A stretch of 44,648 nt of DNA, taken from a virus. The translations under genes were made by a program, and so were the position numbers. The stretch covers positions 1-44,648 of the IMG/VR virus record IMGVR_UViG_3300002334_000084; one strand, given 5' to 3'. Positions 1 to 44,648 of this stretch are shown in pieces. The notes under the pieces were generated by a model. That model did no database searches, had not been told where the DNA came from, and saw nothing but the letters and a program-made list of their open reading frames with translations. Positions within the stretch are counted from its first letter, which is position 1. Each line of letters starts with the position of its first letter.

Positions 1-99
1 ATGCGTGAACATCGTCGAGATCAACGACGGCCGCGAGAGCAACTTCAAAGACTGGCGCGGCAAGCCGTTCCGCTCGGTGACGATGGAAGAAGAGACCAA
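1..99. repeat. Direct terminal repeat, left copy (circular overlap)
   Basis: These 99 bases are identical to the last 99 bases of the window. The repeat lies inside the portal gene, and the reading frame runs through it without a break when the ends are joined. That fits a circular or circularly permuted genome assembled with an overlap, not a biological long terminal repeat. Confidence 0.95.
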
Positions 100-1036
100 C
101 GACGACGAGGGCGTGCTGAAGATGGGCGGCTTCGATCTGTTCCCGACGCTCACGCCGCGAACGTCCAGGCGGGCCGAGGACACCTATGGATCCTCTCGAG
201 GCATGCGCGCTCTACCGGATGCCCGACAGCTTCAGCTGAACGAGCTTCGCGGTGGCGAGGCACTGCTGAAGACCTTGCGGCCGCCGCTCAACATCCCGAG
301 CGCGAAGTACCGGGCCACCGTCGCCGCCGGCGAGGTCAACGTCTACAAGGGCCAGCGCTCCGATGCGATCCGGCCGACGTTCACCACGAATTTCCCGTAC
401 GGCGAGAACGAAGACAAAATCACGAAGATCGAGAACCGGATCAAGAACACCATGGGCGCGACGGCGTTCACGCAGTTCCAGCTTCTCGACGAGAGCGGCA
501 ATCACCAGATGACCATCCCCGAGATCATGGAACGACGCGGCGAGCGGCTCACCCTGCTCGGCCCGACGCATCACTCGATCCACAACGAGCTATTGATTCC
601 CGCGGTTGAATTGCACTGGTACTACATGGGACGGAACGGGCAGATCGAACCGCCACCGCCGGACCTGCGAGGGATCGCGCTCGAGGTGAAGTTCACGGGG
701 CAGCTCGCACTCGCGGAGCGGAGCAGCGTGATCCGTGACATCGAGCTGCTCGGCGATCGCATCGCACTGATGAACCAGTCCTTCCCGGGTGCGGCCGACA
801 ACTTCAATTCAGACGTCGCGGTTCAGCACCTGGCGCGCGGCTACCTGGCACCGCCCGACGTGATCAACGATCCCGAGGTCGTCACGCAGATGCGACGTCA
901 ACGGGCTCAGGACTTCCAGAATCAGCAACGGCTCGAGCAGGAGAATCTCGAATCGGAGACGGCGAAGAACTTGGCGGGTACGCCGCTCGGTACTGGCGCA
1001 GCGATTGATCAGACGCGACTCGGAGCAGCAGCATGA
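1..1036 (+). CDS. Portal (head-tail connector) protein, C-terminal part, cut by window start
   Basis: This is the 3' part of the portal gene whose 5' part lies at the far end of the window. Joining the two through the 99-base overlap gives one frame of about 563 residues, close to T7 gp8 (536 residues). The family forms the twelve-subunit ring at one capsid vertex through which DNA is packaged and ejected. The N-terminal part has the RRGRYL motif seen in the head-to-tail connecting family. The C-terminal part is glutamine- and charge-rich, as expected for the connector tail. It overlaps the next gene by ATGA. In the linear window the frame is open from base 2, so no start codon belongs here. 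Confidence 0.9.
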   Translation, partial: CVNIVEINDGRESNFKDWRGKPFRSVTMEEETNDDEGVLKMGGFDLFPTLTPRTSRRAEDTYGSSRGMRALPDARQLQLNELRGGEALLKTLRPPLNIPSAKYRATVAAGEVNVYKGQRSDAIRPTFTTNFPYGENEDKITKIENRIKNTMGATAFTQFQLLDESGNHQMTIPEIMERRGERLTLLGPTHHSIHNELLIPAVELHWYYMGRNGQIEPPPPDLRGIALEVKFTGQLALAERSSVIRDIELLGDRIALMNQSFPGAADNFNSDVAVQHLARGYLAPPDVINDPEVVTQMRRQRAQDFQNQQRLEQENLESETAKNLAGTPLGTGAAIDQTRLGAAA

Positions 1037-1377
1037 AGCGGGCAACGGTGAAGACGGGGATGTCGAAGGGCGCAGAGCTTGGGGCGAAGGACTGCCTCAA
1101 CTCGCCGAGCGGGCGTGAGTTCCTCGCGCACATCCTCGAAGAAGGCGATTTCCATGAAGGGGCGACGACGGTGGAGGGCATCGTCGCGCAAGGGGTAGCG
1201 ATCGATTTGTTCGATGCCCTGGTGAAGGTGGATCGCGGCGACGCGTTGACACTCTTCGATGACTACTTTGCAGGAGGTGGCAGGGAACATGAGCGACGAA
1301 GAAACGAGCGAGACGGAAACCGAACAGACGGAGCAGACCGAGACCGAGACGACGGAGACGTCGACGGAAACGACTGA
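1033..1377 (+). CDS. Bbp19-like small protein between portal and scaffold
   Basis: This 114-residue protein starts by an ATGA overlap with the portal stop. Its middle (GREFLAHILEEGDFHEG, then a hydrophobic helix) resembles Bbp19, a small protein found between portal and scaffold genes in BPP-1-like podoviruses. Its role in the family is unknown. The last 30 or so residues, rich in R, D and G, are read from the same DNA as the start of the scaffold gene in another frame. They look like a by-product of the acidic repeats there, so the functional part is probably the first 80 residues. The family assignment rests on motif memory and position. Confidence 0.6.
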   Translation: MKRATVKTGMSKGAELGAKDCLNSPSGREFLAHILEEGDFHEGATTVEGIVAQGVAIDLFDALVKVDRGDALTLFDDYFAGGGREHERRRNERDGNRTDGADRDRDDGDVDGND

Positions 1378-2122
1378 GACCGAGAAGACCGAGACCGAGA
1401 AGACAGAGTCAGAATCAACCGAGAAAACCGAGAAGACAGAGAAGAGCGACGCCGAGCGCATCTCTGATCACTTGGACCTCTCGGGAAAGTCCACCGAGAA
1501 AACCGAGAAATCGGAAAAGTCGGAGGAGACCACTGCGGGCGAGGGCGACAACGACGAGGAAAGAGAATCGAAGCCACTCACGGGTGCGCCCGATTCTTAC
1601 ACCACGTTTGAAATGCCAGCTGAAGCCAAGTGGTGGACGGACAAGGACGCGGACGCCGTCGGGAGCCTTGCGAAGCAGCTCGATCTTTCGCAAGAGGGTG
1701 CGCAGCTACTCGCTGCTGCATTCAACGAACACGGTGCGGCGCGTTTGATTCCGGCCATCGAGGCGAAGCAGGCAGAAGAGTATGCCGCTCATTGCAAGGC
1801 AGAACTAACGAAGGCCAAGATGAATCCCATCCTGGTCGGGCCGAAAGGCGATCTATGGGATGCGACAAAGAACTACGTCAAAGAGGTGGTGATCAATTTT
1901 GGCGGGAACGGAACTATCGGTGAGGGCCGCTTTGAACGGCTGAAAGCAAAAGGCTTCTTTGATGACGAAGACATGCTCTGTCTCATGAAAGAAGTCGGCA
2001 CAGCGCTAATGCCTGACACTTTGGATCCCGCTGGGGATCCGGGCTCGGGCACGGAAGAGGACCAGGATCCTTCCAGGCAGATGGGTTGGAACGAGGACGC
2101 AGTCCCCGCAACCAGCACTTGA
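1289..2122 (+). CDS. Capsid scaffolding protein
   Basis: This protein of 277 residues sits between portal and major capsid protein, the usual place of the T7 gp9-type scaffold that shapes the prohead and then leaves. The first 90 residues are almost only E, T, S and K in short TE and TEK repeats. They are followed by a helical body with a KWWTDKDADAV stretch and a C-terminal acidic tail. The start at the ATG of MSDEE is chosen because AGGAGG lies 11 bases upstream. An earlier in-frame ATG (1259) has no such site. Assignment is by position, size and composition. Confidence 0.75.
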   Translation: MSDEETSETETEQTEQTETETTETSTETTETEKTETEKTESESTEKTEKTEKSDAERISDHLDLSGKSTEKTEKSEKSEETTAGEGDNDEERESKPLTGAPDSYTTFEMPAEAKWWTDKDADAVGSLAKQLDLSQEGAQLLAAAFNEHGAARLIPAIEAKQAEEYAAHCKAELTKAKMNPILVGPKGDLWDATKNYVKEVVINFGGNGTIGEGRFERLKAKGFFDDEDMLCLMKEVGTALMPDTLDPAGDPGSGTEEDQDPSRQMGWNEDAVPATST

Positions 2123-2168
2123 TTAATGGCTTTTCTAGTTGTGCCACAACGCGTGAAGGAGCTACGCA

Positions 2169-3143
2169 GTGGCAACTCTAGCTGACACGGTCGTGACGTT
2201 TGACGAATGGGTCAAGCGCATGGACAAGTCGAATGTGAAGACGATCATCGAAGTCGCAGCAGACTCGAACAGTATGCTGAAAACTGCGATGGTCGGCCCC
2301 GGCAACGAAGCCGACGGCAACACCACCACCGTGCGAACCGCGTACCCGCCGGGTACCTGGACGAGCGCGTACGAAGGCGTTGACAGTGACGCTTCCCACA
2401 CGAAGGAAGTCTGGGACGCAGCGGGGTATCTCGAGGGGTACTCGGTCATCTCGAAGCGCTACGTGCATCGCTCGCCCGATCGTCGGGCCGCACGTTTTCA
2501 AGAGGAGCGGGCGTTCATTATCGGTCACAGTCAGACGATCGAGAACACCTTCTTCCATGGCGATCGCAACCTGAACCCGAAGCAGTTCCTCGGGCTCGAT
2601 CAGCGATATGCACAGCTGGGCGCCGAGACTGGCGGCCAGATTGTTGACGCCGGAGGGACCGGTTCGATCAACACCGACATTTGGTTCGTGAACTGGGGCA
2701 AGGGCGGTATCTCGCTCTTCTTCGGCAAGAACAACATGGGCGGGCTTCAGATCGAAGACAAGGGACTTCTGTCCTGGGATCTGAATGGCGATGGAAAACA
2801 CCAGGAGTGCTACGTCTCACACTACGAGTGGAACGTGGGTCTGATGGTGGAGGACTATCGCGCGGTTGCTCGAGTCGCGAACATTGACTCGGCCACCCTT
2901 CCGGCAAGCCTGGTCGATTTCATGATCGAGGCTTACTTCGCGATCCCGGACCAGATGGACGGCATGCGCAAAGCGATCTACTGCAACACGACTGTGTTGA
3001 TCGCATTGACGAAAGAGGCGCGGAACTTCAGCCAGACCAATTTGACAATCGACAATTGGGAAGGCCGGAAGATGACGCACTTCATGGGGATCCCGATCTT
3101 CCGATCGGACAAGATCACCAACGTCGGCGCGCGGATCGTCTAG
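2169..3143 (+). CDS. Major capsid protein, Gp7 (epsilon15-like) family
   Basis: This 324-residue protein builds the icosahedral shell. The stretch from about residue 125 to 240 (NTFFHGDRNLNPKQFLGLDQRY, then a VDAGGTGSINTDIW segment, then GLQIEDKG, then YEWNVGLMVEDYRAVARVANID split over the next 40 residues) matches what I know of the epsilon15 Gp7 major capsid family, which has the HK97 fold. The start codon is GTG with a strong GAAGGAG site seven bases before it, and no ATG is available nearby. It follows the scaffold gene and precedes the cement gene, the standard order. Confidence 0.92.
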   Translation: MATLADTVVTFDEWVKRMDKSNVKTIIEVAADSNSMLKTAMVGPGNEADGNTTTVRTAYPPGTWTSAYEGVDSDASHTKEVWDAAGYLEGYSVISKRYVHRSPDRRAARFQEERAFIIGHSQTIENTFFHGDRNLNPKQFLGLDQRYAQLGAETGGQIVDAGGTGSINTDIWFVNWGKGGISLFFGKNNMGGLQIEDKGLLSWDLNGDGKHQECYVSHYEWNVGLMVEDYRAVARVANIDSATLPASLVDFMIEAYFAIPDQMDGMRKAIYCNTTVLIALTKEARNFSQTNLTIDNWEGRKMTHFMGIPIFRSDKITNVGARIV

Positions 3144-3181
3144 TCGGTGGGTTGAACCTCTAAAGGCAACACGGAGCCAGC

Positions 3182-3607
3182 ATGTCTACGGACATTGAAA
3201 ACACGTACTCGGATGAGCAGGACGTCGCGTCGACGTCGTTCACGAGCACAAACTTGATCGACCACGGGGGTGTCACAGGGCGCGGCATCTCTCGAGGCCT
3301 GTACCTCATTATCCTGAACCGGGTGCTTTGGACGACGGCGACAGTGTCGACGACTTTCAAGCTGGAACAGGATACGGCCGTCGGCTTTCCGTCGGCGACC
3401 GACATCGGGACCTACGTGGCATCGACTGCGCGAATTCCCGCTGGTGAGCTGGTGGCGAACGTGCCACTGCCCACCGTGAGCGAGCAGTTCACCCGCGTGA
3501 CTGCGGCGTGGACGACTTCAGAAGCAAAGACGGGCGCGATCTCCGCGTTCCTGACGACCGATCCACAGTTCACGTTCGAAGGACGTGCCGCCGTGGTGAC
3601 TCTGTAA
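3182..3607 (+). CDS. Capsid cement/decoration protein, Bbp16-like
   Basis: This 141-residue protein directly follows the major capsid gene. The N-terminal region (IENTYSDEQDVASTSFTSTN, then NLIDHGG), followed by alternating beta-strand-like segments, resembles Bbp16, the capsid cement protein of BPP-1-like phages. Such proteins bind the outside of the mature shell and stabilise it. It contains no cysteine and is rich in T, V and A, as expected for a small jelly-roll-like fold. The ATG follows a CGGAG site. Confidence 0.8.
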   Translation: MSTDIENTYSDEQDVASTSFTSTNLIDHGGVTGRGISRGLYLIILNRVLWTTATVSTTFKLEQDTAVGFPSATDIGTYVASTARIPAGELVANVPLPTVSEQFTRVTAAWTTSEAKTGAISAFLTTDPQFTFEGRAAVVTL

Positions 3608-3618
3608 GAAATGATGTT

Positions 3619-3713
3619 CGGGCTTGAAAGCGCGTGGCACAGAAGGGGGAATGCATACGAAATGCATTCGATATGCAAATCGTGTTCGCCCCGCTCCACG
3701 CGCTTTCTGCCCG
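3619..3713. terminator. Nested hairpin after the capsid genes
   Basis: Outer arms at 3626-3637 (GAAAGCGCGTGG) and 3696-3707 pair perfectly over 12 bases. They extend outward through CGGGC at 3619-3623 with GCCCG at 3709-3713. Inside, GAATGCAT (3649-3656) pairs with ATGCATTC (3662-3669). No T-run follows, so this is not a classical intrinsic terminator. It could pause or end transcription, or protect the 3' end of the abundant capsid mRNA from nucleases. Confidence 0.6.
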
Positions 3714-3741
3714 GCTTCATCACTTGAAAGGATAAGGTGGC

Positions 3742-4380
3742 ATGGCAGTCGAAGTACTCGTGAGAATGGCAGGCTCGATGCGACTCGGCCCTGGAGCCGA
3801 CTATCACTTCTACGACAAAGACACGAAGGTGATCTGGGAGTGGGCGGTACCCCAGCATTGGCAGAAGGGACCGAAGAGTAAAGAACTGATCGAAGAACTC
3901 GAGGCCTGGCCGGAGGACATCCCGTTGCTTCCGCCGCAGTGGCCGATTCTTCGTGTGATGGGCGAAGAGGAGACGCGGCTGCAGCTCGAAGGCAAGCCGC
4001 CGCCGGAACTCAAGCCCGAAGACGAGCCGGGGCGATCGCGCCTGCGGACGTTGGGGCATGACGAATCAGGGCGCGGCTATTCGGTGGGCGACAAGGCCAT
4101 CGTCGCACAGGCACTCGCGTCGCTCAGTGATGCCGAGAACGCCCACTGGACCAAACAGGGCATTCCCGAAGTCAGAGCTGTGCAAGGCGCAATCGAGAGG
4201 ATCGAGCAGGCGATCACCGGCGAACGAAAATGGCCGAGCTGGGCGACCAGGACGATCATTGACTCGGTCGGCGGGCGATCGCGCGGGGACTTCACGGCGC
4301 CGGCCGCAGACGAGCGGGAGCCTGGTGATGAGACGGATAGCCCGGATAACGAAGACGACTACGACGACGACAACGACTAG
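3742..4380 (+). CDS. Virion-region protein of unknown function
   Basis: I do not recognise this 212-residue protein. It lies between the capsid cement gene and tail tubular protein A, where head-completion or minor structural proteins usually sit. The N-terminal half has a compact mixed region (SMRLGPGADYHFYDKDTK), then a proline- and tryptophan-rich stretch. The C-terminus is a very acidic D/E/N run. No signal peptide or membrane segment is visible. The ATG follows an AAGGATAAGGTGG purine-rich site. It is set off on both sides by hairpins, which suggests separate expression control. Confidence 0.7.
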   Translation: MAVEVLVRMAGSMRLGPGADYHFYDKDTKVIWEWAVPQHWQKGPKSKELIEELEAWPEDIPLLPPQWPILRVMGEEETRLQLEGKPPPELKPEDEPGRSRLRTLGHDESGRGYSVGDKAIVAQALASLSDAENAHWTKQGIPEVRAVQGAIERIEQAITGERKWPSWATRTIIDSVGGRSRGDFTAPAADEREPGDETDSPDNEDDYDDDND

Positions 4381-4420
4381 GCGATCGGTGCGCGGGGCCA
4401 CCTCTGCGCATCGGACAAAG

Positions 4421-4451
4421 GGGTGAGCGCCGCTGCCTGGGGCGCTCACCC
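4421..4451. terminator. 11-bp stem-loop before the tail genes
   Basis: GGGTGAGCGCC (4421-4431) pairs perfectly with GGCGCTCACCC (4441-4451) around a nine-base loop. There is no T-run, and the ribosome binding site CGGAGG of the next gene follows only a few bases later. It may be a partial terminator or an RNA processing/stability element between head and tail genes. Confidence 0.5.
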
Positions 4452-4469
4452 TGAACCCGGAGGAACCAC

Positions 4470-5123
4470 ATGCTCGAGATGACAAAAGAAGACGTCGCAA
4501 ACCATGCGCTCGCTGCGTGTGGTGAGTTGACCGACGATGGCAAGATCGACGACTTCGACGAGCTGACTTCGAACGCGGCAACGGTTCGACGGTTCTGGAA
4601 TGTCACGATGCAAGCGTTCCTTGAAACTGCGTGGTGGAGCTTCGCGACGGCGTACGAAGTGCTCACTCAGCACTCGGGCACGTTGCCGCCGCATTGGGGC
4701 TACGAGTACAAGAGACCCGTCGACATGGTGATGCCGCGCAAGATCTTGGTCGGAACCCCCGAAGAGAATCCACCGTGGGAAGAAGCGATCGACAAGGGCG
4801 TGCCGGTGATTTACACGAATCGTCAAGCGGCGTGCCTCGAGTACACCGCGCAGGTGCTCGACTTCAATGTCTGGTCGGGCAACGCGCTCGAGGCCTTCAT
4901 CCTGAAGCTCGCGGTCGCCATGTCGCCGGCGCTCAGCGGGAGCACCGGGAAGATCACCATCATTCGAGCGCAGTACGTCGACGCCCTCGAGACGGCGCAG
5001 GTGGCATCGCACAACAGGCAGGTGCGACACAGCGCAGAGAACGAGAGCACCGAGTTCTCCGACTTCCGGACTGGCACGGGTGATTCAGTCCGTCACGGAT
5101 CCGTGTACGTGAGAAAGGCTTAG
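4470..5123 (+). CDS. Tail tubular protein A (T7 gp11-like)
   Basis: This 217-residue protein forms the upper tail ring that joins the portal to the nozzle in T7-type tails. The N-terminus (EDVANHALAACGE, then a short acidic linker, then VRRFWNVTMQAFLETAWW and SFA) follows the family pattern of an alanine-rich helix and a bulky aromatic helix. It directly precedes the large tail tubular B gene, as in T7 and relatives. The ATG has a GGAGG site eight bases upstream. A second in-frame ATG nine bases later is possible. Confidence 0.82.
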   Translation: MLEMTKEDVANHALAACGELTDDGKIDDFDELTSNAATVRRFWNVTMQAFLETAWWSFATAYEVLTQHSGTLPPHWGYEYKRPVDMVMPRKILVGTPEENPPWEEAIDKGVPVIYTNRQAACLEYTAQVLDFNVWSGNALEAFILKLAVAMSPALSGSTGKITIIRAQYVDALETAQVASHNRQVRHSAENESTEFSDFRTGTGDSVRHGSVYVRKA

Positions 5124-5125
5124 CT

Positions 5126-8100
5126 TTGCCGAATCTTGAGAAGGTCCAGTTCTCGTTCAACGGTGGGGAGATCGGTCCCGCGTCGCTCGGCCGCCATGAT
5201 ATCGATCGTTGGCAAAGCTCGACGTCAAGGCAGCGCAACATGATCGCTCGAGGTGAGGGCGGCGTCGACAATCGACCAGGCTCTCACTTCTTAGGCGGCG
5301 AGCGCTTTGACTTCAAAGACCTTCGCGACTGGTCGTTCACGGCGACGTCGCAAACGAATCCCGTCCTGATCACTTCCGTCTTCGCGGCACTGTTCAGCGA
5401 TGGCGATGTGATCGTGATCTCGGAAGCGACGAGCGCCGCCAATAAAGGCGAGATCCAGGGTATCCGTGGATCGGTGGTTATTCAGGATGCGACGCACTTC
5501 TACCTACTCAATCACGACGGGACTGGCGACGAGCTTTCAATGTCCGGAGAGTTTCACGCTCTGACGCCGAGCGTCCGGAACCGATGCATCGAGTTCGAGT
5601 TCAGCGAAGACGACACGTATGCGCTCTTCTTCGGCGATCGATACATGATGGTCGCGCGCAACGGCGCCATGGTTCTCGAGAGCGCGGGGTTCGCGATCTC
5701 AGCTTCGACCTATGCCACGTTCGGACGTCGGACGGAGATCACCACCGCGACGCATGACTTCTGGGCGGGTGACGATGTCTTCATGCCGGCGGCGCTCTCG
5801 AGTTCATTCGTCCCTCGAGATCACGGCGAGAAGCGTTACAAGATCTACCCGTCGTTGACCGGAGCGGCGCAGACCATCACCGGCGTAAGCGTGGCGGATC
5901 CGGCCGTCGTCACAGTCGGCGCCGGCCACGGGTACACAGGCGGCGAGCGAATCTTCATCGACGCGCTCAGCGGTGCGAACCCGGGCAGCGTCGCAGAGCT
6001 GAGCCATCACGACTACGAGGTCGTGTTCATCGACGGGTTTGACTTCAGCCTCGTGAACCGATGGGGCGAGGCGGTGAGCACGCTCGGGCTCACGGCCTAC
6101 ACCGGCGCCGGCGAAGTCACCGACGTCGACCTCACGAAGTTCTTCCTCGAAGGCACCGGGGGCCAGGCGTCGGGCGCAGGGAACTGGACCAGCGGAACGG
6201 TCTATCGCTATTTCGCACTGCGCACGCCGTGGACGAAGGACGACATCGGGAACCTCGATTTCGGGCAAGACGAAAACGATATGACGCTCACCTGCCCGGG
6301 GTTCGAGACTCGGAAGCTGGCGCGCACCGCACACGACGTGTGGACGATCAGCGTCACCGACTTCAAACCGAGCATCGAACCGCCTGGCGTGATCACACCG
6401 ACGGCCGGCGGCACGACGCGACAGATGCAGATCACTTCCGTGAGTGTCGAGACCGGCGAGGAAAGTCTGCCTCGAGAGAAGTGGGTGGGTGCCGCGGCCG
6501 CGAACGTTCTCACGTGGACGTCTGTCGATGGTGCGTTTGAATACAACTTGTATCGATCATCTCTCGGCTCGTACTCGATCGGCTTCATCGGTCTGTCGAC
6601 GTCTGGATCGGTGTCGGTCGACACGTCGGCCACCGCGCCTACACCCGACCTCACGATCCGGCCGCCGGCGCTCGCGAATCCCTTCCACGTCCAGGGGACG
6701 CCGATCACCATCACCGCGATCTCGACGGCCAGCCCCTTCACGATCAACGCCGTGGCGCACGGCCTGGTCGTCGGGCAAGACGTCCTGTTCCAGGGAATCA
6801 TCGGGATGATCGAGATCAATAACCGGAAGTTCGAAGTCGAGACCGTCGTCGACGTCGACAACATCAATCTGAAGCTCGTGGATTTCGCAGGGCACAGCGC
6901 GTTCACCTCTGGCGAGATCACGCCGCTAACGATCACCGACAACCCGACGGCCGTCGCCTATCACCAGCAGCGCCTGGTGCTCGCGAACACTCCGCTCCAT
7001 CAGCGTGCGATCTACATGTCTCGAGCCGGATCCACCGATTCGATGCAGACGAATGTGCCGCTCGTCGACGCGGACGCGATCGCGCTCGAGCTGAAAGATT
7101 CGAAGCGCAATGAGATCCGCTGGCTCATCGCGATGCAGCAGCTGATCGTCATGACTCAGGGCGCCATCTTCGCGATCGCCGGCGACGAGCAAGGCGTCGT
7201 CACGCCAACGAATCACACGCCCGTCGCTCAGTACGGTGGCGGCGTCGGCAACGTCAAGCCCGTGAAGTACGGCGAGGCGATCATCTACGTCTCGAACCGC
7301 GGGAACCAGGTGTTCGAGCTGCTCGCCTCGAGCGACTTCAACACGGCGAAGAGCTACATCCCGTCAGACATCTCGATTCTGGCACAGCACTTGTTTGCGA
7401 ACGGTCTCAACATTGACGAGATGGCCGGCGCGACGTCGCCGTACCCGATCGTGCTCTTCGTCCGAGACGACGGAATCATGCTGGTCCTGTCGTTCCTGCG
7501 AGAGCACGGGATCTTCGCCTGGGGAACCTTCGACACGTTCCGGGGCGAGTATGAGAGTATCTGCTCGGTGCCAGAGGGCCGGTTCGATGGCCAGTACACG
7601 AGCGTGAAGCGAACGATCGACAGCGTCGAGCAGCGCGTCTTCGAGCGCTTCGATGATCGCGATGCGGTGGACGTCGAAGATGCCTTCTTCGTCGACAGCG
7701 GTTTGATCTTCGATCAGGCCTACACGGTGACGACGAACCTCGAGTTCTACAATCCCCTGCGCCTCTACTTCAGCGTTCCCGGTGGCGAGTTCAACGTCGG
7801 CGATCTGTTCGATATCACGCACAAGATTCGAGAGACCGAGGGCATCGTCTCGGGTTTGCTTGATGGTGTGCGACTCAAAGTCAAGACGAAGGTCACGGGC
7901 CAGTACATCGAGATGCAGACGCTCGACGACGTTCCGCTCGACTACGATGCGACCACCGCGCTCGAGGGAATCTTCACGACGACACTGACGATCCACCTCT
8001 GCGTTTCGTCGATCGAGGGCCTGGATCATCTCGAGGGCGAAGAGGTGGCCATCCTCGCCGACGGCGCAGAGCTGGATCGTCAAGTCGTGAAGCCCGGCGG

Positions 8101-8482
8101 GATCCTCACCTGGTCGCCGGATCTCCATAGCCGTGTCATCACCGGGCTACCGATTCAGGCCGACCTCGAGACGCTGCCGCCCGATGCGGTGGGCGGCCCG
8201 TTCCAGTCGTTGCTCACGGCCAGGCTGAAGACGCAGAAGGCGGTTCTCTTGCTCGACAAGACGGTCGGGCTCAAGGTCGGGCCCGACGCCGATTCACTCA
8301 CGCCCATCAAGTACCGCACGGATGAGCCCTACGGCGCACCGACGAAGAAGTACAGCGGAATCAAGTACGTCCCGATTGGCAAGGATTGGAAGCGGGGCCA
8401 GGTGTTCATCAGACAGGACTCGCCATTGCCGGCGACGATCCTCTCGCTCGCCTGCGAAATCGAAGATCCGGGAGACAACTGA
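5126..8482 (+). CDS. Tail tubular protein B / tail nozzle protein (T7 gp12-like)
   Basis: This protein of 1118 residues is predicted to form the tail nozzle below ring A. The N-terminus (FSFNGGEIGPASLGRHDIDR, then a region with RNMIARGEGGVDNRPGSHF) is the typical opening of this family: a GGE-P-L-GR-D element and then a glycine-rich RPG motif. The rest is beta-rich with many T, V and G. T7 gp12 has 794 residues, so this one is long. The start is TTG, two bases after the previous stop, with GAGAAAGG upstream. The conserved N-terminus begins at once, so no later start is likely. Confidence 0.85.
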   Translation: MPNLEKVQFSFNGGEIGPASLGRHDIDRWQSSTSRQRNMIARGEGGVDNRPGSHFLGGERFDFKDLRDWSFTATSQTNPVLITSVFAALFSDGDVIVISEATSAANKGEIQGIRGSVVIQDATHFYLLNHDGTGDELSMSGEFHALTPSVRNRCIEFEFSEDDTYALFFGDRYMMVARNGAMVLESAGFAISASTYATFGRRTEITTATHDFWAGDDVFMPAALSSSFVPRDHGEKRYKIYPSLTGAAQTITGVSVADPAVVTVGAGHGYTGGERIFIDALSGANPGSVAELSHHDYEVVFIDGFDFSLVNRWGEAVSTLGLTAYTGAGEVTDVDLTKFFLEGTGGQASGAGNWTSGTVYRYFALRTPWTKDDIGNLDFGQDENDMTLTCPGFETRKLARTAHDVWTISVTDFKPSIEPPGVITPTAGGTTRQMQITSVSVETGEESLPREKWVGAAAANVLTWTSVDGAFEYNLYRSSLGSYSIGFIGLSTSGSVSVDTSATAPTPDLTIRPPALANPFHVQGTPITITAISTASPFTINAVAHGLVVGQDVLFQGIIGMIEINNRKFEVETVVDVDNINLKLVDFAGHSAFTSGEITPLTITDNPTAVAYHQQRLVLANTPLHQRAIYMSRAGSTDSMQTNVPLVDADAIALELKDSKRNEIRWLIAMQQLIVMTQGAIFAIAGDEQGVVTPTNHTPVAQYGGGVGNVKPVKYGEAIIYVSNRGNQVFELLASSDFNTAKSYIPSDISILAQHLFANGLNIDEMAGATSPYPIVLFVRDDGIMLVLSFLREHGIFAWGTFDTFRGEYESICSVPEGRFDGQYTSVKRTIDSVEQRVFERFDDRDAVDVEDAFFVDSGLIFDQAYTVTTNLEFYNPLRLYFSVPGGEFNVGDLFDITHKIRETEGIVSGLLDGVRLKVKTKVTGQYIEMQTLDDVPLDYDATTALEGIFTTTLTIHLCVSSIEGLDHLEGEEVAILADGAELDRQVVKPGGILTWSPDLHSRVITGLPIQADLETLPPDAVGGPFQSLLTARLKTQKAVLLLDKTVGLKVGPDADSLTPIKYRTDEPYGAPTKKYSGIKYVPIGKDWKRGQVFIRQDSPLPATILSLACEIEDPGDN

Positions 8483-8964
8483 TGGCAGCACTCGCAGCGA
8501 TAGGGATCGGCTTCCAACTGGTGGGCGCGTTTCAGTCAGCCGACGCAGCGGGGAAGGCGGCGAAACACGCGCGGTTGATCGGCCGGCTCAACGAAGAAGG
8601 TTTCAGGCGCCTGGCGCATGACCGTGCCGAGCGTGGACGCACAGAAGAGCGTGATCACTATTGGAAGGCGGCGAAGTTCAAGGGGCGACAGTTTACCCGC
8701 ATCACGGGTGCCGGCTTGAATGCCGACTTCGGATCGGCTGCTCAGGTGCAGGCGGAAACCGCGATGCTGATCGTACGAGACGCGTCGATCATTGCCGAGA
8801 ACTCGAAGCGCGATCAGGAAGAGCTTCTGCATCGGGCCCGCATTGCACGGGCCGGCGGAGATACACAGGCCGCCGGGCTCAACGCTCAAGGGATCTCGGC
8901 GCTCTATGCTGGATTCGGCAGCGCGTTGCAAGGTGCCAGCCAAATTGTCGGCAGCTATTACTAA
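8482..8964 (+). CDS. Internal virion protein, T7 gp14-like
   Basis: This 160-residue protein begins at the ATG overlapping the previous stop. A hydrophobic glycine-rich N-terminal segment (AALAAIGIGFQLVGAFQ) is followed by long alanine-, arginine- and glutamine-rich helices. This matches the general build of T7 gp14-type ejection proteins, which leave the head first and form a pore in the outer membrane. Its place before two larger internal proteins is the T7 core order (gp14, gp15, gp16). Sequence similarity is too low to prove it by eye. Confidence 0.7.
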   Translation: MAALAAIGIGFQLVGAFQSADAAGKAAKHARLIGRLNEEGFRRLAHDRAERGRTEERDHYWKAAKFKGRQFTRITGAGLNADFGSAAQVQAETAMLIVRDASIIAENSKRDQEELLHRARIARAGGDTQAAGLNAQGISALYAGFGSALQGASQIVGSYY

Positions 8965-8979
8965 CCGGGGGGAGAGACT

Positions 8980-10755
8980 GTGTCAGTAGGTGCAGGGGGT
9001 CGCATTCGGATCCCGGACTACGAGGTGGGTCAGGTCCAACCGACAGCGGTCGGCGCGGCGCAAACTCCATTCTCTGTGATCGATACGTCTGGCATTCAGA
9101 AGGGCCAGGCGCTCGCCGGCTTTGGTCGAGATCTCACTTCGGTCGGTCTCCAGTTCCAGCAGATGTTCAATGAGCAGGGGCAGCGTGACGACCAGCGGCT
9201 CGGCCAGGCGGCGTTCACGAAGTCGATGGATGAAGCCGGCGCAAGCATGGGCGAATTCATGGCACGGCGCGGGCCTGCTGCGCTTCCGGACCCTCGAGAT
9301 CCGACAGGCGAAGCCGGCGGAACGCAGGGCGTCACGGCCGACGCTCGCAAGAAATGGAAAGAGATCTTCGAGAAGAACGCGAAGGGACTGTCACCGAGGC
9401 AGCGGGAGATCGCGGGGGAGAAGTTCAGCCAGTTCTCATTCGCGTCGTACAGGACGCTCGGCCGTCACGAGGCAGCGCAGCGGGTACAGGCAGAGATCGA
9501 GACCAACGACGAAGAGAAGCGAGCCTGGCGTCGACACGCGGTCAATAACTTTTCCGACGCTGCAGAAGTCGATAAGGCGATCGCACAGATTCAACGTCTC
9601 ACAGACTTGAATCCACACGACACGCTCACAAAGAAAAGCAACGACAAGCTATCGGTCGCGGCTGAACTGCAGGCCTCAACGATCGATCTTCTCGCGCGCA
9701 TGGACTACCCCGCGGCGATGGAGCGCCTCGTTGAGCATACGAACGTGATCGGGCCCGAGCTGTCGAATGCACTGCTCGACAAGATCAACGTGCACCGTGT
9801 CGATCGAGCAGCTCCGCCGATCGTAAACGCTGCACTCACCACCTGGCGGCCTAACGGTGGAGATCTCACGCTCACCGAGATCTCGAAGGGGCTCAGAGAT
9901 CGCTACGCGCACGACCCGGATCTGCAGAGGGAAGTACTCGATCGATTTGACGCCGCGCGAAAGCTGCAGGTATCCAATGAAGATGAATCCCGGCGCGTCG
10001 ACAATGCGGCCAGGTCGGCGGCCGTCGCCGAAGTGCTCGAGCGCGCGGTGCGGATTCAGATGCCCTTCGTCTACGACGAGGCGCGGACCCTGATCAAAGA
10101 GAGCAACGATCCCGACTACGTGAAGAAGGCGCTCAAGGAAGTCGATCGAGCACAGCGTGGTGAGACGGTCGGGCAGACGGACTGGGATCGATACCTCGAG
10201 CTGCTCGACATGCGGAACGCGGATCCGGACAAGCTGCGCAAGGTCGACCCGTACAAAGAGCCGCTCGACGAGGCACAGCGTAGGAAGATCATCGGCCTGA
10301 TCGAAGACGTCGCGCTCGGCAAGTCGTCGGCCTCGAAGCCTCAAGGCTCTTCGTTTGCGGCGCAGGCCGGGCAGTTCATCAAGACCGAGAAGCTCTCCGG
10401 TGCCAACTCGGCCGCCTTCATCGAGCGGTTCGAAGAGGAAGTCGAGATCTTCGCGCAGACCACAGGCAAGAACGCGACGCCGGTACAGATGCGCGAGATC
10501 GGTAAGGGTCTGCTGCAGACCGTCGAGTGGTCGGGGTGGAACGAAGAGGCTTTTCTCTTTGAGTCGGGCGATGTCACACGGTTCGACGTCGACGACTCGA
10601 GCTTCGATTCGCATACGCTCGTTCCGTTCAACTACGCGCACGCGCTGCGCGGTCGGTTCCAGCAGAGGCTCGGCCGCGAACCCTCGAGAGAAGAGATCTT
10701 GCAGTCATTCAAGGAATTCGTGCGCGAATCAAGAGCGTCGGAGCGGCCGCAATGA
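8980..10755 (+). CDS. Internal virion protein, T7 gp15-like
   Basis: This protein of 591 residues lies between the gp14-like and the giant gp16-like genes. It starts with a short glycine-rich N-terminus (RIRIPDYEVGQVQPTAVG), common in phage ejection-core proteins. The rest is almost wholly helical, charged and without cysteine, and its size is near T7 gp15 (747 residues). In T7 this protein builds part of the internal core and of the channel across the periplasm. The start is GTG with a GGGGGGAGAG site. It overlaps the next gene by ATGA. Confidence 0.72.
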   Translation: MSVGAGGRIRIPDYEVGQVQPTAVGAAQTPFSVIDTSGIQKGQALAGFGRDLTSVGLQFQQMFNEQGQRDDQRLGQAAFTKSMDEAGASMGEFMARRGPAALPDPRDPTGEAGGTQGVTADARKKWKEIFEKNAKGLSPRQREIAGEKFSQFSFASYRTLGRHEAAQRVQAEIETNDEEKRAWRRHAVNNFSDAAEVDKAIAQIQRLTDLNPHDTLTKKSNDKLSVAAELQASTIDLLARMDYPAAMERLVEHTNVIGPELSNALLDKINVHRVDRAAPPIVNAALTTWRPNGGDLTLTEISKGLRDRYAHDPDLQREVLDRFDAARKLQVSNEDESRRVDNAARSAAVAEVLERAVRIQMPFVYDEARTLIKESNDPDYVKKALKEVDRAQRGETVGQTDWDRYLELLDMRNADPDKLRKVDPYKEPLDEAQRRKIIGLIEDVALGKSSASKPQGSSFAAQAGQFIKTEKLSGANSAAFIERFEEEVEIFAQTTGKNATPVQMREIGKGLLQTVEWSGWNEEAFLFESGDVTRFDVDDSSFDSHTLVPFNYAHALRGRFQQRLGREPSREEILQSFKEFVRESRASERPQ

Positions 10756-13700
10756 GTGAAGATCCGCTATTCGGCGGCGTCAATATCGACAAGATCATCG
10801 ACCGGGTGAGCGAGCAGAGCAGCGTGCGCGGCCGCCGGCTTCGGAGCGCTTCGAAGGGCGATCCCGACGTCTACGCCAAGGCCCGAGATCTCGGGCTCGA
10901 GGCCGGGCTCACCCCCGACACGGTGATCGGGCAGGAAGATGTCATCGGAGAGCGCAACCGCGATCGCGAACTCGATCGATGGGTCGAGAACGATGCACAT
11001 CCGAAGATGACCCAATGGCTTCTATCGGACCAGGAAAACGCCAGGCTCGCGCACGACCAGGTGCAGCAGCTCGAGCAGCTCGAGGAGACGGCGAGCTTCT
11101 ACGGCGAGACCGAGACGCCGCCGGATCCAACGGACCCGGAGCCTGGTGCGATCGAGAACTTCCTGCGTGCGATCCCCCGGCACTACGAGCAGGGTTCGAT
11201 TCAACGCCAGGTGTCGCAGATCGACACGAATGAAGTACTCGCGAACCTCGGGTTCCAAGATTACCCCTCGTACGACGATCTCTCGAGACGGACGTCGCTG
11301 CTCGGCACGCTCAGCGAACTCGAGATGCTCAATCGACAGGCCGAGTTTGGTCGGGGCTCGAAGCTCGCGCTCGAGATCCCGAAGCAGATCCCCAACCTAT
11401 TGGGCGGCACCGGCAAGCGGTTCGCTGCACAGTTCACGGTGCAGGGCGGGCTCGCGGTCACTGCGGCCGGGCTGCGCCGGATCCCGGTCGTGGGCGTGGC
11501 CGCCGGCGGCGTGAGCCTGGCGCAGAAGAGCGGCGTGATCTCTCGAGGTGTGGGCGTGCTGGCGACGGTGGTCGACACGGCGGAGCAAGAGATCGGCGGG
11601 ATGTACCGAGAATCGATCGAGACGATTCCACCGACGCCCGACTTCCCGGCCGACGATCCGTTCCGCAACTACACCGTGTTGATCATGGGGACGCTCGCGG
11701 GGAGCGCTGAAGCGCTGGGGCAGTTCGGCGTTTCCCGCGGCTTCGCTAACACAGTCTCATTCAATAAGGCGGTGCGCGAACAGTTCCGCCGGCTGATGAG
11801 CGACGGCGTCAAGCACCCGGCGCTCAGGCAGTGGGCGAAGGGCACGCTCGGCGAGGGCGGCACCGAGATGATTCAGGAGACCTTCGCGGTCGTGGCCATC
11901 GAGTGGCAGAAGGCGCTCGCTGGATCCGCCACCGTCGACGAGGCCCTCGGCAAGTTCGCTTCCCTGGAGAACCTGGCCCGGATGTTTGGCGAGCACCAGG
12001 GGCGCGTCGGCGAGGCTGGACTCACGGGCCTGGTCGTGGGCGGAACCTTCACGGCCGCGAGCACCAGCTTCGGCGTGGCGGCCGAGAATTTCTCCGATCG
12101 CCGGAGGACGCAGCGGGCCACGCATGCAGCGTCATTCCTCACGGACATCGACCTGGCCGTCGACGAGCTGCAGAGTCTCAAGGAACGCAGCCCCGAGAAA
12201 CTCCGCGAGGCGATCGAGGCCTCTGCCGCGGGTGGCGGCGTTGACACGGTGATGATCCCGGCCGACGAGTTGAATTTCATGGCACAGGATCAAGAGATAG
12301 ATATCGACGATCTCTTTGATGGCATGCCGGAGACGGTGCGCGAGAGTTACGACCGAGGCCTCGAGAACGGGGGCGACGTCGCGATCCCTCTCGGCTTCTA
12401 CGTGACCAACGTCATGAAGACCGAGGCGCACGAGAAGCTCACGCCGCACATCCGGATCAACGAAGACGACCACACGGCAACGGAAGCGCTCGCAGTCCAG
12501 GCCGAGGCCGACGTGCGGATCGAGGCGACGGCTGCTCGAGCAACGGCTGAGATCGAGCAGGGCGCCCAGCAAGATCGTCAGGTCGACTTCATCGCCGCGC
12601 AATTGGCGCGTGAGATCCTCGAGGCGTCGCCGACAGTCTTGAATGCAGAGGGTCAGACCGTGCCGCTCAGTCGACGAGAAGCGCAGGCCTCAGCGTTCAT
12701 CAATGCGAAGATGATCGTCAACCTGGCCGACCGGTTCGGGATCCCGGTGCAGGAACTCGAGCAGCGCGTCGGGCGCCTGGTCGTGACCGGGTTCCGTGGC
12801 GAACCCAATGCGTCGAACGTCCTACTGCAACCCGAAGACGGTGATGTGATCGACCTTGCTGCTCGCAGGAAAGATGCGAGCGAGCAGAAGGAACGCATCC
12901 TTGATGAGATCCGCAAGCAGGTCAAAGAGGTGATAGAGGAGGCGCAGCAAGAGGCGACCGCAGAACAAGTGAGCCAGATGGACCCGGATTCGGTCCACTC
13001 GATCGGCGACCGCTTCCTGGGTGGCAAGCCAGCGGGAAACTCGAAGGGGCACCTCGAAGGGAACGTCCGGCTAGAGATCACTGGTTACGACCGAGTCGAT
13101 GACAATGGGACCGTTCACTACACCGTCACGCAGCACTGGCCCGATGGGACAACCAGCGAAACTCGGTTGACCAATGAAAACTTTGAGTTCGCGACGAAGC
13201 TGGGCGGGCTTGAGGTGGTGCCAAGCGACCAACCCGCCACCGCACCAGTCACCGACAGCAACGAACTTTTTCAGCCAGTCGAAGACCCTGCGCTCGAGCA
13301 GCTACTCGCGGAGTACGAAGTCGTCGCACCGGAGAACCCGACACCCGAGCAAATTCAGGACACGAATGCAGCGGTCGAGGTGGCAGAGATTCTCTGGGAG
13401 GCCGGCGTCTTTCAAAATGATTATGCGATCGCACTGCGCAGTCGCGACGTCGGTTTGATCGAAGAGGCTCTCGAGAGTATTGGCGATCGCCGGACGTGGG
13501 CCGAGATTCTCGAAGAGCATGAAGGCGAGACGGAAGCCGACACGTTCTCGGTGGCAGACAGCGCCGACTTCTTCGACATCGCCATTCAGGACAAGGGTCT
13601 CACCGACGACATCAATGAGGCCGGCTACATCCTGCCAGATGGAGGCCTTCTCGACTTCAGCGGGAAGCGCAACGGTGGGCCGCCTGGCCAGCGGGCTGAG

Positions 13701-16700
13701 GATCATCGTCAGATCGTCTCGCCGGCGGGCGTCGAAGGCACTGACGCGATGATCGCGTTCCAGCGTCTCGGCGCGATCCGTATCGATGCAGCGTCGAACT
13801 TCATCGACATGGAAACTCGGCCGACGTCGACACAACTCCGCGTGCTCGAGCAGCTCTTCGATTCTGGCGAACCGGTGAACATCGACCTGGTCGACTTCGA
13901 AAGCCCGAAGACGAAAGAGACAGGCGAACGCAGCACCAGCTTCGTCGCGCACTCGCCTGAAGCACTGCGCCGGCGCGTGCTCGAGTTTTATCGTGGTGTC
14001 GACGTCGAGCGGAATGCGGAGTTCTTCCAGCCGGACGAAGAGGGTACGCCGGCGACGCCCCCGCCTCGAGGTTTCTTCGCTCCTACCGAAGGCGGCCAGG
14101 CGAACACGATCGGTCTCGGCGAGGGTGCGAACCTTTCGACGTTCCTCCACGAGGCCAGTGGCCACTATGTGATCAACGTACTCGGCGCACTCGCGCAGGA
14201 TCCCAACGCGCCGCAGCAGATCGTCGACGACTACGCCGCGCTGCTGAAATTCGCCGGCGTCGAGCAGGGCCAGGCCATTGTCGACACGCGTGAGCTCGAG
14301 CCGGCGCTCCTCGCATTGAAGCTCGCTCGAGAGGCCAAAGATACGAAGGCGATCGCGGCCGCACGCAAGCGCGTCACGCATGCGAATCGTCACGCCGAGA
14401 AACTTGCTCGAGCAATGGAGCAGTACCTTCGCGAGGGCAAAGCGCCGACGTCGGAACTGAAGCGAGCGTTCCAGCAGTTCGCGGCCTGGCTCACCGATCT
14501 CTATCGCGACCTGGCTCGACTCACCGGCCGCGCACTTCCGGCCGACGTCGTCGAAGTCTTTGATCGCCTGGTCGCCACCGACGAAGAGATCCGCCAGGCG
14601 AAGGCCGAGCACAAACTCGGGCCGATGCTCACCGAGAAACCTGAATGGATGACGGCGAAGGAATGGGAGGTCTACTCCGCGGCGGCCGTGCAAGAGGAGC
14701 AGCTCGCGAATGAGCGACTGCTGCGGATCCAGGCTCGAGACAGAAAGCGCGCAAAGAAAGAGGCGGCCTTCTCGGGCGAGCGTGAGCTGATGACTTCGCT
14801 CGTCGAAGAGGAGCTGAGGCAGAGCCCGATTCATCAGGCCAGGCAGTGGCTGGCGGATGGGACGTGGATCGGGACCGGCGACGCGCCGACGGTTCAACCG
14901 GGGAAGCTCGACCAGGCCGAGATCCTGCAAGAGTTTGGCGATCGCGTTTTGCGCAGCCTACCCAAGCACCGCCAGGGAGTACTCGCCGGCAAGCGCACCG
15001 GGGGCGCCAACCATTGGGAAGTGGCTCGAGCATTCGGTCTCTCGACCCACGAGCTGATCAGCGGGCTGCAGGAGACGCCGGTCTTCTCTGAGGCCGTCGA
15101 GCAGCGCGTGAATGAAGATCTCGCGAGCATGGAGCCGACCGACGACACGACGCAGCAGCAGGCCGTCGACGCGCTCCACGGGGAGCCCGCGGCCAATGGC
15201 GTGGTCAGAGACATCGGGTGGCTGAAGAAGCAGACCGCGGCACGTCGGGCGGTGCGTGCCGCGGCCGAGCGCCAGGTCGCCGAGCAGGGTGCGCTCACAG
15301 CCGAGGAGAGGCTTTCGGAGGTCACGGCTGCGCAGGACGCACTCGACGCCGCCCAGAAGGCGGGCCTCGAAGCTCGTGAGAGCGGCTCTGCCGAAGAAAT
15401 CGCCATAGCGGACCAGCAGGTCGCAGACGCGCAGATCGCATTCCAGGCCGCCAGCGAGCGCCGGGACGCGGCAAGAATCGCTCGCCGCGGGGAGAGGGCC
15501 TCGAGACGAGAGACCGCCGGCCTCAAAGTCGAGCAGCAGGCCACCCGGTTGCGCGCTCAGCTGGACGTCGCCCGCCTGCCCATCGGAGAGTTGAGGCCCA
15601 ATCGCTACAGCGCAGCCGAGCGTAGAGCGGCCGAGCGATCGCGCCGGGCCGTCGCCTCGAGGGATTTCGAGGGCGCGCTGCAGTCGAAGCGGGACCAGCT
15701 CTACAACCATTTCGCCTATCGAGCAGCTCGCGAAGCGCAGAGCCAGGTCAAGACGATCCGCGCTCGAGCGAAGCGGATCATGAACCCGAAGCACCTGAAC
15801 AAGGTCGAGGGCGGCGGCGGCATCGAGTTCCGCCGGCACATCGTCACGCTGGCCACGCAGAGCGGATTCGTTCGGCCGTCGAAGCGCCCGAAGGATCGGC
15901 CGAGTGGTGCGGAAGCGATCGCGGCCGCGGCGTTTGAGAATCAGAACATCGCAGAGCCGGCGGCCGCGGTACCCGTCGAGCCGACCGACAAGAGTCTCGC
16001 GGCATTCGTCGAGGACCTGATCAACGTCGACGGGCTTTCGATGTCCTTCGATCCCGACCTGGTCGCGCAGGCGATGGCCGTGGGCAGCTTCAATTTCATG
16101 TCGCTCGATGAGGTCGCCGAGATCGATCGAGCGATCGTGAACCTCGATCACATCGCCACCGAAGCGAACAAGATCAGGCTCGGCAACATCGTCGCGGACT
16201 TTCACGAGGTGAGGGATCTGATGGTCGGGCAGATCCGCCGGGTGCACGGGTTCCCGGACGTGCTCGAGCCCGGTGAGACGCGGCCGCACAAGCCTCGAGG
16301 CTTTACCGACAATTGGACGCGCGGCGTTGAATACGGCCATGCGTGGCTTGTGAAGATTGAGAGCTTCGCGGTGTATCTCGATGGCGGCGTGGAAGGCGGG
16401 CCGAACTGGCAGTTCTTCGGGAAGCTCTCGCGCGATGCGCAGTTCGAAGAGCACCAGCTGAAGCAGGACTGGGGCCAGGATGTGCAAGCGATCTTCAGCG
16501 TCTACAGCCGGGCCGAGAAGATGGCCATGGACTACGCCGGCTATGAGATTGCGGTCCCGGAGGTTGGGCGCTCGTTCACCAGGTCGCAGATGCTCGCGGT
16601 CGCCCTCAACATGGGCAACGCCTACAACCGCGACGCGCTCAAAGACGGCTACGGATGGAACGACGACCAGCTGCGCGCGATCGTCGGGCATCTCGAGGAA

Positions 16701-18254
16701 CGAGATATCGCAGTGGTCGAAGGCGTTTGGTCGATGCTGCAGAAGCGCTGGCCGATGATCAAAGAGCACGAGGTTCGGATGAGCGGCGTCCAGCCGAGCC
16801 AGGTGGAGCCGGATCAATTCACGCTCGCGAATGGCCGCGTGCTCGCCGGCGGGTACTACCCGCTCAAGGCTGACACCGACGTGAATGAGCGCGCGTTTCA
16901 GCAAGACGAGAACACGAAGGTGAACGCGCTCTTCGGTGGGCAGTACGCCTCTGCGCAGACCCGGCACAGCCAAACGATGGAGCGGCGCGGCTGGGGAGAC
17001 AAGGAAGTACTTCTCGACCTCACCGTCATGTATCAGCACATGAACGACGTCGCCCACGACGTGGCACAGCGGAAATTCGTAGTCGATGCGATCAAGCTGA
17101 TTCAGGATCCCGAGTACTCGCAGGCGATCAAAGACGTCGCCGGCACCGAGATGCTGCGCACGATGAAGGAATGGGTCCACAACATCGCCGGCGACGCCTT
17201 CGATCCCATGAACCCGGTCTCGAGGCTGATGAAGAAGACTCGGATCGGTGCCAATGTCGCGATCATTGGCTTCTCGATGACCACGCTCGCACAGCAGCCC
17301 TTCGCCCTGATCAACGCCGGCGCGAAGGCAGGCTGGGCGAACACGGCTCGAGCGGTGGGCGCATTCATCAATCACCCGTTCAAGCAATACGAGTTCATTG
17401 TCGAGCGATCGCAGGAGATCCCGACGCGTGCGAAGACGCGCGATCGCGAAATCGCAGACCTCACCTCTCAGCTGAAGCCCGACGCGTTGCTGAGTTCCGC
17501 GCAGCAGTGGGGATATTTCGCGATCGCCTGGACCGACGTCGTCACCGCATCGGTGGCCTGGTCCGCGGCGTACTCGCAGGGCATGAACGATCTCTTCTCT
17601 GGTGATGAGCAGGCCGCGATCGACTACGCGGATCGAGTGGTCGTGTTGACGCAGGGCGCCGGCGCACCGAAGGACTTGCCGCGGATCCAGTTCGATACGA
17701 AGGGCGGCGAGCTGCTGAAGCAGGCCACGGTGTTTCACACGTTCTTCAATGCGCAATACAACTTCATCGCCGAGCAGCGAGCGCGCCGAGGCTTCGGGCA
17801 GATCTCGAGAACCGAGATGCTGAACGGATTCTTCTGGGCGCTCGTCATTGCTCCGATCCTGATAAACCTCATGCTAGGAAGGCATCCGGAGTTCAATGAT
17901 CCGGAAGAAGAATGGCTGAGCTGGGGCGCCTGGTCGGTGGGTGGCAACCTGGTCGCGTCGGTTCCGATCGGCTCGCAGGTTGGGCGCCTGGCGCAGCACC
18001 CGGGACGCGGCTTCTCGCTGAGCCCGAGTGATGGCGTGATCGAGAACACAGTCAACGCAGTGCGGGCTCTGGGCGACGTTCGCGAAGAGGGCCTGGTCGA
18101 GTCGGGTGTGATCGGGCACTCGGTGGAAGCCCTGGCGATGTGGAAGGGGATCCCCGGCTACATTCAGGGAAAGCGATTGATCACGGCGCTGAGTGAATCT
18201 ATTGGCGGCGAGGACGTGCCGATTCGTCGGCCACTCTTTGGGAGCAAAAAATGA
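10752..18254 (+). CDS. Giant internal virion (ejection) protein, 2500 residues
   Basis: By position this is the gp16-like last component of the ejection core, but it is far longer than T7 gp16 (1318 residues). Glycine/alanine-rich hydrophobic segments occur near residues 210-290 and 410-430, and again near 2168-2195 and 2355-2372. They could insert in the inner membrane during DNA entry. Residues 1133-1138 read HEASGH after STFL. This resembles the FLHESGH zincin-like motif of large polyvalent phage proteins but has one extra residue between the histidines. An alanine/glutamate-rich coiled coil spans about 1490-1640. I see no lytic transglycosylase motif at the N-terminus. It is coupled by ATGA at both ends. 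Confidence 0.8.
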   Translation: MSEDPLFGGVNIDKIIDRVSEQSSVRGRRLRSASKGDPDVYAKARDLGLEAGLTPDTVIGQEDVIGERNRDRELDRWVENDAHPKMTQWLLSDQENARLAHDQVQQLEQLEETASFYGETETPPDPTDPEPGAIENFLRAIPRHYEQGSIQRQVSQIDTNEVLANLGFQDYPSYDDLSRRTSLLGTLSELEMLNRQAEFGRGSKLALEIPKQIPNLLGGTGKRFAAQFTVQGGLAVTAAGLRRIPVVGVAAGGVSLAQKSGVISRGVGVLATVVDTAEQEIGGMYRESIETIPPTPDFPADDPFRNYTVLIMGTLAGSAEALGQFGVSRGFANTVSFNKAVREQFRRLMSDGVKHPALRQWAKGTLGEGGTEMIQETFAVVAIEWQKALAGSATVDEALGKFASLENLARMFGEHQGRVGEAGLTGLVVGGTFTAASTSFGVAAENFSDRRRTQRATHAASFLTDIDLAVDELQSLKERSPEKLREAIEASAAGGGVDTVMIPADELNFMAQDQEIDIDDLFDGMPETVRESYDRGLENGGDVAIPLGFYVTNVMKTEAHEKLTPHIRINEDDHTATEALAVQAEADVRIEATAARATAEIEQGAQQDRQVDFIAAQLAREILEASPTVLNAEGQTVPLSRREAQASAFINAKMIVNLADRFGIPVQELEQRVGRLVVTGFRGEPNASNVLLQPEDGDVIDLAARRKDASEQKERILDEIRKQVKEVIEEAQQEATAEQVSQMDPDSVHSIGDRFLGGKPAGNSKGHLEGNVRLEITGYDRVDDNGTVHYTVTQHWPDGTTSETRLTNENFEFATKLGGLEVVPSDQPATAPVTDSNELFQPVEDPALEQLLAEYEVVAPENPTPEQIQDTNAAVEVAEILWEAGVFQNDYAIALRSRDVGLIEEALESIGDRRTWAEILEEHEGETEADTFSVADSADFFDIAIQDKGLTDDINEAGYILPDGGLLDFSGKRNGGPPGQRAEDHRQIVSPAGVEGTDAMIAFQRLGAIRIDAASNFIDMETRPTSTQLRVLEQLFDSGEPVNIDLVDFESPKTKETGERSTSFVAHSPEALRRRVLEFYRGVDVERNAEFFQPDEEGTPATPPPRGFFAPTEGGQANTIGLGEGANLSTFLHEASGHYVINVLGALAQDPNAPQQIVDDYAALLKFAGVEQGQAIVDTRELEPALLALKLAREAKDTKAIAAARKRVTHANRHAEKLARAMEQYLREGKAPTSELKRAFQQFAAWLTDLYRDLARLTGRALPADVVEVFDRLVATDEEIRQAKAEHKLGPMLTEKPEWMTAKEWEVYSAAAVQEEQLANERLLRIQARDRKRAKKEAAFSGERELMTSLVEEELRQSPIHQARQWLADGTWIGTGDAPTVQPGKLDQAEILQEFGDRVLRSLPKHRQGVLAGKRTGGANHWEVARAFGLSTHELISGLQETPVFSEAVEQRVNEDLASMEPTDDTTQQQAVDALHGEPAANGVVRDIGWLKKQTAARRAVRAAAERQVAEQGALTAEERLSEVTAAQDALDAAQKAGLEARESGSAEEIAIADQQVADAQIAFQAASERRDAARIARRGERASRRETAGLKVEQQATRLRAQLDVARLPIGELRPNRYSAAERRAAERSRRAVASRDFEGALQSKRDQLYNHFAYRAAREAQSQVKTIRARAKRIMNPKHLNKVEGGGGIEFRRHIVTLATQSGFVRPSKRPKDRPSGAEAIAAAAFENQNIAEPAAAVPVEPTDKSLAAFVEDLINVDGLSMSFDPDLVAQAMAVGSFNFMSLDEVAEIDRAIVNLDHIATEANKIRLGNIVADFHEVRDLMVGQIRRVHGFPDVLEPGETRPHKPRGFTDNWTRGVEYGHAWLVKIESFAVYLDGGVEGGPNWQFFGKLSRDAQFEEHQLKQDWGQDVQAIFSVYSRAEKMAMDYAGYEIAVPEVGRSFTRSQMLAVALNMGNAYNRDALKDGYGWNDDQLRAIVGHLEERDIAVVEGVWSMLQKRWPMIKEHEVRMSGVQPSQVEPDQFTLANGRVLAGGYYPLKADTDVNERAFQQDENTKVNALFGGQYASAQTRHSQTMERRGWGDKEVLLDLTVMYQHMNDVAHDVAQRKFVVDAIKLIQDPEYSQAIKDVAGTEMLRTMKEWVHNIAGDAFDPMNPVSRLMKKTRIGANVAIIGFSMTTLAQQPFALINAGAKAGWANTARAVGAFINHPFKQYEFIVERSQEIPTRAKTRDREIADLTSQLKPDALLSSAQQWGYFAIAWTDVVTASVAWSAAYSQGMNDLFSGDEQAAIDYADRVVVLTQGAGAPKDLPRIQFDTKGGELLKQATVFHTFFNAQYNFIAEQRARRGFGQISRTEMLNGFFWALVIAPILINLMLGRHPEFNDPEEEWLSWGAWSVGGNLVASVPIGSQVGRLAQHPGRGFSLSPSDGVIENTVNAVRALGDVREEGLVESGVIGHSVEALAMWKGIPGYIQGKRLITALSESIGGEDVPIRRPLFGSKK

Positions 18255-19213
18255 GCGTTACAGACGACGACAGCGAAGAGATCTTCATCGGCGCAGCTTC
18301 AGACACTTACGCATACGGGAAGAACACCGACGCGGCCGCGAACGTCAAGGTCGCGCGGCTCGACGAGGATGGAGTTCCGACCGACCTGGTCCTTGGCACG
18401 AACTACGATCTCGCGAATGTGGGCGTCGTCGGTTCAGGGATCACCGTCACGTATCCCAACGCGACGAGCCCGGCGCCGCACAATCTCAATCTGACGTCGG
18501 CCGAGAAGCTCGTCGTTTGGATCGAGCCGCCATTCACGAATAGCTTCAATCCGAAGAACACCGCCTCGTACGATCCGGTCGCGCTCGGCAACCGCATGGA
18601 CAAGTTGATTCGACTGACACAGAAGCTCAAGACAGACGTCGGTCGTTGCTATCACGTGGCACTCGGTGCGACTGGACCCGCGGCATCGCCCACCGGTCCC
18701 ACCGTCGCCGGCGGCCGCGTGCTGCTCGACGAGCATATTGTCACCGCTGCGGCAAAGGCGACGGTCACGGCCGTGAACTGGCCCGCGACATACGACAGTG
18801 TCGAGATGGAGCTGATCGGAATGCTGGCAGGATCCGCCGGCGGGCAGCTCGAGATCGAGCCACTCGATGGCCTTGCCGCGATCGGTACGTCTCTCGTCTC
18901 GGCGGGATATGGGCTAAACGGTGCGACGATCTACGACGATCAAGACGTCACGAATTGGAAGACTCCCGTCACGACCACGATCGGGGTCGCCGCCGGCGAC
19001 GAGCTGAACGGCTTGATCCGGTGGACCTATTTCAGCGAGGGGGATCTGGTCGGCCAGGGAAACGCTGCGTGGAAATCGGGCGGCACGTACCGGAACGCGA
19101 CGCTGATCTTCCATCGTACAGGAGCGCCGGCGACGTCGTGGGATGGGTTTGATGTGAAGTGTGTCGTCACGACGACGGGCATTGTAAGACTGTGGGGCAT
19201 CGTTCGATCATAG
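18251..19213 (+). CDS. Tail fibre or fibre-adaptor protein
   Basis: This protein has 320 residues. The first 130 or so have the form of the podovirus fibre N-terminal domain: short beta strands ending in a linker helix (VALGNRMDKLIRLTQKLKTD) that resembles the trimer-forming start of T7-type fibres. The rest is beta-rich and ends in a compact hydrophobic tip. It begins by ATGA overlap with the giant ejection protein, where fibre genes are expected. It lacks the long repetitive shaft of T7 gp17, so it may be a short fibre or an adaptor carrying another receptor-binding protein. Confidence 0.7.
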   Translation: MSVTDDDSEEIFIGAASDTYAYGKNTDAAANVKVARLDEDGVPTDLVLGTNYDLANVGVVGSGITVTYPNATSPAPHNLNLTSAEKLVVWIEPPFTNSFNPKNTASYDPVALGNRMDKLIRLTQKLKTDVGRCYHVALGATGPAASPTGPTVAGGRVLLDEHIVTAAAKATVTAVNWPATYDSVEMELIGMLAGSAGGQLEIEPLDGLAAIGTSLVSAGYGLNGATIYDDQDVTNWKTPVTTTIGVAAGDELNGLIRWTYFSEGDLVGQGNAAWKSGGTYRNATLIFHRTGAPATSWDGFDVKCVVTTTGIVRLWGIVRS

Positions 19214-19222
19214 GAGAACTAA

Positions 19223-19705
19223 ATGCGTTTCATCACTGTTCTACTCGTTCTATTCATGTGTCTCGGGACGTTCCCGGCGGCGGCAGATTGGGAAAGAGTC
19301 TTCGACGGGACCGATTCGACGGTTGCGAAGAAGACGATCGGGAGCAGCAACCAGGCTCTTTATCACCACTTCACCACCATCGACGACTCGACGGGTCTGT
19401 TCATTCAGGCCGGCTATGAGGTTGAGGTCTGTCTCAACGCGAACGATGGGTCGCCGACGAAGACCGGCAACCTCACGAAAGTGTGGCTGCTTCATGGGAC
19501 GCACATCGGGGGCGTGGAGCCTGGTGCGAACCATTGGCTTCGGTTGTTCAATATCGAACTCGATGGCACGGGCTCGCCGAGTGGCGTGACGAATGATTGC
19601 CATTACACGGTCGACGGACCTCGCTGGATCATGGTCGACGTCACGGTCGCGCCAGACAATAACGGCGCGTATGTCTCGGTGATCGTGCGGCCGAAAAAGA
19701 GGTAG
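19223..19705 (+). CDS. Secreted protein 1 of the post-fibre cassette
   Basis: This protein has 160 residues and a clear Sec signal peptide (MRFITVLLVLFMCLGTFPAA, cleavage likely after residue 21). The mature part of about 140 residues is beta-rich with two cysteines and ends in a basic RPKKR tail. It looks exported to the periplasm or beyond, which is unusual for a gene lying directly after a tail fibre. It shares the WY/W-type hydrophobic second half with the next three proteins only weakly, so membership of their family is uncertain. The ATG has a TAGGAG site. Confidence 0.75.
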   Translation: MRFITVLLVLFMCLGTFPAAADWERVFDGTDSTVAKKTIGSSNQALYHHFTTIDDSTGLFIQAGYEVEVCLNANDGSPTKTGNLTKVWLLHGTHIGGVEPGANHWLRLFNIELDGTGSPSGVTNDCHYTVDGPRWIMVDVTVAPDNNGAYVSVIVRPKKR

Positions 19706-19707
19706 CC

Positions 19708-20310
19708 ATGCGGGAATCAATTCGAGTTGCGATCGCGTTGCTGCTGGTCCTGTGCCTGGGGCCGACGGGGGCGCTCTCTGCTCCGGAGTCGAAGCCGAAG
19801 TCTGCCTGCTCCAATGGTTACGTTCAGTGGACGCAGAACAGCACCGAGAGCACCAGTGCCACCGGGACATGGGGGACGCTCGACGGCGCCCTCGGGGCTG
19901 ATCATGATCAGGATTCCTCGAGTCAATCCTTCGCGGATTGCTTCGAAGTCTCGACTGTCATCGACCACATGTTTCAGTACGTCTGCGACATTCAAGAATA
20001 CCGCATCACTGGACAGCAGACGTTTCAGGTTTCAGTGGGGGAGCGTGAGCCGAAGCTTGCAATTTGTAGCAGCAGCACCGAAGCGGTGTGCGGGATCTTC
20101 CAGCAATACACATCCTCGTTGCAGCGCGCGACGAGTACCGGCGCGAACCACTTCGTGCAGACCTTGATCGACTTCCGGGTCGTGTTGTCGAAGGACGTCT
20201 GGTATGGGTTGCAGATTCAAATCGGCGGGGGTGGAACTGCAACGATCACACAGACCCCCGGCGACCACCTTCGGGTCGAGGAGTCTAAATGCGAATTGAT
20301 CGTCTGGTGA
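19708..20310 (+). CDS. Secreted cysteine-rich paralogue A (post-fibre cassette)
   Basis: This protein has 200 residues. The signal peptide ends near residue 25, and the mature chain starts PESKPKSAC. The mature part has six cysteines. A shared core, C about 16-20 residues before FQYVC, recurs in the next two proteins, as does a C-terminal WYG element followed by a Gly-rich turn and a final cysteine. The even cysteine number and export signal fit a disulfide-stabilised periplasmic or surface protein. No enzyme motif is seen. It starts two bases after the previous stop. Confidence 0.78.
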   Translation: MRESIRVAIALLLVLCLGPTGALSAPESKPKSACSNGYVQWTQNSTESTSATGTWGTLDGALGADHDQDSSSQSFADCFEVSTVIDHMFQYVCDIQEYRITGQQTFQVSVGEREPKLAICSSSTEAVCGIFQQYTSSLQRATSTGANHFVQTLIDFRVVLSKDVWYGLQIQIGGGGTATITQTPGDHLRVEESKCELIVW

Positions 20311-20873
20311 TTCCATGCCTGCTCGTCGTGGCAACGCTCGCGTTTGCGGGGCCGGAGCCGAAGCCGAGGTCTGGGTGCATCGATAGGCTCATCCGATTCA
20401 CGGGGAACACTGCGACGTTTACCACGGTCGGCGCGGCCGGCGTCGCATTCCATTTGGCGGGCCGGCTCGGCGCGGACCACGGCGACTCATACGTAACGCC
20501 TGGATTCCTCGCGTGCTTCGCGTACGACGAGAGCAATGGGCATCACTTTCAGTGGACCTGTAAGGACACCTTCGTCGAGATGAGCGCGATCATTTCGGGG
20601 CAAGTGAACGCGGCCGATAGAGATATCGCGATGGGCTTCGCGCATAAAGCGACGTCGGGGACGATGTCGGCCTCGGACTTCATCAGAAAAGTCGCTCGCA
20701 CGCACAAGGCGACGGGCGACTACGTCCAGCATCGGCTTCGGCTTTGGAATTACGAGCTGCAGGAAAATGAGTGGTACGCAATCCTGATCGCTTCGGAAAA
20801 CGGGGGGAGTCCTGGCTTCACAGCAATCCTCTCGCAGCACTGGGAAATTCAGGAGATGGGATGCAGACAATGA
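20289..20873 (+). CDS. Secreted cysteine-rich paralogue B (post-fibre cassette)
   Basis: This protein has 194 residues. The signal peptide MRIDRLVIPCLLVVATLAFA is followed by GPEPKPRSGC, almost the same mature start as its upstream neighbour. Four mature cysteines include the shared CFAY...FQWTC pair, and the C-terminal WYA element and last cysteine also match. The start ATG lies inside the previous gene with a GAGGAG site before it, so the two are translationally coupled. Function is unknown. The paralogy comes from direct side-by-side reading. Confidence 0.78.
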   Translation: MRIDRLVIPCLLVVATLAFAGPEPKPRSGCIDRLIRFTGNTATFTTVGAAGVAFHLAGRLGADHGDSYVTPGFLACFAYDESNGHHFQWTCKDTFVEMSAIISGQVNAADRDIAMGFAHKATSGTMSASDFIRKVARTHKATGDYVQHRLRLWNYELQENEWYAILIASENGGSPGFTAILSQHWEIQEMGCRQ

Positions 20874-21508
20874 AAATTGCAATCGCTTTGATTCTGCTGG
20901 TGGTGTTCGCTTCGTCCGCAAACTCTGGGCCGCAGTCGTGGGCGAGCGGGTGCAGGGATCAGTCGGCGACGTTCGAAGCAAACGCGGGGATCTCTTCGGG
21001 CCTCGGTTCCGGTGGCTTCGAATATCAAAGTCTCGAGGGGACCTCTGGGGAGTGGCCGGCGACTTATGTCGGCGATGACATCGAAGCGTGTATCGAGTGG
21101 GTGTCGACGTGGGGGAACTTTCAATTCCGTTGGGTCTGTGAGAGTACGTGGTTCACGATCGAGGCGAACATCGACTTCACAATTCCATCAGGCTCAGCGA
21201 GTTCGCTTGTTCTCACGGCATCGTCACACAATGCCGACGTCGACATGCACATCGGCCACCTCTATCCAGGGACCGGAGCGGGCTGCGACCCGTGCCAGAC
21301 TTGGGCGATCTTCTCGAGGCACCATCACCAGACGCACTTCAATGCCAGCGAGTCGATCAATCACGTCATTACTTACCCGCTCATAGAGGATCGATATTAC
21401 GGATTCATGTGGTATTCAAATACTGGGGCAGACGTGACGATGACGATGCTCGAGGGTTCATTCATTCAATACACAACGAACACGTGCCAGAGAGGGACCT
21501 ACCCATGA
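20861..21508 (+). CDS. Secreted cysteine-rich paralogue C (post-fibre cassette)
   Basis: This protein has 215 residues. The signal peptide MQTMKIAIALILLVVFASSA is followed by a GPQSWASGC-type mature start, parallel to paralogues A and B. Six mature cysteines include the shared pair (EACIEW, then FQFRWVC) and a CDPC motif that is absent in the others. The C-terminal half ends with RYYGFMWY, a Gly/Asp turn and a final cysteine, again matching A and B. The start is placed at the ATG five bases after AGGAG. An ATG nine bases later would overlap the previous stop as ATGA and is the alternative. Confidence 0.77.
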   Translation: MQTMKIAIALILLVVFASSANSGPQSWASGCRDQSATFEANAGISSGLGSGGFEYQSLEGTSGEWPATYVGDDIEACIEWVSTWGNFQFRWVCESTWFTIEANIDFTIPSGSASSLVLTASSHNADVDMHIGHLYPGTGAGCDPCQTWAIFSRHHHQTHFNASESINHVITYPLIEDRYYGFMWYSNTGADVTMTMLEGSFIQYTTNTCQRGTYP

Positions 21509-22137
21509 AGTCTTTGCTTGTAATGCTGCTAGTCCTGGTGCCGGCGATCGCGGCCGCGGGGCCAGAGAATCGTCCGGTTGCGCCTGGTGAAGTCTGCTTC
21601 GAGGCGACAGTGGTCTGGGGTCAAGGCCACGCTGAATCAACTCAAGTAACGACGCTCTCGGCTGACGATGTGCCCGTGCCGATCACCTTCGCCGATGCGT
21701 TCAAAGTGTACGGCCCGCTCACTGCAGACCCTGACCATGTGGACTTCACGGGCGAGCTGGTCGAGTCCGACGGTCTGCTCGGATTTCTCTGGTCGAAGGG
21801 AGGCGCTGGCGACACTCACCGGCTCAACGTTAGCTATCACATCACATTTCAATCTCCGCGATCGGACACCGGTGACTACCTGCATTTTCAGGTTGGCGTC
21901 GACAATCAGTGTCCGCTTGACAGTGGCACACCATCAAACAACTACGGCGGCACATTCGCAGGGGTTCACACGGGAGTTCGTAACGCCAATGGCGTTGGCA
22001 TCTTCGACGTCGACAACGGGCAATGCTTCGGGCTGATGGTGGACCCGACCGACTTCACCGCCGGCGACGACGTCACGATGCGCGGCGTCACTATGAATAT
22101 CCGACAGGTGAGCACGAAGGAGAGACCATGTCGGTAG
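21505..22137 (+). CDS. Secreted protein 5 of the post-fibre cassette
   Basis: This protein has 210 residues and begins by ATGA overlap. The signal peptide MKSLLVMLLVLVPAIAAA is followed by GPENRPVAPGEVC. The mature start (GPE, proline, then cysteine) resembles paralogues A and B, but the body differs: a longer beta-rich domain with cysteines near the start, at NQC, GQC and the last residues. It may be a diverged member or a different domain behind a shared export leader. No catalytic motif is visible. Confidence 0.76.
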   Translation: MKSLLVMLLVLVPAIAAAGPENRPVAPGEVCFEATVVWGQGHAESTQVTTLSADDVPVPITFADAFKVYGPLTADPDHVDFTGELVESDGLLGFLWSKGGAGDTHRLNVSYHITFQSPRSDTGDYLHFQVGVDNQCPLDSGTPSNNYGGTFAGVHTGVRNANGVGIFDVDNGQCFGLMVDPTDFTAGDDVTMRGVTMNIRQVSTKERPCR

Positions 22138-22436
22138 AGGCCACAGCACCGACGTCGACGAACAACATCACTCGAGACCCTCGAGCCGCCGGCGGAACCA
22201 TGGCGAGCACAATCATCCTGAACGGGGCGATCGACGCCTACGTGAAGCATGGAGATTTCCCGATCCCGCCCGAGTTCGTCGGCTACCTCTACACGCTGGG
22301 CAACCTCGCGAATCTGGCGATTGGCACTGCGATGCGCGATATCAAGTTCGTGCTCGACGCCAGCGAGCATCGGGATAAGGTTTGGATGCACGTGGTGATG
22401 GCCCCGATCAACTTCGTGGCCTCAATCTTTGGATAG
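22128..22436 (+). CDS. Small protein of unknown function at the lysis region start
   Basis: This 102-residue protein has a GAAGGAGAG site before its ATG and overlaps the end of the previous gene by ten bases. A mildly hydrophobic stretch around residues 45-70 (FVGYLYTLGNLANLAIG) and a hydrophobic C-terminus are visible, but neither is a convincing membrane helix. I do not recognise the family. Its position between secreted proteins and holin-like genes could mean a lysis accessory or a membrane-associated protein. Confidence 0.65.
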   Translation: MSVEATAPTSTNNITRDPRAAGGTMASTIILNGAIDAYVKHGDFPIPPEFVGYLYTLGNLANLAIGTAMRDIKFVLDASEHRDKVWMHVVMAPINFVASIFG

Positions 22437-22447
22437 GAGTCTGGCAA

Positions 22448-22723
22448 TTGTCTCTCGAGGCGATCGTTCTCACCATTCTGGGGATCGCCATCCCAGCACT
22501 GATCGGGGTTGTATTCAAAATGTTTAGATCCTTGGCGGTAATCGCAACGCAGAACGAAGCGCTGCTCGCGAGGCAGGATGCGATCGCTAACGACGTGGAG
22601 ACCACAAAAGAGAGCCAAGAGAAGGCGACGCGGGCCACGATCTATATGGCGCAGCTGACGCACTGGACGGCGAAGAAGAATGGCGACGAGCCGTTCCCGT
22701 TCCCCGCCGACCTTCTGGGATGA
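22448..22723 (+). CDS. Single-TM small membrane protein, holin candidate
   Basis: This 91-residue protein has one strong N-terminal membrane helix (about residues 5-25) followed by a charged, coiled-coil-prone segment (EALLARQDAIANDVETTKES) and a proline-rich end. Size, topology and position fit a one-TM holin or an inner-membrane spanin-type protein. No family signature settles which. The start is TTG with a TAGGAG site eight bases before it. No in-frame ATG close to that site exists. Confidence 0.65.
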   Translation: MSLEAIVLTILGIAIPALIGVVFKMFRSLAVIATQNEALLARQDAIANDVETTKESQEKATRATIYMAQLTHWTAKKNGDEPFPFPADLLG

Positions 22724-22784
22724 CACTGCAAGCCTGATGATTGGCGCTGTGCTGGTCGGATGGATGCAGAAGAGGAGAGAGAGA

Positions 22785-23045
22785 ATGAAGGTGGCAAAGA
22801 AGCTAGTCGCCGTCGCGGCGATCGCCGTGATGGCTGTGGCAACCGTGTCGTGTCAGTCCGCACCGAAGTTCGGGCCGGCGCAGTGCAGCGCCCTGGCCGG
22901 GCTTGCGATCGCGGTGGCGGTACAGATCACGAATGTCGTCGACGAAGAGAAAACGGCACTCGTCGCCGAGTACGGCAACATCGTCGGCAACCTGGCCGCG
23001 TTCGGTTGCTCGTTTGTTCCTGAGCCCGTCGAAGACCTGGTGTAA
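22785..23045 (+). CDS. Small lipoprotein of the lysis region
   Basis: This protein has 86 residues. The N-terminus MKVAKKLVAVAAIAVMAVAT is followed by VSCQS, a lipobox-like cleavage site with the modified cysteine at residue 23. The mature part is short, with two more cysteines and a hydrophobic alanine-rich helix. An outer-membrane spanin would be a small lipoprotein in this position, but the proline-rich arm usual for that family is missing. It may instead be an exclusion lipoprotein. Upstream in-frame ATGs exist, but the AGGAGAGAGAG site favours this one. Confidence 0.65.
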   Translation: MKVAKKLVAVAAIAVMAVATVSCQSAPKFGPAQCSALAGLAIAVAVQITNVVDEEKTALVAEYGNIVGNLAAFGCSFVPEPVEDLV

Positions 23046-23047
23046 CG

Positions 23048-23296
23048 ATGGAACTCGATCCCAAGGTCATCGGCGGAATCATCGGGAGCGCGATCATCGG
23101 CCTGGCGGGCGGCGGCGGCCTTGGGTTCGGGTACAGCTCGGAGCAGCATACGCTCGACATCGAAGCTGAAAAGTCGAAGCGCGAGGACATTCAAAAGCTC
23201 TTCGATAGTCAGAACGCAGCGCACGAGCGGGCGATGAGGAGCGCGCAGGACGGGTACACCCGGAGCCTCGAGATCCTCGCCGGGACCTGCGGCTAG
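23048..23296 (+). CDS. Single-TM protein with coiled-coil tail, inner spanin-like candidate
   Basis: This protein has 82 residues. A glycine/isoleucine-rich membrane segment (about 8-28) is followed by a charged helix (DIEAEKSKREDIQKLFDS and on). An N-terminal anchor plus a coiled-coil tail is the general build of inner-membrane spanins, and the lipoprotein gene lies immediately upstream. Gene order is the reverse of the usual one, so the assignment is weak. It is the last gene of the rightward virion block. Its stop overlaps the stop of the converging leftward operon by four bases. Confidence 0.6.
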   Translation: MELDPKVIGGIIGSAIIGLAGGGGLGFGYSSEQHTLDIEAEKSKREDIQKLFDSQNAAHERAMRSAQDGYTRSLEILAGTCG

Positions 23297-23685
23297 CGAA
23301 CGACGGCGCGCACTACCTGCGGCACGCACGTGGCCACGCGGTTCTCTCGGCGATCGGGGGTCTGCTTCGCGTGCCACACCATCGTCCCCGCGGCCAGGTC
23401 AACGGCGACGCGGATCTCGAGAGCGGTCGACACAATGACGAACGACCGACGGCCGACCTGGGTCACGAAGACGTTACTGCGGCCGATGGGGAACTCGACG
23501 CCGTCAATCGTGATCGAGTTCTCGTCGGTCTCGAAGCGGACGCCGGCCTGTGAATTGCTGCAATCAAGAATTGCGACGGGCGGACCCGCCAGGCAGGGTA
23601 TCGAAAAAGCCAGGCTCAAAATGACTGCCAGGGGTATTGAGAACGCGGTGGATCTCATCCATTTGCTCGGTCGTGAGTTGCTCAT
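23293..23685 (-). CDS. Secreted small protein at the end of the leftward operon
   Basis: This protein has 130 residues. After a short basic N-region, a hydrophobic signal core (STAFSIPLAVILSLAFSI) ends in PCLAG, so signal peptidase I cleavage after CLA is likely. No proper lipobox is present. The mature part is a small beta-rich domain with two cysteines (ILDC near the start, ATC near the end). The start is the ATG five bases after GGAGG. An upstream GTG is too close to that site. It overlaps the preceding gene by 122 bases in another frame. Confidence 0.7.
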   Translation of the reverse strand: MSNSRPSKWMRSTAFSIPLAVILSLAFSIPCLAGPPVAILDCSNSQAGVRFETDENSITIDGVEFPIGRSNVFVTQVGRRSFVIVSTALEIRVAVDLAAGTMVWHAKQTPDRRENRVATCVPQVVRAVVR

Positions 23686-23857
23686 CGTCACCTCCGGCCT
23701 CAGACCATACCCCTTCAGGACCGGGGACGCGCCGGTATAGATCTCGCTCCTCGAGCGCGAGCGCCTGGTCGGCCTCTTCGTATCTCCGCACGATCCAGGC
23801 GTCGATCAGTGCGAAGAGCACGACCAGGGCGACGATGGCGATCGCGAGCTTGATCAT
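23564..23857 (-). CDS. Small single-TM protein overlapping the secreted gene
   Basis: This protein has 97 residues. An N-terminal membrane helix (MIKLAIAIVALVVLFALIDA) is followed by a short charged coiled-coil-like stretch (RRYEEADQALALEERDLYRR) and an acidic, glycine-rich tail. It starts by ATGA overlap with the gene before it, a good sign that it is real. Its last 40 codons double as the signal-peptide region of the next gene. TM plus coiled coil with an overlapping exported partner recalls the Rz/Rz1 spanin layout, but the partner lacks a lipobox. Function is therefore open. Confidence 0.62.
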   Translation of the reverse strand: MIKLAIAIVALVVLFALIDAWIVRRYEEADQALALEERDLYRRVPGPEGVWSEAGGDDEQLTTEQMDEIHRVLNTPGSHFEPGFFDTLPGGSARRNS

Positions 23858-24294
23858 TGGCTGGTCAACTTCGTTTCGTCGGTCATCCGCAAAATCGTGG
23901 CCCACTGCTCGGCCGCGCGGAACGCTTCCTGCTCGAGCCCGCACCCGGTGCTCGCGATGGGCGTCTTCGTCAAAGGATCGTACTCCCATCCGATCATCAC
24001 CTCGTCGCTGATGAACTCTCGGAACTGGTCGACGAAAGCTCGAGCTTCCTGCAGAGAGGCGGCGTCGGCCCAGAGTGTGATCCCGCTCGGAATGTGGGAG
24101 ACGTTCCATGGCCCGCCGAGGCTGGGATCTGTCAAATATTCGCGCGGGTTCTCGTGAGCGACGAGCACCCTCGAATCCGTCTCGTAGGCTTGAACTACGC
24201 TGGGCCTGGCCTTGCCCTCGAGTTCGTCCCACATGATGTAAAGCTCGATCGGAAACGTGACGTCGGAAAGATTCGCGTGTGGCTTGTCGCTCAT
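23854..24294 (-). CDS. Unknown protein, paralogue of its upstream neighbour
   Basis: I do not recognise this 146-residue soluble protein. It aligns by eye with the product of the preceding leftward gene over its middle. Shared elements are P-x-VV-x-A, a GG-x-W followed by SH, a G-x-x-LW element, and an alanine-rich helix ending in the F or AL of the C-terminal part. The pair looks like a tandem duplication. ATGA overlaps on both sides show tight translational coupling in the operon. Confidence 0.7.
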   Translation of the reverse strand: MSDKPHANLSDVTFPIELYIMWDELEGKARPSVVQAYETDSRVLVAHENPREYLTDPSLGGPWNVSHIPSGITLWADAASLQEARAFVDQFREFISDEVMIGWEYDPLTKTPIASTGCGLEQEAFRAAEQWATILRMTDETKLTSQ

Positions 24295-24653
24295 TTGACC
24301 TGTTCCTGTGCGATTTGGATTGCGCTCGCGAGGTTAGCGAAGTCGGTCGCGTCGAGATTCGAATAGTTGGTCGTGGTGTTCACTCTCCACATGGCCAGGC
24401 GATCGAAGCCGACCAGGGCCTCGAGCGCGATCGCGAACGCTCGGCCCTGCTCGACAGACGTCGCGAAGCTCCAGAGCCGTACTCCGCACAGCATGTGCGA
24501 GCAGATCCACTCGCCGCCGAAGCTCTCTTCGTGGGGCGGGTGAATGCAGACCAGCCGGCACTCGGTGCGGAAGGCGCGCACGACGGGCGGCGTCTTGCCT
24601 TCGTCGATGAAGCGGTGCGAGGTAATCGGAAAGTCGAAGGTGTCTTCGCTCAT
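24291..24653 (-). CDS. Unknown protein, paralogue of its downstream neighbour
   Basis: This protein has 120 residues. The segment TPPVVRAFRTECRLVCIHPP, then FGGEW, SHMLCGVRLW and a following alanine-rich helix match the order of motifs in the next gene. It carries four cysteines, and its paralogue only one. No known fold or active site can be named. Small paralogous pairs of this kind are often accessory anti-host genes, but nothing in the sequence shows that here. It is coupled by ATGA on both sides. Confidence 0.7.
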   Translation of the reverse strand: MSEDTFDFPITSHRFIDEGKTPPVVRAFRTECRLVCIHPPHEESFGGEWICSHMLCGVRLWSFATSVEQGRAFAIALEALVGFDRLAMWRVNTTTNYSNLDATDFANLASAIQIAQEQVK

Positions 24654-24997
24654 TCGTCGTCACAGATGCAGACGCCGATCGCGCCAGGGTGACGAGGGCA
24701 GTGCTCGAGGTGGAGGTATGGATTGCTCTCCCGCCGCTCTTTCATCGGGACGTCTTCGCCGAAGGCCTGGTGCTCGAGTTCGCAGATCTCTTTCGCGTGT
24801 AGCTCGCAGCAGTGGAAGCCGAGCGGGTTGTGAATGTCGGTGTTCCCGCCGCTGTTGTCGTAGATCTCGCGAGCGATCCAGTGCTTCCCGGGTGCGAGCT
24901 GCGTCGAGCACGCCTTCTCAATGATGTACGTCCTACCGCCTGCCAGTGCGGCAAAACCGATCTTACCGATGGGGATCCACTCGAGTACTACGGGCAT
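24650..24997 (-). CDS. Cys/His-rich small protein, possible metal-binding
   Basis: This protein has 115 residues. The second half contains FHCCELHAKEICELEHQ, then YLHLEHCPRHPG and a final GVCICDDE. Seven cysteines and six or more histidines in about 60 residues suggest one or two zinc sites. The N-terminal half is a small mixed alpha/beta region without recognisable motifs. I cannot name the family. A GAGGTGA site precedes the ATG. Confidence 0.68.
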   Translation of the reverse strand: MPVVLEWIPIGKIGFAALAGGRTYIIEKACSTQLAPGKHWIAREIYDNSGGNTDIHNPLGFHCCELHAKEICELEHQAFGEDVPMKERRESNPYLHLEHCPRHPGAIGVCICDDE

Positions 24998-25000
24998 GAC

Positions 25001-25378
25001 TCACCTCAATTGAAGAACGTTTTGAATTTTGAAGATCTGGCCGTTCGTACGGGCGCGCTTGCCGGCCTTGAACACTCGGCCCTCTTTGCGCAGCTCACGA
25101 ACTCGAGCGACGACCTTGTCTCGATTCTCTCCCGTGAGGATTGACAGCTCGGTGCACGTGTAGCCAGCGTCCCGCTTGCTGATCAGTAGGCAGAGGCGAT
25201 CGCGGAGATGGCGCGTCGCGATAAATCGGCGTCGAATCACTTCATTGTCTGACCCGAGATCGTTGCGTGCGCGGCCTTTCGCGAGGGTGGGGTCGGGGGA
25301 TGTCCGGCCGCAGAATGTGCAGGCCTGGCCTGGTAAGACCCGGTTCTCGCAGCTCGCGCACGCAACTTCTCTGGTCAT
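25001..25378 (-). CDS. Zinc-ribbon plus winged-helix DNA-binding protein
   Basis: This protein has 125 residues. The N-terminus has CASCENRVLPGQACTFCG, a C-x2-C...C-x2-C zinc ribbon. The C-terminal 70 residues look like a winged helix-turn-helix (LRDRLCLLISKRDAGYTCTE, then a LTGENRDKVVARVRELRKEG recognition element and a short wing). It is probably a transcription regulator or DNA-binding factor of the early region. The start is the ATG of MTREVACASC. An upstream extension would be arginine-rich shadow sequence. Confidence 0.72.
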   Translation of the reverse strand: MTREVACASCENRVLPGQACTFCGRTSPDPTLAKGRARNDLGSDNEVIRRRFIATRHLRDRLCLLISKRDAGYTCTELSILTGENRDKVVARVRELRKEGRVFKAGKRARTNGQIFKIQNVLQLR

Positions 25379-25385
25379 TTCTCGC

Positions 25386-25637
25386 CTACTTCCACCGCGC
25401 CATCGACGCCGCGATCGTGTCATACGCGACCGTAGCGACCGGGAGCTTCAGCTTCTTCGCTCGAGCTTTGAGCACCGCGAGTTCGTCGTCGGTGAACATG
25501 AGAGCGATCCGATTCTTCCGGGAGTCGGGGGATGGCCCACTGCCAGATCCCTCCGGTCGGCCGGCGCCGGCGCGTCTGCCGCCCCAGCCCACCTTCTTCT
25601 TTGCTGCCTTCTTCTTCGCTCGCTTGCGTGCTGCCAT
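25386..25637 (-). CDS. Basic ribbon-helix-helix-like DNA-binding protein
   Basis: This protein has 83 residues. A lysine/arginine/alanine-rich N-terminal arm (MAARKRAKKKAAKKK) leads through a GRRAGAGRPEGSG linker to a segment NRIALMFTDDELAVLKARAK and a following helix. One strand with two helices is what a ribbon-helix-helix fold would give. It probably binds DNA, and the arm resembles that of small nucleoid proteins. It is preceded by a GGAGACTCACC site and lies seven bases from the next gene. Confidence 0.7.
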   Translation of the reverse strand: MAARKRAKKKAAKKKVGWGGRRAGAGRPEGSGSGPSPDSRKNRIALMFTDDELAVLKARAKKLKLPVATVAYDTIAASMARWK

Positions 25638-25671
25638 GGTGAGTCTCCTAATGGTCTTGCGTTGAATTTCC

Positions 25672-25983
25672 CTATGGGTGTTCGACGTAGTTCGCGCGAT
25701 GCCTTCGCTCTCGCAAAATCGTCAGGGAAACGGGTGCACCGTACGCGAGACATCCTACCTCGAATGTTCGCACGGCATAGTCGAACCGATCGCTCGAGCT
25801 GATCCCCACCTTCGCGCAGGCGGCCTGGAAGTCGGTCTCGATCTGAGCCCGCATCTTCCGCTCGACCTGCTGCTGAGTGTGGCCCAGCTCTTCTCTCACG
25901 AGATTGTTGTACGCCCCCCAGTACTGACGGAGCAACGGCGGGAGCAGCCGCGCGCATCGCGCTCGCTCTTCGGCTTCGCTCAC
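25672..25983 (-). CDS. Small helical protein of unknown function
   Basis: This protein has 103 residues, starts by ATGA overlap, and is strongly helical and charged (LVREELGHTQQQVERKMRAQ). The C-terminal part has two cysteines. No family is recognised. It is co-expressed with the coiled-coil recombination partner directly upstream, so a DNA-metabolism accessory role is plausible but not shown. Confidence 0.66.
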   Translation of the reverse strand: MSEAEERARCARLLPPLLRQYWGAYNNLVREELGHTQQQVERKMRAQIETDFQAACAKVGISSSDRFDYAVRTFEVGCLAYGAPVSLTILRERRHRANYVEHP

Positions 25984-26738
25984 GTCTTCTTCCGTCGGCC
26001 GATGATCTTCTGCTCGGACGTCACGCGCACGCCTGGGTATTCGACTTTCCCGTCGTTGTTCTGGATGTGCTTGTCGAGCTTACCCTGGTCGATGACGATG
26101 CAATTGAACGGAATGTCGCCATCGATGCAGGCCTGGACCACCGTGCGAAAATCTTCGACCTCACCCGTGAAGACCGTCCGTGTCGAGATGCCCTTCGCCT
26201 TCGGTGCTGACGGCCTGGCCTGCGCCGGCGGGAGCGGTGGTGGTGCGATCACGGGAACGACAGGCGCATCCATCACGCGACTCGCGCCGGCGTCGTCGCC
26301 GCGGTTCTCGAGGATTGTGGCGTGCTTTACGACGCGATCCTCTTCGGCTTTCGTTGCAGCCACCTGGAGCAGTCGCTGCTCCTCGATTCGCTTGTCTTCG
26401 ATGAGCTTCTCGTCGAGCCTGCGGATCCGCTCGGCCTCAGCGATGTACGCGGCCAGCTTCCCCTTCACCACGACCTCGGCCGTATCCCACGGCGCGATCA
26501 GCGTGGCGCGGCCACCCGTTGCGGCCTTGTGCGCCGCGTCCGTCGTCTGACAGATCGGGGTGCAGTGATCGAGAACCTTCTTCTGCCCGACCTTGATCAC
26601 GTCGGTGAGAAAGATCCCGGCCGCCACGAAGCCATCGTTATCCGTGATCTCGATCGAGTTCGCCTCTGCGACCACGGGCTCGAGTTCCGTGCCCATCTCT
26701 TGAATGAATGTATCCGTGATCAGAACCGCTTCAGACAT
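25980..26738 (-). CDS. Coiled-coil protein of the recombination module
   Basis: This protein has 252 residues. The first 90 residues form a small domain ending in a helix. A long charged coiled coil (RIRRLDEKLIEDKRIEEQRL and on) and a proline/alanine linker follow. The C-terminal domain (DFRTVVQACIDGDIPFNCIV, then a YPGVRV element and a basic end) matches the C-terminus of a widespread phage protein found beside annealing proteins and exonucleases. In those phages it is usually described only by its neighbourhood. It lies four bases downstream of the nuclease gene, which supports the same module. Confidence 0.72.
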   Translation of the reverse strand: MSEAVLITDTFIQEMGTELEPVVAEANSIEITDNDGFVAAGIFLTDVIKVGQKKVLDHCTPICQTTDAAHKAATGGRATLIAPWDTAEVVVKGKLAAYIAEAERIRRLDEKLIEDKRIEEQRLLQVAATKAEEDRVVKHATILENRGDDAGASRVMDAPVVPVIAPPPLPPAQARPSAPKAKGISTRTVFTGEVEDFRTVVQACIDGDIPFNCIVIDQGKLDKHIQNNDGKVEYPGVRVTSEQKIIGRRKKT

Positions 26739-26742
26739 GCCT

Positions 26743-27348
26743 TCAATCCTCCAGTACCACCATTCCGGCGGCGATTTTCCAATGCGTCACGCGCACAACT
26801 GCAAGCCAGTCGTGTACGTCCGCAATGGCCCCATACTCTTTATAACGGAAAGTGCCATCGTTTTTCAACTGCAGTGAGCCTGCCAGTAGCGGGCGGCCGC
26901 CGCAAAGTGAGTACCCGGTGGTCTGCAAGCGGGTAGCCTCGGAGACAATCGCAACATTTTTTAGATCAATTGAACGCTCCTGCATCGGGTTCTCATACCG
27001 TCGAAGGAACCCGCGGCGATCCTCGGTCCCGGCATAGCGATAATCGTGGTTCATTAGTGGGGTCTCGACCCCTGTGATCTCGAAGCCGTTCTCTTCTTTG
27101 AATCGGATGTAAGCCGCGACGTAACCCTCGATCGACGTGTCGGGCTCATCGTTGGGCGAGAGGTGCCCCTGGTCGAGCAGCGCGGTCCACTCGTGAATCT
27201 CTTCACCTCGGAGCCTGGCGTGCTCGAGCGCATCCTTCGGGATCCCGCTCATGTCGGTGAGCCCGCACGCGCCGAGGCACTCGCTCACCGACGGGAGCCG
27301 GATCCCTTCGAGGTAGTACAGGGACGTGTCTCTCACCGCTTGTTCCAT
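26743..27348 (-). CDS. PD-(D/E)XK nuclease (RecB/Cas4-like exonuclease)
   Basis: This protein has 201 residues. Residues 48-53 read GEEIHE, a G-x-x-x-HE motif common at the start of RecB-like nucleases. Then come E95 (GVE), GTED with D110, and D128-L-K130, the expected catalytic E, D and D-x-K of the PD-(D/E)XK fold. A following glutamine/threonine helix (RLQTTGYSL) fits the QxxxY-like motif IV. It likely resects double-strand ends to give single strands for the annealing protein encoded two genes upstream. The C-terminus (FRYKEYGAIADVHDWLAVVR) is typical of phage members. Confidence 0.82.
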   Translation of the reverse strand: MEQAVRDTSLYYLEGIRLPSVSECLGACGLTDMSGIPKDALEHARLRGEEIHEWTALLDQGHLSPNDEPDTSIEGYVAAYIRFKEENGFEITGVETPLMNHDYRYAGTEDRRGFLRRYENPMQERSIDLKNVAIVSEATRLQTTGYSLCGGRPLLAGSLQLKNDGTFRYKEYGAIADVHDWLAVVRVTHWKIAAGMVVLED

Positions 27349-27557
27349 CCAATGAGCTTCGAGATCCGCGTATGCTCCGCCGCCCCGACCTCTATGAATC
27401 GTTCCGCCCTGATCTTCGCGTAGTACTCGCCGACTTCGCCCACGAAGAACGGATCACCACTCGCCGCGAATCGCCATCGGGTAAGTAGATCTTCGTAGCT
27501 CGCCTCGTCGATCCACTCAATTTGTGCAGCTCGAGATTCTGGTGTGAGGTCGCTCAT
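27333..27557 (-). CDS. Small protein between annealing protein and nuclease
   Basis: This 74-residue protein overlaps the upstream gene by ATGA and the nuclease gene by 16 bases. It has a TYEDLLTRWRFA-like helical pattern (SYEDLLTRWRFAASGDPFFV) often seen in tiny phage proteins of recombination operons. No function is known. The tight double overlap argues that it is a real gene and co-translated with the nuclease. Confidence 0.7.
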   Translation of the reverse strand: MSDLTPESRAAQIEWIDEASYEDLLTRWRFAASGDPFFVGEVGEYYAKIRAERFIEVGAAEHTRISKLIGWNKR

Positions 27558-28621
27558 GCCTGGCCCGTGTCCGTGGTGTCGGCCTTGACCCACCGCTCGA
27601 TGATCTTCACGACGACGTTCACCTTGTCGGCCGGGCACTCTTCGAACTGGGCGATCCCGAGGCTGGCCAGCTCGAGCACCTCGAGCATGCCGACCTTTTT
27701 CGTGTCGCCGTTCCAGTCGTAATTCAGATCCTTGAATCGGCCTCGCAGCTTCCCATAGAGCAGATTGACGCGACCCGTTGACGCGAGCGACCCGTTCGAG
27801 TCCGACGAGCTGCTCGAGGTCTCGGTGCGACTGCCTGCCTCTGCGGCCACATGAAAGGAACTCTGCGCATCTTCGTCGCTGGGCTCTCCAAGCTCGACCG
27901 GCGTGTCCTGCGAGAACTGGCCAGAGCACGCGTGTGCGACCACCGTGGAGCCCACATAGGCCCGCTTGCAGGCCATCTTCAGCAGCGTGTTGTCGAGATC
28001 GTGGGGGTCCGGATTCTCGATCATGAGCGGCTGAATCTCAATCTCTTTCGACGCTGCGCCTGGCGCGTACTCGTTCCCGCACCCGCCGATCCGACGCCAG
28101 CAATAGAATGCCGAGTCGTCGGTCTTCTTCGACGTGCGAATCGTGGGCTCACCGCACTCGGGACACTTGCGATCGTTGTAGCGGTAGCGGTGTTTCTTTT
28201 CCCACGAGTTGCCGGAGCCGTAGCCCTCGCCGACGACCGTGCCATCCTCCATCACCAGGCGGCAACGCACGCTGTACCCGATTGGCGGCGTGCGGACGCC
28301 ATCGCCCTCGAGACGTTCGATCTCGTAGAGCGGCGTGTACCCGAAGAACTTGTTCAGCTTCTGAGCACCAGGCTGAAAGAGCGTTTTCTTGTCGGTCTTC
28401 GGGATGAGTCCATAGTCCACGCCTTCCGTCATGATCGCGAGCTGCAGTGCTAGCAGTCGATCGATCTCGGTGGTCGCATGCTCGAGGCGCTTGTCGAACT
28501 GTTCGTCGGTGAGCAGTGCCAGCGGGCTGGGCTGGTAGCTGCGCTCGACGATCGTGACCTCGCCCATCAATCTGTCAGCCGAGTCGTGCTTGATAACGTC
28601 AGTGCCTTCGTTCTTCGTCAT
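27554..28621 (-). CDS. Probable single-strand annealing recombinase with zinc-ribbon insertion
   Basis: This protein has 355 residues. The order of motifs (IMTEGVDYGLIP, then LFQPGAQKLNKFFGY, YSVRCRLVMEDG, SWEKKHRYR, a CPECG...CWRRIGGCG zinc ribbon, then ENPDPHDLDNTLLKMACKRA) matches a common phage family usually annotated as a recombination or ssDNA-annealing protein. It would pair complementary single strands made by the nuclease encoded downstream. The last 100 residues (serine-rich linker and a small helical domain) may bind partners. The ATG has an AGGGGA site that follows directly on an intrinsic-terminator hairpin. The family link is from memory of motif order. Confidence 0.75.
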   Translation of the reverse strand: MTKNEGTDVIKHDSADRLMGEVTIVERSYQPSPLALLTDEQFDKRLEHATTEIDRLLALQLAIMTEGVDYGLIPKTDKKTLFQPGAQKLNKFFGYTPLYEIERLEGDGVRTPPIGYSVRCRLVMEDGTVVGEGYGSGNSWEKKHRYRYNDRKCPECGEPTIRTSKKTDDSAFYCWRRIGGCGNEYAPGAASKEIEIQPLMIENPDPHDLDNTLLKMACKRAYVGSTVVAHACSGQFSQDTPVELGEPSDEDAQSSFHVAAEAGSRTETSSSSSDSNGSLASTGRVNLLYGKLRGRFKDLNYDWNGDTKKVGMLEVLELASLGIAQFEECPADKVNVVVKIIERWVKADTTDTGQA

Positions 28622-28631
28622 GGTGTCCCCT

Positions 28632-28683
28632 AAAAAACCAGCACCGTCAGAGAGTTCGCCACATCAGCGAAGACGGTGCTGGT
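28632..28683 (-). terminator. Intrinsic terminator/attenuator in the leader of the annealing-protein gene
   Basis: Read leftward, ACCAGCACCGTC (28683-28672) pairs perfectly with GACGGTGCTGGT (28648-28637). An inner TTCGC/GCGAA stem lies in the loop, and the hairpin runs straight into TTTTTT. Only AGGGGACACC separates the T-run from the ATG of the annealing protein. Transcripts for this operon that start upstream must pass it, so it can act as an attenuator. It may also simply end the small upstream gene's transcript. Confidence 0.8.
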
Positions 28684-28745
28684 CCGGCCCGCCTTGGGCC
28701 TAACCTACGGTTGAATTAAAGACCCCCCTGTTAAAGGTCCCGTGA
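28684..28745. other. Structured leader between first leftward gene and the attenuator
   Basis: This short gap lies between the stop of the first leftward gene and the attenuator. GGCCC at 28686-28690 can pair with GGGCC at 28696-28700, giving a second short hairpin next to the terminator. A further GGACC/GGGTC pairing lies around 28723-28740. No open frame with a ribosome site is seen. Alternative pairing with the attenuator stem is possible but not demonstrated. Confidence 0.4.
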
Positions 28746-28961
28746 TCAGCCGTCGGATTCGGTTCGGTGAAATTCTTGCTTAGCGCCGAAGCGCGCGACC
28801 GTCTGCATGGCGCACAGCTGCGGTTCTGGATAGTCGCCGACCTCGCCCATGTACGGCACGGCGTGACCGATGAGCAGGAAACCCTCGTCCTTCATGGTCA
28901 TGACTTTCTGCCTGACAAACTCCGGATCTCCGTAGACGATCTCGTACTCCAACAGTGCCAT
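28746..28961 (-). CDS. First gene of the leftward operon, unknown function
   Basis: This 71-residue protein has a strong GAGGAG site seven bases before the ATG. It is acidic and mixed alpha/beta, with one cysteine, and I recognise no family. A sentence-like succession of strand and helix (LLEYEIVYGDPEFVRQKVMT) suggests a small folded domain. Position next to the divergent control region is typical of early regulators or anti-host proteins. The 5' end lies about 20 bases from the left arm of the operator-like repeat. Confidence 0.66.
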   Translation of the reverse strand: MALLEYEIVYGDPEFVRQKVMTMKDEGFLLIGHAVPYMGEVGDYPEPQLCAMQTVARFGAKQEFHRTESDG

Positions 28962-28981
28962 TTTCTCTCCTCGAATGGTGT

Positions 28982-29043
28982 GAAGGAATATCTTTACGCA
29001 CGATGGGGGTTGACGGCAAGGGTAAAGCGAAAGATATTCCTTC
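28982..29043. promoter_or_regulatory. 14-bp inverted repeat in the divergent intergenic region (operator candidate)
   Basis: GAAGGAATATCTTT at 28982-28995 and its exact complement at 29030-29043 flank a 34-base spacer. Allowing one bulged A, the arms extend inward by CGC/GCG. The right arm covers the -10 region of the rightward promoter and ends one base before the Cro-like start codon. Two equal half-sites in opposite orientation between divergent genes suggest binding by that Cro-like protein, possibly with looping. Confidence 0.7.
29010..29038 (+). promoter_or_regulatory. Sigma70-like promoter for the Cro-like gene
   Basis: TTGACG (29010-29015) matches the -35 consensus in five of six bases. 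A 17-base spacer leads to GATATT (29033-29038), four of six for the -10. The expected start of transcription is about seven bases further, at the A of the ATG. The mRNA would then be leaderless, and no ribosome binding site is visible before that ATG. On the other strand TTGCCG with 17 bases to TAAAGA is a weaker candidate for the leftward promoter. Confidence 0.6.
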
Positions 29044-29044
29044 C

Positions 29045-29260
29045 ATGGCAAAACTACATCCCATCAAACGCTACTGCGACAAGCACAAAAAGAGCCTCAC
29101 CTGGTTCGCCGGAGAAGTGACCTACACCCCGCAATTTATCTCGCAGCTCACTCTCGGATCGCAACGGTGCGGAGCCCCGGCAGCTCGCACCATTCATTCA
29201 AAATTCAAGGAGATCACGATCGACGAGCTGATCAGCTGGGAACCGCGACAGGCCGCATAG
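29045..29260 (+). CDS. Cro/YdaS-like helix-turn-helix regulator
   Basis: This protein has 71 residues. The segment SLTWFAGEVTYTPQFISQLT is a helix-turn-helix with the turn at about residue 27, followed by an ARTIHSKFKEITIDELI dimer-forming tail as in Cro/YdaS-type proteins. It is the first gene rightward of the divergent region and probably represses one or both promoters there. Its ATG lies at the predicted transcription start. Upstream in-frame ATGs at 29003 and 28955 lack ribosome sites and would reach into the promoter. Confidence 0.75.
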   Translation: MAKLHPIKRYCDKHKKSLTWFAGEVTYTPQFISQLTLGSQRCGAPAARTIHSKFKEITIDELISWEPRQAA

Positions 29261-29288
29261 AGCACCGAAACGCAATGGGGGGCGTTCG

Positions 29289-30200
29289 ATGAGAAAGAAG
29301 GGTGCGACGTACCCGAGCGATGGGCGTCGTTACGTGCGAGTGATCTCGATGGGCTTCGCGGATAACACCGCGGAACTCACCGACGCCGAGTTCAGGGCGA
29401 TGGTCTTGTGCCTGGTGCACGCGAACGAGAATCAAGCGCAGCGGGATGCCGATTGGATCTTCATCGCCAGGTCCAGGCTCACGCTGCTGGCTCCAAATAA
29501 GCGCGGGAGTCTCGCGACGAGTGCTCGAGTGTTACGCGAGATGTGCAGGAAGATGCACTGGGAAGTCACCGAGGAGAGCGCGAAGTGGTCGATTCGAATC
29601 GAAAATTACACGCAAGATCAAGGCCTCGCCCCATCCGAGCCCCAGCCTCGCCCCGACGAAACCCCGCCCCCTACCCCTACCCCTATTTCTACCCCTCCCC
29701 ACAAAAGCGCTTTGAGTGTGGCCGAACTACTTCAGATCAATTTGCCGAAGCTCGGCATCGATCCGCCCGAGGATCTCGAGGCCTGGACTCAGCGCTACAG
29801 CGAGGGGATTCTGCTCGAGGGACGCGACCCGGCCGAGTTGCTCGAGCAGCTCTACTGGCTCGCCGGTCCCAATGCTCGAGAGCAGGCGTCGTTCACCGTG
29901 CTCGAGCCCGACGAGCACCTCGAGAAATTCGATCGCATCAAGGCGAAGATGTGGAAAGACGGGGGCCCGTCACGCAAGCGCGAGGCTCAGACGAAGCTCG
30001 AAGACCGTGACCGCATTTCAAGAGAGCGAGACAGGGCGAATGCAATGCCGCCACAGCAGGCGGCGAAGCTCATGCGGGAGCTTTCCGAACAACTGACATC
30101 ACCAGCACAGAGAGGAGCGCGACGAGATGAAAGCCACAAAGAAAAAGCAACGAGGCCCGGATCCAACCGAACCCGTCCTACCCAAGGCTCTGACGGCTGA
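29289..30200 (+). CDS. Replication initiator-like protein (O/DnaD type)
   Basis: This protein has 303 residues. The first 110 residues look like a winged helix DNA-binding domain (FRAMVLCLVHANENQAQRDA and on), as in phage O-like or DnaD-type initiators. A proline/threonine linker encoded by CCCCTA repeats follows, then a helical domain (residues about 145-215) and a basic, disordered tail. Such proteins bind the phage origin and recruit the host helicase loader. No phage polymerase or helicase gene is visible, which makes a host-dependent initiator plausible. The exact family is not certain. Confidence 0.62.
   Translation: MRKKGATYPSDGRRYVRVISMGFADNTAELTDAEFRAMVLCLVHANENQAQRDADWIFIARSRLTLLAPNKRGSLATSARVLREMCRKMHWEVTEESAKWSIRIENYTQDQGLAPSEPQPRPDETPPPTPTPISTPPHKSALSVAELLQINLPKLGIDPPEDLEAWTQRYSEGILLEGRDPAELLEQLYWLAGPNAREQASFTVLEPDEHLEKFDRIKAKMWKDGGPSRKREAQTKLEDRDRISRERDRANAMPPQQAAKLMRELSEQLTSPAQRGARRDESHKEKATRPGSNRTRPTQGSDG
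29667..29713. repeat. CCCCTA repeat / G-rich tract and palindrome inside the initiator gene
   Basis: Positions 29667-29700 are made of CCCCTA-like units. The opposite strand carries six runs of four or five G separated by one to eight bases, a strong G-quadruplex pattern. A perfect AAAGCGCTTT palindrome follows at 29704-29713. The tract encodes the proline/threonine linker. Lambdoid origins also lie in the linker region of the initiator gene, so this is a candidate origin, unproven. Confidence 0.5.
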
Positions 30201-30531
30201 AGAAGCCATGACCGCCGCGAATGCGATCGCCCAAGATCTCGGGATGGATGTCATGAACCAGTGCATGAATATGGGTATCGGAGTGCTGCAAGCGATGTCT
30301 ACGCACGACATTCCGAAGATCACCGCCCGACTGATCGACAGCTGCTTCAAAGGCGACGGCAGCAAGGATGATAAGTACGACCCGGGCATGCGCGCGAAGT
30401 TTGTGCTGATCGGGTACGTGCTGCGGAACCTCGCGATGGACGGCTACGATCTCGAGCGGGGCTTCATGAATCCGCCGGCGTTGCGGAGCACGATCATCTT
30501 GCCGGACTCGATCAAGAGTCGGTTGAACTGA
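30127..30531 (+). CDS. Unknown protein after the initiator
   Basis: This 134-residue protein starts inside the end of the initiator gene, with AGAGGAGCG before the ATG. A basic, glutamine-rich N-terminus leads to helices with several methionines (MDVMNQCMNMGIGVLQAMST) and a mixed C-terminal half. I recognise no motif. The position suggests a replication accessory protein, but nothing in the sequence confirms it. Confidence 0.66.
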   Translation: MKATKKKQRGPDPTEPVLPKALTAEEAMTAANAIAQDLGMDVMNQCMNMGIGVLQAMSTHDIPKITARLIDSCFKGDGSKDDKYDPGMRAKFVLIGYVLRNLAMDGYDLERGFMNPPALRSTIILPDSIKSRLN

Positions 30532-30947
30532 TGGACACCGAAAAAGGGAAATGGATCTTCACGCGAATCGCCGGAGTGCTCTCGGCTCTCTGGATTGCCT
30601 TCTTTCTCGGGAGGGCGTTCTCGCCGGATCCCCCGCCGATCCCGCCGACGATTCAAGTGAAGCAGCTCTCGACGGTATATCGGCCAGCGCACGATCCACA
30701 CAAGTGCGAGCCGCCGCTGATGAGTCACCTCGAGCAGTTTCATCCCCAGGTGTGCCTGGCTCTCGATGGGATCACACAGCGCGAGGGGGACTTCACCGTC
30801 GAGATGCTCCACGAAGGCCGGACGATGAGGTTCACCGATGAGCAGGCGATCTTTCTGCTGGACTGCTGCGAGCAGAATGACTTCGTGCCGTTTGATCCGA
30901 GCAAGCCCTGGGAATTCATGGACATGGAAGAAAGGCGGGCCCAATGA
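30531..30947 (+). CDS. Membrane-anchored small protein
   Basis: This protein has 138 residues and a TGATG overlap with the previous gene. One N-terminal membrane helix (FTRIAGVLSALWIAFFLGRA) is followed by a proline-rich spacer and a soluble domain with four cysteines (KCEPPLM, QVCLAL, LLDCCEQ). The topology suggests an inner-membrane anchor with the domain in the periplasm or cytoplasm. No family is recognised. An early membrane protein of this type could act in exclusion, but this is a guess. Confidence 0.67.
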   Translation: MDTEKGKWIFTRIAGVLSALWIAFFLGRAFSPDPPPIPPTIQVKQLSTVYRPAHDPHKCEPPLMSHLEQFHPQVCLALDGITQREGDFTVEMLHEGRTMRFTDEQAIFLLDCCEQNDFVPFDPSKPWEFMDMEERRAQ

Positions 30948-31123
30948 CCGACACAGCGAAACGTGAAGCGAGCGTCACCTACAAGAATGAACCCTTCGTC
31001 ACGGTCAAAGGCTGGTACTACGAAGACCTGCAGTATGTCGACGTGCGATTTATCGGGCCATTCGAGAGCAAGGTCGCGGCCGAGGGCGCCGCGGTGGTGG
31101 ACGGCTACCAGGTGACGGAATGA
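30944..31123 (+). CDS. Very small protein, 59 residues
   Basis: This short gene overlaps both neighbours by ATGA. It encodes a compact strand-rich chain with KGWYYEDLQYVDVRFIGPFE and ends in a small helix and GYQVTE. The overlaps at both ends, high GC at third positions and sensible composition support it. Function is unknown. The Tyr/Trp-rich strands suggest a folded small domain, not a random frame. Confidence 0.65.
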   Translation: MTDTAKREASVTYKNEPFVTVKGWYYEDLQYVDVRFIGPFESKVAAEGAAVVDGYQVTE

Positions 31124-31746
31124 ATCACAGGCCGTTTGATCTGGCCGAGGGTGTCGACGACTACACCGCTCGGTGCACGCGGATCCTCGGGCATCGGCTC
31201 GAGATCCAGGCACGGACGCTCATGGATGAGTTACGCCACAGCCTGCACTACGACGAAGAGCACGACTACGTCAAGCGGAAGTCGATCATCTCGATACAGC
31301 TCATGCTGGTCGGTTTTCGAAACGAACGGCCGAGCCATGTCTTCAGGTCGCCGAGGACGTGGGTCGACCATCTCAAGGTTGCGATGCGAACACGATGGCG
31401 CCGCCTCGAGAAGGTTCGATTCTTCGCCCCGAACTACGACTATGAAAAATTCGAGTACGACATGTATCAAAAGGTTTGCCCACACCTTGGCATGAACCCG
31501 AACCCGTCTCGGTGCCTCGAGTGGGCGTCGGTGGGCGACGCAGACGACGATTATGAACTGAGATACACCTACGAAGAGTGGCTCGAGATCCACCACTCGC
31601 AAGAATGTCACCGTGCGGAAGTGGAAGAACGGCTGAGGCTGCGGCGCCAGGTGCTCGAGGGCGAGGCGGCACTCCACAAATTGAAAGCAACTGGCCCGGT
31701 AACGGCCGAGGAGAATGAAGATGGCGGCGTGCTACGTAGCGATTGA
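31120..31746 (+). CDS. Unknown helical protein
   Basis: This 208-residue protein is helical and charged, with many aromatic residues in the middle (FFAPNYDYEKFEYDMYQKVC) and a coiled-coil C-terminus (EVEERLRLRRQVLEGEAALH). No motif is recognised. It begins by ATGA overlap, and its end overlaps the HAD gene by about 30 bases. Co-translation with the early accessory block is likely. Confidence 0.66.
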   Translation: MNHRPFDLAEGVDDYTARCTRILGHRLEIQARTLMDELRHSLHYDEEHDYVKRKSIISIQLMLVGFRNERPSHVFRSPRTWVDHLKVAMRTRWRRLEKVRFFAPNYDYEKFEYDMYQKVCPHLGMNPNPSRCLEWASVGDADDDYELRYTYEEWLEIHHSQECHRAEVEERLRLRRQVLEGEAALHKLKATGPVTAEENEDGGVLRSD

Positions 31747-32122
31747 CTTTGACGGAACGATTGTAAAACACGAGTACCCGAAGATCGGGGCGGACATCGA
31801 CGCGGTCTTCTGGCTGAAGCAGGCGGTGGATCTGGGCGCCAAGCTCATCCTGCACACGATGCGGAGCGGCGAAGAACTCGAGGACGCACAGGCCTGGCTC
31901 GAGGAAAAGGGCGTCGAGCTGTACGCCCTGAATTCAAACCCGACGCAGAAGCATTGGACGCAGAGCCCGAAGATCTACGCGCACATCTACGTCGACGACG
32001 CCGCGATCGGAATACCGCTGGCGGCTCCCGCCTTTGACGGCGAGCGTCCGTTCGTGAATTGGATCCTCGCCGGCCCGATGCTGATCGAACGCATCACGGC
32101 CGTGAAGGCGGGCGCGAAATAG
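31715..32122 (+). CDS. HAD-superfamily phosphatase
   Basis: This protein has 135 residues. AIDFDGTI places the nucleophile and acid/base aspartates of the HAD family at D11 and D13. T at LILHTMRSG fits motif II, and YVDDAAIG near residue 89 fits motif IV. The enzyme would remove a phosphate from a small substrate such as a nucleotide or polynucleotide end. The substrate cannot be read from the sequence. It is a short, cap-less form like other phage HAD proteins. The start ATG follows GAGGAG. A second in-frame ATG lies six bases later. Confidence 0.78.
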   Translation: MKMAACYVAIDFDGTIVKHEYPKIGADIDAVFWLKQAVDLGAKLILHTMRSGEELEDAQAWLEEKGVELYALNSNPTQKHWTQSPKIYAHIYVDDAAIGIPLAAPAFDGERPFVNWILAGPMLIERITAVKAGAK

Positions 32123-32674
32123 ATGGCGACCTACAGCACGGACGGGAACTACATCAGACTCGAAGTCGGCCAACTCCGCGAGCAGCTGAATTTGCGGGAG
32201 GCAGTCAACTTGCTGAACGTGCAAGATTCAAAGCTCCGCGATTTCGAGAGGGCGCGCAAAGAGAAAACCAGGATCGACGAGAACGACGCGCGGATCATGC
32301 GCGAGGGCAAGGTCACGGATGAAGCTCGGGAGTACATGCTCGAGGTGGTGTCGTGCGGCGAGCACCTGGGCGAGGACGGGATGTGTGACTGCGCTCGAAC
32401 GCACCTCGGCCAGCTCGCGGCGATCGCGAAGGCCTTCGAGCCCGTGGCCTACTGGTATCAAGAGGAAGGGGAGCCCCCGAATCTTCCCGCGGCGATCGCG
32501 GCCGCCACGTACGATCTCGAGGGCGATCGCGCCGAGACGCTGATGATACGGGGGAAGCTCTGTAACGCGGGTTTCTGGGCGCAGCATCCAAACTGGGGCC
32601 CGGAAGACGTCGTCTCTCACCTGCTCGCAGAGCTGGCGGTGATGGACATGAAGCGCGTGGCGAAGGGGAATTGA
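32123..32674 (+). CDS. Unknown early protein
   Basis: This 183-residue protein starts immediately after the previous stop. The N-terminal half is a charged helical region (LRDFERARKEKTRIDENDAR). The C-terminal half holds several cysteines (VVSCGEHLGEDGMCDCART) that might bind metal. No family is recognised. It ends in a TGATG overlap with the next gene. Confidence 0.66.
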   Translation: MATYSTDGNYIRLEVGQLREQLNLREAVNLLNVQDSKLRDFERARKEKTRIDENDARIMREGKVTDEAREYMLEVVSCGEHLGEDGMCDCARTHLGQLAAIAKAFEPVAYWYQEEGEPPNLPAAIAAATYDLEGDRAETLMIRGKLCNAGFWAQHPNWGPEDVVSHLLAELAVMDMKRVAKGN

Positions 32675-32961
32675 TGCCACCGAATAAGATTCACCGAGAA
32701 GCGAAGGGCGGACCAGGCCAGTCGGACAAGATCAAGGCGCACCTGGCGCAGTCGACGACGGCCGAATATCGGTTCGTTGTCACGACCGACGAGAACGGAA
32801 TGCTCGTGGTCGTGCACCTGCCTGGCGGCTTCGAACCGATGGAGATGACACCGGACGGCGCGCGGACGCTGGCGCACGCCCTGCTCGAGGGCGCCGGGAT
32901 GGTCGACGGGATCCTGCACGCGATCGTGATGGTCGCGCCACCGAAGAAGGGGAAACATTGA
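32674..32961 (+). CDS. Small protein, unknown
   Basis: This 95-residue protein is coupled by TGATG. A basic N-terminus is followed by beta-rich sequence (EYRFVVTTDENGMLVVVHLP) and an alanine/glycine helix, ending in basic KKGKH. No motif is known to me. It may be one small folded domain of alpha/beta type. Confidence 0.64.
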   Translation: MPPNKIHREAKGGPGQSDKIKAHLAQSTTAEYRFVVTTDENGMLVVVHLPGGFEPMEMTPDGARTLAHALLEGAGMVDGILHAIVMVAPPKKGKH

Positions 32962-33410
32962 AACACGAAGAGCGGGTGAGAGGGATTCAAGCGGAGATTA
33001 ACGACGCTACTCGAGCCATCGAAGATCTCGAGGCAGCGGATCGCAAGCTGCTCGTCGCGAGCCATAACCTGATCTCGGATCTCGACGCCGAAGTGAGGGG
33101 CCTCGAGAAGCACGCTCGCTACGACGTCGGGCTCGGCAAGCCGATAGATCGCCCAGAATCGTGCTGGACCTGCGTCTTCGGTGAGCAGCCGGGCCCGGAC
33201 GGGATGTCACTCTGCCACAAAGGCGCACCAGGTCCCGACGGCTGGCGCGATACGAAAACGTGGGGCTGGTGCGGCGACTACAAATTCGATGCCTGTCCGG
33301 CGACGAACGGCGCGCGTCAATGCAAGTGCGTCGGGAAGCGAGGCCACACTCTCAATCACCTCGGAATCGTCCACGCCGGCACGATCATTGTGGTGGAGTG
33401 GTCGACGTGA
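32958..33410 (+). CDS. Coiled-coil plus cysteine-rich small protein
   Basis: This 150-residue protein begins at a TTG that overlaps the previous stop, with AAGAAGGGG upstream. The first 60 residues form a coiled coil (EINDATRAIEDLEAADRKLL). The rest has seven cysteines in C-x2-C and C-x-C groups (CWTCVFG, SLCHKG, GWCGDY, ACPATNG, QCKCVG), which suggests zinc binding. No named family fits. Confidence 0.65.
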   Translation: MKHEERVRGIQAEINDATRAIEDLEAADRKLLVASHNLISDLDAEVRGLEKHARYDVGLGKPIDRPESCWTCVFGEQPGPDGMSLCHKGAPGPDGWRDTKTWGWCGDYKFDACPATNGARQCKCVGKRGHTLNHLGIVHAGTIIVVEWST

Positions 33411-33943
33411 AGCTCAACCGCCGGCGCTTCGTCCAGGCGCTCGCCGCCACGATCGCCGTGCCTGGCATGGCGTGGACTCGAGCGAAGCCCTTCGACCTGG
33501 TCGAACTCGCACCGCGGGCTCGATGGGTCGTGTCGTCGCGGTACCAGTGGAATCTCGGGCTCGTGGCTCCCGATATGGCCGGCTACCTCGAAAGCTACAG
33601 CGAGATCATGTCGAAGCGCCTGCAGCTCGCGCTCGTGACGCCGAGTGTGAAGTGGTTCGATCTACAACCGGAGGACGATGAAGATGTTAGGTGTGAAGAT
33701 GTTGATAGTGCACCACTCAGCGGGAATCAGGAGCGCGACGATGGAGGACATCCGAGCGGATCACATGAAGCCGAAGAGCGAGGGCGGGAAGGGATGGTCG
33801 GACATCGCCTATCACTTCGTGCTGCAAGAGAACAGGCTGCGGCGCGTTGGGCGTCGAGTGCCCCAGACCGGAACACACTGCAGGCCAAACGACGGAAAGC
33901 TTGGAGTCTGCGTTCCTGGCGACAATACTTCGGAATTCGGTGA
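33407..33943 (+). CDS. Tat-signal protein overlapping the amidase gene
   Basis: The start is GTG, overlapping the previous stop, with GGAG eight bases upstream. The N-terminus LNRRRFVQALAATIAVPGMA has a twin-arginine motif, a mild hydrophobic core and an A-x-A-like end. That fits export by the Tat system or a tethered membrane form. Residues to about 90 read as a real domain. Beyond that the frame runs out of phase through the amidase gene for 266 bases and looks like arginine/glutamate-rich shadow sequence. The true end may be different, for example through a +1 frameshift into the amidase. Confidence 0.5.
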   Translation: MKLNRRRFVQALAATIAVPGMAWTRAKPFDLVELAPRARWVVSSRYQWNLGLVAPDMAGYLESYSEIMSKRLQLALVTPSVKWFDLQPEDDEDVRCEDVDSAPLSGNQERDDGGHPSGSHEAEERGREGMVGHRLSLRAAREQAAARWASSAPDRNTLQAKRRKAWSLRSWRQYFGIR

Positions 33944-34112
33944 GCCCTGGACGGTGGGGCAGCAAATGGATCTCGTCTCGCTGGTGCACGACTTGCGATC
34001 GATCTTTCCCTGGCTCGAGGTCTATCCGCATTGGAAGTTCAAAAACACGCTATGCCCGGGGCTCGATGAAATCGAGTGGCACTACCTAGAAGAGAATTGG
34101 GGGGGAGTATAA
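33678..34112 (+). CDS. N-acetylmuramoyl-L-alanine amidase (T7 lysozyme-type endolysin)
   Basis: This 144-residue protein is close to T7 gp3.5 (151 residues) and cuts the bond between muramic acid and L-alanine in peptidoglycan. H12 (VHHSA), H118 (PHW) and C126 (LCPG) sit where the zinc ligands of Amidase_2 are expected. Y45 (AYHF) is the usual catalytic tyrosine, and T124 replaces the lysine of T7, as in peptidoglycan recognition proteins. No signal peptide is present, so a holin or another export route is needed. The ATG has GGAGG upstream. It lies in the early block, far from the holin-like genes. Confidence 0.9.
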   Translation: MKMLGVKMLIVHHSAGIRSATMEDIRADHMKPKSEGGKGWSDIAYHFVLQENRLRRVGRRVPQTGTHCRPNDGKLGVCVPGDNTSEFGEPWTVGQQMDLVSLVHDLRSIFPWLEVYPHWKFKNTLCPGLDEIEWHYLEENWGGV

Positions 34113-34949
34113 ATGGAGTGGGAAGACAAGTACAACGTGGCGCTAGACGACTTTCGAATCGCAAAAGGCAAGATCAGGTCATTGACGACAGAGAAGAATC
34201 TCGCCTATGGCGAGCGCAATCAACTGGTGTGCGCCCTCTCGGTGCTGCTCCCGGCCTGGCTCGAGCGACACTCCGAAGCCGATAAGGATTGGGAAGATGA
34301 TTGGCGGTGGATCGTGTTCATCGATTGCCCGTCGACGGGGCAGATGTCCTGGCACATCCACGATTCAGAGCTTGAGACGTTCGATCACCTCGAGCGAAGG
34401 GTCGACGGCCGCGATAGCTGGGACGGGCACACCACGGATGAGAAGTACGTGAGGCTTGCGAAGCTCTGCATCGAGATCCCCGAGCAGGTGAGCGACGACC
34501 ATATCGTCGACTCGATGGTTCCCTTCATGGATCTCGGTTGGTGGCTGAAGCGGGCTCGCTTCCGAATTGGCGAAGAGGATGGATGGACGAAAATCGTCTA
34601 TGTGACCAACGCCGAGGGCGAGATGATCGGGAATGTCGAGGATGCTCGTGTAATCGCTGCGTACGGAATCGACGAGCCCGAGCTGGCGCAGCCGGACCAC
34701 AGCACGTGCTCGATCGGTTACAGCCGAATCAATAAAGCCTGGTACGGCTGGAGTCATCGAGCGGTGTCGAGCTTCAAAATCGGACACGTCGCTCGAGACG
34801 GATTCGGCGAATGTGAAAGCGGATGGGTCGACGGGGTTGATCCGAGGACGGGCGAACCGGATAGAATCCCGGTAGCCGTCGGATTCAAGGCCGAGACAGA
34901 TGCGGACTGCAAGAGGATGGCGATGGCGTTCGCCGCGTCGGTCTCGTAA
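34113..34949 (+). CDS. Two-module phage accessory protein of unknown function
   Basis: This protein has 278 residues. The N-terminal half holds WHIHDSELETFDHLERR followed by SWDGHTTDEKYVRL, a motif found in many short phage proteins. The C-terminal half holds GYSRINKAWYGWSHRAVSSF and ends in an alanine-rich helix with TDADCKRMAMAFA, typical of another small phage protein. Here both are in one chain. Neither module has a known biochemical role. The gene starts one base after the amidase stop. Confidence 0.68.
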   Translation: MEWEDKYNVALDDFRIAKGKIRSLTTEKNLAYGERNQLVCALSVLLPAWLERHSEADKDWEDDWRWIVFIDCPSTGQMSWHIHDSELETFDHLERRVDGRDSWDGHTTDEKYVRLAKLCIEIPEQVSDDHIVDSMVPFMDLGWWLKRARFRIGEEDGWTKIVYVTNAEGEMIGNVEDARVIAAYGIDEPELAQPDHSTCSIGYSRINKAWYGWSHRAVSSFKIGHVARDGFGECESGWVDGVDPRTGEPDRIPVAVGFKAETDADCKRMAMAFAASVS

Positions 34950-35356
34950 TGCCACTACTAGGATTCAAGAAAGAGTTTGCCGGGCCAGTGGAGCGCGGCG
35001 AGAAGCGTCAGACGATCCGGGCGATTCGCAAGGATGGCCGTGCCCCGCGACCAGGCCAGAGGCTCTACCTCTACACCGGGCTACGGCATGCGAGTGCTCG
35101 TAAGTTGGGGGAAGCCACGTGCAAGAGCGCCGAGAAGATCCGGCTACTGGGGCCACGCGGCGGAGTTCACGCCAGCCTGCGGATCCAGGTGCTCGGCCCG
35201 CGTGGCGGTTGGAATCAGCTCACCTTCGAGGCGGCGAAGAGGGTGGCCATAGCTGACGGTTTCTCTGGGCTCTGGCAGATGGCGGAATTCTTCAAGAAAG
35301 AACACGGCCTGCCATTCAAGGGAATACTTATCAAGTGGGGAGATCTGGAGCGATGA
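34949..35356 (+). CDS. ASCH/PUA-like domain protein
   Basis: This protein has 135 residues. KRQTIRAIRKDGRAPRPGQR followed by LYLYTG, a KLGEATC strand, and a closing DGF...FF...HGLPFKG pattern matches small phage proteins with the ASCH (PUA-like) fold. These are thought to bind RNA or modified nucleotides. No catalytic site can be assigned. TAATG overlap before, ATGA overlap after. Confidence 0.7.
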   Translation: MPLLGFKKEFAGPVERGEKRQTIRAIRKDGRAPRPGQRLYLYTGLRHASARKLGEATCKSAEKIRLLGPRGGVHASLRIQVLGPRGGWNQLTFEAAKRVAIADGFSGLWQMAEFFKKEHGLPFKGILIKWGDLER

Positions 35357-35631
35357 AGGTCACAACGATCGAGGAGAAAGAGGCGCTCGAGGAGATGACC
35401 GCAGGGATGGCCGGGATCCTCGGCCCGACCTATGAAGCGTTCGGCGCCGGCTTCATGCTCGCCGGCTTCGAGTTTGGTGAAGGCGGGTGGTCGACCTACT
35501 GTTCGAACGCACAGCGCCCCGACATGATCAGATTTCTACGCAAGATGGCCGACACACTCGAGATGGAGCTGGACGTTCCAGCGATCGCGGGGGATAGGCC
35601 GACAGCGCAGAAGACCGGAGGTTCCGCATAG
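35353..35631 (+). CDS. Small acidic protein, unknown
   Basis: This 92-residue protein starts at the ATG overlapping the previous stop. The pattern PTYEAFGAGFMLAGFEFGEG followed by a STYCSNAQ turn and a helix (MIRFLRKMADTLE) resembles small phage proteins of unknown role. One cysteine is present. An upstream in-frame ATG inside the previous gene is not needed. Confidence 0.65.
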   Translation: MKVTTIEEKEALEEMTAGMAGILGPTYEAFGAGFMLAGFEFGEGGWSTYCSNAQRPDMIRFLRKMADTLEMELDVPAIAGDRPTAQKTGGSA

Positions 35632-36026
35632 TGGCCAGACAACGCAAGAACAAAGGCCGAAGGATTCTATTCACGGGTAGCGAGCACTGCTCGGATCCAC
35701 TCGACCAGGAAGAAATCCGAGAGTCAGGCGTATCGCTGGCTCGCATCCTCACCTCGCTCGAGGAACTCGACGTCGAGAAGAAAGCTGCCTTAGCTGAATT
35801 CAAGCAGAAGAAGCTCGAGCTTGATCTCGAAGTGGTGGTGAAGCGAAACGAAGTCAACACCGGCAAGCGGATCGTACTCGTCGAAACCGAAGAGGTGCTC
35901 GATCTCAAGAGAGTCGAGACCGTACGCACCGACACCGGCGAGGTCATCCGATCACGAAGGGCCACGAGCAACGAACTGCAGGGCACGCTCTACGGCATCG
36001 ACGACGAACGCGAAGACATCAAATGA
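35631..36026 (+). CDS. Charged coiled-coil protein, unknown
   Basis: This 131-residue protein starts at GTG overlapping the previous TAG. A basic start (RQRKNKGRR) is followed by a coiled coil (LEELDVEKKAALAEFKQKKL) and a short beta region that mentions no known motif. It may be a structural adaptor or a regulator. Its end is coupled by ATGA to the next gene. Confidence 0.64.
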   Translation: MARQRKNKGRRILFTGSEHCSDPLDQEEIRESGVSLARILTSLEELDVEKKAALAEFKQKKLELDLEVVVKRNEVNTGKRIVLVETEEVLDLKRVETVRTDTGEVIRSRRATSNELQGTLYGIDDEREDIK

Positions 36027-36229
36027 GCGACGAGCAGCTTGCGTTCATGATCGGGCCCACGTTTCGAGGGCTGTGGGTGAGCGACGTCTACGGAGTCGGC
36101 CGGCAATGGACGGTCACGTGGGTCCTGCGGCTCAAGATGATGGAGACGCCCTATCAGAATTCACCCGCCGAGGCCCTGCAAGCTGCAATGAACATTGAAA
36201 TCGGATGGGGACAAGCCCCGCCCGCGTAA
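36023..36229 (+). CDS. Small protein, 68 residues
   Basis: This protein is coupled by ATGA to the gene before. It is strand-rich with several tryptophans (GLWVSDVYGVGRQWTVTWVL) and a short C-terminal helix. Family and role are unknown. Composition and coupling support a real gene. Confidence 0.62.
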   Translation: MSDEQLAFMIGPTFRGLWVSDVYGVGRQWTVTWVLRLKMMETPYQNSPAEALQAAMNIEIGWGQAPPA

Positions 36230-36251
36230 CGAACGACAGAGGAGCAACACC

Positions 36252-37010
36252 ATGGAGACGCAACACGAAGCACCAGGCGCGAAGGTCGAGCCCGAGCAAG
36301 TCCCGGTCGACTGGGAGCAGGTCCGCAAGCTCGCGAACGTCGAAGAGTTTGAAGCCGCGTACCCGCATCTCACCGTTAACGAAAAGATGCTGCTCGCCTC
36401 GGTGATGATCAGGAAGCTCACGGCGCTGAGCCAGAAGAAAGACAAGCTGCTCAATACGGCCGACGAGGTCATGCACGACCAGGCCGAGCAGCTCGAGAGC
36501 GAGACACAGCACGGCCGATTTCTGAACACGATGGTGAAGGCGTTGATCGATCACCCGACGCTCGAGCCGAAGGTCGAACTTGCGCTCGAGCGGCTTGGAC
36601 ACTTGAACGTGAAGCAGCAGGCCGAACTCAGGAAAGTAAATCTTGCGATCACGCGACGCAACGCCAAGATCAAACGACTCGAAAGCTCGAACCGCGAGTT
36701 CCGCGCCAACGTGTCGCACCTGATGGGCCAGGCCGATCGCGATGACACGATCATGGAAGCGATGCGACTGTCGTACCGACGAGCGCAAATCGCGCGCGAA
36801 TACCTGGCTCAGCACGCGGGGGTCGATGTCCTGCACGCTGCCAACGCAGCGGCCGCCGCCGTGGTGCCTGACAATCTGCCGCCGGTTGATCAGCCGCTAT
36901 CGGGGCAGTTCCTTCGCGAGAATCTCGAGGCCACGATCAGGACGCTCGTCAGTGAACTCAACGCGATTCAACAGGCTGCGAAGGAAGAGTTTGCGGGGGC
37001 AAGAGCATGA
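36252..37010 (+). CDS. Long coiled-coil protein, unknown
   Basis: This 252-residue protein starts at the ATG after a GAGGAGC site. It is almost entirely helical with heptad-like segments (KLTALSQKKDKLLNTADEVM, and later a QQAELRKVNLAITRRNAKIK region). Residues about 205-225 form an alanine-rich hinge before the last helix. It lacks cysteine and has no recognisable DNA-binding motif. It could be a scaffolding or ring-forming factor of the early block. Confidence 0.66.
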   Translation: METQHEAPGAKVEPEQVPVDWEQVRKLANVEEFEAAYPHLTVNEKMLLASVMIRKLTALSQKKDKLLNTADEVMHDQAEQLESETQHGRFLNTMVKALIDHPTLEPKVELALERLGHLNVKQQAELRKVNLAITRRNAKIKRLESSNREFRANVSHLMGQADRDDTIMEAMRLSYRRAQIAREYLAQHAGVDVLHAANAAAAAVVPDNLPPVDQPLSGQFLRENLEATIRTLVSELNAIQQAAKEEFAGARA

Positions 37011-37369
37011 GCACGGACCCAACGGGAACGCAGGTCAGAGATCTCGAGAAGACTGTCGAGCGCGGTCTTCGCGAGCGTCCAGCCAATCCGAACAGCGCCG
37101 CCGATATGCTCAGGGTTCACGAGCGCATGGTGCTGTACGGGTTCACGAAATTGCACGACACGATCGGCCTGGCCATCAAAGAGCGCGACGAGCAAGAGCG
37201 TCGGATAGGTGAGCTTGAACACGAGATCGAGGGGAAGCGCGGCGATCGCATCCTGCTCGAGAAGCTGCTCCACGCGCACAGGTCGGGACAGAACGAAGAA
37301 GTCGACGATCTGATCGGAGAGGTCGCGGCGTTGATCGTCGAAGCAGCAGAGCCCAAGACGACAGCCTGA
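37007..37369 (+). CDS. Last gene of the early block, coiled-coil
   Basis: This 120-residue protein is coupled by ATGA. It has two helical parts with a long charged coiled coil in the second (IKERDEQERRIGELEHEIEG). It ends the rightward early block: a 266-base non-coding stretch with palindromes and a terminator-like hairpin follows. No family is recognised. Confidence 0.65.
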   Translation: MSTDPTGTQVRDLEKTVERGLRERPANPNSAADMLRVHERMVLYGFTKLHDTIGLAIKERDEQERRIGELEHEIEGKRGDRILLEKLLHAHRSGQNEEVDDLIGEVAALIVEAAEPKTTA

Positions 37370-37375
37370 GCGCAA

Positions 37376-37409
37376 TGTTCCACGGGGAACAATTTGTGAG
37401 CTAAATTGT
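37376..37409. promoter_or_regulatory. Two adjacent palindromes, the first parS-like
   Basis: TGTTCCACGGGGAACA (37376-37391) is a 16-base palindrome with six-base arms. It differs by one base from TGTTCCACGTGGAACA, a parS-type form. Directly after it, ACAATTT (37389-37395) and AAATTGT (37403-37409) form a second inverted repeat. No ParA or ParB gene is seen here. An operator, a host ParB site or a packaging-related site are all possible. Confidence 0.45.
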
Positions 37410-37635
37410 CGCCGAATGGACAAAAGGCCAACTGCCTTCCACAGTTAGAGGAGTCGAACAAAATGCTCTAGTCTTTGTCGCGGTCCATCTCTCACCCCAT
37501 TGAGCGGGACCATCGAGAGCAACGAGAAGCCTTCGGGAGTGTGTGCCCGGGGGCTTTTCTGCGTCTGCCGTTTGCGCGATCGCGTCGCAAGGTGCACATT
37601 CGCGCCCAATCATGTAGCGATCGGACAGCGGCGCA
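37410..37635. other. Non-coding stretch before the terminase genes
   Basis: No open frame with a ribosome site is seen. It holds a short GGTCC/GGACC inverted repeat near 37481-37511, a terminator-like hairpin and, near 37570-37588, TTGCG and CGCAA arms around a CGATCG centre. I see no tRNA. The place before the small terminase gene is where packaging start sites often lie, but no site can be named. Confidence 0.4.
37527..37560 (+). terminator. Intrinsic terminator-like hairpin after the early block
   Basis: AAGCC (37527-37531) and CGGG (37534-37537) pair with CCCG (37546-37549) and GGCTT (37552-37556) across two-base internal loops. TTTTCT begins at 37555. It lies between the early genes and the small terminase gene and would separate early from late transcription. 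Confidence 0.6.
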
Positions 37636-38286
37636 ATGGGGGGCGCGACAGTGGCAGGCAAGAAAGCTGCGAAGAAAAAGGCTGCAGCGAAGCAGTCGAA
37701 AAAGAAGGCCGGGTCACGCCGAGCATCGAAGCCGAAGCGCTCCATTCGTGAGCAGCGATTCATCGACAACATGATTGTGTGGGGCAACGGCGCAAAGGCA
37801 GCACGGCTGGCAGGTTACGCCGGAACTTCATGTCGAAGCCAGGCCGCACGCCTGATGGCAAAAGCTGACATTCGCAACGCGGTCGAGAAGGGTGAGGAGC
37901 TGATGCAAGCCCTCACCAGATTCGACGCTGCGACCGTGCTTCGGGAACTCGCCGTGCTGTCTACGACGACGCTCGCGGACTTCATCGACGACCAGGGCAA
38001 ACTCAAGACCGATCTTTCCGACGTGCCGCCCGAGCTGATCGCCTGCATCCACTCAATCAAAGAGACGACCTGGTACGAGAACAAGGGCACCGGCGAAGAC
38101 GCCGAGCAGATCAAGCACACGACCTGCGAGATCAAGATTCACGATCGGATCCGAGCGCTCACGCAGGCAGGTCGACACAAGTTGGTGAAGGCTTTCGGAG
38201 ACGAGTCGGATGGGGACGATTCACTGGCCGAGCGACTGGACGAAATTCTTCGTGCCAGGAAGGCGGCCTCGAGAAAGGGGAACTGA
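37636..38286 (+). CDS. terS: Terminase small subunit
   Basis: This protein has 216 residues. The core RFIDNMIVWGNGAKAARLAG followed by a YAGTSCRSQAARLMAKADIR segment is the helix-turn-helix of the Terminase_2-type small subunit, which recognises phage DNA and regulates the large subunit. An unusual lysine/alanine-rich arm of about 35 residues precedes it (AGKKAAKKKAAAKQSKKKAG). The start could be this ATG or a GTG 15 bases later. Neither has a strong ribosome site. It begins the packaging block. Confidence 0.82.
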   Translation: MGGATVAGKKAAKKKAAAKQSKKKAGSRRASKPKRSIREQRFIDNMIVWGNGAKAARLAGYAGTSCRSQAARLMAKADIRNAVEKGEELMQALTRFDAATVLRELAVLSTTTLADFIDDQGKLKTDLSDVPPELIACIHSIKETTWYENKGTGEDAEQIKHTTCEIKIHDRIRALTQAGRHKLVKAFGDESDGDDSLAERLDEILRARKAASRKGN

Positions 38287-38287
38287 G

Positions 38288-38413
38288 ATGGCAGTGCACA
38301 CGCACCCGACACCGAAGAAGAAAAGGGCCGCGAAGAAGACCGGCACGAAGACCGTGACCGTGAAGACCACGCGCACCACGAAAACCGGGAAGGCGAAGGG
38401 ACGACGGCGATGA
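38288..38413 (+). CDS. 41-residue histone-tail-like basic protein
   Basis: This tiny gene has a GGGGAACTGAG site before its ATG and an ATGA overlap with the next gene. The product is about half lysine, arginine and threonine (PKKKRAAKKTGTKTVTVKTT) and must be disordered and strongly DNA- or RNA-binding. It lies right after the small terminase, which has a similar basic arm. It could help compact or guide DNA in packaging. That role is inference. Confidence 0.6.
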   Translation: MAVHTHPTPKKKRAAKKTGTKTVTVKTTRTTKTGKAKGRRR

Positions 38414-39729
38414 GCGACAGCGTCCAGGCATTGACCGATCCGGTCGAACAATCGTGTCACCACCTCGGGATCGAAGGCGAGTCGCACGACGACTACCTCG
38501 ATCGAGTGAAGGCGTGCGACCGATGCAACGGTGGAGATCCGGGCTACGGCGCTCGAGTGATCCAGTGCGGCCGCGCCGAAGGTCCGCACATTCAGCAGCC
38601 AGGCGAGACGCTCGAGAGCTTCATTCAGCGCGCGAATCATTGTAAGGTCCACGGCCGCGAGTCGGTGATCCTGGTCCCGGCCAACGAATCAGCGGAAGCG
38701 GTTACCGAGATCCAGATGAAGGCCTGGCGCGACGGCTTCCCGCCGATGAGCGAAGGGATCCCGGAAGTGCGACCGACAGACGTCTTCCCGAAGCCTGGCA
38801 ACGAAGCCGACGGCTCGACGGTCACGGTGCGCGAAGAGCCCGAACCGACGAAGCTCGAGGGCGAAGTGATCGCGACTATCCCGCTGGATCCGAGTGAGCC
38901 GATCGAACTCGTCGAAGCTGAGCGGCCCGAAGACGAATCGGTCGACTGGCGCAGCTTGCTCGAGCTGACGTGTCGGCCGTGCGTCGCCGGCGAGCCTGAA
39001 ATGAAGTGTAAAGCGATCTGGCACTATGACGCGACCCACGGAGGGCCGATCAAAACGCAGCTCGTGATCTGCCCCGTTGAATACAAGAGGCGCGACGCGA
39101 TGGAGGACAGACCCGCGCCAGCGTTCCCGTCGACTGTCTTCACTGAGGTCGAGATGCTCTCGCACGATGGCAGCGACCCACATCACCACTGGACCAGCTA
39201 TTGCACGGACACGATGCTGCAACACACGCAGGGGCGCGACACAGTCGAGGAGTTCATCGAGCGCGTGAACGATTGCGAGCACTGCGAAGGCACGCTCATG
39301 AAGAACGGCGACGATGTCCTTCGCAGGTTCGAGACTGAGCTGGTCTGGATCTCTTGCTTCGGCGGCCGTGGCGTGCTCCACGTGGCCACCGCCGGAGCTG
39401 TGATGCCGTGCTGGCACTGCAATCCGAGCGGGCTCGAGAACAAGGACTTCGAGGGCGTCGTTCGAAACCTTCTCCAGGGGCAGCGCGATCTACGCGCACA
39501 GCATCCGGAGCGCAAGCTAGGGACGCAAGAGGAGATCACGGCGTTTCGAGACAACAGGCACGGCGGCCCGGCGATGACCATGAACGAATGCGCGGCGGCC
39601 GAAGAGACGGAGCCAACTCATGGCCCACAAGGTACGCAAGGCTGGCAGTGTCCGAAGTGCGAGGTCGTTTTCGCACCTTGGATTGCGCAGTGCCACTGCC
39701 AGAACACACCTACGGCAAGGGGAGTTTGA
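38410..39729 (+). CDS. Protein with repeated Cys/His modules, unknown
   Basis: This protein has 439 residues. A module of about 30 residues (cysteine or histidine at the start, an ETLESFIQRANHC-type helix, then C or H two or three residues on) occurs three times: around residues 16-41 (ESHDDYLDRVKACDRC), 53-81 (ETLESFIQRANHCKVHG) and 285-315 (DTVEEFIERVNDCEHCEG). A C-terminal ribbon (WQCPKCEVVFAPWIAQCHC) adds another metal site. The middle is acidic and linker-like. I know no family with this repeat. It lies between small and large terminase genes. Confidence 0.7.
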   Translation: MSDSVQALTDPVEQSCHHLGIEGESHDDYLDRVKACDRCNGGDPGYGARVIQCGRAEGPHIQQPGETLESFIQRANHCKVHGRESVILVPANESAEAVTEIQMKAWRDGFPPMSEGIPEVRPTDVFPKPGNEADGSTVTVREEPEPTKLEGEVIATIPLDPSEPIELVEAERPEDESVDWRSLLELTCRPCVAGEPEMKCKAIWHYDATHGGPIKTQLVICPVEYKRRDAMEDRPAPAFPSTVFTEVEMLSHDGSDPHHHWTSYCTDTMLQHTQGRDTVEEFIERVNDCEHCEGTLMKNGDDVLRRFETELVWISCFGGRGVLHVATAGAVMPCWHCNPSGLENKDFEGVVRNLLQGQRDLRAQHPERKLGTQEEITAFRDNRHGGPAMTMNECAAAEETEPTHGPQGTQGWQCPKCEVVFAPWIAQCHCQNTPTARGV

Positions 39730-39997
39730 CGAATGGTCGGCAACGACAACGACGAAACAACGCAGAGCGGCGAGACTGAACAGAGCCACGAAGGCGGAAC
39801 GGAAGGAAACACGGAAGCTCCAGCAGCTGCGGAAACAAGCGAAGATGAATCGACGGAGACAGAGCGCGATCAAAGCGAAGATTCGCAGGGAGAGGTTGCA
39901 GCGCCGGCGAGCGAGCCAGTCGCTGATCGGCGGCATCAGCCCAACCTACGACACGAGCGATCCGGGCAGGCCTCAGATGCAGACGCCGATCGTGTGA
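39620..39997 (+). CDS. Alternative basic frame overlapping the acidic gene
   Basis: This frame reads a 125-residue, arginine/lysine-rich helical protein ending in SLIGGISPTYDTSDPGRPQM and a short tail. Third-position GC is clearly higher than in the overlapping acidic frame over 39733-39997. The end also looks like a folded or conserved tail. Against it: its ATG has no ribosome site and lies inside the previous gene. A later start, such as the ATG at 39848, is possible. Listed because either frame, or both, may be used. Confidence 0.35.
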   Translation: MAHKVRKAGSVRSARSFSHLGLRSATARTHLRQGEFDEWSATTTTKQRRAARLNRATKAERKETRKLQQLRKQAKMNRRRQSAIKAKIRRERLQRRRASQSLIGGISPTYDTSDPGRPQMQTPIV

Positions 39998-40179
39998 AGG
40001 CGAGAGGCGAAGAGGTTGCGAAGGGTCACGACGTTCCATCGGTGGTGGATCCCGAAGCGCCGCCACCGCTCGAGGGCCAACTCGCCTCACATCCCGACGG
40101 GCATCTACCTGGTACGCATTCGCTGTGCCCGGTGTGCCACCCGGCGAAGACCAGGGCGACGGGACCGTTCACGGGATGA
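39733..40179 (+). CDS. Acidic low-complexity protein with C-terminal CxxC motif
   Basis: This protein has 148 residues. GGGGAG lies eight bases before the ATG, the start comes three bases after the previous stop, and the end overlaps the next gene by ATGA. All three support it. The first 60 residues are E, T, S and D rich and probably disordered. The end has GTHSLCPVCHP, a possible zinc knuckle. The same DNA is open in another frame with a very basic product, so the true coding frame is not settled. Confidence 0.5.
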   Translation: MVGNDNDETTQSGETEQSHEGGTEGNTEAPAAAETSEDESTETERDQSEDSQGEVAAPASEPVADRRHQPNLRHERSGQASDADADRVKARGEEVAKGHDVPSVVDPEAPPPLEGQLASHPDGHLPGTHSLCPVCHPAKTRATGPFTG

Positions 40180-40412
40180 ACACAGACACCGGGCAGTTTG
40201 TGAGGTCCCAACCCGCTTGCAAGTGGGCGAAGACGATCGCGGTCGGCGAGGTCCACAAGATCAACGGCGAAGAGTGCAAGGTCACGAAGATCGGAGACAG
40301 AGAAGTCACGCTGCAGCTGATGAGCAAGCGAGAGCGTGAGGTCGAGGCCGAGATCTCGCAGACGTTGAACCGACACGATCGAAGGAAGGCGGAGAGGCTA
40401 GGCCGCCGATGA
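40176..40412 (+). CDS. Small basic protein, unknown
   Basis: This 78-residue protein begins by ATGA overlap. A strand-rich N-terminal half (VHKINGEECKVTKIGDREVT) suggests a small barrel, followed by a basic helix (LNRHDRRKAERLGRR). The C-terminal NRHDRRKAE pattern is a common ending of short phage proteins. No function is known. Confidence 0.66.
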   Translation: MNTDTGQFVRSQPACKWAKTIAVGEVHKINGEECKVTKIGDREVTLQLMSKREREVEAEISQTLNRHDRRKAERLGRR

Positions 40413-40711
40413 ACATCACGATGAACTTCACGCCGGAGTTCGAAGCGACGCTCGAGCCGGGCGTCTTGGAAGCAGGTCAGGCATGGCTGAAAACAGTCGA
40501 GAGTCGTATGAACGATCGATCCGACGCAATCGTGCGAGCCGCGATCGAGCGCGAAGCGGACTTCAACGTGTACGGATCGACCAGGGCGACGCAGATGCTG
40601 GACTTGATCAAGAGCGATCGCCGGATCGAAGAATCGTCGTGGTCTTTGAGGGGCTCCATGGGCGAGCTGCCCTCGAGCCCCTCGTCGACGAAGCGGGTGG
40701 CGAATGAGTAA
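40409..40711 (+). CDS. Small protein, unknown
   Basis: This 100-residue protein is coupled by ATGA. The first 70 residues are helical with an arginine-rich middle (MNDRSDAIVRAAIEREADFN), followed by a short serine/proline tail. No motif is recognised. It lies in the accessory stretch between the two terminase genes. Confidence 0.63.
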   Translation: MNITMNFTPEFEATLEPGVLEAGQAWLKTVESRMNDRSDAIVRAAIEREADFNVYGSTRATQMLDLIKSDRRIEESSWSLRGSMGELPSSPSSTKRVANE

Positions 40712-41042
40712 CCGAACCTATTTCGACATGGGGCGCAGCAAGCCGGGCCAGGTGGATTGGCATCCGATCAAGGACTTCCCGACGTCGGCGGAGTTCGCCG
40801 CTTCCTTCACGCTATCGGAGCGACTCCACAAGCTGCAGAACCAGCAGATGCGCGCAATCTTCCGAGGCCATCAGTTCGGCAAGACAGCACCGCGCACCGA
40901 GACCTTCCACGGGATCCCGATCATGCGAACGGATCCGATCACGTCGTGCGATGCGAACCCGCCGAAGATCGTGACGCCGGCGCGATACGACGAAGTCACC
41001 GACCTGGTCGAGCGACCCGATGGCACGTGGGTGGAGGCCTGA
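40704..41042 (+). CDS. Small protein, unknown
   Basis: This 112-residue protein overlaps the previous gene by eight bases and the next by TGATG. The middle (SERLHKLQNQQMRAIFRGHQ) is helical and basic. The second half has FHGIPIMRTDPITSCDANPP, an element known from small phage proteins in structural regions. Its role is unknown. Confidence 0.64.
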   Translation: MSNRTYFDMGRSKPGQVDWHPIKDFPTSAEFAASFTLSERLHKLQNQQMRAIFRGHQFGKTAPRTETFHGIPIMRTDPITSCDANPPKIVTPARYDEVTDLVERPDGTWVEA

Positions 41043-41326
41043 TGGACGAGCGCAACCCCGACTCTGCCCAAGGACTCCGCAACTCTGTTGGTAGCCTTGG
41101 GATTGTGTTCGATGAGGCCAGCGCTATCCCGAAGGCGATCTGGGAAGGAATCCCGACGCTTCCGAACGAGCTGCTCGCGTTGCTTCAGGCGACCGAGGAA
41201 CCTCGCGATCGCCGCATTCGATATCTGTACCTGCCTGCCCGCATCGCGGCGGTGGTGCCGGAGACGGTGCACGGCCTGAAAGTGATCGCCACCGAGCGCA
41301 TGCCGGCGTCCGAGGTGAACTCGTAA
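41042..41326 (+). CDS. Terminase large subunit Walker-B fragment protein (partial duplication)
   Basis: This protein has 94 residues. Residues 1-40 match residues 167-205 of the large terminase encoded next: ERNPD, QGL, N, then FDEAS, IPK and IW at the same spacing. The Walker B pair D24-E25 is kept. The DNA also matches, with an identical 17-base stretch at 41046-41062 and 41825-41841. No Walker A motif or nuclease part is present. The second half (RIRYLYLPARIAAVVPETVH and on) is unrelated to terminase and I do not recognise it. It is coupled on both sides by TGATG and TAATG. Confidence 0.72.
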   Translation: MDERNPDSAQGLRNSVGSLGIVFDEASAIPKAIWEGIPTLPNELLALLQATEEPRDRRIRYLYLPARIAAVVPETVHGLKVIATERMPASEVNS

Positions 41327-42930
41327 TGTGTCTTGATATGTCGACGGATAAGAAGAAATCAACCGTCGACATGTTCGCCGAGGTCGCCGCGCCTTGCATG
41401 GATGATCCTTGGCAGTGGATCCAGACCGCCTATCCATGGGGCCGCGAGGGTCACATCCTCGAAAACAAGAAACCGCACGATTGGCAACGGAAGTGCGCGA
41501 AGTTCATCGCCACCGAGCTGCGTGCGATGGCATCAGGCAAGAAACCCGACAATGTGATTCGCATCGCAAGGAAGTCGGGGCACGGCATCGGTAAGAGCAC
41601 GTTCATCGCGTGGATCATCGACTGGTGTCTCTCGACCATGACGGACTCGAGATGTCTCGTCACGGCGAACACCGACACGCAGCTGCGAGACAAGACGTGG
41701 CCCGAGGTTGGGAAGTGGCACCGCATGAGCATCTCGAGGCCGTTCTTCAGCCACAGCGCGACGACGGTGCGATCGACGGACAAGGATCACACCACCTCAT
41801 GGCAGGCCAGCGCGATCCCCTGGAACGAGCGCAACCCCGACGCCTTCCAGGGCCTGCACAACGCCGGCCGTCGAATCGTGATCATGTTCGACGAGGCCAG
41901 CGGCATTCCGAAGGTGATCTGGGAAGCCATCGAAGGCGCGATGACCGACGAAGACACGCAGATCATTTGGATTGTCTTCGGCAACCCACTGCGAAACAGT
42001 GGCCGGTTCTATCAATGCTGGGGGAAGTACTCGAAGTTCTGGAACACCGCGAGCATCGACGCCCGCACGGTCCCCGGAACGAACCTCACTCTCTTCGCAG
42101 AGTGGGCCGAGATGTACGGCGAAGACTCAGACTTTTTCAAGATACGCGTGCGAGGTCTGTGGCCCAAAGTCAGTGCGATGCAGTTCATCGGCCGGGACAT
42201 TGTCGATGCAGCGATGGACCGACGGCCGTACACGCGAGACGATGACCCGCTGATCTGTGGTCTCGACTTCGCAAGGAACGGGCTCTGCTCGAGCGTGCTC
42301 TATTGGCGGAAGGGCCGCGACGCGCAGACCATGCCACCGGACATCTACCCCGACGATCCCAGCTCTTCGCACTTCATCGCCAAGTGTGCCGAGCGACTGC
42401 GGCAGATGAAGCCCGACCTGATGTTCGGCGATGGCGTGGGTGTGGGCGGCCCGATCATTGACCGCCTGGTCGAGCTGGGCTTCGACGTGATCGATATCCA
42501 GAGCGGCGGCACGGCCGTCGACAACATGCGCCACTTCAATCGACGCGCCGAGATGTGGGCTCGAGGGAAGACGTTCATCCGCGATGGTGGCTGTCTTTGG
42601 AAGAACGAAAACTTCGCCGACGCGCTCACCACAATAGAAACCGTGCCCAACCCCAAGGGTCTTACACAGCTCGAGTCAAAGGATCACCTGCTGGCGCGCG
42701 GCGAGCCGAGCCCCGACGTTCCCGATGGCTTCATGTTCACGTTTGCCTACGACCACACCGAGCTAGCGACGCTCGAGGTGAGGGAGCAGTTAGGCATGCA
42801 CCACGCATCGGCTGGTTACGATCGATGGGCTGGACTCGAAGACCGCCGTCACACCAACGACGGCGAGGGCTATGACAAGTCCGCTCGCAATCAAACGCAA
42901 CGCAGAGCCTATTTCAACAGGGAGGACTGA
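41326..42930 (+). CDS. terL: Terminase large subunit (packaging ATPase and nuclease)
   Basis: This 534-residue protein drives DNA into the prohead and cuts it. Walker A is G85HGIGKS91, Walker B ends in D189-E190 (IVIMFDE). The C-terminal nuclease has acidic residues at D314 (CGLDFARNG) and D369 (MFGDGVGVGG), as in RNase H-like terminase nucleases. Size is normal. The ATG overlaps the previous stop as TAATG. An ATG twelve bases later (MSTDKKK) is a possible start. Confidence 0.95.
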   Translation: MCLDMSTDKKKSTVDMFAEVAAPCMDDPWQWIQTAYPWGREGHILENKKPHDWQRKCAKFIATELRAMASGKKPDNVIRIARKSGHGIGKSTFIAWIIDWCLSTMTDSRCLVTANTDTQLRDKTWPEVGKWHRMSISRPFFSHSATTVRSTDKDHTTSWQASAIPWNERNPDAFQGLHNAGRRIVIMFDEASGIPKVIWEAIEGAMTDEDTQIIWIVFGNPLRNSGRFYQCWGKYSKFWNTASIDARTVPGTNLTLFAEWAEMYGEDSDFFKIRVRGLWPKVSAMQFIGRDIVDAAMDRRPYTRDDDPLICGLDFARNGLCSSVLYWRKGRDAQTMPPDIYPDDPSSSHFIAKCAERLRQMKPDLMFGDGVGVGGPIIDRLVELGFDVIDIQSGGTAVDNMRHFNRRAEMWARGKTFIRDGGCLWKNENFADALTTIETVPNPKGLTQLESKDHLLARGEPSPDVPDGFMFTFAYDHTELATLEVREQLGMHHASAGYDRWAGLEDRRHTNDGEGYDKSARNQTQRRAYFNRED

Positions 42931-43499
42931 TGTCTCACGCCAGAGCCAATAACGATCCGAACGACATCCCGGGCTATTACCAGTTTCTACTCGAGACGAA
43001 CACGGATCTCGCGAACATCGAGATCGTGGGCGACGACCCGATCACGTACGAGCAGCTGATTCTCGCGGAGATCAAGTACGGCGGAGACTTCGCCGGCGGC
43101 CACGCGGATCCAGGGCAGTTCATCACCACCACGCTGAGCGCCTACGGATACGGGGACATCTTCAATCAGCGGGGCGGCAACCAGGTCGGCACCATCACCG
43201 CAACGCAGTGGGGAGAGATCTTCGCCACCGAGTTCGCGGCGACCGGTGGCGATGCCAGGGCGGTGAATCCGGATCGCGTGCGCGAGATCGGCAACGTCTC
43301 CGGGGCTCAGCTCCAGGCGCGGCCCGAAGCGGCGCTCGAGCGCGACGTCCAGCAGAAGTCAACACAGAAGCAGCGGGCTACGAACGCCGCACAGTCTCGC
43401 GTCTCCGCCGGCAACGCGTCGACGTCGGGACTCTTGAACCCGGCGCACCTGGCGCAGCGCCGGCTCTCGGGTTCGAACTTCTTCCAAGGCCAGCAGTAG
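42930..43499 (+). CDS. Protein between large terminase and portal, unknown
   Basis: This 189-residue protein is coupled by TGATG to the terminase. The first 100 residues look folded, with aromatic and glycine motifs (DIPGYYQFLLETNTDL, TTTLSAYGYGDIF). The rest is glutamine-, alanine- and serine-rich and probably disordered. No family is recognised. The position suggests a head or packaging accessory. Confidence 0.66.
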   Translation: MSHARANNDPNDIPGYYQFLLETNTDLANIEIVGDDPITYEQLILAEIKYGGDFAGGHADPGQFITTTLSAYGYGDIFNQRGGNQVGTITATQWGEIFATEFAATGGDARAVNPDRVREIGNVSGAQLQARPEAALERDVQQKSTQKQRATNAAQSRVSAGNASTSGLLNPAHLAQRRLSGSNFFQGQQ

Positions 43500-43507
43500 G
43501 AGACCGC

Positions 43508-43894
43508 ATGTCATTCGACGGAAACGCAGGGACGCAGGCCTCGGGGCCATTCAGCTCTGAAGACTTCGATCGCCTGAAGCAGGTGTTCGGGTTCGCAGTG
43601 GCATGGGACACGCTCTATGAATTCGGCTTCGGGAGTGACAACTGGGATGAACGCTATCCGGAGATCACCGGGCAGATGCTCGAGGACGCGGCGCGAACGC
43701 TTGCGAACTCTCGAGGCGAGTCACCTATCCCGCCCGTGAGCGGGGAACCCCTCCAGACGGTCAGTGGAGGCCAACGGCGGGGGTCGCGTGAGCTCAGCGC
43801 GGCCGGTCCAGGCGCCGGCACCGAGGACACCGGGCTGCTCTCGAACACCAACGTCGTGCGTCGAAACCTCGTCAACTTTGGGAGCCTCGGCTAA
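43508..43894 (+). CDS. Small protein directly before the portal, unknown
   Basis: This 128-residue protein starts at the ATG after a TAGGAGACC site. A helical N-terminal half (SEDFDRLKQVFGFAVAWDTL) is followed by a glycine/serine/proline-rich tail. The stop overlaps the portal start as TAATG. It may be a head-assembly factor. Nothing more can be said from sequence. Confidence 0.66.
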   Translation: MSFDGNAGTQASGPFSSEDFDRLKQVFGFAVAWDTLYEFGFGSDNWDERYPEITGQMLEDAARTLANSRGESPIPPVSGEPLQTVSGGQRRGSRELSAAGPGAGTEDTGLLSNTNVVRRNLVNFGSLG

Positions 43895-44648
43895 TGGTCG
43901 CGTCCGATCGAATCTTTGGAATCAAAAAGGCTGCGCTGAAGCGGATCGGCGCACTGGGCGACGAGGTCGAGAACGACGGCTGGCGTGCTCACTGGCTTGA
44001 CCTCTCCAAGTTCCTCTTGAATCGAAGAGGGCGATACCTCAAAGCACGGAACTACGAGCCGCAGAAGGGCGGCAAGATGAACGACGAGATCAATAACGGC
44101 ACGCCCGAGGATGCGGTGCACACCGCGAGCGCCGGCATGATGGGCGGCTTCACGTCGCCGAGTATCCCGTGGATGCAATTGACCACCGAAGACGAGGACC
44201 TGGCCGAGTTCAAGCCCGTGAAGGAATACCTCTGGCGCCAGCAACAGCGAATGTTCAAGGGTTGGGCGAAGGCGAACTGGTACACGATGCTCCCAACGCT
44301 CTACGAAGAGCTGGGCGTCTTCGGCACTGGCGCGACGCGCATGGACATTCATCCGACGCGCGGCATTCACTTGACGCAGCACACGATCGGCTCGTACTAC
44401 CTGGCCAACGGGCCCGACGGGTTTGTCGACACGGTCGTCTATCGATACCCGCGCACGGTGCGGCAACTCCAGCGACTCTACAAACCTCAGGATCTTTCGA
44501 AGACGGTGCGGGATCTGATCCGAAACGAAGAACTAGACCGATACATCCGATGCGTGAACATCGTCGAGATCAACGACGGCCGCGAGAGCAACTTCAAAGA
44601 CTGGCGCGGCAAGCCGTTCCGCTCGGTGACGATGGAAGAAGAGACCAA
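43894..44648 (+). CDS. Portal protein, N-terminal part, cut by window end
   Basis: The gene starts by TAATG overlap and runs off the window. The last 99 bases repeat the window's first 99, and the frame continues there to a stop at 1036, giving about 563 residues. The motif FLLNRRGRYLKARNYEPQ, then a GTPEDAVHTASAGMMGGFTS segment and W-M-x-L, fits the head-to-tail connector family (T7 gp8, epsilon15 portal). It follows the terminase block, as in related podoviruses. Confidence 0.9.
   Translation, partial: MVASDRIFGIKKAALKRIGALGDEVENDGWRAHWLDLSKFLLNRRGRYLKARNYEPQKGGKMNDEINNGTPEDAVHTASAGMMGGFTSPSIPWMQLTTEDEDLAEFKPVKEYLWRQQQRMFKGWAKANWYTMLPTLYEELGVFGTGATRMDIHPTRGIHLTQHTIGSYYLANGPDGFVDTVVYRYPRTVRQLQRLYKPQDLSKTVRDLIRNEELDRYIRCVNIVEINDGRESNFKDWRGKPFRSVTMEEET
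44550..44648. repeat. Direct terminal repeat, right copy (circular overlap)
   Basis: This is identical to positions 1-99. Unique genome length is therefore about 44,549 bp. Confidence 0.95.

Follow-up and report, generated by a model that had tools for sequence, protein, structure and literature searches.

The closest described counterparts of the locus analysed here are BcepC6B gp19, which is annotated as a tail fiber, PBR31 gp35, and their homologues in Burkholderiaceae prophages. Both phage proteins have signal peptides, and their genes are flanked by a fibre or spike gene on one side and a holin gene on the other. This type is known in two cultured podoviruses and in many prophages. The signal peptides of gp19 and gp35 are not discussed in the literature searched, and the papers on PBR31 and on podoviral fibres say nothing of fibre proteins with signal peptides. 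A literature search on exported fibre proteins, with subscription journals and preprints outside its scope, found no paper. A second counterpart is vir555 (BK063671), with a BPP-1-like giant gene, one short adaptor fibre and consecutive exported proteins. In the related phage BPP-1, a receptor-binding gene belonging to the Mtd/DGR module lies between the adaptor fibre and the lysis genes.

Exported proteins of other kinds are also encoded in such regions. In phage T5 the gene of the exclusion protein Llp, a lipoprotein, adjoins that of the receptor-binding protein pb5, and the FhuA receptor of T5 is blocked by Llp as well as by added purified pb5; early expression is typical of many exclusion proteins (PMC9586334). 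Lambda Lom is cargo encoded between fibre and lysis genes (PMC12309495). Exported endolysins are documented as well (PMC6116005).

The locus described here is a cassette of five genes, A to E. It resembles the BcepC6B gp19 type in having Sec signal peptides and in its place after a fibre or spike gene and before lysis genes, but the gp19 type is of another family, has a shaft plus a head, is usually present in one or two copies and has few cysteines. The gene order is like that of vir555, whose proteins differ in being fibre-like, beta-helix-like and Fn3-like rather than one paralogous family of predicted jelly rolls. It is also like that of the BPP-1 module, although Mtd has no signal peptide, unlike A–E, and no reverse transcriptase came to notice in the window. 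T5 Llp and Cor are likewise exported and adjoin a receptor-binding protein gene, but they are small lipoproteins, whereas the cassette proteins are predicted to be soluble, are larger, include several paralogues and lack a lipobox, and no separate promoter is seen for them. The fold predicted, at low confidence, for protein C is that of C1q/TNF-like heads (C1q, BclA/ExsF and the adaptor fibre of locus L016, see below), which form the tips of fibres or fibrils in phages and on spores; the window proteins differ in being short and signal peptide-bearing, with no significant sequence match to these heads.

Genome and gene neighbourhood

The window is the whole 44,648-base record IMGVR_UViG_3300002334_000084. 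Its ends are identical over 99 bases, so the record probably holds the whole genome, and the portal gene is divided between the two ends. On the homologies of its genes the phage is a BPP-1/epsilon15-like podovirus. The matching genes include the terminase and, by PHROG, the portal/head-tail adaptor (phrog_332), the major head protein (phrog_212), two tail proteins (phrog_394 and phrog_376) and an internal virion protein (phrog_418).

All features described below are on the plus strand. Positions 10752–18254 encode a giant internal virion protein of 2500 aa, identified as a Bbp10 homologue by Pfam and tblastn. An LPD22 domain is present near its N-terminus (Pfam PF18834, E=5.6e-11). The tblastn search matched 39 phage records, including BPP-1 bbp10 (E=3e-52), and the region that matches Bbp10 and the other phages is the C-terminal third. 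The 3' neighbour of this gene is a short tail-fibre gene (positions 18251–19213, 320 aa) with a T7 gp17-type N-terminal adaptor, recognised by N-terminal homology to the fibre that lies 3' of the giant gene in relatives. This adaptor fibre is probably cytoplasmic; the hand-made score described below finds no signal peptide on it.

The cassette (positions 19223–22137) sits in the late operon between the adaptor fibre gene and the presumed lysis genes. The latter (positions 22152–23296) encode a small protein, a holin-like protein (ORF at 22382), a lipoprotein-like protein (ORF at 22764 or 22785) and a small membrane-anchored protein, as judged by position and membrane segments. Pfam and PHROG searches of this region gave nothing significant, and a lysis function is presumed from synteny with relatives.

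Cassette genes and export signals

The five consecutive ORFs are real at or within a few codons of their assigned starts, and each is preceded by a Shine-Dalgarno-like stretch. Gene A (positions 19223–19705) encodes a signal peptide and a mature protein of 139 aa. The mature proteins of genes B (19708–20310), C (20289–20873), D (20861 or 20870–21508) and E (21505–22137) are about 176, 174, 193 and 192 aa, respectively, each again preceded by a signal peptide. Signal peptides were scored with a hand-made heuristic, which is not SignalP and combines charge, hydrophobic core and the -3/-1 rule. Scores from A to E are 13.4, 13.6, 12.9, 14.0 and 13.4, a range of 12.9–14.0. Among all ORFs of the window, only two spurious or opposite-strand ORFs and the lipoprotein-like ORF score equally high. 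The Sec signal peptides that the original prediction had placed on five consecutive genes are thus borne out. Predicted cleavage in B–E precedes A/GPE-type starts. The sites are of the signal peptidase I type with no lipobox at the cleavage site in any of A–E, and no second membrane span was found in the five proteins.

No Pfam family matches A–E at E<=1, and a PHROG scan gave no significant match. An N-terminal virion-attachment domain of known type is absent from A–E by Pfam and PHROG, with a signal peptide in its place. Exported endolysins were considered as a candidate and rejected, as Pfam finds no peptidoglycan hydrolase domain.

The spacing from the adaptor fibre gene through gene E is 9, 2, -22, -4 and -4 bases, which is typical of one translation unit. 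No sigma-70-like promoter is seen in positions 17500–24500, a weak negative given the uncertain host. Superinfection exclusion, one of the roles first suggested for the cassette, fits poorly in its Llp/Cor lipoprotein version, which is disfavoured by the lack of a lipobox and, weakly given the host, of a promoter of its own; other versions are considered below.

Cysteine content

Cysteine makes up 2.52% of mature A–E and 0.22% of the products of ten other structural-module genes (13 cysteines in 5,902 residues), most of which are virion proteins by homology. This is an enrichment of about 12 times (p = 6e-12). The cysteine counts of the mature proteins from A to E are all even: 2, 6, 4, 6 and 4. 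The first mature cysteine is at residues 9–13 in B–E and at about residue 49 in A. This pattern has the look of proteins folded in an oxidising compartment, where disulfides would form, and it upholds the disulfide-type chemistry that had been predicted.

Paralogy within the cassette

Pairwise Smith-Waterman alignments of the mature parts, compared with 1000 shuffles, give z values of 24.5 for B–C, 12.4 for C–D and 5.1 for B–D. By these alignments B, C and D are paralogues, as originally predicted. The values for B–E (3.8) and D–E (2.4) are marginal, and A shows no similarity to any other cassette protein in the same pairwise test. However, when compared by hhalign with a profile of B, C and D, A aligns in register with a score of 26.2, which none of 200 shuffles reach (shuffle maximum 24.1); 16 other window proteins score at most 15.9 against this profile. 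The register runs through HHF...T...IQA...V and then NH.LRL.N.EL. A is probably a short, distant member of the B/C/D family. E is not distinguished by the profile (hhalign 16.8, reached by 7 of 200 shuffles). It has in common with the family only the mature start GPE-x-x-P...C, plus the marginal pairwise signal to B. The mature N-terminus common to B–E is (A/G)P(E/Q)..P...C. Of the membership first proposed, the peripheral position of E is retained, whereas A, which had been left outside the family, probably belongs to it.

Relatives of B, C, D and E were not found in IMG/VR, nor were those of C and D in phage records or those of B, C and D in GTDB genomes. The B/C/D profile found nothing in seven records of closer relatives, a search without a positive control. 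A BcepC6B gp19-type exported fibre (phrog_11393) was rejected as the identity of these proteins: comparison of the profile with the exported fibre family of BcepC6B and Cupriavidus gives an hhalign probability of 0.4%, and there is no PHROG match. Since B, C and D have no relatives in the collections, other phages were surveyed by genomic position instead of by family.

Predicted fold

An AlphaFold2 model of C, made with B and D (three sequences), is beta-rich and of low confidence (pLDDT 55.5, pTM 0.53). Each of the 50 best PDB matches of this model by Foldseek is a jelly roll of the TNF/C1q type, with E about 1e-4 and a probability of 1.0; among them are EDA, CD40L, TRAIL, LIGHT, adiponectin, C1q and the spore-surface protein ExsF. 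VIA-align gives Z values up to 9.9, with matches that include the phage 1358 RBP and the F-BclA fibril tip. Matches in BFVD include many phage proteins as well as C1q-domain proteins. A model of E alone (pLDDT 36) is unusable and matches nothing at E<=1e-3; the TNF/C1q match of C is therefore not automatic, although this is a modest control. The fold comparison proposed with the original prediction thus yields a low-confidence jelly roll for C and nothing for E.

No match to the Pfam C1q, TNF or BclA_C profiles is present in A–E at E<=1, and the B/C/D profile gives only chance matches to PDB sequences. On the model, C is probably a TNF/C1q-like jelly roll. Such folds are typically trimeric and serve as heads of fibres and fibrils. 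A Lom/PagL-type outer-membrane barrel was rejected as a candidate, as there is no Pfam match and C is predicted as a jelly roll.

The same slot in other phages

Alignment of the C-terminal part of the giant gene yielded 80 IMG/VR loci and 73 bacterial loci, about 117 of which had enough downstream sequence for the survey. The slot was defined as giant gene, adaptor fibre, then exported fibre-like protein; signal-like N-termini resembling Rz-like spanins or signal-arrest endolysins were left out of the counts. Exported fibre-like proteins occupy the slot at six distinct loci of the approximately 117 (L006, L016, L080=L099, L103, L113 and L120).

In vir555 (L006), four signal-peptide proteins follow an adaptor of T7 type, which matches Pfam Phage_T7_tail at E=1.3e-4 and so narrowly misses the cut-off of that family. 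One is fibre-like (768 aa), one is Cys-rich (241 aa), one has 526 aa with 14 cysteines and a weak chondroitinase-B-like (beta-helix) match, and one is weakly Fn3-like. A fifth slot protein has an N-terminal hydrophobic segment. At L016, which also has an exported fibre-like protein, the adaptor fibre carries a terminal BclA_C/C1q-like head, with E values of 0.0034 and 0.008 that miss the Pfam cut-offs. The slot in Sphingobium chungbukense encodes an exported protein of 440 residues with 12 cysteines.

The exported proteins in the slot of Cupriavidus and Caballeronia (287–320 residues) are relatives of BcepC6B gp19 and PBR31 gp35. In PHROG, proteins of this Burkholderiaceae type hit tail-fibre families with E values as low as 1e-18. 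The head domain of these proteins also occurs in tail fibres from Klebsiella and Pectobacterium phages, the matches being confined to the C-terminal part; one protein of the type has a P1/P7 gpS shaft repeat. A homologue is present in 34/398 genomes of the Cupriavidus family, with a signal peptide at 23 of 31 loci (a further three are truncated at the end of the locus). An adaptor fibre is nearby in about half of 20 larger regions.

The signal-peptide slot proteins of the relatives and of BcepC6B and PBR31 look like fibres or spikes, mostly of unrelated families. Judged from these loci, exported fibre proteins appear to be recurrent, yet a minority feature, among relatives of the window phage. 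The same slot of locus L112 holds a PagL-type lipid A deacylase, an exported, envelope-acting protein. The original expectation that exported proteins are not normally encoded by tail and fibre genes should be softened: T5 Llp, lambda Lom and the PagL-like protein of L112 are all encoded beside tail genes, and this lineage repeatedly has exported fibre-like proteins.

The literature searched contained no virion proteomics of the window phage or of any phage with such exported proteins. Bcep22-like phages were considered for a proteomics test and rejected: a convincing signal peptide is missing from the BcepIL02 fibres, and the published JC1 virion proteomics is therefore not decisive.

Proposed function

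The preferred explanation, to which we give an even chance, is that A–E are Sec-exported, disulfide-bonded receptor-binding-type domains, which would serve as adhesins or, failing that, as receptor blockers. In this explanation B, C and D would each be a free-standing jelly-roll head of the TNF/C1q type, a point that shares its evenly balanced standing. The starting points are supported by computation: the signal peptides, the paralogy, the cysteine enrichment, the packing, the fold class of C and the slot parallels. A–E would be made late, from a tightly packed operon shared with the adaptor fibre, with the presumed lysis genes coming next. After cleavage by signal peptidase, the mature proteins would be soluble in the periplasm and would oxidise and may oligomerise there. 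Assembly of tailed virions in the cytoplasm weighs against this explanation, as incorporation of exported heads would have to await rupture of the inner membrane. When this membrane fails at lysis, the released heads would meet virions and act as adhesins, most likely by docking on the virion, perhaps through the mature N-terminus common to B–E. Alternatively, the heads may occupy host receptors, so that progeny would not be re-adsorbed to debris.

The predicted head-type fold, the export, the multiple paralogues and the place in a fibre–lysis operon point to host-surface binding. Virion-joining adhesins are slightly favoured over soluble blockers for two reasons: some of the equivalents elsewhere are whole fibres with shaft repeats, and the mature N-terminus of B–E would be well suited to docking. 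By profile, B, C and D are not homologous to the BcepC6B family, so the two can be likened only in fold class, export and position; a common use is suggested by position, export and fibre-type architecture. The receptor-binding role and periplasmic oxidation of the original prediction gain support from the fold of the C model and from the signal-peptide fibres and spikes in the same slot elsewhere, while the joining of virions is something we infer. Three further observations count against the preferred explanation. The 320 aa adaptor fibre could bear its own head, making extra heads perhaps needless; the C model is weak (pLDDT 55, three sequences); and an exported fibre-like slot protein is missing in most giant-gene relatives.

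It is less likely, though still a real possibility, that the exported heads never join virions and act purely as receptor blockers. Released in the periplasm or at lysis, they would bind the host receptor from either side, inside or out, and stop superinfection or the re-adsorption of progeny to debris. The predicted soluble, exported nature of the cassette proteins and their fold class, the same as that of receptor-binding heads, would suit this use, as would the blocking of T5 by added pb5, the position of the Llp gene next to that of pb5 (PMC9586334) and the exported deacylase in the slot of L112. However, the cassette belongs to a tightly packed late operon and shows no separate promoter, in contrast to the early expression of many exclusion proteins (PMC9586334). 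Moreover, A–E have neither a lipid anchor nor a predicted barrel, and the equivalents elsewhere resemble whole fibres or spikes with shaft repeats, which is beyond what a blocker needs.

A role in the envelope or in host manipulation unrelated to adsorption, e.g., as morons encoding glycan-binding or immunity proteins exported late, is improbable. Relatives with a known function were not found, and cargo genes, that of lambda Lom for one, are known to sit between the fibre and the lysis genes (PMC12309495); both points agree with such a role. It is opposed by the operon that the five genes share with the fibre, by the three or four paralogues among them, and by the predicted fibre-head-type fold together with the recurring fibre-like exported proteins in other phages. 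Lysis accessories, i.e., exported disulfide proteins that disrupt the envelope in a spanin-like or exported endolysin-like manner, are very improbable: holin-like and lipoprotein-like genes adjoin the cassette and exported endolysins exist (PMC6116005), but A–E have no catalytic domain by Pfam and no transmembrane segment after the signal peptide, the C model is beta-rich and three of the proteins are paralogues.

A broader proposal may tentatively be made, though we regard it as somewhat doubtful. Some tailed phages may finish their receptor-binding apparatus outside the cytoplasm, with Sec export, periplasmic disulfides and addition when the inner membrane fails, and this may have evolved several times in unrelated fibre families. 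In tail assembly this would be a final, extracytoplasmic step. The presence of signal peptides in recognisable fibre proteins from several families that seem unrelated would imply either that host-range proteins pass through an oxidising step in the periplasm, which cytoplasmic expression of such proteins would miss, or that exported receptor blockers are widespread. The feature is readable from sequence, and annotation pipelines could thus flag exported fibre proteins.

Genome ends and other genes of the window

The first 99 bases of the window (positions 1–99) are identical to the last 99 (positions 44550–44648), and the portal gene is divided between the two ends of the record. Because of these two features the record probably represents a complete genome that has been cut at an arbitrary point.

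The plus-strand gene at positions 34113–34949 encodes a protein that matches Tad6, an inhibitor of type I Thoeris, in its C-terminal part (Pfam PF25188, E = 2.2e-27), and also a WDGH domain (E = 1.7e-6). With these two matches it is probably an anti-defence gene. The ORF at 33260–33943, also on the plus strand, encodes a twin-arginine-like signal when read from the start codon at 33398, MVDVKLNRRRFVQALAATIAVPGMAW; a Pfam search of its product gave zero matches. Directly 3' of the holin-like ORF on the plus strand is a lipoprotein-like ORF of 86 residues (22785–23045), which possibly belongs to the lysis module. No endolysin was recognised near it.

Predicted-exported proteins and neighbors of the giant virion gene at other loci

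vir555 (BK063671) carries a cassette of predicted-exported fibre-, beta-helix- and Fn3-like proteins at positions 12042–17682. The record names Methanomicrobiales as the host, an assignment that looks doubtful. Locus L118, an Azoarcus prophage, has a gene for a predicted-exported protein of 253 residues (12031–12792) between the giant virion gene and the adaptor fibre; a family search with this protein gave no match. In L112, a proteobacterial contig, a PagL-type lipid A deacylase (13778–14248; Pfam above cut-off, E = 8e-7) is encoded approximately 1.6 kb downstream of the giant virion gene. Two Burkholderiaceae prophages, L201 and L206, each have two predicted-exported fibre proteins, and the mature N-termini differ between the paired fibres, i.e., QFTSGQILTAAQLN versus Q(S/T)(F/Y)PSPTF.

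Follow-up and report, generated by a model that had tools for sequence, protein, structure and literature searches.

The window, by which we mean the whole stretch of viral DNA analysed (44,648 nucleotides), carries an exact direct terminal repeat of 99 bp (positions 1-99 and 44550-44648), so its map is probably complete. The portal gene that begins at 43894 continues across the window ends and encodes 563 amino acids in all. Within the interval that separates the genes of the small (terS) and large (terL) terminase subunits, and directly before terL, lies an ORF encoding 94 amino acids at 41042-41326 on the plus strand. The features of this region are the following.

37636..38286, plus strand: gene of the small terminase subunit (Terminase_2), at the start of the terS-terL interval
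40704..41042, plus strand: g40704, an orphan gene (112 aa) adjoining the 94-aa ORF and absent from both close relatives
41042..41152, plus strand: TerL-derived N-terminal part of the probable chimeric ORF (start codon and residues 2-37), homologous to TerL 167-202, that is, the Walker B strand and the residues following it
41153..41326, plus strand: orphan C-terminal part (57 aa and the stop codon), with an in-frame codon-position GC of 0.72/0.46/0.82 and the presumed Shine-Dalgarno sequence of terL, CCGAGGTG, near its end
41326..42930, plus strand: gene of the large terminase subunit (TerL, 534 aa), related to TerL of the epsilon15 type and, at the profile level, to Sf6 gp2
41824..41931, plus strand: homologous segment inside terL (TerL residues 167-202)

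The frame of the 94-aa ORF is open throughout and shows no disruption. Its start codon overlaps the stop codon of g40704 in TGATG and its own stop codon overlaps the start of terL in TAATG. GGAGG precedes its ATG, and the terL ATG is in turn preceded by CCGAGGTG, located within the 3' end of the 94-aa ORF. Codon-position GC is coding-like in both halves. The Shine-Dalgarno-like sequence, the overlapping start and stops and the codon-position GC suggest that the ORF may well be translated. Among 135 loci of relatives with enough upstream DNA, 105 have an ORF end within -60 to +5 of the terL start, -4 being the commonest distance (the starts are approximate), indicating that terL usually begins at the end of whatever precedes it. 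The window is not among the counted rows; its gap of -1 was taken from the sequence.

Residues 2-37 of the 94-aa protein align without gaps to TerL residues 167-202, with 22 of 36 positions identical. The BLOSUM62 score of the fragment against TerL is 114, whereas none of its 2000 shuffled versions scored above 49. At the DNA level, blastn against the window finds 75.5% identity over 106 bp (E 5e-9); one base is missing from the alignment directly past the start codon of the 94-aa ORF, and both segments contain an identical run of 17 bases, ACGAGCGCAACCCCGAC. When the 7 proteins of the interval were compared with the 45 other ORFs of the window (315 pairs), the fragment-TerL pair (p ~2e-13) stood far below all the others, the runner-up (p 6e-5) involving an acidic low-complexity protein. 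An extension of the homology upstream of the start codon was considered; 2 identities in 10, counted by eye, were judged not significant. The first-pass annotation had reported tight start/stop overlaps, a preserved D-E pair and a 17-base identity, all of which are present, and the duplication it claimed withstands alignment of both DNA and protein. The likeness to the Walker B region is real as well, although it covers 36 residues (2-37) and not the 40 originally described.

The copy is situated about 0.8 kb from its source segment in terL. Like the TerL proteins of epsilon15-type podoviruses and their relatives (phrog_2, phrog_5902), the 94-aa protein has the 36 residues around Walker B, including the acidic pair (FDEAS). 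Unlike them, it is devoid of Walker A, of the rest of the ATPase and of the nuclease domain, and it has lost five near-invariant residues. It is truncated relative to its functional parent, covering 36 of 534 TerL residues, and its match to phrog_2 is confined to residues 5-39 (E 0.067). The match of the window TerL itself to Sf6 gp2 structures is faint at the profile level. The Walker A/P-loop motif (SGHGIGKS in the clade) is present in TerL and absent from the 94 residues, so the small protein cannot be an ATPase alone. Nor does the C-terminal nuclease domain of TerL have a counterpart in residues 38-94.

The second half had been described as unrelated to the terminase, and the comparisons agree: residues 38-94 resemble TerL at chance level on both strands, the observed score being reached by 28/500 and 248/500 shuffles. 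These 57 residues, searched by themselves and in some searches within the whole protein, have no match in Pfam, PHROGs or NCBIfam. Their only match in the phage collection, in MT835776 (E 0.2), was rejected, being antisense to an ORF which, from its sequence, looks like a reverse transcriptase. An inverted terL piece was also discarded, since the antisense strand of the window's own terL is at chance (248/500). In relatives, a number of ORFs on the minus strand, opposite TerL, give weak scores against the second half, and these look like one shared motif met repeatedly. The tail looks coding because its codon-position GC resembles that of terL (0.56/0.46/0.79) and of the capsid gene (0.55/0.42/0.77). 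Two single-sequence models were both poor, with a mean pLDDT of 48 (AlphaFold2, small protein) and 63. Of a probably chimeric gene, terL is thus the first parent; Pfam, PHROGs, NCBIfam and the phage collection yielded no source for the second half, so the point of fusion can be placed from the terL side alone.

Comparison with 165 TerL segments from relatives points to the origin of the N-terminal piece. Three residues that are rare in the family are common to the piece and the window TerL: D172 (4/165), Q175 (4/165) and K196 (3/165). The TerL closest to the piece is the window's own (22/36), followed by those of L003 (21) and L171 (20), and both R169 and the 17-base run link the piece to the window TerL and not to L003. 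From these clade-specific residues, together with R169 and the 17-base run, the piece derives from the terL of this lineage or of a very close sibling. By the NG86 method, dS is 0.93 between the piece and its own TerL and 0.71 between the latter and L003, values computed from only ~24 synonymous sites. They would suit an old copy as well as a sibling allele that was displaced.

The second of these possibilities amounts to a remnant of a displaced terminase: an earlier terL would have stood at this place, a sibling terL would have entered downstream by recombination, and a deletion would have left the piece behind. The position of the piece directly upstream of the present terL agrees with such a history, as does the larger dS, which would allow the piece to date back to the split from the L003 lineage. 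However, the number of synonymous sites is small, R169 and the 17-base run favour the own lineage as donor, and nothing else that could belong to a second terL was found nearby. We regard a displaced terminase as unlikely, though the strongest of the alternatives.

The distribution of the gene was examined next to that of TerL. The only close relatives in IMG/VR are L003 (TerL 76% identical) and L171 (68%), both of them partial contigs, and upstream of terL in these two the 94-aa ORF and g40704 are absent. Absence from relatives had been proposed as a mark of debris, and both close relatives show it. The same small gene was sought in other phages as well, without success: neither the IMG/VR patterns nor the phage collection contains a full-length relative of the 94-aa protein. 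A search with residues 1-37 matched 165 of 166 records, and two matches occurred in the window alone; a second Walker B piece was not seen in any other of the records searched, many of these loci being short pieces. Among 23 whole virus records, 21 have a match to the 94-aa protein. Those matches that begin within residues 2-6 are in long, TerL-sized frames; one extra match (residues 39-92) falls in a stop-containing stretch on the strand opposite the TerL match of that record.

Has the TerL-like peptide been under constraint? Of the 18 TerL positions conserved in at least 90% of sequences, 13 are kept in the piece and five are lost (A173, F174, H178, G181 and R183). The lost near-invariant residues precede the Walker B strand; FDEAS survives, as does I..WE further on. 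Conserved sites are kept slightly more often than other sites (permutation p 0.067). The piece and terL differ at 8, 7 and 13 sites in codon positions 1, 2 and 3, respectively. In simulations where TerL evolves at an omega of 0.07 and the omega of the fragment is varied, with 36 codons only, the mean for a neutral fragment (omega 1) is 16.3 differences in the first two codon positions combined and 11.7 in the third; the probability of 15 or fewer differences at positions 1+2 is 0.36, and 62% of the neutral runs end free of stop codons. A TerL-like omega of 0.07 is rejected for the fragment (probability of 15 or more differences at positions 1+2, 0.005), while over these 36 codons values of 0.2-0.5 are compatible with the differences seen. 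The substitution pattern thus appears to fit neutral drift rather than TerL-like constraint. Codons 23-37, comprising the Walker B core and what follows it, make up 15 of the 36 codons yet carry 3 of the 14 changes (P 0.05), a mild depletion. Because of this depletion, and of the compatibility with an omega of 0.2-0.5, weak selection on the TerL-like peptide is possible.

These data bear on the proposal that the gene is a domesticated terminase fragment, which would bind TerL or TerS through its Walker B-like piece and tune assembly or packaging. The intact frame, the ribosome-site-like sequence, the overlap with terL, the retention of the Walker B D-E pair and the downstream I..WE motif, and the scarcity of changes in the Walker B core half (3/14) would all be expected of it. 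On the other hand, the near-invariant residues ahead of the Walker B strand are gone, neutral substitution fits, the gene is missing from both close relatives, and no equivalent was seen in the other records searched. The single-sequence model, with its mean pLDDT of 48, does not predict a confident fold, and a strand and a helix spanning 36 amino acids, with Walker A missing, do not constitute an ATPase folding unit. The motor-regulating role suggested in the first-pass annotation hence received no positive support: 5 of 18 conserved positions are lost, the pattern fits neutral drift, no relative keeps the gene and the model is poor. An uninterrupted frame with signs of translation leaves a regulatory role a small chance, and all in all we hold domestication to be quite improbable.

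The neighbouring gene offers another potential parent. In ORF lists, the number of small or orphan ORFs between terS and terL is 7 in the window, 2 in L003 and 0 in L171; in L171 terS is followed by a short gap and terL, and in L003 by two small genes and terL. From these differing counts the interval gains and loses genes. g40704, immediately upstream of the 94-aa ORF, has no match in the 23 whole virus records, the phage collection or the IMG/VR patterns. Its C-terminal part weakly resembles both the tail of the 94-aa protein and the C-terminus of the major capsid protein. The 94-aa ORF could have arisen as a tandem paralogue of g40704, with terL sequence later replacing its N-terminus. The likeness of ETFHGIPI to ETVHGLKV attains a score reached in 3/5000 shuffles of the whole ORF and 8/5000 of the second half, but it is not accompanied by similarity at the DNA level (563/1000 codon shuffles reach the score), its E value in a window-wide search is ~0.15-0.7, and the same g40704 motif also resembles the capsid C-terminus. 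We give this relationship little credence.

Least probable of all is a Walker B decoy, which would be made just before TerL from the overlapping frames and would dock by the nascent ATPase or TerS, delaying or limiting motor assembly, so that the phage, if this were true, would make a regulator of the motor from a piece of the motor itself.

The explanation that we favour, and consider probable, is that the 94-aa ORF is a chimera of an ectopic partial terL copy, or of what remains of a terL that was displaced, and an orphan tail; its frame may be kept open mainly by coupling to terL. It has to account for what is directly observed: the homology, the clade-specific residues, the absence from 2/2 close relatives, the loss of conserved residues and the neutral-compatible pattern. 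The first 36 codons past the start would have been copied ectopically from part of the terL of the lineage itself, or would be all that is left of a sibling terL since displaced; the displaced-terminase reading is a sub-case of this explanation and differs in the donor only. In a region where small genes come and go, the terL piece would have fused, in frame, with a small coding sequence of other origin, presumably by recombination (duplication or displacement) and then deletion. The ORF is probably translated, and its frame would remain open mainly because its stop codon overlaps the terL start and its 3' end contains the putative ribosome site of terL, and not on account of any activity of the peptide. 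The trace of recombination that had been suggested from the outset is supported: the piece is a partial copy of the clade's own terL, the gene is missing from both close relatives and the rest of the protein is unlike TerL. If correct, this would be a snapshot of the birth of an orphan phage gene, in which part of an essential gene is duplicated beside its source and joined to other sequence, the resulting frame being perhaps preserved through the dependence of the following gene on it.

The kinds of process behind the gene have, in outline, been described already. Phage mosaicism is presented in PMC3945230 as arising via relaxed homologous recombination, at divergent homologies and with gene shuffling; the exchange outlined there is between genomes, whereas here the copy lies ~0.8 kb from its source. 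A Rad52-like recombinase was not identified by Pfam or PHROGs in the 7 window proteins tested. The deletion-born fusion genes of bacteria summarized in PMC12803068 are similar in that a gene fragment joined in frame to other sequence yields a new small ORF. Unlike these fusions, as they are summarized, the present gene resides in a phage and not in a bacterial genome, only one of its parents is identified, and the deletion is inferred. Among the titles and opening lines of abstracts of the one library searched, there was no report of a terL-fragment gene beside terL.

Other observations were made in the interval and elsewhere in the window. g40704 carries, at 40911-40943, the sequence FHGIPIMRTDPIT, which is like the capsid C-terminus FMGIPIFRSDKIT (3087-3119; E 0.025); as a capsid-derived scrap it was rejected, its p of 0.0024 among 315 tests not being beyond chance. 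A 439-aa orphan gene (38410-39729), also located between terS and terL, contains PGNEADGSTVTVR at 38794-38832, identical to the major capsid protein (2298-2336) at 11 of 13 residues. The corresponding DNA shares 20 of 21 bases with the capsid gene, a marginal result (p ~1e-4 among 315 tests); if real, this stretch would bring to two the fragments of structural genes in the terS-terL interval. On the minus strand, an exonuclease-like protein (26746-27348; phrog_298, E 5e-11) is encoded near a 355-aa protein (27557-28621) of phrog_10048, a PHROG of unknown function. Three adjoining related ORFs on the plus strand at 19663-21505 (E 3e-13 and 1e-7), the N-termini of which resemble signal peptides, are possibly a tandem family of secreted proteins. 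Finally, the product of 34113-34949 (plus strand) matches Pfam Tad6, a type I Thoeris inhibitor, over residues 158-278 (E 2.2e-27) and also a WDGH domain (E 1.7e-6), and is likely to be an anti-defence protein fused to a second domain.
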